Shown here: piece after piece, positions 1-37,616 of the stretch
Position numbering within the stretch: the first letter of the stretch is position 1
Layout of the letters: each line of letters opens with the position of its first letter
Assembly: GCA_021779665.1 (NCBI GenBank)
Contig: JAJYAG010000053.1
Location: forward strand, 1 to 37,616
Source: Bacteroidota bacterium
GTDB lineage: Bacteria; Bacteroidota; Bacteroidia; Bacteroidales; JAAUTT01
Length of the DNA stretch: 37,616 bases
Reading direction: 5' to 3'
Notes under the pieces: generated by a model
The model's database searches: none
Seen by the model: only the letters and a program-made list of their open reading frames with translations
Told to the model about the DNA's origin: nothing
Program-made: the position numbers and the translations under genes

Positions 1-283
1 GATCTAAAGCGGGTTTTGAACCCTGATTATCGCCTAAGAAAGCGGTTTCCTCATATTTTTCAAGGAAATTGGTGAGCGTCAACTGAACATTAATAAAGTC
101 GTTGTTCTCTGCCAGTAATGATTTATTTATCGCGTATTTCTTTTCCAATTGTTCGGTCCGTATTACCGAAACCTGTTGCTTCAACAATTCCCGAATCTCC
201 TTTTGGTTATTCTGGATTTGCGTCAGGTTTTCCTTAACCTTTTCACGCAACATATCGATTGTTTTTCTTATCATCGTTTTCAT
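1..283 (-). CDS. Coiled-coil protein, N-terminal part (truncated by window edge)
   Basis: The reading frame opens with ATG at 283 and stays open for 94 codons to the left edge, so only the N-terminus is visible. It begins MKTMIRKTIDMLREKVKENL and is rich in Lys, Glu, Gln, Asn and Leu with heptad-like spacing of hydrophobic residues, which suggests a long coiled coil. There is no signal peptide or membrane segment in the visible part. A 26-bp palindrome lies about 60 bases upstream and could be its operator. I do not recognise the family; function unknown. Internal Met codons at residues 4 and 11 are alternative starts. Confidence 0.6.
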   Translation of the reverse strand, partial: MKTMIRKTIDMLREKVKENLTQIQNNQKEIRELLKQQVSVIRTEQLEKKYAINKSLLAENNDFINVQLTLTNFLEKYEETAFLGDNQGSKPALD

Positions 284-687
284 AACCCCCGAAATTCGGT
301 CTTTAAGTTTTGCTTTCGGTTATGTTTACGGAGATGTTTCAAAAATGTTAGATGATATATATCATCTAACAAAATTTAATTGATTGTGTTTAAATATTTG
401 TATATAAGATAATTGAAACACAATTTAAAGTAATTATATAAAAAAAACAGTGACGAAATTTATGATTAACTTGACCTAACCTGCATTTATAGTGATTAAA
501 ACTTACAGAATTGAATAATAGATTAGAAAACATGAGTTAGTATAGCATACATCACAGAAATACAAATAGATATATAAAGTTACTTCATAGGATTTAAGTA
601 AAAAGCTTTAAGTAGATTTAATTTTTAGAATGTTGGTTATCAATACATTTATGTAAATAAGTCTGATTTTGATTAATATTCAACCAA
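284..687. other. AT-rich intergenic stretch with one large palindrome
   Basis: About 400 bases between the coiled-coil gene and the outer-membrane-type gene, both read on the minus strand. It is strongly AT-rich and has no convincing ORF on either strand; the short + strand frame beginning near 102 is antisense to the coiled-coil gene. The only structured element is the palindrome at 346-371. No tRNA-like or terminator-like structure was seen in 384-687. Confidence 0.6.
346..371. repeat. 26-bp perfect palindrome, possible operator
   Basis: The half-site TGTTAGATGATAT is followed directly by its exact reverse complement, giving a 26-bp uninterrupted palindrome. It sits 63 bases upstream of the ATG at 283. 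Read on the minus strand it is preceded by AAATTTTG, which is one base off the Bacteroidota -7 box TAnnTTTG, so an operator just downstream of a promoter is plausible. It could instead form an AT-rich RNA hairpin. The dyad itself is certain; the role is inferred. Confidence 0.55.
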
Positions 688-1161
688 TTAATCATCAAAG
701 TCCCAGTGATGATATTCTCCATCCAGGTCTCCCGTTCCTAATGGTAGCTTAAAATAAATACCCGGACTAAAAGCAGAAGTGCCGCCAACATTCCGGTATC
801 GCAAATCCACACCACCAAAATAATTCGCCCAAACAGAGGTCTGAACGCCCAGCTTCCATCTGCTTTCGGCCTTTTGGTGCTCCAACACAGGACCCAGCGA
901 TAAACCCAAAACAGCTATACCGGTTTGCGCCTCTGAGTAAAGACGGAATTTCCCTTTTTCGAATTCAATACCTCCATCAAAACTATAGGGGAATTTCTCA
1001 TAATTCCAGTACGAAACCTCAATAGCAAAAGAAGTATGCATTTTCTTTTCGCAGAAATTAAAGTGCAGCATGGGACCTACCATCCATACGTCTGACCTCT
1101 GCGCATTCGCTTTTCCTATAATCAACACCAAAACAAAAAGGAGTAATCCGAACTTTCTCAT
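688..1161 (-). CDS. Small exported, outer-membrane-type protein of unknown function
   Basis: A frame open upstream to 1218 exists, but the ATG at 1161 gives a clean signal peptide (MRKFGLLLFVLVLIIGKANA, cleavage before QR), so that start is preferred (157 aa). The mature part has alternating aromatic and polar residues and Gly-rich turns (for example GPMLHFNF, GIAVLGLSLGPVLE) as in small outer-membrane beta-barrels, and a strongly acidic C-terminus (DLDGEYHHWDFDD). It follows the isomerase gene by about 80 bases on the same strand. A 13-bp inverted repeat encloses the start codon. No family recognised. Confidence 0.6.
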   Translation of the reverse strand: MRKFGLLLFVLVLIIGKANAQRSDVWMVGPMLHFNFCEKKMHTSFAIEVSYWNYEKFPYSFDGGIEFEKGKFRLYSEAQTGIAVLGLSLGPVLEHQKAESRWKLGVQTSVWANYFGGVDLRYRNVGGTSAFSPGIYFKLPLGTGDLDGEYHHWDFDD

Positions 1162-1197
1162 AACCTGAATTTGAGATGTTCTACGATTACTCCTTTT
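1136..1197 (-). promoter_or_regulatory. Inverted repeat enclosing the start codon of the 688-1161 gene
   Basis: AAAAGGAGTAATC (1136-1148) and its exact complement GATTACTCCTTTT (1185-1197) can pair with a 36-base loop. In the minus-strand transcript the 5' arm is in the leader and contains AAGGAG; the 3' arm is in codons 5-9 and runs into a U-tract, and the start codon lies in the loop. Possible uses are translation control or premature termination. The pairing is seen; the function is inferred. Confidence 0.45.
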
Positions 1198-1243
1198 GGG
1201 AGTTACCTGTTTGATCAATAAACTTTCTCCCTGTTCTGAAACT

Positions 1244-2659
1244 TTAGCAGATTTTTAAAACCGCGATTCCCAGAATGGCTCCCAATTTCTCAAGCTTACT
1301 GCCAATGTGGCCTGTACCAATTGCACAATGGTGAGCAGGGCCGGCTTTTGACCATTTATTTATGAATTCTTTGGCTCCAATTTTAAATCGGTAACGGCTA
1401 TTTGTATTACCGATATTCAAAACAGGTCCGGGGACAGATTCTCCTTCGGCCATCAGCAGGAAAAGTCCATCCCTGCCCTGCACAACAGATAACAATGTAA
1501 CCGGCCCATATTTTACCGACATCTGAATTGACAAACCTTTACCGGGTTTACCGTGATAAAGAGGCAAAGGAACCAACTTTACCCGTCCCTCGGCGATGGA
1601 AAAATGTGCAGGGCCATCATGACCAAGCATCACTATATCATCTGTAAAATCCATGGCATAAAACTCCGAAAAGGAACCTCCGGCTCCAAACGCATCCATT
1701 ATCTTCATAGCCTGGGCATTTTTAACTTCACATTCTCCGGCAACAGGAACATGATTACCCGTAAGAAGCGTATTACCGGCAATAACAGAGGTTACAATGT
1801 TTTCATAATCATTCCCCGGGCTACCTTCATAATAATAGGCAAGTGAGCCTAGCTTGTGAGCAGCAACGAGCTTATCCAGGGCAACCGAGGTTAGAGCAGC
1901 ACGTTCAAGTTCATCGCTCTCACACTCGGGTGTAACATCAAACTTCTGACGAAATTCTTCAAGCTTTTTCCCCACTTCTTCACGGGAAGTTTCGTCGCGA
2001 TGTTTTTTGAGCTCACACATTTCAACAATTTCGATATGGGTACCAAACACGGCACATTGCTGGGTCAAGTCGGTATACACGTCGAGCATGCCATTATAAT
2101 AATGCCCCAGAATACCCAGCCGGTTCGAACGCATAACTGAGGCAACCTTTGCAGCCTCAATCCAGGTTAAGATATCCTGCCACGCAGCAGCTTCTTCCAG
2201 GTAACCTGTTACAAAATCGTAGGAGATGTTGCAACGATTAAATACCGAAGCAATTTCGGGAACTGAACATGCCTGGCAATTTGCGAGCCATTCGCCTGTC
2301 ATTTTTCCGCGGTCGCCTAACCCGTTTATATAATTGTAATCGATAGCCGGTGTTGGCTGCAGGTTCAAAATTACAAAAGGCACTTTTACCTGCTGTGCTA
2401 CCGGCAACACTGTGGACGATAAGGCATAAGTTGAAATGTAAAGAAAAACCAACTCCACCCCTTCTCTTTTCAACATGGCTGCAGCTTCGCGGGCTTTCTC
2501 AGGGTTATCAACCATTCCGGCATCTATAAGCGTAATGCCGGTTTGCAACATCCTTTCGCTTATAAATTCCTGATATTTCTTTAATCTGTCCAAAAGTCCG
2601 TCGAACTGTCCCCAATAGGTGTCGAGACCAATACCAAAAAGGCCTATTTTTACGCTCAT
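1244..2659 (-). CDS. L-arabinose isomerase-like sugar isomerase
   Basis: A 471-aa cytoplasmic protein with no signal peptide, related to the AraA/L-fucose isomerase superfamily, which interconverts aldoses and ketoses with a divalent metal. By recalled alignment with E. coli AraA (about 500 aa; Glu306, Glu333, His350, His450) the equivalent residues are present: Glu309 (VAGECEV), Glu332 (GGSFSEFYAMDF), His347 (MLGHDGPAH) and His443/444 (GPAHHCAIGTGH). Overall divergence from AraA is large, so the substrate is open. Its ATG lies 3 bases after the stop of the GH106 gene, indicating co-transcription and probably translational coupling. A role on a pentose or 6-deoxyhexose released by the locus is inferred. 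Confidence 0.8.
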   Translation of the reverse strand: MSVKIGLFGIGLDTYWGQFDGLLDRLKKYQEFISERMLQTGITLIDAGMVDNPEKAREAAAMLKREGVELVFLYISTYALSSTVLPVAQQVKVPFVILNLQPTPAIDYNYINGLGDRGKMTGEWLANCQACSVPEIASVFNRCNISYDFVTGYLEEAAAWQDILTWIEAAKVASVMRSNRLGILGHYYNGMLDVYTDLTQQCAVFGTHIEIVEMCELKKHRDETSREEVGKKLEEFRQKFDVTPECESDELERAALTSVALDKLVAAHKLGSLAYYYEGSPGNDYENIVTSVIAGNTLLTGNHVPVAGECEVKNAQAMKIMDAFGAGGSFSEFYAMDFTDDIVMLGHDGPAHFSIAEGRVKLVPLPLYHGKPGKGLSIQMSVKYGPVTLLSVVQGRDGLFLLMAEGESVPGPVLNIGNTNSRYRFKIGAKEFINKWSKAGPAHHCAIGTGHIGSKLEKLGAILGIAVLKIC

Positions 2660-2662
2660 ACG

Positions 2663-5600
2663 CTATTTTTTAAGTTGAAAAGAAGGAAATTTTCTTATTA
2701 CCACAGGACTCAGCAAACCCGAAGGCCGCAGCAGTTGCTCTGCATTTTTATCTTCGAACTTGTTAATGTTGGTTTTGGTGGTTCTTTGGTCCGGAGGTAG
2801 ATTTCCATCGCCAATCAACCGGTTAGGCCACATGTTAACAACCTCAACCTCCACGTCGTTTTCACCGCTTTTTACATAACTGCTAATATCGAAACGGAAC
2901 GGCGCGCTCCAAAGCACCTGCATCTGGTGACCATTAATCTTTACCGACGCCATTTCCTGAACATTACCCAGGTCGAGAACCCATTTATTTCCGGTAATTT
3001 CACTGTCCGAGATCATAAACTTATTGTAGTATTTCGCTGTTCCCGAATAATATTTAACACCTGGATCGTCAAACTCGGTCCACGATTTAAGTGTTGCCAA
3101 TTCCAGCTTTTCAGGAGCTCCTCTACCCGAAACAAATTTTAATGTCCAGCTGTTCTTTGGCAAAATCATATTTGGATCGACTTTGCCTTCAATATTATCA
3201 ACTTTCCCATCGGACCATTTTAAGGAGTATTTCCCTGACTGATAAACCTCAGCCTTTGTATTTCCATTGTTCCGGACAACGCTGATCACAGGAAAATCGG
3301 CGGCTTCCAATGTTGCAGCCGGAAATATCTGTTTACCATCTTTATTGATTTCGGTAATATGCAGCTTTGGTTCGTCTTTACGGAAGACTATAAACTTGGA
3401 TCCTTCCGGCTCGAAATGAAGAGGAACAACAGTGATCCCATTTTCTTCGCGATAAACAGGCACTTCGGTAATTTCTCCGGTAATCGGGTTCCAAATTTCA
3501 GGAACCATTCCGGAAACCCTAAACCGAGCTGTAATCTGCTCGTAACGGTCGGGCATTTCTGTGATATAACGATATTGAAAATCGTTAAATTCTTTACGGG
3601 AGAACCTGTTGGAAATAAAATAGATCTCCTGTCCTGCAGTAGTGCGGTGGATATAATCGAAGGCAGAATTTTTATCAGCGCTGACGAACGAGAAATCCTG
3701 ATCTATTTTCATTTCTGCGAGCACATCGTTCACTGACTTCCCCCAAATCACTTTACCTTTGCCGTACTTATTTTCAGTGATATTTTTCCCATCGGTTTTT
3801 CCCCACATCTTTGCTGCAATTGTTTCAAATTCCTTATCAGCCGCCGGGTAATCATTTAAGCCAGTTACAACTCCGGGACGGGAAGATATAAGCGTCATCC
3901 CATTTTTTACAAGCATTTCGAGTTTTTTAAGCACCGCCAGATCAATTCCCTTTTTAGGGTCCATCATCATCACACGGTAACTCATTCCGTCAGGTAAAAC
4001 TATTTTTTTGCCATCGAACGATACACGGTTCAGCACAACATCTTTCGAGCATTTATCCCAATCGTAGCCAAATTTAAGTTCGGGTAGCTCTTCCTTTAAA
4101 AAGACAAAGTTTGGAACATCGTCGCCATAGTAATAAAGCACATCGGCAACAAACAATCCCTGCTGAAGCATAAAACTCGAACGATTCAAGTAACTGATAA
4201 AATCACCGGCATGCTCCCACCAGGTAACATTGGGGTTCAGATGGGTGCCGGCAAAATATTCGTTTCCGGGAAGCCCAAATTCTTTAGGCGAGGAAGTAAA
4301 CGTATGCCAAACAATACGATTGACACCGCTGCAGAAAACACGGTCGATATTGCCTTTCAGATCTTTGGGCGACCGCTCCCACTGCGGACCAATGCTTGTA
4401 GGCCCTTCGGCAGCAACAAACCTTTTGCCGTTTGTATGCGCCACACAAGCACTTTGCCGAACCGATAACCTTTCATCATCTTTGATGCGATGCGTATTGG
4501 CCATGGCCCAGAATTCCCCTTGAGGAAAATCGCTGATGCCCATCACCCTTAATGCATCAACCGGTGCCGAATGCGGACCGCCCGACTCGGGATGAATGCC
4601 CATTCCATATTTGTGTGCAAGATTGTAAAAGAGCTGATAATGATTCTTTTCAACCAGATCGCCCACCGTCTTGCGGAAATCGTGCAAAAAGCGGTGCGAT
4701 ACCTGGCGGTTATCAACAATTCGCCCCGTAAGAACGGGCATATACCTGCTGATATCATAACCTCTTAACGCTTTAAAATCGGTCGGGAAATTCTTTGTCC
4801 AGCTCACAACGTTCATCTCCCAGCTGTCGGTTTGCAGAAACTTTACGCTGTTGCCAACCGCTTGCGCCTCTTTTATAAGGGGTAAAATCACTGTATTGCT
4901 GAATAAATCGAATGCTTCGGCGCTCAAATGATCAAGTGACAATCCGCTCCAACCATCGCTGCTTGTGGATGTCATGGCTCCGGTGCAGGTATAACCGTAC
5001 CGTATAATGGTCCACTCTCCCTCCGGTGCATTCCATTCTAAGGTTTCGTTATTAAAATTTGGTGTAAGGTCAATTATTTCGTTGCTTTTTAATGCATACT
5101 TTTCGCCGTTATCCGGGTAATCGTCCCAAAGTTCATTTAAGGGATAAACGCCCTTCCATCCTATTGGTTTATTGAACGATTTCTTATCCCAGTTCTGTAT
5201 TGCCTCATTTTTCAAAGGAGCATCCTTAATTTTTCTTACCGCCTGAACCATTATATCACCATACCATAATTTGACCTCAGGCTTAGGCAGGTTGATGCTC
5301 AGTTTCTTCCCACCCTGAACGTCTACTTCGCTCCACACAATTTTCTTCATGGCAAATTCAGGAGTGATAGACGGAGCTCCCGGATTCCACCCACTCTGAA
5401 CGTTGACGCTAAGCTCTATACCTAACCGGTCGGCTTCTTTAACCGCATGTTTATATAATTCCATCCATGCAGGACTCATAAACACGGGGCCCGCTTCAGT
5501 TTTTCTGGCAACTGTATAGTTTGAACTACCAGCATCCACAACCGAGGCGCCTCCGTAACCTTTAGCTTTCATTTCGGTGAGATCGCGGGTAATAGATTCT

Positions 5601-5818
5601 TTGGTAGCCATGCTGTTAAGCCACCACCAATAGCACCGTAACCGTGATTCGGATGGCGGATTCTGAAAACTCTTCTTCAGTTCGGGATATGCAATCTTTA
5701 TATCAGTACTTACCGGATATGATGGCTGAGCACTTATGTTTAAACTGTTCAGCAGTAACAAAAAAATGATGGAGTTAAATTCAAAAAAAGCAATGCGGCG
5801 CCTTCTTTTTTGATCCAT
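2663..5818 (-). CDS. GH106-type alpha-L-rhamnosidase, exported
   Basis: A 1051-aa protein starting at the ATG at 5818; the frame is open to a TTG at 5842. N-terminal basic stretch MDQKRRRR and a hydrophobic segment ending LNISAQ form a signal peptide. The segment FQNPPSESRLRCYWWWLN (about residues 50-70) is the typical opening of GH106 rhamnosidases. Further conserved blocks are TDSWEM (about 330-335), GEFWA (Glu435), VAAEGP (Glu471) and VNRIVWHTF. The C-terminal part (about 925-1030; KWVLDLGNV, VEVVNMWPNR) looks like a beta-sandwich carbohydrate-binding domain. GH106 enzymes cleave terminal rhamnose from pectic rhamnogalacturonans and other glycans; the exact substrate cannot be read here. 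It is cotranscribed with the isomerase gene, downstream of a terminator hairpin after susD. Confidence 0.85.
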   Translation of the reverse strand: MDQKRRRRIAFFEFNSIIFLLLLNSLNISAQPSYPVSTDIKIAYPELKKSFQNPPSESRLRCYWWWLNSMATKESITRDLTEMKAKGYGGASVVDAGSSNYTVARKTEAGPVFMSPAWMELYKHAVKEADRLGIELSVNVQSGWNPGAPSITPEFAMKKIVWSEVDVQGGKKLSINLPKPEVKLWYGDIMVQAVRKIKDAPLKNEAIQNWDKKSFNKPIGWKGVYPLNELWDDYPDNGEKYALKSNEIIDLTPNFNNETLEWNAPEGEWTIIRYGYTCTGAMTSTSSDGWSGLSLDHLSAEAFDLFSNTVILPLIKEAQAVGNSVKFLQTDSWEMNVVSWTKNFPTDFKALRGYDISRYMPVLTGRIVDNRQVSHRFLHDFRKTVGDLVEKNHYQLFYNLAHKYGMGIHPESGGPHSAPVDALRVMGISDFPQGEFWAMANTHRIKDDERLSVRQSACVAHTNGKRFVAAEGPTSIGPQWERSPKDLKGNIDRVFCSGVNRIVWHTFTSSPKEFGLPGNEYFAGTHLNPNVTWWEHAGDFISYLNRSSFMLQQGLFVADVLYYYGDDVPNFVFLKEELPELKFGYDWDKCSKDVVLNRVSFDGKKIVLPDGMSYRVMMMDPKKGIDLAVLKKLEMLVKNGMTLISSRPGVVTGLNDYPAADKEFETIAAKMWGKTDGKNITENKYGKGKVIWGKSVNDVLAEMKIDQDFSFVSADKNSAFDYIHRTTAGQEIYFISNRFSRKEFNDFQYRYITEMPDRYEQITARFRVSGMVPEIWNPITGEITEVPVYREENGITVVPLHFEPEGSKFIVFRKDEPKLHITEINKDGKQIFPAATLEAADFPVISVVRNNGNTKAEVYQSGKYSLKWSDGKVDNIEGKVDPNMILPKNSWTLKFVSGRGAPEKLELATLKSWTEFDDPGVKYYSGTAKYYNKFMISDSEITGNKWVLDLGNVQEMASVKINGHQMQVLWSAPFRFDISSYVKSGENDVEVEVVNMWPNRLIGDGNLPPDQRTTKTNINKFEDKNAEQLLRPSGLLSPVVIRKFPSFQLKK

Positions 5819-5875
5819 GGTAAAAAAGTTAAAGGTTAGCAAATTATAAAAGGAAAGGTATGATTTAGCAGTTAA

Positions 5876-5914
5876 AAAACTGAGTGCAGAAGAAAAACTT
5901 CCGCACTCAGTTTT
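5876..5914 (-). terminator. Intrinsic terminator between susD and the GH106 gene
   Basis: AAAACTGAGTGC (5876-5887) pairs exactly with GCACTCAGTTTT (5903-5914); inside, GAAG pairs with CTTC across one mismatch, closing an A5 loop (U5 in the minus-strand transcript). On the minus strand the stem runs into a T6 tract. It lies 18 bases after the susD stop and 57 bases before the GH106 ATG, so it would end most SusCD transcripts or lower enzyme expression through partial read-through. Confidence 0.8.
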
Positions 5915-5931
5915 AAAAGATGAATATCAGA

Positions 5932-7638
5932 TTACCGGGATGTCCAGCCTGGGTTTTGTTCCAGCTTCTCGTCCTTATTGGTATCAATAATTGTTTGAGG
6001 AATTGGCCATAAGTTATAATCGAACGTCAAAGTAGCTTTGGCTTCGGGCCAGAAGGCATACTTGCGGATACGTTCAACGGCAATGGTGCCGCCCATGCGA
6101 AGAAGTGTATTCCAGCGACATTCTTCATATACAAGTTCACGGCTTCGTTCATCAAGAATAAGATTGAACTTATCGTCAACATCGGCGGCTGTTACTAAAT
6201 AAGAACAGTTTGCACGACTGCGGAGCAGGTTAATGTCGGCAGCAGCACCAGCTTTATCGCCCATACGTTGTTTTGCTTCAGCACGCAATAAAATTGTTTC
6301 GGGCAAACGCATAAAATAATCGTCGCGGAAAAGGTTGCTGCGGTTTTCTCCATCAGTCAGACCGGTATAAAGATCGGTGGCAATTTTACAGGATATTGGG
6401 TAACAGAGACTTCTGTTATTATCGTTGTTATATAATATCGACCAGGGTACAGTTAGGTTATAATAAGCCGATGTTTTAACATTGCCAAGGAAGTTTCTTT
6501 TTAAAACAATATCTGAGTTTCTCATATCGTCGCTCCATTTTCCGGCATAAACACTATCGCGTGTGTACATGGTGGGAATAATTTGTGCAATACCGCGACC
6601 ACCAACATCTTCGAGTGTACCGGTAAGATGTCCCGAAGAACCATCGCGAAATACAGCGCCATAGGTACGGGAATATGGAAGTTTCGATTTTTTATCTTCA
6701 GCCTTATAAGCTGCATAATCAACCTGTAAAGCCCAGATACATTCCTTGTTGCCATCCTGGTAATTTACATTGTTTTCCTGGAATAAATCCCAGTAGACAT
6801 TTCCTTTGGCTTCTGCTTTCCTGGCACCATAACGGGCTTTCATCAATGAATAAGTTCCTCCGTCAATCACTTTGTTTCCATAGACAACCGACTGGCTGAA
6901 AGCTGTAGTGGCCTCGGAAGCTTTGCCTTCAGCAGCAAGCTGAGTTCCCAGGGCAAGATAAAGTTCGCAAAGTGTATGCTGAGCAGCTCCTTTAACCAGA
7001 CGACCACCAGCTGTTGTGGTTTCAGGAAGATCGTTTTCGATTGCAAGAAGTTCGTTAATGGCATATTGATAGGTTTCCGCCCTTGTTGCTCTTTTGTAAT
7101 TATAGGCAGGAACAATGGTAATATCCTCAACAATGGGTACGCCGCCAAAGAGTTCTGCCAGGTTTTTGTAAGCAAATGCCCGGAAGAATTTTGCCTGAGC
7201 AATGGTATAGGCCTTTTCGGCATCGGACGACCACGATATTTGAGTCTGAGCCGCAGCATAAAGAGCAAGATTTGCCCTGGAAATCATCTGGTACCATGTG
7301 CTGTAGATGTTATAGAAATTACCGTTATCCGGGTTGATATTGCCATAGTTATTGAAAGTATTACCACGACGAATGCTTGGCACATCGAACATATCGGTTC
7401 CATTTCCACGCAAAACAAAGATCCAGCCTTCTTCATTCGGATTAGCCCACAAATCACGCATCTGAGCATAAATGGCCAGTAGAACCTGGTCAATCTGAGT
7501 TGAAGAAGAGAAAGCATTGTCGACTGTATAAAAAGTAGAAGGCTTTTCTTCCAGAAACTTATCATCGTTTTCACATCCTGTAATATTGATTAGCAGGATT
7601 GCTATCAATATGAAGTATAGAATTTTTATATTTTTCAT
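5932..7638 (-). CDS. SusD/RagB-family nutrient-binding lipoprotein
   Basis: A 568-aa surface glycan-binding lipoprotein that caps its SusC partner. The signal peptide ends in lipobox NITGC (Cys22), followed by ENDDKF, an acidic/Lys stretch like the Bacteroidota surface-lipoprotein export signal. Typical SusD features follow: FLEEKPSTFYTVDNAF, then FFRAFAYKNLAELFGGVPIV (TPR region), and the C-terminal pattern FMRLPETILLRAEAKQRMGD with INLLRSRAN, LDERSRELVYEECRW and QNPGW at the end. It starts 19 bases after the susC stop, the usual tight pair. Ligand specificity cannot be read from the sequence. Confidence 0.95.
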   Translation of the reverse strand: MKNIKILYFILIAILLINITGCENDDKFLEEKPSTFYTVDNAFSSSTQIDQVLLAIYAQMRDLWANPNEEGWIFVLRGNGTDMFDVPSIRRGNTFNNYGNINPDNGNFYNIYSTWYQMISRANLALYAAAQTQISWSSDAEKAYTIAQAKFFRAFAYKNLAELFGGVPIVEDITIVPAYNYKRATRAETYQYAINELLAIENDLPETTTAGGRLVKGAAQHTLCELYLALGTQLAAEGKASEATTAFSQSVVYGNKVIDGGTYSLMKARYGARKAEAKGNVYWDLFQENNVNYQDGNKECIWALQVDYAAYKAEDKKSKLPYSRTYGAVFRDGSSGHLTGTLEDVGGRGIAQIIPTMYTRDSVYAGKWSDDMRNSDIVLKRNFLGNVKTSAYYNLTVPWSILYNNDNNRSLCYPISCKIATDLYTGLTDGENRSNLFRDDYFMRLPETILLRAEAKQRMGDKAGAAADINLLRSRANCSYLVTAADVDDKFNLILDERSRELVYEECRWNTLLRMGGTIAVERIRKYAFWPEAKATLTFDYNLWPIPQTIIDTNKDEKLEQNPGWTSR

Positions 7639-7657
7639 AGCTAATTACTTTTAATGT

Positions 7658-10600
7658 TTAGAAACTCAGGTTTGCACCAATGGAGTAGGTTGAAGGAACT
7701 GGGAATGTATTTTCCCTCACGGTAGTTCCTGTTTCAGGATCGCCACCAACCCAGTTTGTGAAAGTTGCGACGTTCTTGGCACTTACATAAACCTTGAGTG
7801 TGCTCAGGCGCAGTTTCTTCAGGAGATTCTGCTGGAAGGTATAGGCAAGTGAAATGTCCTGAATCCTTACAAAACCTCTGGATTGCAGACCAAGAAAACG
7901 GCCATCGCCGGCAAAATAAGCCGAAGGATATTCGTTGCTCTTGCTTTCGGGAGTCCAGTAGGGTTTCGAGGTCATGTTATCGTTAAACCTTCCTGTACCA
8001 GAGGTCATATACGCGTTTGTATTGCTCTTGAGATAATAGTTGTTGCCACCAAAGGTTCCTGTGACCATTGTGTACAGCTCAAAGTTTTTATAGCTAACAC
8101 TGTTGCTAAGGTTTAACCTGAAATTTTCCTTGTTATAACCAAGAATTTTGCGGTCGGCAGAAGTGATTCCCGGAACTCCGTCGATATCCTTATACTTGGG
8201 CGAACCAGGTGCAGCTCCTGTCAAAGTAATATATTCGGTATCAGTTTCCTGAACAATGCCATCCTGTTCGTATCCGTAAATAGCTCCAAGAGATTTGCCT
8301 ATAAATAAACTGCTGGCAATATCGTCATCTTCCTTACCATCGCCATTAATGTCTTCACCATAAAGCTTGGCCAGTTTATTTCTGTTTCTCCAGAAAGTAA
8401 CCCAGGAGCTCCAGTTCCAGTCGGTTGTCCTGACATTAACTGATCTGATTGTTAATTCAATACCCGAGTTATCAATTTGTCCCATGGATGTTTTAACAGT
8501 TTTAAAACCCGTCATTACAGGAATGTTACGCGTGAAGATCTGATCGGTAGTTTTCGAGAAGTAAACATCGAGATCGGCCTGCAACCGGTTATTAAACCAC
8601 GAAGATTCGAAGCCTGTATTCCACGATTCGGTGCTTTCCCATCCCAGTTCGGGGTTTCCTAAAGCATCCTGAAGTAATCCGTAACGGATAATGCCCGGGG
8701 AGTTCGAAAACTCGTAACGGTATCCACCGGTTGCTCCGTTTGCAACAGTTGAAAGTGTTCCATAAGGGCCAATACCCTGATTACCATTTTGTCCCCATGA
8801 AAACTTCAATTTAAGGTCATTCAGAAAAGTTATATTCTTCATAAATTCTTCTCCCGAAATTCTCCAGGCCAGACCAGCTGCATAAAAATCAGCCCATTTT
8901 TTATTAGCACCGAATACAGAAGCTCCATCACGGCGGTAAGAGCTGGTAAAAAAGTATTTATCGTTGAAAGAATAGTTTAACCGACCTAAATAACCAATAT
9001 TAGCCCGTTCATCTATATTCATTATAACTTTCTGTACGGTTGCTTTATGCAAACCATACAATCCCAAAACAGTATTGCCATTTGCTGAGAAGTCAGAACC
9101 CGTAGAATTTTCCTGTTCATATTTTCTGTAGTCGCGTGTTGCAACTAATGTTACATCGATCTTATGTTTCCCAAAAGAATTCTTATAATTTACAATATTA
9201 TCAAATACATAACTGTAAGTGCTGTTATTATCCACATTACCATTGGCACTGCTTAAAAAACCGGCAACAGTGGCAGCGCTGTAACGGGCTAAACCCTCAC
9301 CCTCTTTAATGTAATAATTTTCATTATAAAAATTCCCCGATTGATTTTTGTCAAGATTGGTGAGATAATTCAATCTGTAACTCAACCCTTTAACCCATGG
9401 TATCTGAATATAAGCATAAGTATTTAAACGGAAGTTATTTCTCTTATCCAGATTACTGCGTGTGCCATCATCAACACCCCATAACGGGTTAATAGCCGAT
9501 TGGGTATAAGGATATTTTTCGAGGTTACCCTGATCGTCGCGATACATAACACCATAAGGCGACATGGTCTGAGCCTCGCCGATGTTAGCAGCAAATCCGG
9601 AGTAATCGCGCTGAGAAAAGCCTCCGTCAACTCCAACTTCCAGCCATTTGGTAATATTCGTTTTAACTTTTGCAAGTATTGATAACCTATCGAAATCGTC
9701 TCCAACAACAATACCTTTATTTTTATTATAAGAAGTAGACAAATAATAATTGGTAAGCTTTGTTGCGCCCGAAACCGCCATCTGGTAATCCTGAATTACA
9801 CCCTGACGGGTAACTTCGTCGAGCCAAACAGTTTCCTTATTAGCAGCAAGATTAGCCAATTCACCGGCTTTCATCCAGGTGGTTGTACCTTCGGCGTATT
9901 TATTGCGAGCATTCACTACCTTAATCCATTCTTCACCCTTCATCATTTCTGGCTTATTTTGCCAGGTCTGAATACCGCTGAGTGCGCTGAATGTAATCAT
10001 CGGCTTTTCGGAACTACCCTTTTTGGTAGTAATGGCAATAACCCCGTTTGCAGAACGGGAACCATATACTGCAGCAGAAACGGCGTCTTTCAGAATGTCG
10101 TAACTGGCAATATCATTGGGGTTAATGTCGTTGAGGCTTCCCAAATAAATAACACCATCGAGAACAATCAGAGGATCGTTGTTCCCCCCTATAGAATTTT
10201 GTCCGCGAATATCCATGGCAGGCTCACCACCGGCAGTATTTGTGGCTCCGATATTTAAGCCGGCAATATTTCCTTTAAGGGACTCAAGAGCATTAAGGTT
10301 TGGAGCAAGCGAAACAGCTGAGTTTTCCATTTTAAGAGAACTTACTGAACCCGTAAATTCCTTTCGGTTAGCCGTACCATAACCAACAACGATAACTTCT
10401 TCAAGATTTGTAATATCCGCAATCATTTTCACATCCATCACTGCTTGTCCGGCATATGGAATTTTTTCGGAGATGTACCCTACATATGAAAATACAAGTA
10501 CAGCGCTTTCCTGTGGAAAATCGAGAGAATACTTACCATCAATATCAGTGGTTGTACCAATGGTAGAGCCTTCAATAATCACGTTTACACCAGGCAGTCC

Positions 10601-11017
10601 TTCTCCGGTTTGGGAATCGGTTACCGTTCCGGTAATTTTCTTCTGTTGTACAGCTTTACTCGTTATTACAACCAGATTATTGTCAAATACTTTAAAAGTT
10701 AAATCGGAGCTAACGAACAAACGTTCCAGAACGTTTTCGATAGATTCGTCGTTAGCACGGATGGTAACTTCGCGGTTAACATTTACCAGTTCGTTCCTGT
10801 AAAGGAATTTGAAGTCACTCTTTTGTTCAATTTCAGTAAAAACATCTTTTACTGTGACGTTTTTCAGGTCGACCGAAATTTTCGACTGTGAAAACACTGT
10901 GGCCGAAACACTGATAAAGGATGCAAAGAAAAGGAAGGTGGTTATTTTCATGATAAGTAGTAGTTTATGAATACCATTCCTACCCTGAAAAAAAGGGTAA
11001 AGTAATTTTTTTTTCAT
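7658..11017 (-). CDS. SusC/RagA-family TonB-dependent outer-membrane transporter
   Basis: A 1119-aa receptor starting at the ATG at 11017; the frame extends to a TTG at 11044. It has the long Bacteroidota-type signal region (MKKKLLYPFF... to SATVFSQ). Domains in order: STN signalling domain (about 45-121), carboxypeptidase-regulatory-like domain (about 128-205; TGTVTDSQTGEGLPGVNV), TonB-dependent plug (about 220-335; IVVGYGTANRKEFTGSV, PLIVLDGV, YGSRSANGVI), then the barrel ending YSIGANLSF. The STN domain is what such receptors use to signal to a FecR anti-sigma factor, matching the FecR and sigma genes just upstream. It imports the glycan bound by SusD using TonB energy. Two small hairpins occur in its leader. 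Confidence 0.95.
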   Translation of the reverse strand: MKKKLLYPFFQGRNGIHKLLLIMKITTFLFFASFISVSATVFSQSKISVDLKNVTVKDVFTEIEQKSDFKFLYRNELVNVNREVTIRANDESIENVLERLFVSSDLTFKVFDNNLVVITSKAVQQKKITGTVTDSQTGEGLPGVNVIIEGSTIGTTTDIDGKYSLDFPQESAVLVFSYVGYISEKIPYAGQAVMDVKMIADITNLEEVIVVGYGTANRKEFTGSVSSLKMENSAVSLAPNLNALESLKGNIAGLNIGATNTAGGEPAMDIRGQNSIGGNNDPLIVLDGVIYLGSLNDINPNDIASYDILKDAVSAAVYGSRSANGVIAITTKKGSSEKPMITFSALSGIQTWQNKPEMMKGEEWIKVVNARNKYAEGTTTWMKAGELANLAANKETVWLDEVTRQGVIQDYQMAVSGATKLTNYYLSTSYNKNKGIVVGDDFDRLSILAKVKTNITKWLEVGVDGGFSQRDYSGFAANIGEAQTMSPYGVMYRDDQGNLEKYPYTQSAINPLWGVDDGTRSNLDKRNNFRLNTYAYIQIPWVKGLSYRLNYLTNLDKNQSGNFYNENYYIKEGEGLARYSAATVAGFLSSANGNVDNNSTYSYVFDNIVNYKNSFGKHKIDVTLVATRDYRKYEQENSTGSDFSANGNTVLGLYGLHKATVQKVIMNIDERANIGYLGRLNYSFNDKYFFTSSYRRDGASVFGANKKWADFYAAGLAWRISGEEFMKNITFLNDLKLKFSWGQNGNQGIGPYGTLSTVANGATGGYRYEFSNSPGIIRYGLLQDALGNPELGWESTESWNTGFESSWFNNRLQADLDVYFSKTTDQIFTRNIPVMTGFKTVKTSMGQIDNSGIELTIRSVNVRTTDWNWSSWVTFWRNRNKLAKLYGEDINGDGKEDDDIASSLFIGKSLGAIYGYEQDGIVQETDTEYITLTGAAPGSPKYKDIDGVPGITSADRKILGYNKENFRLNLSNSVSYKNFELYTMVTGTFGGNNYYLKSNTNAYMTSGTGRFNDNMTSKPYWTPESKSNEYPSAYFAGDGRFLGLQSRGFVRIQDISLAYTFQQNLLKKLRLSTLKVYVSAKNVATFTNWVGGDPETGTTVRENTFPVPSTYSIGANLSF

Positions 11018-11053
11018 ATTTTTGAAAAGTTTGAAATTATACAATGGCAGTGT

Positions 11054-11125
11054 CTCAATTTTGCGGATTGAGCATTGCAGTAGTTAAATTTTTAATACCG
11101 GATTGTGTTTGCGGCACTTTCCGGT
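11054..11125 (-). promoter_or_regulatory. susC leader with two small hairpins
   Basis: Between fecR and susC (175 bases) the minus-strand leader can form ACCGGA/TCCGGT (11097-11102 with 11120-11125, 17-base loop) and CTCAAT/ATTGAG (11054-11059 with 11067-11072, 7-base loop). No clear TAnnTTTG promoter was found in this gap, as expected if an ECF sigma factor is used. Role inferred. Confidence 0.3.
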
Positions 11126-11192
11126 TTTTGTTTTTTTAGTTTCAGGTCATAGGCATAATTAATTATAAGTTAATAAATAGCTGTATTAGTAA

Positions 11193-12311
11193 TTATTGTA
11201 CTTTCTGAATTGGCTTCAGGCTTAAATAAATATTATTTTCGTTGATAATATAGTGAAAGGGAGATGCAAACTGAAGAGCAGCAAATAGTTGCTCCACCGA
11301 AACCTCAGGAAATTTCCCCGTAAAGCGGAACGATTTTAATTCCTCATCCATAAACCGGCATTTCATATTAAACTGACGCTCAAGCTTTACTGCAAGACTT
11401 TCGAAAGGTTCGTTATCAAATACCAGTTTATTTTCTTTCCACGATGTAAATAATTCGGTATTAACTTTTTCGTCAAACAACAGCGAATCTTTTCTCACCA
11501 GTATATCCATGCTCTTAACTGTTGGCTTGTCTTCGGCCATAACAACCGACGTTTTGGAGCTAACATCAATAAAGGAACTTGCCTTATAGAAAGTAGCCTG
11601 CTGGTTAGGCTTCAGATAAACTACCGAGGAATTTTTAGCATTGCCAGCCACTTTAATATCGTGCTTTTCAATAGCTACAGCCCCTTCCACGAGGGTTGTC
11701 TGGATAATATCTTCCGAAGAATACGATTTTACGTTAAATGCGGTTCCCACCGCCCTGATATTAACTTTTGAAGTGTGCACTATAAAAGGTTTTTCTTTGT
11801 TTTTAGCAATCTCAAAGTATCCTTCTCCCTCCAGATAAACATCTCTTGTATTTTCAGAAAACGATTCGGGATAAGTGAGTTTACTTTCGGCATTTAACCA
11901 CACTTTGGAACCATCGGCAAGTTCAACATAAGCTTTGGAACCTTTGGGGGTAACAATTTTGCAGGTTACGACATTTTTAGTAACAGGTTTAAGATAATAA
12001 CCTGCGAAAAATGCTATGCCCGATGCAAAAATCAGCATAGCTGCAATTCGTGATATTCTGCTTAAAAGTGAAACGGATTTCTTCTGCCCAAAACCTTCAA
12101 TATGGTCGTTAAATTTCTGGAAAGCTCTTTCGGAGTTAAATTCGTGCCTGCGCCCAATTATTTCCATTGCATTCCACAACATCTCGTACCTGGCAAACTC
12201 TTTCGGATTATCTTCCGATTCGTTAAACCAATGCAGCAATTGCTGAATTTCTTCCGAGGTAGCATCTCCACTTATAACACGGGAAATAATATCGTTTATT
12301 TCGTAATTCAT
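11193..12311 (-). CDS. FecR-family anti-sigma factor of the SusCD locus
   Basis: A 372-aa inner-membrane regulator. The N-terminal cytoplasmic part (about 1-80) would bind the sigma factor; one transmembrane segment follows (about 85-107; IAAMLIFASGIAFFAGYYL). The periplasmic FecR domain begins near TPKGSKAYVELADGSKVWLN and continues through VYLEGEGYFEIAKN and VRAVGTAFNVKSY-like motifs. The C-terminal domain (about 290-368; LVFDNEPFESLAVKLERQF) is the DUF4974 type. It lies between its sigma gene and susC on the same strand, the normal order for this signalling cascade, in which ligand-loaded SusC releases the sigma factor. Confidence 0.93.
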   Translation of the reverse strand: MNYEINDIISRVISGDATSEEIQQLLHWFNESEDNPKEFARYEMLWNAMEIIGRRHEFNSERAFQKFNDHIEGFGQKKSVSLLSRISRIAAMLIFASGIAFFAGYYLKPVTKNVVTCKIVTPKGSKAYVELADGSKVWLNAESKLTYPESFSENTRDVYLEGEGYFEIAKNKEKPFIVHTSKVNIRAVGTAFNVKSYSSEDIIQTTLVEGAVAIEKHDIKVAGNAKNSSVVYLKPNQQATFYKASSFIDVSSKTSVVMAEDKPTVKSMDILVRKDSLLFDEKVNTELFTSWKENKLVFDNEPFESLAVKLERQFNMKCRFMDEELKSFRFTGKFPEVSVEQLFAALQFASPFHYIINENNIYLSLKPIQKVQ

Positions 12312-12394
12312 TTTATCAGATTGTATTATTATGACAATTCCGGAACAAAGTACAGTAAAAGGAATGTGTATTTTTTTTCGAAAAATTTGAATTT

Positions 12395-12994
12395 TTAATT
12401 CAAAATAGTGGTAAGTACAAGTAAATGAATAATTAGCGGAAGATAAGAATCCAGTGACTTGCGTAATTTTTCAAGAGCAATGGATATTTGTTTTTGAACA
12501 GTGTTCAGGGTAACCTTCTTTTTTTGGGCTATTTCCTGGTTTTTTAGTCCGGCAAACCGGCTTAACTTAAATATATCCCTGCATTGCTCGGGCAACAAAT
12601 CAATGGCTTCGAGTATTCTGGATTCGAGTTCTTTAGCCAGTACAACAGAAAGACCACTTTCCTGGGTCACAGTGAAATACTCTTCGGCATTTTTCAGCTT
12701 CTGTGCATACGCTTCGCTGTATTTGTTTTTTATCTGCTCCTTTTTAAGGTAATTCAAAGCATTGTTCTGAACCGATTTGTAAAGATAGCCGGTAACTGTT
12801 TCCGTTACTTCCAGATTTTCCCAAGATTCCCAGAGCTTTACAAATGTTTCGTGAACTATTTCTTCGGCTGAGGCTTTGTCCCTCGTAAATCGCATGGCAT
12901 ACAGGCACAACGGACCGTAATATTCAGAAAACAACATTCCGAATGTTTTCGGATCAGCTTTCGAAAGATTAGAAGTCAGGTCCTTTGGATGCAT
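12395..12994 (-). CDS. ECF sigma-70 factor controlling the SusCD locus
   Basis: A 199-aa ECF sigma factor with region 2 (about 17-85; FGMLFSEYYGPLCLYAMRF, AEEIVHETFVKLWESW) and region 4 (about 130-185; IDLLPEQCRDIFKLSRFAGL and a helix-turn-helix QEIAQKKKVTLNTVQKQIS). The C-terminus is a short hydrophobic tail (LPLIIHLLVLTTILN), seen in some Bacteroidota ECF factors. It is the first gene of the sigma-fecR-susC-susD run. An AT-rich 8-bp inverted repeat followed by a T-tract (12386-12404) overlaps the stop codon and could cause some termination before fecR. A near-consensus -7 box (TTACTTTG) lies at 13012-13019. Confidence 0.93.
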   Translation of the reverse strand: MHPKDLTSNLSKADPKTFGMLFSEYYGPLCLYAMRFTRDKASAEEIVHETFVKLWESWENLEVTETVTGYLYKSVQNNALNYLKKEQIKNKYSEAYAQKLKNAEEYFTVTQESGLSVVLAKELESRILEAIDLLPEQCRDIFKLSRFAGLKNQEIAQKKKVTLNTVQKQISIALEKLRKSLDSYLPLIIHLLVLTTILN

Positions 12995-13081
12995 CCAGTT
13001 AATTTTTTAGGTGCAAAGTAATAATTTTATAAAGTGTTATTTCTACAAATATCTCTAAATTTAAGAAAAAAACGGGTAATT

Positions 13082-13840
13082 ATGTCTATTTCTGAGGAAT
13101 ATAAAAGACAGGCTTCTTTCCGAAACTGGGAGAGTTATCTCAATATCCTGCCATTGAAGCATAATAATTTGATCCTCGATTTAGGATGTGGCATAGGAAC
13201 AGTTACAAAACTTCTGTCTGAAAAAGCTAACAATGTTATTGGTATTGATAACAACGCTGAATTGCTCGAAGTAGCTTACCAAATAAACTTAAACGATAAA
13301 ATTAATTACCTGCAAGGTAACCTGAACGATCTTGATTCAGCCGAACTTCCGTTAGCTGACGGAATCTGGTGTAGTTTTGCAGTGGCATACTTCCCTGATT
13401 TTGGTCCGGTACTTCAAACATGGAAGAAATTGTTGAAGCCCGGAGGTTGGCTGGCTTTGGTAGAAATGAGCGGCTTATACAATCATGAACCGCTAAGTGA
13501 TGCCACAGTTAAAATATTCAGGGACTATTATTTGCAGCAACGAATGAAAAATATGTATGACTTCGAAATGGGAACAAGGTTAAGAGGGTTTCTGGAAGCT
13601 GCAGAATTTATAATAACCCACGAAGAAGACAAACCCGATCCCGAACTTTCTTTTTCAGGCCCGGCTGCACCTCACATAATTGAAGCCTGGGAAAATCGCT
13701 TCGAGCGAATGTATAAATTCAGGGAACATGTTGGAGAAAGTACATTTCAGCTAATCAAAAGGGAGTTTATAAACTCTTTGCAAGATAAAAACCATGTTAG
13801 CAAAACCATAGTTAAATATATAGTTGCCCAAAAAGACTGA
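13082..13840 (+). CDS. SAM-dependent methyltransferase
   Basis: A 252-aa class I methyltransferase. The ATG at 13082 is chosen over an upstream GTG at 13034, since homologues start near the MSISEEYKRQ segment. Motif I, the AdoMet-binding loop, is ILDLGCGIGT (about 31-40); the acidic residue ending strand 2 is in VIGIDNNAELL; a post-motif LKPGGWLALVE is also visible. This resembles small-molecule methyltransferases of the UbiE/Methyltransf_11 type; the acceptor is unknown. It is divergent from the first sigma gene (87-base gap) and convergent with the next gene, whose stop is only 3 bases away. Confidence 0.85.
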   Translation: MSISEEYKRQASFRNWESYLNILPLKHNNLILDLGCGIGTVTKLLSEKANNVIGIDNNAELLEVAYQINLNDKINYLQGNLNDLDSAELPLADGIWCSFAVAYFPDFGPVLQTWKKLLKPGGWLALVEMSGLYNHEPLSDATVKIFRDYYLQQRMKNMYDFEMGTRLRGFLEAAEFIITHEEDKPDPELSFSGPAAPHIIEAWENRFERMYKFREHVGESTFQLIKREFINSLQDKNHVSKTIVKYIVAQKD

Positions 13841-13843
13841 AAA

Positions 13844-14731
13844 TTAATTTTTACCGAAGGGCACGGTAATGCTTAGCCAAGGCATAACTACCAATGTATT
13901 CATATCAGGAAATACAGGAATAATTCCTCCATAATCAATGGCGAGGTGACGGCTGGCAAAACGGCCTCCCAGCCAAAGTAAGGTTCCCATCTGACCATCG
14001 CCAAAGAAAAAATAATTTTCAGTAAGAAAATAATGTCTTTTACCGGTTCGAATGGTGCCTCCTAAAGAAATAACAGGCGTGTTTGCCCACTGGTCACCGG
14101 CAAAAGCAAAACCAGCGCCGGCAGTAAAGTTTTTATCGCGGGTACCATGAGTGGTTACTCCATAAATCATCCCCACAATAGGCCTGCTTCCGCTACTTCT
14201 ACCCACATAAGTGCCCATAATTGCTCCTGCTCCAATATTCCACCTATCCTTTACCATCGGAAACGACAATTTAGGCGTTATCCAAACAGGAGCACCTCTG
14301 ACTCCAAACAAAAACACAGGAATTGTTCCCAACCCCATACTGAAATTATCCGTGAATCCATAGCTAACCTGATTAAAGAGTACCCAGGTATTCTGGTAAT
14401 AACCTTCCCCGGCTTTTAATCCATAACCATTTGGCAGATAAAAGTAGCGGCTTGCATGAGGATTTTCAGGCCAGACCTCACCTTCAATAACATTGCTGGT
14501 CTCTACCGATTTCATTTTCTTGATTTTTGCTTTTGCAATTTCAACCGTTCCGAAATTTTCTGTCCTAAGCACTATTTTAGCATCAGTACTGGAAATCACT
14601 CTCCCTACAAATACATTTCCATCAAGCGTTTCAACCTGATACAGCATGGTACTGTCATTCTTATTTTGGGCATTCAGAGAAACGCAGAGCAGAAGCATCA
14701 GAATTAAAAGAAGGTAATTGTTTGGTCTCAT
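13844..14731 (-). CDS. Exported beta-rich outer-membrane-type protein, unknown
   Basis: A 295-aa protein with signal peptide (MRPNNYLLLILMLLLCVSLNA, cleaved before QNK). The first 60 mature residues (YQVETLDGNVFVGRVISSTD, IVLRTENFGTVEIAKAKIKKM) look like a small beta module that recurs in Bacteroidota exported proteins. The remainder is Gly/aromatic-rich with about eight predicted beta-strand stretches ending in LSITVPFGKN, consistent with an outer-membrane barrel. It is probably transcribed alone: a terminator-like stem lies before it and its 3' end abuts the convergent methyltransferase. I cannot assign a function. Confidence 0.75.
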   Translation of the reverse strand: MRPNNYLLLILMLLLCVSLNAQNKNDSTMLYQVETLDGNVFVGRVISSTDAKIVLRTENFGTVEIAKAKIKKMKSVETSNVIEGEVWPENPHASRYFYLPNGYGLKAGEGYYQNTWVLFNQVSYGFTDNFSMGLGTIPVFLFGVRGAPVWITPKLSFPMVKDRWNIGAGAIMGTYVGRSSGSRPIVGMIYGVTTHGTRDKNFTAGAGFAFAGDQWANTPVISLGGTIRTGKRHYFLTENYFFFGDGQMGTLLWLGGRFASRHLAIDYGGIIPVFPDMNTLVVMPWLSITVPFGKN

Positions 14732-14838
14732 CTTATGCGTAGTTATAGTTCAACACCAACGGAAATCTTATATAAAGATAACCAAAACAAGCTATTCAAG
14801 TCAAAATACTTTTGACAATCAAAACTTATTGAATGACA

Positions 14839-14876
14839 AAACCGGCCGCAGAAGATTAAACTTTCACGACCGGTTT
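14839..14876 (-). terminator. Terminator-like stem after the DUF2135-like lipoprotein gene
   Basis: AAACCGG (14839-14845) pairs with CCGGTTT (14870-14876), with weaker pairing inside; the minus-strand arm ends in a short T4 run. It lies 19 bases after the stop of the lipoprotein gene. Moderate strength only. Confidence 0.5.
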
Positions 14877-14894
14877 CGGCATTATAAGAATAAT

Positions 14895-15860
14895 TTACTT
14901 AGAAAGCATGGCTCTTTTGGCAATGTTCACTTTTTTAGGATAGCCAAACTGAATCATTTCCTGGCTTTGGATATTTCCTGATTTATTGGAAGAAATGTTA
15001 AACTCCATCACCACATCTCCTCCCCGGGGACCATCGCCTCCGATATAGGCATGCGAAGCAGCCACTTTACCGTAATATGGGTTTTTGCCGGTAACAGGAG
15101 TAATCAGGGCTCCGTTATAGCGCACCGTAACAACATAGTTTGTGACGTCGGCTATTTCACAGCCTGAGAAAAGCGATATCTTCACTTTGTATTTACCGCT
15201 TTCGATTTTAGCTGTGCCGCTATAAGTTACATTCTCGTTATTGATATTGTCGATGTAACAGATTGGATTTGAATCCACATCGAGAAATCCGCCATTAGGT
15301 GATTGATCATCATCCCAGTTAACATCAAAGCCATTAGGTTCGATCAGGTGAAGGTCCAGATCGTTAGATTTGTCCCAGCTGCAGCTAACCTGCAATTTGC
15401 CTGTTCCGGCTTCGACCTGAGAAACCGATATAATTTCGGGTTCACTTATTAAACCATTGCTGTTCACGATAGCTATAATGATGTTAAAATCTTTTACAAC
15501 AAACTTCTGACTAAACAGTAAATAAATGAGATAGGTCTGTGTTGCGGCTTTTTTAGTCCCAGGATTAAACTTATAATAACCTTTCTGGCCTTCAACACCA
15601 ATAAGTATTTCCTTTACAGCAGCATCGGTACTGATGGTAACAGGATTACTCCCTCCTGCCAAAACCGAATTGTTACCATAAACAGAACCTATCTGAGGCG
15701 CATTACTCCCGGATGCGGCCGGAAAACTCTCCTGTACAAGGGTTGCATTTTCAATAGTAAAATAACTGGTTTGAAGAACACTTCCTTTATCTTCTTTATC
15801 CTTCTTGCACGACATCACAACAAGAATTAAAACAGCAAAAACAATAGCGATTTTTTTCAT
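14895..15860 (-). CDS. Lipoprotein with DUF2135/YfaP-like domain
   Basis: A 321-aa protein from the ATG at 15860; an in-frame TTG three codons upstream is less likely. The signal peptide ends in lipobox VVMSC (Cys18), followed by KKDKEDKG, consistent with a surface lipoprotein. The central motif WDKSNDLDLHLIEPNG, then GGFLDVDSNPICY and a closing VVTVRYNG, matches the DUF2135/YfaP beta-sandwich pattern (NDLDLHxxEPNG). That family is uncharacterised. Terminators flank the gene on both sides, so it is probably a single-gene transcript with its own promoter at about 15906-15957. Confidence 0.75.
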   Translation of the reverse strand: MKKIAIVFAVLILVVMSCKKDKEDKGSVLQTSYFTIENATLVQESFPAASGSNAPQIGSVYGNNSVLAGGSNPVTISTDAAVKEILIGVEGQKGYYKFNPGTKKAATQTYLIYLLFSQKFVVKDFNIIIAIVNSNGLISEPEIISVSQVEAGTGKLQVSCSWDKSNDLDLHLIEPNGFDVNWDDDQSPNGGFLDVDSNPICYIDNINNENVTYSGTAKIESGKYKVKISLFSGCEIADVTNYVVTVRYNGALITPVTGKNPYYGKVAASHAYIGGDGPRGGDVVMEFNISSNKSGNIQSQEMIQFGYPKKVNIAKRAMLSK

Positions 15861-15905
15861 AGATTTCAAATTAGTTTAACGTTGGTTTAAAATTATTACT
15901 GGATG

Positions 15906-15957
15906 CAAAAGTATCCGTGAGATAAAACTTCCCTATCCCCCTTTTCAGGGAATTTTG
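15906..15957 (-). promoter_or_regulatory. Probable promoter of the DUF2135-like lipoprotein gene
   Basis: A perfect Bacteroidota -7 box TACTTTTG (TAnnTTTG) lies on the minus strand at 15913-15906, 45 bases before the ATG. No TTTG is found at the usual -33 spacing; instead there is a G-rich block CCCTGAAAAGGGGGATAGGG just upstream, with an inverted CCCT/AGGG, which could bind an activator. The -7 match is seen; the rest is inferred. Confidence 0.45.
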
Positions 15958-15977
15958 GTTTTATAACAAAAAAGTAA

Positions 15978-16013
15978 TGCCAGACCGGAAAGCAGTACTT
16001 TCCGAATCTGGCA
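15978..16013 (-). terminator. Intrinsic terminator of the lipoprotein-DUF2490-Cthe_2159 operon
   Basis: TGCCAGA pairs with TCTGGCA and CGGAAAG with CTTTCCG in one long stem, with a small internal loop and a 5-base apical loop. On the minus strand it runs into ATTACTTTTTTG. It lies 29 bases after the stop of the Cthe_2159-like gene and ends that operon. Confidence 0.85.
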
Positions 16014-16042
16014 CATTTGATTTGTATATGAAGTTTAAGTTC

Positions 16043-17791
16043 TCAGCCACCAGGCCTTCCTCCACCAGAAGCAGAACCCAGTGAGGTAACCGAACCGGAG
16101 ATTGTAAAATTACCATAAAGTGTTCCTCCGGTATAGCCGCCGCCGGTGTACAATCCATTTTGCAATGTCCCCGTTGAGCTGCCTCCTGTATAGATATAAT
16201 AAGTGCTGCCGCTTTTTAATGCAGCTGAGGAAAATACCATGGAATAATAGGAGCGCACGGGTTTAAAGGTCAGTATGTCGTTTCCGGCAGCATCCTGAAC
16301 ATGAAATATAGTATTTGCAGCAAGACCTGAAGTCATTATCACCCGTACCGAATACTGAGAGGAGCTAGTGCTGGGAGCCTGTGTCATATTGGAATTAGTT
16401 CCCGAAATTGCCAAAAGGCCGCCGGTTACGTTGCAGGTTCCGTTGTAGTCCATACCAACTTCTGGCGACGACTGTGGTCCGTGAGCCACGACGGTGCCAC
16501 CCGAAATTGCAATACTTCCGTTACTGTCCAGGGCATCGCCACCCGAGGCATTCACGTAAACATTACCTCCTGCGATGGAAAGCAGACTACCATCGTTCGA
16601 TTCTCCTCCGTTTCCTTTGGTTGCGTTAAAACAGTCGTCGGAAGATACAATACTTACACTTCCGTCGTTCACTTTTATGCTGGGACTTTCAATACCTTCG
16701 TACGATTTTGTAATAGATACCATTCCTTTGTTTATGGTAACAGAACTTTCGGCTTTAAACCCATCGTCGCCCGAGGCTGCAATAACTTCCCCGCCGTTGA
16801 CAACAAGTTCTCCATTGGTATGAACAGCATCGTCGGCTGAGCTGATGGTGAAAGTGCCCCCGTTGATGGTAAGCTTGACTTCAGCCTTTACTCCTTTTGC
16901 CGACAAGGTCGAAGCTACTGTTTTAGTGCTTCCGCCACCTGAGGTAAGTGTGTACTTTCCTGAATTTGCAGTAAAGTTTGTCTGCGCCGAAATAGCATCG
17001 CCGCCGGATGTTATATCCATGGTATCGGTAGATAATACTATATAGCCCAGCGCAGAATTTTCAGTATTGTCCGACTTAAATCCATCGCCACCGGATTTGA
17101 TGGTAAAACTCGCTCCTTTGGCATACAGATAGTCCTTGCCGCAAATCCCGTCATCCACCGCAGTGATGTTAATTTTTGAATCGCGCACAATCAACCCGTC
17201 TTTGCTCTGAATTCCATCCTTGTAGTTTCCTTTCACAATCAAAGTTCCTGAGCCACAAATTGTAAGGTTCGATTTACTGTAGATACAAGCATTGGGGTCG
17301 GTTGTGGCGGTACTTGCATAAGTGGTGGCATCGCTAAAGGTGTTTTGTGTTCCTGCCTGAAGATTAACTACCACTTTTTTAGCTTTGGAGATCAAAAACG
17401 GAGTTGTTGTTGAATTAGATATCTGAGCGCCTGCAAGAATTATACGCAATACTCCGGTGTCGTCAGTTTTTACAACCAGCTGCCCGTTGGTAAGAGATCC
17501 TGTAACACTGTATGTTGCAGCTTTGGTAATGGTAAAAACACTTCCCGAAACTGTCACTCCATCATTATTCACACTTACAGAAGTGCCATTGAGCACTATT
17601 GGAATTACATCGGCCGCATTCCAGACGTAATCAGTCGAATCTTCGTGCAACCCGGCGGTATTGTCCTGATCGGTATCAGAATCAGTATTTGTCTTTGTTT
17701 CCGGATCATCCTGAATATAGTCCTTTTCGCATGACCACACCAGCGACAGAAACAGGAAAGCCATGAAGCACAACAATTTATTTCTGCTCAT
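16043..17791 (-). CDS. Cthe_2159-like beta-helix carbohydrate-binding lipoprotein
   Basis: A 582-aa lipoprotein: signal peptide with lipobox LVWSC (Cys21), followed by EKDYIQDD and an Asp/Thr-rich linker (about 22-55), consistent with surface export. The body consists of regular beta-helix coils, each marked by a turn of the form (D)DG(I/F): KDGIQS, DDGICG, GDGFKS, GDAISA, DDAVHT, DDGFKA, YEGIES, DDCFNA, GDALDS. This matches the Cthe_2159 family, whose founder from Clostridium thermocellum binds cellulose and polygalacturonate and has a polysaccharide-lyase-like fold. The C-terminus is Gly-rich (SASGGGRPGG). It starts 8 bases after the DUF2490 stop, hence is co-transcribed. Binding target here is unknown. 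Confidence 0.85.
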   Translation of the reverse strand: MSRNKLLCFMAFLFLSLVWSCEKDYIQDDPETKTNTDSDTDQDNTAGLHEDSTDYVWNAADVIPIVLNGTSVSVNNDGVTVSGSVFTITKAATYSVTGSLTNGQLVVKTDDTGVLRIILAGAQISNSTTTPFLISKAKKVVVNLQAGTQNTFSDATTYASTATTDPNACIYSKSNLTICGSGTLIVKGNYKDGIQSKDGLIVRDSKINITAVDDGICGKDYLYAKGASFTIKSGGDGFKSDNTENSALGYIVLSTDTMDITSGGDAISAQTNFTANSGKYTLTSGGGSTKTVASTLSAKGVKAEVKLTINGGTFTISSADDAVHTNGELVVNGGEVIAASGDDGFKAESSVTINKGMVSITKSYEGIESPSIKVNDGSVSIVSSDDCFNATKGNGGESNDGSLLSIAGGNVYVNASGGDALDSNGSIAISGGTVVAHGPQSSPEVGMDYNGTCNVTGGLLAISGTNSNMTQAPSTSSSQYSVRVIMTSGLAANTIFHVQDAAGNDILTFKPVRSYYSMVFSSAALKSGSTYYIYTGGSSTGTLQNGLYTGGGYTGGTLYGNFTISGSVTSLGSASGGGRPGG

Positions 17792-17799
17792 AATAAATC

Positions 17800-18501
17800 T
17801 TATTTGAATGAAATATAATACCCAACGCCCAGAACACTTCTGTTTACAGGATTGTCAACATCGATTTCCTGATCAAAAAGTCCGTAAATTTCGATGCGTT
17901 GAGACTTACTGAATTTGTAATTCAAAGAGAGGATATATCGAACCTGATCAAATTTATTCCCATCAGGATTATTAAGCTGGTAAAACGATTCAACTGAGAA
18001 AGCAGGAGTAACCGGAAAATTAGGGATGTTATATTTCAATTTTAAACGGTTGCGCCAGGCATATTCGGGGTTTACTTTGTAGTTGTCAATTAAGCCTGTT
18101 TCGGTAACACGGCCTCTTTCGTCTTTAATGGTCCGTTGAAACCGTTCCCGAAGGCTTACTGAAAATCTTCCGAACTTTTGTTCACCCTGAATAAAAAGAT
18201 TGTATCGTTGGCGGGGTTGGTAGTCGTTAAATTCCGAATCGTAAAAATTATAGTAATTGTAACTTAGCCCAATGGTAACAGGCTTGAAAATATTATAGCT
18301 CACATCCAGTCCTATCCCATAACGGGTAACCTGACTCAGGAAATCGCTGTTACGTATTTCTCCCGAAAGGGACACGTCCAACTTGCCAAATTGTTTTGTA
18401 AGGCCTATTTCGGACCAGATTCCGTGTTCGGTGGATTGAGCCGCAGCTTTGGTGAATGCAACAATCAAAACAATGATGATAATGAAAAGCGTTTTTATCA
18501 T
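17800..18501 (-). CDS. DUF2490-family outer-membrane protein
   Basis: A 233-aa protein from the ATG at 18501; the frame is open to 18561 but only this start gives a signal peptide (MIKTLFIIIIVLIVAFTKAAA). The mature part, IWSEIGLTKQFGKLDVSLSG, then YRNRLK-type and YGLFDQEIDVDNP motifs and a terminal VLGVGYYISFK, is the DUF2490 pattern, a predicted outer-membrane barrel of unknown function. Its start codon lies only about 10 bases after the U-tract of a terminator hairpin, so it must be expressed by read-through from the lipoprotein gene upstream. The Cthe_2159-like gene follows after 8 bases. Confidence 0.8.
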   Translation of the reverse strand: MIKTLFIIIIVLIVAFTKAAAQSTEHGIWSEIGLTKQFGKLDVSLSGEIRNSDFLSQVTRYGIGLDVSYNIFKPVTIGLSYNYYNFYDSEFNDYQPRQRYNLFIQGEQKFGRFSVSLRERFQRTIKDERGRVTETGLIDNYKVNPEYAWRNRLKLKYNIPNFPVTPAFSVESFYQLNNPDGNKFDQVRYILSLNYKFSKSQRIEIYGLFDQEIDVDNPVNRSVLGVGYYISFK

Positions 18502-18516
18502 AATTTCTTTAAAAAA

Positions 18517-18542
18517 GTGCCTGGAGCCCAACCTCCAGGCAC
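18517..18542 (-). terminator. Terminator/attenuator between lipoprotein and DUF2490 genes
   Basis: GTGCCTGGAG (18517-18526) pairs perfectly with CTCCAGGCAC (18533-18542) across a 6-base loop, followed on the minus strand by T6. It is 37 bases after the lipoprotein stop and about 15 bases before the DUF2490 ATG. There is no room for a promoter in between, so it probably sets the expression ratio by partial read-through. Confidence 0.8.
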
Positions 18543-18579
18543 AAGTGAAAAACACTAACAACTTAACCAGAAACCAATT

Positions 18580-19527
18580 TTAATGTCTTCCTTTATGCAT
18601 GTGTTTGTGAAACTTTCCGCCTTCACCAAATCTGCCTTTTGCAAGATCAATTACTTCAGTAGTATCGTTTGCAGTAACTGTCGCAGAACTGTCGCAGGTA
18701 CCATCGCCATAGTCAATTACAGTGACATTACCATCTCTGCTGAGTTCTTCTTTACCGCTTTTGATAAAACCGCAACTCTTGTCGTACAGAAGAGCTGATG
18801 TAATGGTTCTGCCGAATTTCAAAGTATTATTAACCGTCAAGGTTCCTGAACCGGTTTTGTAATAAACATCGTCGGCTTTATCGGTAGTTTCAAACCCGCT
18901 TACCCATTCAATAGATTCGTTGTTTTTCTGAACAATAATATCGCCATCGGGTTGGGTCATGATTTGTTCCCACGAAGTTTCTACCACCCAATTCCCATTG
19001 GCATTTTTGCCAAGGTTCTTGCGTGTTGCAGTCAGGTCGACCTTTGTGCTGTCCACATAGAAATTATCGTATTTTACAGTCTGAACAGCGCCGGCATTGA
19101 TAACCGTATCGGACATTTCGATGACAATTTTACCCGATTTAACATGGTTCTTACCTTCGGTGCAGGCAGTTCCATAATCAACAGTAATTGTTTTCGGAAA
19201 AGTACTGCTGCTTACTGTAACTGTTGCGCAGCTGTTAATATGTGGAATTCCAAACCGTACAGGTTCCATATGCCCAAAACCTTTGCCGTAACCAAGCTTA
19301 GGATTAAAACCGTCGAATGAAAAAGCCTTTGTTGTTCCGTCGAACTTCTCAACAGCGAGACTCTGCACGTCGGCCACGCTCGTTTCGTAAACCTGGTTCC
19401 CAATAACCTCAGAAACAACCCCGGTTAAATCGGCCGACAAGTCTCCGTTATTCTCGTTCTGGAACTTTTGGCACGAAAAAACCACCATTGCTGTAATAGC
19501 TACAGATCCAATTAACCTTTTTTTCAT
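18580..19527 (-). CDS. Lipoprotein of unknown function with His/Lys-rich tail
   Basis: A 315-aa lipoprotein with lipobox VVFSC (Cys19). Two related modules are visible: Cys100...DYG(117-119)..Cys122 followed by SGKIVIE, and Cys252...DYG(272-274)...Cys278; each places a Cys about 20 residues before a beta-strand ending DYG and a second Cys just after. The C-terminus is basic and His-rich (FGEGGKFHKHMHKGRH), and another His/Gly-rich patch (GYGKGFGHMEPVRFGIPH) lies near residue 80-96, which may bind metal. Similar Cys-DYG-Cys lipoproteins are common and uncharacterised in Bacteroidota. It is the first gene of the operon with DUF2490 and the Cthe_2159-like gene, behind a putative ECF promoter. 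Confidence 0.75.
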   Translation of the reverse strand: MKKRLIGSVAITAMVVFSCQKFQNENNGDLSADLTGVVSEVIGNQVYETSVADVQSLAVEKFDGTTKAFSFDGFNPKLGYGKGFGHMEPVRFGIPHINSCATVTVSSSTFPKTITVDYGTACTEGKNHVKSGKIVIEMSDTVINAGAVQTVKYDNFYVDSTKVDLTATRKNLGKNANGNWVVETSWEQIMTQPDGDIIVQKNNESIEWVSGFETTDKADDVYYKTGSGTLTVNNTLKFGRTITSALLYDKSCGFIKSGKEELSRDGNVTVIDYGDGTCDSSATVTANDTTEVIDLAKGRFGEGGKFHKHMHKGRH

Positions 19528-19570
19528 AGTTTCTAAATTTGATTAAACCAATTTTCGTTTTTATGCTACT

Positions 19571-19596
19571 AATACAGGCATACATTTTTTCACCCT
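19571..19596 (-). promoter_or_regulatory. Putative ECF promoter of the lipoprotein operon
   Basis: On the minus strand AGGGT, 13 bases, CCTGTATT, ending 43 bases before the ATG at 19527. An identical arrangement with the same 13-base spacing precedes the second sigma gene (23836-23861). Both have A-rich sequence just after AGGGT. The repeated bipartite form fits a -35/-10 pair recognised by one ECF sigma factor. Motifs and spacing are seen; promoter activity is inferred. Confidence 0.6.
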
Positions 19597-19777
19597 AACA
19601 GGAAATAAAAGTTATTTTTAACTCAATCGAAAAAACCAAAAAAAACTGTTAATAAGAACCACAAAGGTTAATACAAGAGAACCACAGAAAAATTATGTTG
19701 ATAAAGTCAGATTGAATTATAGAAGGGTAATATGCTTTGGATATTTTTAGAAAGGCATGGTTGACCTTAAAATAAGT

Positions 19778-22453
19778 CTAAAAGCTGAAATGCAGAAACA
19801 GATTTAACGACCGAGCTTTGGAGCGTATGAGGTTCGTTTGTGAAAAGGACATATTTTCGAAATTGAAGTCACGAGAGTTAATATCATAATAGTTCCGGGT
19901 ATTCAGAACATTTATAACAGAGGCTCCAAGTTTAAACTGAGACTTGCCTAAATGAAATGCATAATTGGCTGATAAGTCAGTTCTGAAATAATTCGGCACA
20001 CGGGCATAATACCTGAAGAAACCATCTAAATAAGGATCTTTCTCCATTTTGTAATAGGGTCGCCCGGTCGAAAAAAGAAAAATAGAGCCAAAATTCCATT
20101 TCCCAAAAGAAACCATGTTGTTAACACTTAACTGGTGCAACTGATCGGTTGAAGAAGGGAAAGCATATCCGAAGTTAATCTCATCAAACCTTTCAAGGCT
20201 CCGGCTTATGGAATATGAAACCCATCCGGTATAACTCTTTCGTTTATATTGAAGCATAAAATCAATTCCATAGGCCTCTCCATCGCCATCGAGAAAATAA
20301 CTGGCGCGGTTTTCGGTTCCCGGCGCCGGGGAAAATTTATCCCGATCAGTATTTCTTCGAAAATGAGAAATATAAAAATACTCCTGAATGCCACTTATAC
20401 TTTTGTAATAAGCCTCAGTATCAAAAATGAAATCGCCTCTTTGAAAATTAGCTCCAATTACATAATGATCGGAGTTGATTACCGGATGCCTGATTCCATC
20501 GGCCAAAACCCAGAAATTCTTAATATAACCTGTTTCCTGCGCGGCACCAACCTGACTGATATATTGGCAATAATGCCCATAAGCCATTCTCAGGGACGTT
20601 CTTGAATCCAGATCTGCACCCAGAGCCAACCGGGGTTCAACATAAATTCGTTTTGTGCCATTGTAGTAATTCACCCTTAACCCGGGTTTAACGGTGAAAA
20701 CATTATTCAGCTTAATCCTGTCGAGAAAATACAGGGAGCTTACCCAGTTTTTCTGGTCAATGTTATCATAAACAAGTGTATCGCCTGAATCTTTGTAATA
20801 GAAGGTATGATTGCGACGCGACAATGCTCCGAAATATAGCTGATGCCGGTCATTTAGGGTATATGAGTTTTTAAGAGATATTGCCAGGTCGTTCAGGGTA
20901 TTCTCATCGTTCATTGGGAAATTATTGATCTTCTGAGGCAAAGGATCAGTAGGTTGCTCTTTCGATGAAACAGTTGATTCTATTAATGTTCGGTTTGAGT
21001 ATAAATTCGAATAACCTGAAGCACCCACCTGCAAACTGGTAAATAATGAGTTATTCCATTGTCTTGTCCAGTTTCCGCTTAAACCAAAATTACTCCAGGT
21101 GCTTTTATCAACATTGTCAATTAATAATCCTTTGTAGGAATTTGAGTAGGAATTATCAATGAAGTCCTTCCCACCATAATAGCTTACTGATAAGCTTTCG
21201 CGTGAATTGGGACGAAAAGTCAGTTTGCTGTTATAGTCGTAAAACTTAAATGATGGCGTACTTACAACGGTTGTATTTGGCATAGGACCCTGGAAACCAT
21301 CAATTCCGCCACTCCGGACAACATCCTTTGCGAATTCGGTTGAATAAATATCCGAATAGGTTCTCCTGAAAGCCGCAACCAGCGATATCTTTTTGCCAAC
21401 GGGAACTTCGGCGGTAATATTTCCACTCAACAGATTAATATCGCCATAAATTTTAGGTCGTTGATAGTTTCCCGATTTAGCCGTTATATCCACAATTCCC
21501 GATACCCGCTCTCCGTAACGGGAGTCGAAGCCGCCCTTAAACACCTGAACATCTTTGATAACATTGGGATTCAGCGACGAAATCATTCCATAATAGTGGC
21601 TCAGGTTATAAAGCGTTTGTCCGTCGAATAAAATAAGGTTCTGATCACTGGAGCCTCCATGTATACTAAGCTCCGAAGAATTTTCGGAGTAACTTATGCC
21701 GGGAAGCAGCTGCAACGTCCTGAAAATATCGGTTTCAACCTGGATAGGCAAATCAATAAGCTTGGAAACATTGATGGTGGTTGCAAAATCGACATCGTTC
21801 CTGAAATCGATCATTTCCAGACGCGGACTGTTAACAACAACAGTATCTATAAGCTGTACCTTTCTTTTAAGCTGAAAGCTAAGACTCTGGTCGGGATTAC
21901 TCCAGTGGATAAGCGTATCGACAGGATTATACCCAATAAAATTTACTACAATACGAAAAGGGTTCGCCTGTATATTTTTGAAGCTGAAAGAGCCCGACGA
22001 TGATGCATAAGTATTCATATTCAGCTCGGGAAGCACAACTGCAGCGTAAGGCAATTGCTCACCCGATTCGCGATCAGTAATAGCCCCCAAAATCCTGCAC
22101 GAAACCGTGTCGGCAGAGCCAACAACTCGTTTATCAATTAATAGAAACCGGTTGTGCTTGTAAACGTAATCAAACGACAAACCCGAGAGTAAATTTTGCA
22201 TAAACTCCTCGGGTGTATTTCCTGTTACCTGCCTGTTTATATGTACCGTGGATGCTTTTTGAGCGTCGAAAGCAACTTTTATCTTAAGTTGCTCCGATGC
22301 TTTAGTAAGTGCATTTGCCAGTGTTTCTCCTTTATAATCTATTTTATAGGTTTGTGCGGACAAATTCCCAAATACAACTAAAGCCAACAAGCAAAACAGT
22401 ATTTTAATCCGACTTATTCCGAACCTGTATTTTACTATTGGTTCCAATCTCAT
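19778..22453 (-). CDS. TonB-dependent receptor with STN signalling domain
   Basis: About 891 aa from the ATG at 22453; an ATG at 22483 is possible but gives a longer N-region before the hydrophobic signal segment (IKILFCLLALVVFGNLSA). Order: STN domain (TYKIDYKGETLANALTKASE to NRFLLIDKR), carboxypeptidase-regulatory-like domain (ILGAITDRESGEQLPYAAVV), plug (LPIQVETDIFRTLQLLPGIS, LILFDGQTLY, VFKGGFDSRYGERVSGIVDI), barrel ending LNLFLHFSF. The gene overlaps the end of fecR by 50 bases, so the cassette is translated together. There is no susD partner, and the barrel is shorter than a SusC, closer to FecA-like receptors. The ligand is unknown; signalling to the adjacent FecR is expected. Confidence 0.9.
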   Translation of the reverse strand: MRLEPIVKYRFGISRIKILFCLLALVVFGNLSAQTYKIDYKGETLANALTKASEQLKIKVAFDAQKASTVHINRQVTGNTPEEFMQNLLSGLSFDYVYKHNRFLLIDKRVVGSADTVSCRILGAITDRESGEQLPYAAVVLPELNMNTYASSSGSFSFKNIQANPFRIVVNFIGYNPVDTLIHWSNPDQSLSFQLKRKVQLIDTVVVNSPRLEMIDFRNDVDFATTINVSKLIDLPIQVETDIFRTLQLLPGISYSENSSELSIHGGSSDQNLILFDGQTLYNLSHYYGMISSLNPNVIKDVQVFKGGFDSRYGERVSGIVDITAKSGNYQRPKIYGDINLLSGNITAEVPVGKKISLVAAFRRTYSDIYSTEFAKDVVRSGGIDGFQGPMPNTTVVSTPSFKFYDYNSKLTFRPNSRESLSVSYYGGKDFIDNSYSNSYKGLLIDNVDKSTWSNFGLSGNWTRQWNNSLFTSLQVGASGYSNLYSNRTLIESTVSSKEQPTDPLPQKINNFPMNDENTLNDLAISLKNSYTLNDRHQLYFGALSRRNHTFYYKDSGDTLVYDNIDQKNWVSSLYFLDRIKLNNVFTVKPGLRVNYYNGTKRIYVEPRLALGADLDSRTSLRMAYGHYCQYISQVGAAQETGYIKNFWVLADGIRHPVINSDHYVIGANFQRGDFIFDTEAYYKSISGIQEYFYISHFRRNTDRDKFSPAPGTENRASYFLDGDGEAYGIDFMLQYKRKSYTGWVSYSISRSLERFDEINFGYAFPSSTDQLHQLSVNNMVSFGKWNFGSIFLFSTGRPYYKMEKDPYLDGFFRYYARVPNYFRTDLSANYAFHLGKSQFKLGASVINVLNTRNYYDINSRDFNFENMSFSQTNLIRSKARSLNLFLHFSF

Positions 22454-23291
22454 AATCCAGCCCCATTGGTATACAAACAACATCTAAAACGTTCACGAGA
22501 TCTCTGTTCGAAAAATCCCCTGTATAGAATTTATTCTCGATTTCAGGAAGTGTAAAAGTAACATTAAATTGTCTCTCGATCTCCTTAAAAACATCAATTA
22601 ACGGAGCCGATTCGAAATAAAACTGTCCAATCCGCCAGTTCGAAACGGTCGTAATATTCTTATCAGTAAACTCCTGTAGCCGGTTGTTTTTTGAAACCGC
22701 ACTTTCGCCGGGTGTAAGAATAACAGCATCGCCGGCATTCTTTACCTGCACCTTACCGGTTACACAGCTCACCTTAAACGATTTTTCACGTGCATGGATG
22801 TTAAATGAAGTGCCCAGCACCCTGATATCAGCAAACCTTGTCCTCACCACAAAGCCGCTTCCCTTCTTCACTCTGAAAAAAGCCTCTCCTTCGAGTTTCA
22901 GAAATCTGTTTTTATTGAAGCTGCTTTTCCTGAAGGATATTTTGCTTTCCGCATTGATGCTTACCATTGATCCGTCGGGTAAACGGTATTCGGTCTGCTG
23001 TCCTTTAGGAGCCACAACATTGGTGGTGCCAAAGTATGAAAAAGTCGACCAGACTCCCAGTAAAACCAGGATGGATGCAGCTGCTGAGTATATCCAGCGC
23101 ATTTTGGTGCGGGGGTTTAACGCTACTGTTTTCGGAGTGGAAGAATTTTCAATCCGTAACTTCAGCCTCCTTAGAGCTTCTTCTTTCGAAATTGTGGCGG
23201 GCACGTCCAGTTCCGAGGCCCGGGAAATTATTTTCCTTTCCAGTTCCGAATTGCCATTCGCCACTTCTTTATTGTTTAATTCGTCGAACAT
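22404..23291 (-). CDS. FecR-family anti-sigma factor, second cassette
   Basis: A 295-aa inner-membrane anti-sigma factor. Cytoplasmic N-terminus about 1-68, one transmembrane segment (IYSAAASILVLLGVWSTFSY, about 70-89), periplasmic FecR domain (VVAPKGQQTEYRLPDGSMVS, LKLEGEAFFRVKKG, IRVLGTSFNIHAR), and a C-terminal DUF4974-type domain (FYFESAPLIDVFKEIERQF, VCIPMGLDYEI). It starts 11 bases after the sigma stop and overlaps the receptor start, the canonical sigma-fecR-receptor order. It should hold the sigma factor until the receptor's STN domain signals ligand uptake. Confidence 0.93.
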   Translation of the reverse strand: MFDELNNKEVANGNSELERKIISRASELDVPATISKEEALRRLKLRIENSSTPKTVALNPRTKMRWIYSAAASILVLLGVWSTFSYFGTTNVVAPKGQQTEYRLPDGSMVSINAESKISFRKSSFNKNRFLKLEGEAFFRVKKGSGFVVRTRFADIRVLGTSFNIHAREKSFKVSCVTGKVQVKNAGDAVILTPGESAVSKNNRLQEFTDKNITTVSNWRIGQFYFESAPLIDVFKEIERQFNVTFTLPEIENKFYTGDFSNRDLVNVLDVVCIPMGLDYEIGTNSKIQVRNKSD

Positions 23292-23302
23292 GATTTATTT
23301 CT

Positions 23303-23803
23303 TTAAATGTTCATGTTTAATTCTTTCTTTAAAAAGGCTAAAGCCTTCTCCATTCGTTTCTCCACGGCTTTTACCGTAATCCCCAGATTATCGGCAATTT
23401 CCCTGTATGTAAGTTTATCTATCCGGTTCATTAAAAAAACCGTCCGTCGTTTATCGTCCAATTCACCTATTGCTCTGCGGAGCTTTGTGTCGAATTCTTT
23501 CATCTCCAGCAGATACTCGGGCGATTCTTCCATTCTGTCCGTACGCAATGTACTCCTGAAATTAAATGCTACCTTCTGATGCTCTACCTTATTTAAGAAA
23601 AGGTTATTTGCGGTAGTATAAAGCAGCTGCTTTACCGTTTCGAACCGAACATCTGCCCGCTTCTCCCATATTTTTAAAAATGCATCCTGAGCTGTATCCT
23701 CAGCCAATTCAATATTTCCCGACTTATAATAAATATAATTCCGGATGGGCTCGTACCAACTGTTGAATACATTGTCAAACTCTGCCTGACTTATGCCTGC
23801 CAT
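23303..23803 (-). CDS. ECF sigma-70 factor, second cassette
   Basis: A 166-aa ECF sigma factor. Region 2 is about residues 10-75 (FNSWYEPIRNYIYYKSGN, AEDTAQDAFLKIWEKR); region 4 is about 110-160 (ELDDKRRTVFLMNRIDKL with helix-turn-helix REIADNLGITVKAVEKRME). It lacks the hydrophobic tail of the first sigma factor. It heads the sigma-fecR-receptor cassette. A bipartite site AGGGT-N13-CCTGTATT lies 33 bases before its start and is repeated before the lipoprotein operon at 19527, suggesting autoregulation and control of that operon. Confidence 0.93.
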   Translation of the reverse strand: MAGISQAEFDNVFNSWYEPIRNYIYYKSGNIELAEDTAQDAFLKIWEKRADVRFETVKQLLYTTANNLFLNKVEHQKVAFNFRSTLRTDRMEESPEYLLEMKEFDTKLRRAIGELDDKRRTVFLMNRIDKLTYREIADNLGITVKAVEKRMEKALAFLKKELNMNI

Positions 23804-23835
23804 TATAAAGCTTGTTATAACTTAAATTCGAATTA

Positions 23836-23861
23836 AATACAGGTGACCTGAATTTTACCCT
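23836..23861 (-). promoter_or_regulatory. Putative autoregulated ECF promoter of the second sigma gene
   Basis: On the minus strand AGGGT, 13 bases, CCTGTATT, ending 32 bases before the ATG at 23803. It shares both boxes and the spacing exactly with 19571-19596. A small dyad (CAGGT-G-ACCTG on the + strand) overlaps the spacer. Read as a -35/-10 pair it fits positive autoregulation by the ECF factor. Confidence 0.6.
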
Positions 23862-23929
23862 ACACTTTATTTAAGAAAATTTAAGAAAAAGAAGGTAGAA
23901 ACCGAAATCGTTGTGAAAATTAAAAATCA

Positions 23930-23960
23930 TTTGAATTAAACTAAAAAGAATTTACTTTTA
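23930..23960 (+). promoter_or_regulatory. Probable housekeeping promoter of the PHP phosphodiesterase gene
   Basis: TTTG (23930-23933), 19 bases, then TACTTTTA (23953-23960), one mismatch from TAnnTTTG. This fits the Bacteroidota -33/-7 primary sigma promoter and would place the transcript start about 30 bases before the ATG at 24000. Confidence 0.5.
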
Positions 23961-23999
23961 GAGCTGACATTTAACTGCTAATCTGTGAACAACTCAGTT

Positions 24000-25100
24000 A
24001 TGAAAAGGAGCCTTATTCTGTTTGCTTTCCTGTTTCTTTCAGGAATTATTTTTGCACAAAAACGTAAAGAAATCATTTTTCCCGATATTCAGGGTTATAA
24101 AATTTTAAAATGCGATTTCCACATCCACACCGTTTTTTCCGACGGGAATGTATGGCCGACCATCCGTGTTGAAGAAGCCTGGCGCGAAGGGCTTGATGCC
24201 ATTGCCATTACTGATCATATTGAATACCTGCCCCATAAAAAAGATATTATTGCCGACCATAACCGTTCCTTCGAAATTGCTTTACCTGCTGGGGAAAACA
24301 GGGATATCCTCGTAATTCACGGAAGCGAAATCACCCGCTCCATGCCTCCGGGTCACAGCAATGCCTTGTTTCTGAAGAATTCGAATTTACTCGACACAGC
24401 AAAATATATCGATGCTTTTAAAGCCGCAAAAGCCCAGAATGCATTTATTTTCTGGAACCATCCGGCATGGAGCCGCCAGCAGCCGGATACAACCCTGTGG
24501 TGGAAGGAACATACCGAACTTTACGAAGCAGGACTCATGCAGGGAATTGAAGTTGTCAACGAGCACGAATATTCGCCTGAAGCGCACAAATGGGCCATCG
24601 AAAAAAAACTTACCATGCTGGGGAATTCCGACATACACAACCCCATTCAGATGGATTACGACTTTTCAATGGGCGAGCACCGACCCATGACCCTGGTGCT
24701 TGCTAAGGAAAAAACCATTGAAGGAATAAGAGAAGCCTTATTAAACCGCCGAACCATTGTTTATCACAACCATTTACTCATTGGCGATAATGCTTATTTA
24801 AAGGAGCTGTTTGAAAAATCGGTAAAAATTGAAAAGGTTTCGAGAAACAATAAAAGCATACGTGTAACCATATACAACTCCAGCAGCGTTCCATTTGAAA
24901 TCAGGAAAGTAAAAGGCAACGACCCCAATCTTGAGTTTTTCAGAGAACTGAAAATAGAAGCAGGTGGATATACCTCCTTTACAGTTTATGAGAAAGAACC
25001 TACTAAAAATACAAGTTTTAACCTGCAGTTGGAAGTTCAAAATCTGCTGGTAGCGCCAGGAAAAGGGATGCCTTATAAATTGGCTATTCAGGTGAAGTAG
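24000..25100 (+). CDS. Exported PHP-domain phosphodiesterase, Sb-PDE-like
   Basis: A 366-aa protein from the ATG at 24000 (a GTG at 23985 is less likely). Signal peptide MKRSLILFAFLFLSGIIFA, cleaved before QKRKE. The PHP metal-binding motifs are present: CDFHIHTVFSDG (HxH), ITDHIE, HGSEITR, FWNHP and GNSDIHN (DxH). The layout IFPDIQGYKILKCDFHIHT and the C-terminal beta domain (VEKVSRNNKSIRVTIYNSS) resemble Sb-PDE family phosphodiesterases, whose founder cleaves organophosphate diesters. An exported or periplasmic metal-dependent phosphodiesterase is the best reading; the natural substrate is unknown. Two unknown genes follow on the same strand. Confidence 0.85.
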   Translation: MKRSLILFAFLFLSGIIFAQKRKEIIFPDIQGYKILKCDFHIHTVFSDGNVWPTIRVEEAWREGLDAIAITDHIEYLPHKKDIIADHNRSFEIALPAGENRDILVIHGSEITRSMPPGHSNALFLKNSNLLDTAKYIDAFKAAKAQNAFIFWNHPAWSRQQPDTTLWWKEHTELYEAGLMQGIEVVNEHEYSPEAHKWAIEKKLTMLGNSDIHNPIQMDYDFSMGEHRPMTLVLAKEKTIEGIREALLNRRTIVYHNHLLIGDNAYLKELFEKSVKIEKVSRNNKSIRVTIYNSSSVPFEIRKVKGNDPNLEFFRELKIEAGGYTSFTVYEKEPTKNTSFNLQLEVQNLLVAPGKGMPYKLAIQVK

Positions 25101-25116
25101 GATTTCGACAGAAGTT

Positions 25117-25500
25117 ATGAAAAGAAAGTCCGCTTTAATACTTGCAATATCAATCGTTCTAACAGCAGGATTTATAATATTCCTTTCGCGGAAAAATACA
25201 GGAGAAGAAATTTCAATAAAAACAATCTACATGATGTATGCCTGCGGCGAGTGCTATCCTCAATATAAGGTGAAAGAGGTTGATCCTGTAAAGGGTTATG
25301 AGTTCTTACTCGACCAGGATATTAGCATTATCTACCCTTCGAAAGAACAAGAAGATAGCATACAGAAACTAACGCAGAAGTGCATCATTTGCTATGAGTT
25401 CTATTTTAGAGGAAGTGTCAGGTTCTCAAAAAAGAAAGGTTATATTTTTAAGGCAACTTCAGCAAAGGTAAAACTTTGGGATGATAAATGCTGCGATTAG
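25117..25500 (+). CDS. Small anchored protein with Cys pairs, unknown
   Basis: A 127-aa protein starting 16 bases after the PHP gene, so probably co-transcribed. One N-terminal hydrophobic segment (ALILAISIVLTAGFIIFL, about 5-22) serves as signal anchor or signal peptide. The rest has three Cys pairs: ACGEC, KCIIC and KCCD at the end, plus Tyr-rich stretches (YACGECYPQYKVKEV), suggesting disulfides or metal binding outside the cytoplasm. The DNA here is AT-rich like the next gene. No family recognised. Confidence 0.6.
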   Translation: MKRKSALILAISIVLTAGFIIFLSRKNTGEEISIKTIYMMYACGECYPQYKVKEVDPVKGYEFLLDQDISIIYPSKEQEDSIQKLTQKCIICYEFYFRGSVRFSKKKGYIFKATSAKVKLWDDKCCD

Positions 25501-25600
25501 ATCCTGCGGTTTGCGATGTATTACCAATGTTCAAGGAAGTTTAAGCATAATTAGTAATAGAAAAAATATACAAGACTATAACATCATTAGAAAATTAATT

Positions 25601-26230
25601 ATGAAACTTAAAAATGGTGTAATTGTAATAGTTTTGGTTTTTACTACGATTACAAAGATGTACGGGCAAAATTTTAGTGTGGTTAAAATACCCGTTGACC
25701 GTATGAAAAGTTTGAACTTTTATGAGGAAAATAAATGCAATCATTTCTATAAGATTGTATTTAATGGTGATACTTCCGATGGTGCTATTTCCAGTTATAA
25801 CCGGATCATGGAGAAAATTAAAAATTCAAATATTGATAAAATAGCGTTGATAAAGGAACTAATGAAATTCAAAGGGGATAAACGCCTATGTTGTATTCCA
25901 ATAAAACATTACAATTTGGATGTATCTCAAGGGCTTGAAAAAGATATTAGTTACTACTCCATACAAATTGAAGCCCTTTTTATAATTAATCAGTTATATT
26001 TTCCAAAGCCTTTCAATTACTCGCCTTTCCCTGTTTTGTATAATTCATATTTCAAGAAAATAATAGCAGTTAAAGGTTGGGGAATACATAAAGTATTTGC
26101 TCGTTATGAGCAATGGTTACTAGAGATAGAGAAAACAGGAATTGAAGAGGCAATATCAAAACATAAAGATCCCTTGGATAAAAGTAATATAAGCTGGTAT
26201 TCTGGTGTTTACCCATGGAATTTAAATTAG
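25601..26230 (+). CDS. Exported protein of unknown function
   Basis: The frame is open from 25481, but the ATG at 25601 gives a signal peptide (MKLKNGVIVIVLVFTTITKMYG, cleaved before QNF), so a 209-aa product is chosen. The mature protein is Lys/Ile-rich and probably helical, with WLLEIEKTGIEEAISKHKDP near the end and a terminal Trp/Tyr-rich segment (ISWYSGVYPWNLN). It contains an adjacent Cys pair (RLCCIP). The gene follows the Cys-pair gene by 100 bases. Its AT-rich base composition differs from the flanking PHP and etf genes. Function unknown. Confidence 0.6.
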   Translation: MKLKNGVIVIVLVFTTITKMYGQNFSVVKIPVDRMKSLNFYEENKCNHFYKIVFNGDTSDGAISSYNRIMEKIKNSNIDKIALIKELMKFKGDKRLCCIPIKHYNLDVSQGLEKDISYYSIQIEALFIINQLYFPKPFNYSPFPVLYNSYFKKIIAVKGWGIHKVFARYEQWLLEIEKTGIEEAISKHKDPLDKSNISWYSGVYPWNLN

Positions 26231-26620
26231 AAACATCCCCTAAGGCCGTCATTCCGATAACATTTTAATCGCTGCTGTTGTGCGAAGGATTTCCTTCGCA
26301 CAGTTATTTTGGTAGCATTTGCTACCACAGGATAAACATAGATAACTCAAAATGGCACTCGTTTGTAACTAGAGCCTTTATTGATAGTAGCTTTCGAACA
26401 ACAATTGCAGAACAAGAAACATTTAAGCATTTTTAAAAATGAAGCTTCATTTTCCCCGAAACGAAGCTTCTTCTTAACTGAAACGAAGCTTCGTTTTTAG
26501 GACAAGGCGGTCAGCCCCAGCTGGCGCGTATTTGTAATCTGTGCCATATATGACAGGCGTTTGCAACGATATTCCGAGGTAATTGTTGATTGCACGCTTT
26601 ACAAACGCGCGCAAACAGGG
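26231..26620. other. Intergenic stretch packed with short inverted and tandem repeats
   Basis: About 390 bases between two small genes with no credible ORF. It holds: a hairpin TGTGCGAAGGA/TCCTTCGCACA (26279-26302); a hairpin TGGTAGCA/TGCTACCA (26310-26327); a degenerate dyad around GGCACTCGTTTGTAA (26354-26376); three 22-bp units (26437-26502); and a GC-rich stretch with TTTGTAA/TTTGCAA/TTTACAA cores flanked by GGCGCG and GTGCC (about 26521-26616). It looks like Bacteroidota REP-like intergenic repeats or an eroded mobile element. Confidence 0.55.
26437..26502. repeat. Three tandem 22-bp repeats with palindromic GAAGCTTC core
   Basis: Units begin at 26437, 26459 and 26481, each starting AAAYGAAGCTTC followed by ten less conserved bases. 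The core GAAGCTTC recurs exactly every 22 bases. The first unit extends to an 18-bp perfect palindrome (26436-26453); the third is a 16-bp palindrome followed by a T5 run and may act as a terminator on the + strand for the upstream genes. Seen directly; function unknown. Confidence 0.75.
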
Positions 26621-26953
26621 CTATTTTTTTACCCAAAAAACAACTGTGGGTAAAACTATAAATCCCAGCAAAAATATGATTAAACAAAGTCGGATACGTT
26701 TCTCAAGTGATTCTAATTTCATTTTCTTATCAGCTGAAAAACCATTCTTATTTCCTTTGAATAAAATAGGAAGAATTGTTTCAAACCGATCAGAGTAGTA
26801 TTTAAAAGAAAAACCTTTGAAGCTTAGGAAACCTATATCCTGAGGGTAATTATTGAAAATCTTCAGATATAAAAAGTGATAGTATACTTTGAAAAAGTAA
26901 GCTATAAATCCCGCAAAAACAAAGGGAAATAATATTTTTTCTATCAATGTCAT
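26621..26953 (-). CDS. Small membrane protein, unknown
   Basis: A 110-aa protein with two likely transmembrane segments, about 5-28 (EKILFPFVFAGFIAYFFKVY) and about 88-106 (LCLIIFLLGFIVLPTVVFWV), separated by a basic, aromatic-rich loop. It ends in VKK. The start ATG lies just after the etf/acyl-CoA dehydrogenase terminator, so it is an independent transcript or low-level read-through. No family recognised; the length and two clean membrane helices make it a credible gene. Confidence 0.55.
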   Translation of the reverse strand: MTLIEKILFPFVFAGFIAYFFKVYYHFLYLKIFNNYPQDIGFLSFKGFSFKYYSDRFETILPILFKGNKNGFSADKKMKLESLEKRIRLCLIIFLLGFIVLPTVVFWVKK

Positions 26954-26990
26954 AGAGGATATAAACTAAATCTTAAAGGTATAAAAAACA

Positions 26991-27014
26991 AAAAGCCGGA
27001 TTGCTCCGGCTTTT
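26991..27014 (-). terminator. Intrinsic terminator of the etf-acyl-CoA dehydrogenase operon
   Basis: AAAAGCCGGA (26991-27000) pairs perfectly with TCCGGCTTTT (27005-27014) across a 4-base loop. T-runs flank both sides. It lies 24 bases after the acyl-CoA dehydrogenase stop on the minus strand. Confidence 0.88.
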
Positions 27015-27038
27015 ATATATCTAAAATCTTTTAGAAAA

Positions 27039-28745
27039 CTATTCAATCTTGAACTTACCAATATCGTTTGGTGAAGAAAATTTGATATACTGAGCGTGCG
27101 CAGCAACCTGGGCAGCTCCGTATTTCATGTATACTTCAAATGTTTTCCAGTAGTTATGATCGCGGTTGCAGTCGAGCAGCAACAGGTAGCTCATAATGAT
27201 ATGACCAGCCATTTCAACCATTCTGCGTGCATGGAAATCGATGAATTCGTTATTGTTGAATTCAGTTACTTTCTTCACGGCAGCTTCGTACTGTTCGGTT
27301 AAACCAACCAATACACGGCGGTAACCTTCCAGTTCAGGTTTCAAAGCCTCAGCTTCGTATTCTTTGATGCGGGCAAGGTATCCGCCGGTGGTTACGCCAC
27401 GGATGGCAGCAACTACCTGTAACTGTGTGGTTCCTTCGTAAATGGAAGTAATACGTGCATCGCGGTAGATACGTTCAACAGGATAATCTTTCATGAAACC
27501 CGATCCGCCATGTACCTGAACTGCATCGTAAGCGTTCTGGTTAGCAAATTCCGAAGTCATACCCTTGGAAATCGGAGTGAAAATATCAGCAAGCTTCTGA
27601 TATCTCTTCATCTCTTCTTTTTCTTCCTTGGTGAGGTCGCGTTCTTCGGAGATATGCATCAGGGTCTTGTAGATATCCACAAAACGTGCTGTCTCATAAA
27701 GAATGGTGCGACTTGCATCCAGTTTAGCCTTCATGAGCGAAATCATCTCATAAACAGCTGGGAACTCGATGATGGCTTTTCCGAACTGTTTTCTTTCCTT
27801 GGCATATGCCAAAGCTTCGCGGTAAGCAGCTTCCGATACTCCTACGCTCTGAGCAGTGATACCCAAACGGGCACCGTTCATCAGGGCCATTACGTATTTG
27901 ATTAATCCAAGCTTACGCGATCCACAAAGTTCGGCAGGAGCGTTCTTGAATACGAGTTCGCAGGTTGGAGAACCTTTGATACCCATTTTATTTTCGATAC
28001 GGCGAACAGTTACGCCACCGTTTCTTTTATCATAAATAAACATCGACAAACCGCGGCCATCGGCAGTTCCTTCTTCGGAACGGGCAAGAACTAGTGCGAT
28101 ATCGCCATCGCCATTGGTGATGAAGCGTTTTACACCGTTCAGTAACCAAATGTTCTTCGATTCGTCAAAGGTTGCTTTGAGCATTACGGCCTGCAAGTCT
28201 GATCCTGCATCGGGTTCGGTTAAATCCATTGCCATAGTTTCGCCGGCGCAAACACGGGTCAGAAATCTTTCCTTCTGTTCTTCGGTGGCGAATTCGTTGA
28301 TGGTTTCGGCGCAGTCCTGCAATCCCCAGATGTTCACAAAACCAGCATCAGCACGCGAAACGATATCAGCAGCCATGATATAGGGAACTATCGGAAAATT
28401 CAATCCATTGAAGCGGCGTGGGAGCGACATACCCATCAAACCAGCCTGACGCAAAGCTTCGATGTTTACTTCGGTTCCCTGGGCATATTTTACGCGACCG
28501 TCAACGAGTTCCGGACCATCGTGATCAACGCCTTCAGCATTGGGGGCAACTATTTCAGCGCTGATTTCGCCAACTATTTCGAGCACCTGATTGTAGCTGT
28601 CCATAGCATCTTCGAAATCAACCGGGGCATAGTCGAATTTATCTTTTTCCTCAAAATTTCTTTCTTTCAGTTCCACAATCCTCTTCATCAAAGGATGGTT
28701 CAGATGAAATTTTATCTCCGGGTTATCTGTATAGAAATTTGCCAT
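27039..28745 (-). CDS. Acyl-CoA dehydrogenase
   Basis: A 568-aa flavoprotein that oxidises an acyl-CoA to the trans-2-enoyl-CoA and hands electrons to ETF. The N-terminal helical domain, FAD-binding motif AMDLTEPDAGSDLQAV (about 172-187), middle beta domain (GVKRFITNGDGDIALVLA, GIKGSPTCELVF) and C-terminal signature QVHGGSGFMKDYPVERIYRD are present. The likely catalytic base is Glu437 in SIYEGTTQLQ. An extra C-terminal helical region (about 450-568) makes it longer than the 380-aa short-chain enzymes. It is third in etfB-etfA-acd (20 bases after etfA), so its electron acceptor is encoded alongside. Chain-length specificity cannot be read. Confidence 0.94.
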   Translation of the reverse strand: MANFYTDNPEIKFHLNHPLMKRIVELKERNFEEKDKFDYAPVDFEDAMDSYNQVLEIVGEISAEIVAPNAEGVDHDGPELVDGRVKYAQGTEVNIEALRQAGLMGMSLPRRFNGLNFPIVPYIMAADIVSRADAGFVNIWGLQDCAETINEFATEEQKERFLTRVCAGETMAMDLTEPDAGSDLQAVMLKATFDESKNIWLLNGVKRFITNGDGDIALVLARSEEGTADGRGLSMFIYDKRNGGVTVRRIENKMGIKGSPTCELVFKNAPAELCGSRKLGLIKYVMALMNGARLGITAQSVGVSEAAYREALAYAKERKQFGKAIIEFPAVYEMISLMKAKLDASRTILYETARFVDIYKTLMHISEERDLTKEEKEEMKRYQKLADIFTPISKGMTSEFANQNAYDAVQVHGGSGFMKDYPVERIYRDARITSIYEGTTQLQVVAAIRGVTTGGYLARIKEYEAEALKPELEGYRRVLVGLTEQYEAAVKKVTEFNNNEFIDFHARRMVEMAGHIIMSYLLLLDCNRDHNYWKTFEVYMKYGAAQVAAHAQYIKFSSPNDIGKFKIE

Positions 28746-28765
28746 AATTTTAGTGTATTGAGGAG

Positions 28766-29785
28766 TTACTTCGAATTTTGTTTGTAGTACTTGATCATCT
28801 TGGGAACAATCTCTTCAACGCTGCCATTGATTACATAATCGGCAATTTTGTTGATAGGAGCAGCAGGATCGTTGTTGATCGAAATGATCATGCTCGATTC
28901 CTGCATCCCGGCAATGTGCTGGATTTGTCCCGAAATACCACAAGCAATATATAATTTAGGACGAACGGTAATACCGGTTTGTCCAATCTGGCGGTCGTGA
29001 TCCACATAACCTGCATCAACAGCTGCACGCGAAGCTCCAACTTCACCACCGATAACTGCAGCCAGTTCGAATAATTTGTCGAAGTTTTCCTTCGATCCCA
29101 CTCCATAACCACCGGCAACGATAATCGAAGAATTCTTGATATTCACCTTCGATTTTTCCATGTGACGCTCGATGATGTTCACCACGAAATCGGTATCCGA
29201 AACATAGCTGTTCACATCCAGGTTCACAACCTCCCCTTTGTAACCCATGTCGAAGATTTCTTTCTTCATCACGCCTTCGCGAACGGTTGCCATTTGCGGA
29301 CGGCAGTCGGGGTTGATAATGGTTGCAATAATATTACCGCCAAAGGCTGGACGGATCTGATATAAGAGGTTCTTATATTCGGTATTGGTTTTCTTTTCTT
29401 CGTGATCGCCAATTTCGAGACTTGTACAGTCGGCAGTTAAACCACTGTGCAGGGCTGAAGAAACGCGGGGACCTAAATCGCGGCCAATGGTTGTTGCTCC
29501 CATCAGGGCTATCTGAGGTTTCTGTTCCTGGAAAAGTTTTACTGTAATAGCTGTGTGAGGCAGTGTGGAATAGTGTTCCAGACGTGCATCATCGGCTACA
29601 TAAACCGTATCAACGCCAAAAGGGAAAAGCTGTTGTGGAAGATTACCAACATTGCTGCCAATCACCAGCGCTTCGAGCTTGCATTTAAGCTGCGTAGCAA
29701 GTCCACGGCCTTTGGTAAGAAGTTCAAAGCTCACATCGGCAACCTTGCCTTCGTCAATTTCGCAATAAACTATTATATTGTTCAT
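28766..29785 (-). CDS. etfA: Electron transfer flavoprotein alpha subunit
   Basis: A 339-aa ETF alpha subunit. The N-terminal domain pairs with EtfB; the C-terminal FAD-binding domain carries VGASRAAVDAGYVDHDRQIG, TGITVRPKLYIACGISGQIQH, AGMQESSMIISINNDPAAPI and YVINGSVEEIVPKMI, the family signature. With EtfB it shuttles electrons from the acyl-CoA dehydrogenase downstream towards the respiratory chain or another acceptor. It starts 27 bases after the etfB stop and its stop is 20 bases before the dehydrogenase start. Confidence 0.96.
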   Translation of the reverse strand: MNNIIVYCEIDEGKVADVSFELLTKGRGLATQLKCKLEALVIGSNVGNLPQQLFPFGVDTVYVADDARLEHYSTLPHTAITVKLFQEQKPQIALMGATTIGRDLGPRVSSALHSGLTADCTSLEIGDHEEKKTNTEYKNLLYQIRPAFGGNIIATIINPDCRPQMATVREGVMKKEIFDMGYKGEVVNLDVNSYVSDTDFVVNIIERHMEKSKVNIKNSSIIVAGGYGVGSKENFDKLFELAAVIGGEVGASRAAVDAGYVDHDRQIGQTGITVRPKLYIACGISGQIQHIAGMQESSMIISINNDPAAPINKIADYVINGSVEEIVPKMIKYYKQNSK

Positions 29786-29812
29786 TATTCAAGATTTTCT
29801 TAGTGATGAATA

Positions 29813-30688
29813 TTATCCGATAGTGTGATTTGAAAGAAGCTCCTTCATGAGTTCTTCAATATCGCGGTCGTTATTGGTAAGCTGTTTAGCTTCCTTGGCC
29901 TGGAAAACGATGTTTTCGATTTTCTTAACCTTGGTAGGAGAACCATTTAAGCCCAACTGTTCGCGATCGCTTTCTATATCGTTCACACTCCACTCCTTAA
30001 TGTTAAGGTATGGACGCTCATTGATCATGGTAATATAATCTTCGCTCTTTTCCTGACGCTCGCTGATGGTAGTGGAATGTTTGTACTTCATCAGAAGTTT
30101 GGCATTACGCGGGCGGCATGCAGCAGCAGAACCATTCACGGTAATAAGAATAGGAAGTTTACCTTCAACTACTTCCACACCACGCTCTAAACGACGCTTT
30201 ACGCGGATAGCAGACTTATTTACTGATAAGACTTCTTCAGCATAGGTAATCTGGGCAATATTCAGCTTCTCAGCAACCTGTGGTCCTACCTGAGCGGTAT
30301 CACCATCAATAGCCTGACGTCCGCTGATGATCAGGTCGAAATCTTTTATTTTTTTGATAGCACAGGAAAGTGCGTAAGAAGTTGCCAAAGTATCGGCACC
30401 GGCAAAAGCGCGGTCGGTTAACAAAACACCTTCATCGGTTCCGCGGAATAAACCTTCGCGAAGAATTTCGGCTGCTCGCACAGGGCCCATAGTGAGCACG
30501 GTGATTGTAGTTCCGGGGATCTGATCTTTGATCCGCAACGCTTGTTCGAGTGCGTTTAAATCTTCGGGGTTAAAAATTGCAGGTAAAGCAGCACGGTTAA
30601 CAGTACCATCGGCTTTCATAGCATCTTTTCCAACATTCCTGGTGTCAGGTACTTGTTTGGCTAAAACTATAATTTTCAGTCCATTCAT
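29813..30688 (-). CDS. etfB: Electron transfer flavoprotein beta subunit
   Basis: A 291-aa ETF beta subunit from the ATG at 30688; the frame is open to a TTG at 30718, which lies on the predicted -7 box and so is rejected. Visible motifs: LKIIVLAKQVPDT at the start, LEQALRIKDQ, TVLTMGPVRAAEILREGL, LSCAIKKI and DLIISGRQAIDGDTAQVGPQ, followed by VKRRLERGVEVVEGKLPILI and AAACRPRNAKLLMKYK. These are the nucleotide-binding and subunit-contact regions of EtfB. It is the first gene of the operon. Confidence 0.96.
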   Translation of the reverse strand: MNGLKIIVLAKQVPDTRNVGKDAMKADGTVNRAALPAIFNPEDLNALEQALRIKDQIPGTTITVLTMGPVRAAEILREGLFRGTDEGVLLTDRAFAGADTLATSYALSCAIKKIKDFDLIISGRQAIDGDTAQVGPQVAEKLNIAQITYAEEVLSVNKSAIRVKRRLERGVEVVEGKLPILITVNGSAAACRPRNAKLLMKYKHSTTISERQEKSEDYITMINERPYLNIKEWSVNDIESDREQLGLNGSPTKVKKIENIVFQAKEAKQLTNNDRDIEELMKELLSNHTIG

Positions 30689-30715
30689 CGTAGAAGTGGT
30701 TAATTTTAAGATTGG

Positions 30716-30745
30716 CAAATATATAACAAATCCAAAAATGCAAAA
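30716..30745 (-). promoter_or_regulatory. Probable primary-sigma promoter of etfB-etfA-acd
   Basis: On the minus strand TTTTG (30745-30741), 17 bases, then a perfect -7 box TATATTTG (30723-30716), 27 bases before the etfB ATG. Spacing is slightly shorter than the usual Bacteroidota -33/-7 distance. Confidence 0.5.
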
Positions 30746-30796
30746 GAGAAATTTTCGGGAGTCAAGTAATTTAGTAACATTTTAAATAAAGATATT

Positions 30797-31375
30797 TTAT
30801 CTTCCGGGTAATGGGTTGTTAATCATACAATCCTGAATTAAGTCTAATACCTTTTTTACTCTCTTCAGATTTTCATTTCCTTTTACAGGGGATAAATCCA
30901 AAAATTCCTTTCTGAAATTGTTAATTTGAGCCAGAGTAGGAATATGGCAACTACCATCAGAGTTCATAGCTAAAAAACCAACAACCGTTTTCCAGGCATT
31001 CCCATGCACCCTGACTGTTAAAGGCGGAACCCGTGAAGGATGAACATGTACAAAGGCTTCCTTATTTTCACTTTTCCTTAAGATCCATTTTGCACCATCA
31101 TCAAGTGTTATTGTCCGATATCCGCTATTTGCCAACCATTCAATATATTCACTTTCACAATAGATCTTTAGTTTCGTTAATTCATGTACCAGTTTTTCCT
31201 TAATTTCTTCCGGAGAATATTGTCCTGTATAAAGGTCAACAAAGTTTGAATTGATGGATTGGATTGACTCCAAAAACGACGCTCTCTCATTTGTGATACT
31301 ATCTTTCAATTTAGCGCATACAAACAAAAGATGATGCTTTACAGGGTTGAAATGTATCTGATTGGTCCGAATCAT
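30797..31375 (-). CDS. Uncharacterised protein, about 190 aa
   Basis: A 192-aa protein without signal peptide or membrane helix. The N-terminal half is helical and charged (LYTGQYSPEEIKEKLVHELTK); the middle has a beta-rich, His-containing stretch (AFVHVHPSRVPPLTVRVHGN) and a later helix-rich end (FRKEFLDLSPVKGNENLKRV). It is AT-rich and sits between etfB and the SiaC-like gene, divergent from the latter. I do not recognise the family; HVHPSR and RVHGNAWKT look like the most conserved parts. Confidence 0.65.
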   Translation of the reverse strand: MIRTNQIHFNPVKHHLLFVCAKLKDSITNERASFLESIQSINSNFVDLYTGQYSPEEIKEKLVHELTKLKIYCESEYIEWLANSGYRTITLDDGAKWILRKSENKEAFVHVHPSRVPPLTVRVHGNAWKTVVGFLAMNSDGSCHIPTLAQINNFRKEFLDLSPVKGNENLKRVKKVLDLIQDCMINNPLPGR

Positions 31376-31559
31376 TAAGCGTCAATAATTCATCTAAGAT
31401 AAAGTAAACTGTTAGAATGAAGGTGTTTAAGAACCTACAAAAATGATGAATGAAGATTATGCCACTCCGCGAAAAAATTAATACCAGTATTGGAAACAAA
31501 ACCGTCAAAAATCAGTAAAATGTCGCATAGTGATAAATTTACAACAACATAACTGCGCT

Positions 31560-31943
31560 ATGACCGACCTTTATCTTCCTGCCGATATAAGAGAACAAAC
31601 GCCTCTTGTTCATTTTAAGACTACAGGTGATTTGAAAATTGAAGGGACATCTTATCCAGAAAACCCCATGAAGTTTTACGGGCAGGTAATTGATTGGGTA
31701 AAGGAAATGAAGAACCTGGACACAGATAATATAACCTTATCAGTACGCCTCGATTATTTCAATACAAGTACCAGTAAACTTGTGCTGTTTATCTTTAAGA
31801 CAATTGAGAGCATGTATCTTAAGGATAAAAAAGATGTTAAGATTACCTGGTTTTATAACAGCGGTGATGAGGATATGCTCGAATCCGGAGATGATTATGC
31901 CAGCCTTCTGGATTGTCCGTTTGAATTGAAAGAAGTAAAGTAA
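31560..31943 (+). CDS. SiaC-like regulatory phosphoprotein (DUF1987)
   Basis: A 127-aa protein; the ATG at 31560 is chosen over a GTG at 31530 because the family begins close to LYLPADIREQTPLVHF. The DUF1987 pattern is clear: GDLKIEGTSYPENPMKFY, WVKEMKN, LDYFNTSTSKLVLFIF and a C-terminal FYNSGDEDMLESGDDYASL. In Pseudomonas SiaC a Thr in the equivalent YFNTSSSK-type motif is phosphorylated by SiaB and controls binding to the diguanylate cyclase SiaD; Thr69 here is the likely counterpart. No kinase, PP2C/SpoIIE phosphatase or cyclase gene lies nearby, so any partner is encoded elsewhere. Ends at a bidirectional terminator. Confidence 0.85.
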   Translation: MTDLYLPADIREQTPLVHFKTTGDLKIEGTSYPENPMKFYGQVIDWVKEMKNLDTDNITLSVRLDYFNTSTSKLVLFIFKTIESMYLKDKKDVKITWFYNSGDEDMLESGDDYASLLDCPFELKEVK

Positions 31944-32010
31944 GAGCAGGATTTGAACTAAAAGATTAGCAACAATTTAATCCAAATCAATATATAGTTA
32001 TATAAAAAAT

Positions 32011-32036
32011 AAAAACCCGGATTTTTCCGGGTTTTT
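32011..32036. terminator. Bidirectional terminator between siaC-like and DUF3467 genes
   Basis: AAAAACCCGGA (32011-32021) pairs perfectly with TCCGGGTTTTT (32026-32036) over a T4 loop, with A/T runs outside on both sides. It separates two convergent genes and can end transcription from either. Confidence 0.9.
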
Positions 32037-32046
32037 ATTTTTTATT

Positions 32047-32361
32047 TTATGCCTGTGCAATCGGTCCGCCAAAGGTGAGCGGCAAAGTGGGAGGTCCCTG
32101 ATCTACCTTTACCGGCCCAAAAGCGGCCTCATACTTGGCAACATTATCCTTTAGAGCCATAAGAAGACGTTTTGCATGTTCCGGAGTAAGGATGATCCGG
32201 GATTTAACTTCTGCTTTAGGCAGACCTGGCATGATCCTTACAAAGTCAACAACAAATTCGGAGGATGAATGAGTAATGATAGCGAGGTTCGAATAAGTCC
32301 CCTGTCCTATCTCCTCTTTCAGCTCAATATTAATTTGCTGATTTGCTTCGTTCTCTTCCAT
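32047..32361 (-). CDS. DUF3467-domain protein
   Basis: A 104-aa protein; the ATG at 32361 is preferred over an in-frame TTG at 32388 that would overlap rpoC. Pattern: QINIELKEEIGQGTYSNLA, then ITHSSSEFVVDFVRIMPGLP, VKSRIILTPEHAKRLLMAL and a Pro/Gly-rich end, typical of DUF3467. Function is unknown. It starts 4 bases after the rpoC stop, an arrangement repeated in many Bacteroidota, so it is co-expressed with RNA polymerase. Confidence 0.88.
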   Translation of the reverse strand: MEENEANQQINIELKEEIGQGTYSNLAIITHSSSEFVVDFVRIMPGLPKAEVKSRIILTPEHAKRLLMALKDNVAKYEAAFGPVKVDQGPPTLPLTFGGPIAQA

Positions 32362-32365
32362 ACCG

Positions 32366-35300
32366 TTAAATAATTTCGTCTTCTTCAATTACAGCTTCAA
32401 GATCGGCCTTTTTCGACGATACTAATTTTTCGTAATCGTCCATTGAGCCAACAACGAGGCGTTGGTATTCACGAAGACCCGAACCTGCCGGAATAAGATG
32501 TCCAACAATAACGTTTTCTTTCAGGCCTTCGAGTGTATCAACTTTACCATGAATTGCAGCTTCGTTGAGAACCTTGGTTGTTTCCTGGAAGGAAGCAGCC
32601 GAGATAAAGCTCTGGGTTTGAAGTGCGGCCTTGGTAATACCTTGTAACACCTGGTTCGAAGTAGCCGGAACTGCATCGCGGGCTTCAACAACTTTGGCAT
32701 CTCTGCGCTTCAGAAGTGAATTTTCGTCGCGTAATTTACGTGCAGTGATAATCTGGCCCGGACGAAGGTTGGAATCTCCTGGTTCAATTACAACTTTCTT
32801 TCCGAAGATAAAGTCGTTTTCGTCCATGAACTCCCATTTGTCCACCACTTGTTTTTCAAGGAACTTGGTGTCACCCGGGTCTATAATTTCAACCTTACGC
32901 ATCATCTGACGAACGATTACTTCGTAATGTTTGTCGTTGATCTTCACACCCTGCATACGGTATACCTCCTGAACTTCGTTCACAATGTATTCCTGAACTG
33001 CTGTTGGGCCTTTGATGGCAAGAATATCGGAAGGAGTGATAGCGCCTTCTGAAAGTGGCGTACCAGCTTTCACATAGTCGTTCTCCTGGATAAGAATCTG
33101 TTTTGACAGCGGAACCATGTATTTCTTCACTTCACCTGATTTAGAGGTGATGGTGATTTCGCGGTTACCACGTTTAACCTTACCAAAGCTAACTTCACCG
33201 TCGATTTCAGATACCACAGCCGGATTGGATGGGTTACGGGCTTCGAATAACTCGGTAACACGGGGCAAACCACCGGTGATGTCACCGGTTTTACCAACGG
33301 CGCGAGGCATTTTCACCAGAATATCACCAGCCTGAACCACGTCATCTTCCGAAACCACAATGTGAGCACCTACCGGTAAGTTGTACGATTTGATAACATC
33401 GTCATTCTGCGATAAAATACGAACCATCGGGTTCTTGGTCTTATCTCTTGTTTCGATAATTACTTTTTCGCGGTACCCGGTTTGCTCATCTGATTCGTCA
33501 CGGTAAGTAACACCTTCCTGTAAGGATTCGAATTCAACCTTACCTGTAATTTCGGAGATAATTACCGCATTATATGGATCCCATTCGCTGATAAGCTGAC
33601 TCTTTTTCACCTCGTCACCATTCTTTACATACAGTTTCGAACCATAAGGAACGTTGTGGGTAAGAAGTGTGATGCCGGTATTCTTATCGATAATACGTAA
33701 TTCAGTCAATCGGCTGATCACGATCTGATAAGGATTGTTCAATTCATCAACTCTGTCAATAGAACGTAATTCTTCAATTTCAACAATACCTTCGTATTTG
33801 GTTGTGATACTCGATTCGGAAGCGATGTTCGAAGCGGTACCCCCAACGTGGAATGTACGAAGAGTAAGCTGTGTACCCGGTTCACCAATGGACTGAGCAG
33901 CAATAACACCTACAGCCTCACCATTCTGAACCATGCGGCCTGTTGCAAGGTTACGGCCATAACATTTGGCGCAAACACCTTTCTTCGATTCACAGGTTAA
34001 CACCGAACGAATTTCAACCTGTTCGATAGGTGAATTGGAAATATTTTCAGCTATAGATTCAGTGATTTCATCACCTGAAGCTACAATAAGTTCGCCGGTT
34101 AACGGATGATAGATATCGTGAACGGTGGTACGTCCGAGAATTCTTTCGTACAGCGATTCAACAATTTCTTCATTGTTCTTAATGGCTGTTGCAATCAGAC
34201 CGCGAAGTGTGCCGCAGTCAGGTTCATTAATAATAACGTCCTGAGATACGTCCACCAAACGACGGGTAAGGTAACCAGCATCGGCAGTCTTAAGAGCCGT
34301 ATCGGCCAAACCTTTACGAGCACCGTGGGTTGAGATAAAGTATTCCAAAACCGACAACCCTTCTTTAAAGTTCGAAAGAATCGGGTTTTCGATAATTTCG
34401 GAAGTGGTAGCACCGGATTTCTGCGGTTTCGCCATAAGACCACGCATACCAGACAGCTGACGGATCTGCTCTTTAGAACCACGAGCACCGGAGTCGAGCA
34501 TCATGTAAACAGGGTTGAAGCCTTGTTTGTCTTTCGAAATCTTGTTCAGCAGAATGTGCGTTAACTTGGCATTTGTATGCGTCCAGATATCGATAATCTG
34601 ATTGTAACGCTCGTTGTTTGTAATGAAACCCATGTTGTAGTTATTCATTACTTCATCAACCTGCTTGTAACCTTCCTGTACAAGAATTTCCTTGTCGGCT
34701 GGTACAATTACATCGTCGAGGTTAAATGAAAGACCTCCGCGGAAAGCAGTCTGGAATCCAAGATGCTTGATATCATCGAGGAAGCGGGCAGTACGCGCTG
34801 TACCAGATTTCTTCAAAACCTTACCGATGATGTCGCGAAGCGATTTCTTGGTAAGAACTTCGTTAATGTAACCAACTTCCTTGGGAACGAATTCATTGAA
34901 CATAACACGTCCGCAGGTGGTTTCTATAATCTTCTTAACAACCACACCATCTTCAAGATCGTCGGTTTTTACTTTGATGATTGCATGCAAATCCAATCTC
35001 TTTTCATTGAAAGCAATAACCACTTCTTCGGGCGAATAGAACCTCATACCCTCACCTTTTACAGGATATTCGGGAGTGTTCTTACGCTGTTTGGTAATAT
35101 AGTAAAGACCCAAAACCATGTCCTGCGACGGAACTGTAATTGGAGCACCGTTTGCAGGGTTCAGGATATTATGCGATGCGAGCATCAACATCTGGGCCTC
35201 GAGAACTGCTGTATTTCCAAGAGGAAGGTGAACGGCCATTTGGTCACCGTCGAAGTCGGCGTTGAACGCTGTACAAACAAGCGGGTGAAGCTGGATAGCT

Positions 35301-36670
35301 TTTCCTTCAATTAGTTTTGGCTGGAAAGCCTGGATACCCAAACGGTGCAGGGTTGGAGCACGGTTTAACAATACAGGGTGACCTTTCAGAACGTTTTCGA
35401 GAATATCCCAAACTACAGGATCTTTTCTGTCAACAATCTTTTTAGCCGACTTAACAGTCTTTACAATACCTCTTTCAATCAGTTTACGGATGATAAAAGG
35501 TTTGTACAACTCAGCAGCCATGTCTTTCGGTAGACCGCATTCGTGTAACTGTAATTCAGGGCCAACGACGATAACCGAACGTGCAGAGTAGTCAACACGT
35601 TTACCGAGCAGGTTCTGACGGAAACGACCCTGTTTACCTTTTAAGCTGTCGCTCAAAGATTTCAGCGGACGGTTGGCATCAGTCTTAACTGCGTTCGATT
35701 TTCTTGAGTTATCAAATAATGAGTCAACTGCTTCCTGGAGCATACGTTTCTCGTTACGGAGAATAACTTCAGGAGCTTTAATTTCGATAAGCCTTTTTAA
35801 ACGGTTGTTACGGATGATTACGCGACGATATAAATCGTTTAAGTCGGAAGTCGCAAAACGACCACCATCCAGCGGAACCAACGGACGCAATTCGGGCGGA
35901 ATCACGGGGATAACCTTCAGAATCATCCATTCAGGACGGTTAATTCCTTTCGATTCGCGGAAAGCTTCAACCACCTGCAGACGTTTCAGAGCTTCGCTCT
36001 TACGTTGCTGCGAGGTTTCGTTATTGGCTTTATGTCTTAATTCATAGGATAATTCATCGAGATCGATCGTTTCGAGAAGTTTGTAAAGAGCTTCAGCTCC
36101 CATATCAGCAACAAACTTGTTCGGATCGGTATCTTCCAGATATTGGTTTTCCTTTGGAAGTGTCTCAACAATGTCAAGATATTCTTCTTCTGTAAGGAAA
36201 TCGAGGGCTTTGATACCATCGGCTGCTTTAATACCCGGGTTAATAACAACGTACCGCTCATAATAAATTATGGCGTCGAGTTTTTTGGTTGGCAATCCCA
36301 AAAGATAACCAATTTTATTGGGTAACGAACGGAAATACCAGATATGTGCTACCGGCACAACCAGATTGATATGACCCATGCGTTCGCGACGTACTTTCTT
36401 CTCTGTTACTTCAACACCGCAACGGTCGCAAACGATACCCTTATAACGGATTCTCTTATACTTACCGCAGTGACATTCGTAATCCTTCACAGGTCCGAAG
36501 ATGCGTTCGCAGAACAATCCATCTCTTTCCGGTTTATAGGTACGGTAGTTAATGGTCTCCGGTTTTAACACTTCCCCGCTGGAACGTTCCAGAACTTCTT
36601 CAGGAGAAGATAACCCAATGGTTACTTTTGTAAAACTGGCCTTAACCTTACTGTCTTTTCTATATGACAT
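32366..36670 (-). CDS. rpoC: DNA-directed RNA polymerase beta' subunit
   Basis: A complete 1434-aa RNA polymerase large subunit, normal length for Bacteroidota. Zinc site 1: Cys66, Cys68, Cys81, Cys84. The catalytic Mg site is NADFDGDQ (Asp472, Asp474, Asp476). Rudder/bridge and trigger regions include [37 protein letters not shown] and [20 protein letters not shown]; zinc site 2 surrounds [14 protein letters not shown]. It lies 70 bases after rpoB; a hairpin sits in that gap. The beta'-specific long insertions of E. coli are absent. Confidence 0.99.
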
Positions 36671-36702
36671 ATATTATTCTTATTTACCTGGTTAAAAGTA
36701 AA

Positions 36703-36732
36703 ACCTGTCACGCCTTTAAGAGCGTGACAGGT
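36703..36732 (-). promoter_or_regulatory. Stable hairpin between rpoB and rpoC
   Basis: ACCTGTCACGC (36703-36713) pairs perfectly with GCGTGACAGGT (36722-36732) across an 8-base loop. On the minus strand it is followed by TTT-AC-TTTT, a weak T-tract, so it may be an mRNA processing or stability element, or a leaky terminator, rather than a full terminator. Confidence 0.6.
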
Positions 36733-36740
36733 AAATATTT

Positions 36741-37616
36741 TTACTGAAGATTGATGCTTAATCCCAAGCCTCTCAACTCGTGCAACAACACGTTGAACGA
36801 TTCGGGAACGCCAGGACTTGGCATTGGCTCACCTTTAACAATAGCTTCGTAGGTCTTGGCACGGCCCACAACGTCGTCGGACTTAACAGTGAGGATTTCC
36901 TGGAGGATATTTGCTGCACCGAAAGCTTCGAGTGCCCAAACTTCCATTTCCCCAAAACGCTGACCCCCAAATTGTGCTTTACCACCGAGAGGCTGTTGTG
37001 TGATAAGTGAGTATGGACCAATTGAACGTGCATGCATCTTATCATCAACCATGTGACCAAGTTTAAGCATGTAGATAACACCTACAGTTGCCGGCTGGTC
37101 GAAGCGTTCACCGGTTCCACCGTCGTAAAGGTAAGTCTTACCAAAACGTGGAATGCCAGCTTTATCGGTCCAGTGATTTATATCTTCAATAGAAGCTCCG
37201 TCGAAAATCGGGGTTCCAAATTTAACTCCCAGTTCGTATCCGGCCCAACCAAGTACAGTTTCATAAATCTGTCCAAGGTTCATACGGGAAGGCACACCAA
37301 GAGGGTTCAGAACAATGTCAACAGGTTTACCATCTTCAAGGAAAGGCATGTCTTCTTCACGCACAATTCTTGATACAATACCCTTGTTTCCATGGCGCCC
37401 TGCCATTTTATCCCCAACTTTGATCTTACGTTTCTTGGCAATAAATACCTTGGCCAACTGAATGATACCTGTTGGAAGTTCATCACCAATCGTAATATTA
37501 TATTTCTTGCGTTTGTGAACAGCATCAATTTCTTTGAACTTAATCATGAAATTGTGAAGGAGGTCACGAATCTGATCGTTTTTCTGCTTATCGGTTGTCC
37601 ACTTGGTAGGATTGAT
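36741..37616 (-). CDS. rpoB: DNA-directed RNA polymerase beta subunit, C-terminal part (truncated by window edge)
   Basis: The frame is open from the right edge ([11 protein letters not shown]...) through 291 codons to the stop at 36741, so only the C-terminal part is present and the Met at 37547 is internal. Conserved blocks: [78 protein letters not shown] and a final [18 protein letters not shown]. These contact the nascent RNA and beta'. The rifampicin-binding region lies outside the window. It is followed by rpoC, as is usual. Confidence 0.98.

Follow-up and report, generated by a model that had tools for sequence, protein, structure and literature searches.

Two identical promoter-like sites predicted to place an ECF sigma–FecR–TonB-receptor cassette and a lipoprotein gene under one sigma factor in a Bacteroidota bacterium

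Two genes in the window (the whole 37,616-nt stretch of DNA analysed here), one for an ECF sigma factor and one for a lipoprotein, are preceded by the same bipartite sequence, which raises the question of whether a single sigma factor controls both. Site 1 of this motif, AGGGT-N13-CCTGTATT, occupies 23836..23861 on the minus strand, with 32 bases between its end and the sigma ATG; site 2 occupies 19571..19596 on the same strand, 43 bases before the lipoprotein ATG, and the 5' ends of the two sites are 58 and 69 nt upstream of the respective start codons. The exact pair, the distance of 30 to 45 bases to a start codon and the A-rich stretch after AGGGT are all as given in the preliminary description, as is the lack of a third exact copy: within the genome of origin (6,936,451 bases in 305 contigs, 96.6% complete) the exact motif occurs only at these two positions, a backwards-read control pattern matching once, and the two matches in the window compare with a mean of 0.00 in 100 dinucleotide shuffles. 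Each site scores 15/16 against the consensus. The G-rich block before 15860, which had been called loosely similar, holds no position reaching 12/16 and is ruled out as a third copy. It is very probable, judging from comparative sequence, that sites 1 and 2 are the −35/−10 promoters of one ECF sigma factor, encoded at 23303-23803, with the regulon described below.

The sigma factor (23303..23803, minus strand) contains Sigma70_r2 and r4_2 regions, both above cut-off; its match to the Bacteroides-type ECF subfamily Sig70_bacteroi1 (TIGR02985) reaches 121.2 bits, just below the cut-off of 126.4, and the protein is not assigned to that subfamily. It is followed on the minus strand by a FecR-type anti-sigma factor or regulator (22404..23291; FecR 67.7 bits, FecR_C 42.2 bits), for which an alignment of six orthologues finds the solved relatives 4m0n and 4m0h, annotated as "putative anti-sigma factor", and by a TonB-dependent receptor (19778..22483) with CarbopepD_reg_2 and Plug domains (Plug 39.6 bits). 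The N-terminal region of the window receptor has no STN match; among the five receptor N-terminal regions given, STN appears below cut-off in two (E 0.0043 and 0.031) and FecR_C below cut-off in three, and a HasR fragment is matched weakly (E 0.27). With an ECF sigma factor bearing regions 2 and 4, an adjacent FecR-type regulator and a TonB-dependent receptor, the cassette is predicted to belong to the FecI/FecR/TonB-receptor signalling kind, with autoregulation and an unusual target module.

The lipoprotein gene (18580..19527, minus strand) encodes a protein whose Cys19 is invariant in 29 aligned sequences and which matches no Pfam family at E≤0.001. Its model is mostly β (mean pLDDT 83.5) and retrieves no Foldseek match at E≤0.001; the best VIA-align score is Z 10.0 to the EspP barrel (4.9 Å, 188 aligned), intermixed with sterol-binding ORD domains, and a profile search of solved structures reaches E 0.15 at best. 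These model-based matches are read as a common β arrangement that supports neither a function nor the exclusion of a fold. Downstream on the minus strand are a DUF2490 protein (17800..18501), most likely starting at ATG 18501, which was read by eye and is in frame with TTG 18561, and a protein with a match to the Cthe_2159 carbohydrate-binding domain (16043..17791). A simple three-gene lipoprotein–DUF2490–Cthe_2159 operon is doubtful because a strong intrinsic-terminator-like hairpin (18542-18517; stem of 10 bp with T6; z −3.67 at −23.3 kcal/mol over 61 nt) lies directly 3' of the lipoprotein gene, at 18517..18542 on the minus strand. From its sequence this terminator probably splits the three genes, and expression of the DUF2490–Cthe_2159 pair here would therefore probably depend on read-through. 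The operon had also been described as separate, a view that is weakened by the other stretches retrieved: 18 hold a lipoprotein match, and in 11 of them cassette genes adjoin it.

Relatives of the cassette carry the site as well. Other cassettes were compared where the receptor was at least 36% identical, a sigma match was present and the upstream DNA was long enough; in all 12 of these the sigma gene is preceded by a site scoring 13/16 or more. Among 23 sigma homologues, the eight that are at least 55% identical are the eight with a site at this level, each score being reached in 0 of 300 shuffles; counted over distinct homologues, such a site is found in 14 of 24 at 48% identity or more versus 0 of 29 below 48%. 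The ten siteless homologues in the upper group include one (L263) at 55% identity; one of the ten (L241) is cut by a contig edge, and the other nine have receptors merely 25-29% identical. A site is present at 8 of 30 lipoprotein loci (none at the remaining 22), and it is kept before the lipoprotein near the cassette in G259, G167, G381 and G230. Conservation upstream of orthologous cassettes, which had been suggested as a check, holds in several species for orthologues of the sigma factor and of the lipoprotein alike. The gap of 13 bases and the strand are fixed in the window and orthologue sites, and the distance from site to start in homologues is mostly 50-131 nt, with one at 207. The mean information of 30 collected sites, selected on score and on TAGGG and partly from close relatives, is 1.69 bits in core columns, 0.39 in the spacer and 0.26 in the flanks.

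Two genomes separate the site from its neighbourhood. G001, of the same genus (lipoprotein 56% and sigma factor 64% identical to those of the window), has exact sites before the sigma gene on contig C205 and before an unlinked lipoprotein on C18, with one further exact site at the edge of C298; the variant AGGGT-N13-ACTGTATT precedes both an unlinked DUF2490–Cthe_2159 pair (C86) and a lipoprotein/VTC/DUF4956/DUF2490 cluster (C310). In G381, near-sites precede the sigma gene, the lipoprotein and an unlinked DUF2490–Cthe_2159 pair. Read from the sequences, gene order in both genomes is shuffled while the site has stayed with the corresponding genes, a natural test in which one kind of site accompanies its genes to new locations. 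The proposed single regulon with sigma autoactivation is supported by these comparisons.

The regulon may be larger than two sites. In the genome of origin a VTC–DUF4956–DUF2490 cluster, its VTC member presumably of the polyphosphate-polymerase type, is preceded on contig C272 by AGGGG-N13-ATTGTATT about 92 nt upstream of the first ORF; this weak site scores just 12/16, and the cluster may be a third target. The VTC cluster is unsupported as a universal member, having no site of at least 13 in G381, G230, G018 or G178, and none of at least 12 in a wider G381 stretch. One-mismatch sites in the genome of origin number ten, eight of which lie inside ORFs longer than 150 aa (C79, C105, C108, C145, C176, C183, C226 and C301) and were rejected; the other two are on C68 and C200. 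The C68 site lies, judged by eye, where a short reading frame begins on the opposite strand. That at C200:21811, 89 nt upstream of a histidine-kinase ORF, is a weak target candidate. Scores of 12/16 or more occur 26 times in 164 kb of DNA fetched from this genome, seven of them reaching 13 and three reaching 14. A looser pattern, TAGGGT-N14-CTGTA, shows no numerical enrichment relative to its backwards control (five versus four in G001, four versus two in G000); the evidence is one of placement rather than count.

It is conceivable, if unlikely, that the sites are ECF promoters read by another or several FecI-like sigma factors, of which the neighbouring one is a single user. The genome of origin has 78 ECF-family matches, 38 above the curated cut-off, and more distant cassettes also carry TAGGGTA, there with CGGTAT-type −10 boxes; an ECF gene on C200 has TAGGGGTA..CCTGTCTTA upstream, so the cognate sigma factor of sites 1 and 2 is only putative. 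Against this, sites like those of the window track orthologues of the 23303-23803 sigma factor and the lipoprotein across genomes, the exact motif in the genome of origin is confined to the sigma–FecR–receptor–lipoprotein cassette, and nothing near the window's other ECF gene (12395-12994) reaches 12/16. Binding of a DNA-binding regulator in place of a sigma factor is quite improbable: a bipartite site by itself is no proof of a promoter, yet the constant gap, strand and placement suit an ECF promoter and the adjoining regulator gene encodes an ECF sigma factor.

Site 2 might also be idle and the lipoprotein made by read-through of the sigma–FecR–receptor transcript, since on the minus strand the interval from receptor to lipoprotein is free of terminator-like hairpins; this is very hard to reconcile with the G001 lipoprotein, which keeps its site with the sigma cassette on another contig, and with the conserved site before cassette-linked lipoproteins in four genomes. 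A chance repeat has a negligible probability. Across the order, 57 of 393 genomes contain the exact motif at least once, many probably by chance, but the backwards-read control matches in 23 of 393 (a hand count from the table), the shuffles of the window give none on average, and orthologous placement in several genomes contradicts it. Control by the 23303-23803 sigma factor is the reading preferred here.

Under such control, the TonB-dependent receptor would bind or import a ligand and signal this across the periplasm to FecR, which would free or activate the sigma factor; RNA polymerase carrying that factor would then recognise TAGGGTAA-N11-(C/T)TGTATTA. Site 1 would give positive autoregulation of sigma–FecR–receptor and site 2, between receptor and lipoprotein, additional lipoprotein transcription, with the hairpin letting only part of the transcripts enter DUF2490–Cthe_2159; the weaker site on C272 would mark a possible third target.

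The arrangement resembles FecI–FecR–FecA of Escherichia coli ferric citrate uptake in its clustered ECF sigma factor, FecR-type regulator and TonB-dependent receptor. In the fec system transcription of the receptor gene is under FecI control and the target is the iron-citrate transporter, whereas the candidate targets here are lipoprotein and DUF2490/Cthe_2159/VTC genes. The sigma operon itself bears the motif here and is predicted to be autoregulated, unlike fecIR, which is not according to excerpts of PMC9249621. The polysaccharide utilisation loci of Bacteroides, also Bacteroidota, share an ECF sigma factor, a FecR-type anti-sigma factor and a TonB-dependent outer-membrane protein; they differ in that no SusD or glycoside hydrolase match at E≤0.001 is found here in the sigma, FecR, receptor, lipoprotein, DUF2490 and Cthe_2159 proteins or the next genes on either side. 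A GH106 gene lies further off, at 2666-5842. Gram-positive pel loci have an accessory cluster of CotH, polyphosphate-polymerase and DUF4956 genes (excerpts of PMC7112168), and the VTC–DUF4956 genes are clustered likewise; here they stand with DUF2490, and a surface-signalling sigma factor is probably in charge in G001 and perhaps in the genome of origin.

As for promoters, excerpts of PMC7366714 state that as of 2020 the ECF sigma factors of B. thetaiotaomicron were all without a known motif, and that B. fragilis EcfO had one. Two ECF sigma factors were later tied to a −30/−10 motif with TGTT near −10 (excerpts of PMC12596196), an F. psychrophilum ECF motif has a CGT −10 box (excerpts of PMC9723704), and excerpts of PMC11501099 contain no matching motif. 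The promoter TAGGGTAA-N11-(C/T)TGTATTA was not found described in the literature searched; an earlier description is possible in ECF reclassification or EcfO work.

B. thetaiotaomicron has 50 ECF sigma factors (excerpts of PMC12596196), and Bacteroidota genomes in general encode dozens, with few known promoters; the present sites yield a testable promoter consensus and a candidate regulon. We tentatively propose, at slightly less than an even chance, that a TonB-receptor-sensing ECF sigma factor with this promoter class controls a dispersed surface module of the lipoprotein, DUF2490 proteins, Cthe_2159 and the VTC–DUF4956 pair. This would provide a first regulatory context for these uncharacterised families, and if true, a VTC-type (polyphosphate-polymerase-like) system would be turned on in response to a signal detected at the outer membrane.

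An exact pattern search places AGGGT-N13-CCTGTATT on the minus strand at 19571-19596 and 23836-23861, with no further exact copy across the 6,936,451-base genome, which confirms the preliminary description of two identical sites upstream of the lipoprotein and sigma genes; the first ends 43 bases before the ATG of the lipoprotein gene (19527) and the second 32 bases before that of the ECF sigma gene (23803). With up to two mismatches allowed, the pattern returns 88+106 matches and its backwards control 82+82; most loose matches are therefore background. The minus-strand order is ECF sigma, FecR, TonB-dependent receptor, the 19571-19596 site, lipoprotein, hairpin, DUF2490 and Cthe_2159; the sigma factor scores 121.2 bits against TIGR02985, slightly below the cut-off. 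The terminator-like hairpin (18542-18517, minus strand; 10-bp stem, T6 tail, fold z -3.67) precedes the likely DUF2490 start, ATG 18501. Hairpins of this kind likewise lie behind the lipoprotein gene in G001, a genome of the same genus, and ~115 nt behind it in G259; in G381 the hairpin scan reports none and a GGGCACTC...GAGTGCCC-TTTT hairpin is visible by eye. The hairpins in the window, G001 and G259 suggest that the lipoprotein gene is probably mostly read as its own short transcript; the proposed lipoprotein-DUF2490-Cthe_2159 operon thus stands as a gene order and is probably not one simple operon.

The site recurs before sigma genes of related cassettes (sigma, FecR and receptor). At a threshold of at least 13 of the 16 consensus positions, it was found upstream of sigma in 8 of 23 loci of a first set (another 7 of its 30 loci lack a sigma match), and in 12/12 loci (L231-L235, L237, L238, L240, L242-L245) having a receptor at least 36% identical, a sigma match and sufficient upstream DNA; these were drawn from 49 named-record loci, and L236, with no sigma match, and the cut loci L239 and L241 are outside the count. 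In a wider sigma set, counted after dropping duplicate records and L239, the same threshold is reached in 14/24 loci at 48% sigma identity or more and in 0/29 below. Among the ten misses at or above 48%, L241 is cut by a contig edge, which makes it a counterexample in form only; receptor identity in the remaining nine (L250, L255, L257, L260, L263-L265, L269, L276) is 25-29%. In four of these more distant cassettes (L250, L255, L257, L263) a similar site precedes a second FecR gene and not sigma, and L260 and L276 have sites elsewhere within the cassette. MAGs with the labels Bacteroidetes, Bacteroidales, Prolixibacteraceae and Odoribacter sp. are among the named relatives that have the site before sigma. 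In L247 (MAG PFL1; 9957-11132), two full sites and the lipoprotein are kept although the cassette looks degenerate: on inspection by eye, the start of sigma is joined directly to mid-FecR and the receptor is reduced to its N-terminal part, which may reflect a real deletion or an assembly fault.

Exact matches placeable at the regulon number two in the window's own genome, two in G001 (a third being at a contig edge), one in G259, one in G167 and one in G178, the last before sigma; the remaining exact matches in genomes of the order were not tied to it. The G001 site before sigma (L134) heads a cassette with sigma 64%, FecR 54% and receptor 51% identical, and that before the lipoprotein lies on a different contig; the third of its three exact matches (C298, 39-64; L135) reads off the contig end. 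Across five genomes of the genus, TAGGGT-N14-CTGTA occurs at 5 places in G001, 4 in the own genome and 1 in each of the other three; the backwards control has 4 in G001 and 2 in the own genome, so that the counts by themselves prove nothing. Of the two non-exact G001 places, the one on C86 is 82 nt upstream of DUF2490 (48% identical) and Cthe_2159 (56%); the one on C310 lies 207 nt upstream of a lipoprotein ORF, behind which come a small ORF, VTC, DUF4956 and DUF2490. The DUF2490-Cthe_2159 pair of G381, which likewise lies apart from the cassette, has AGGGT-N13-CATGTATT. The own genome carries a VTC-DUF4956-DUF2490 cluster on C272 headed by AGGGG-N13-ATTGTATT, a candidate site of 12/16 that is weak on its own. 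An LTD-type ORF is convergent to the VTC-DUF4956-DUF2490 cluster both in the own genome (L280, 125-3562; recognised by eye) and in G001 (L163, 20-805; match slightly below cut-off). Among 30 Cthe_2159 loci only those of G001 and G381 have a site of at least 14/16, a partial control in which the own-genome locus stops short of 19571-19596, DUF2490 was found in only 6/30 and flanks are 1.5 kb; this restriction fits the absence of any FecR relative at E<=1e-40 from G384, G219 and G127, which hold related Cthe_2159 genes.

Of 393 genomes from the order, 160 hold lipoprotein homologues (E<=0.001), and most of these homologues are distant. Twenty fetched stretches were compared: the window's order, sigma-FecR-receptor-lipoprotein, is found in four (L066, L067, L068, L071), receptor-lipoprotein at a contig end in L069, lipoprotein-sigma-FecR in six (L070, L072, L079-L082; receptor present where the contig continues), and the lipoprotein without cassette genes within the stretch in seven (L065, L073-L078); L083 and L084 gave no match. 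Six stretches (L065-L069, L071) have a window-like site upstream of the lipoprotein; L068 and L071 have one upstream of sigma as well, and L066 and L067 have AGGGT-N13-GTTGTATT before sigma. Five of the six lipoprotein-first cassettes show TAGGGTA with another -10 (CGGTATAG, CGGTTAG or CGGTGTAT) upstream of the lipoprotein; in the sixth, L070, where the sigma upstream region was inspected, TAGGGTA precedes sigma too. Sites of at least 13/16 occur in 8/30 lipoprotein upstream regions; in seven of them 0/300 shuffles attain the score, and in the eighth, L039, p is 0.003.

Thirty sites share T-G-T-A (30/30), with T at position 6, A at position 7 and the final A in 27 each; TAGGG was a condition for inclusion, score guided the choice of most sites and close relatives contribute some of them, which makes these counts descriptive and no test. 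Among ORFs of at least 150 aa, a site of at least 13 lies within 150 nt upstream of 5/137 in own-genome stretches (the two window sites, the C200 and C68 stretches fetched for a near-match, and an ECF gene on C200) and of 3/57 in G001 stretches (lipoprotein, sigma, DUF2490). Upstream of that other ECF sigma gene on C200 (L282, 5185) stands TAGGGGTA..CCTGTCTTA, which suggests promoters that are related to each other and diverge in the -10 box. No site of at least 13/16 was found in window region 2666-12994, which includes genes for a GH106 rhamnosidase, an isomerase-like protein and a second ECF sigma factor (12395-12994). At the contig edge, 32369-37547 holds rpoC and the end of rpoB.

Phylogenetic footprinting supports and extends the one-regulon interpretation, in which the genes would be read from a predicted ECF promoter. 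The gene layout is of the cell-surface signalling type; the receptor N-terminal region is only weakly STN-like, so that signalling through the receptor is a predicted step. The motif bears no resemblance to TAnnTTTG, the primary promoter described for the phylum in the part of the source consulted (PMC7366714), and no description of a promoter of these sites was found in the literature searched. The sigma cassette is predicted to autoregulate, in contrast to E. coli fecIR, which is not autoregulated according to the portion consulted of PMC9249621. An excerpted table lists a DUF4956-DUF2490 pair of B. thetaiotaomicron with the genes whose values fall when iron is short (-7.6, next column 0.175; PMC10434189), an entry too weak to use. 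Domain names and the polyphosphate-polymerase/DUF4956/CotH neighbourhood of pel loci, as given in the section consulted of PMC7112168, prompt the guess that the lipoprotein, DUF2490, Cthe_2159 and VTC-DUF4956 may act jointly in a surface polymer or adhesion. The system is of a known kind, with unusual targets.
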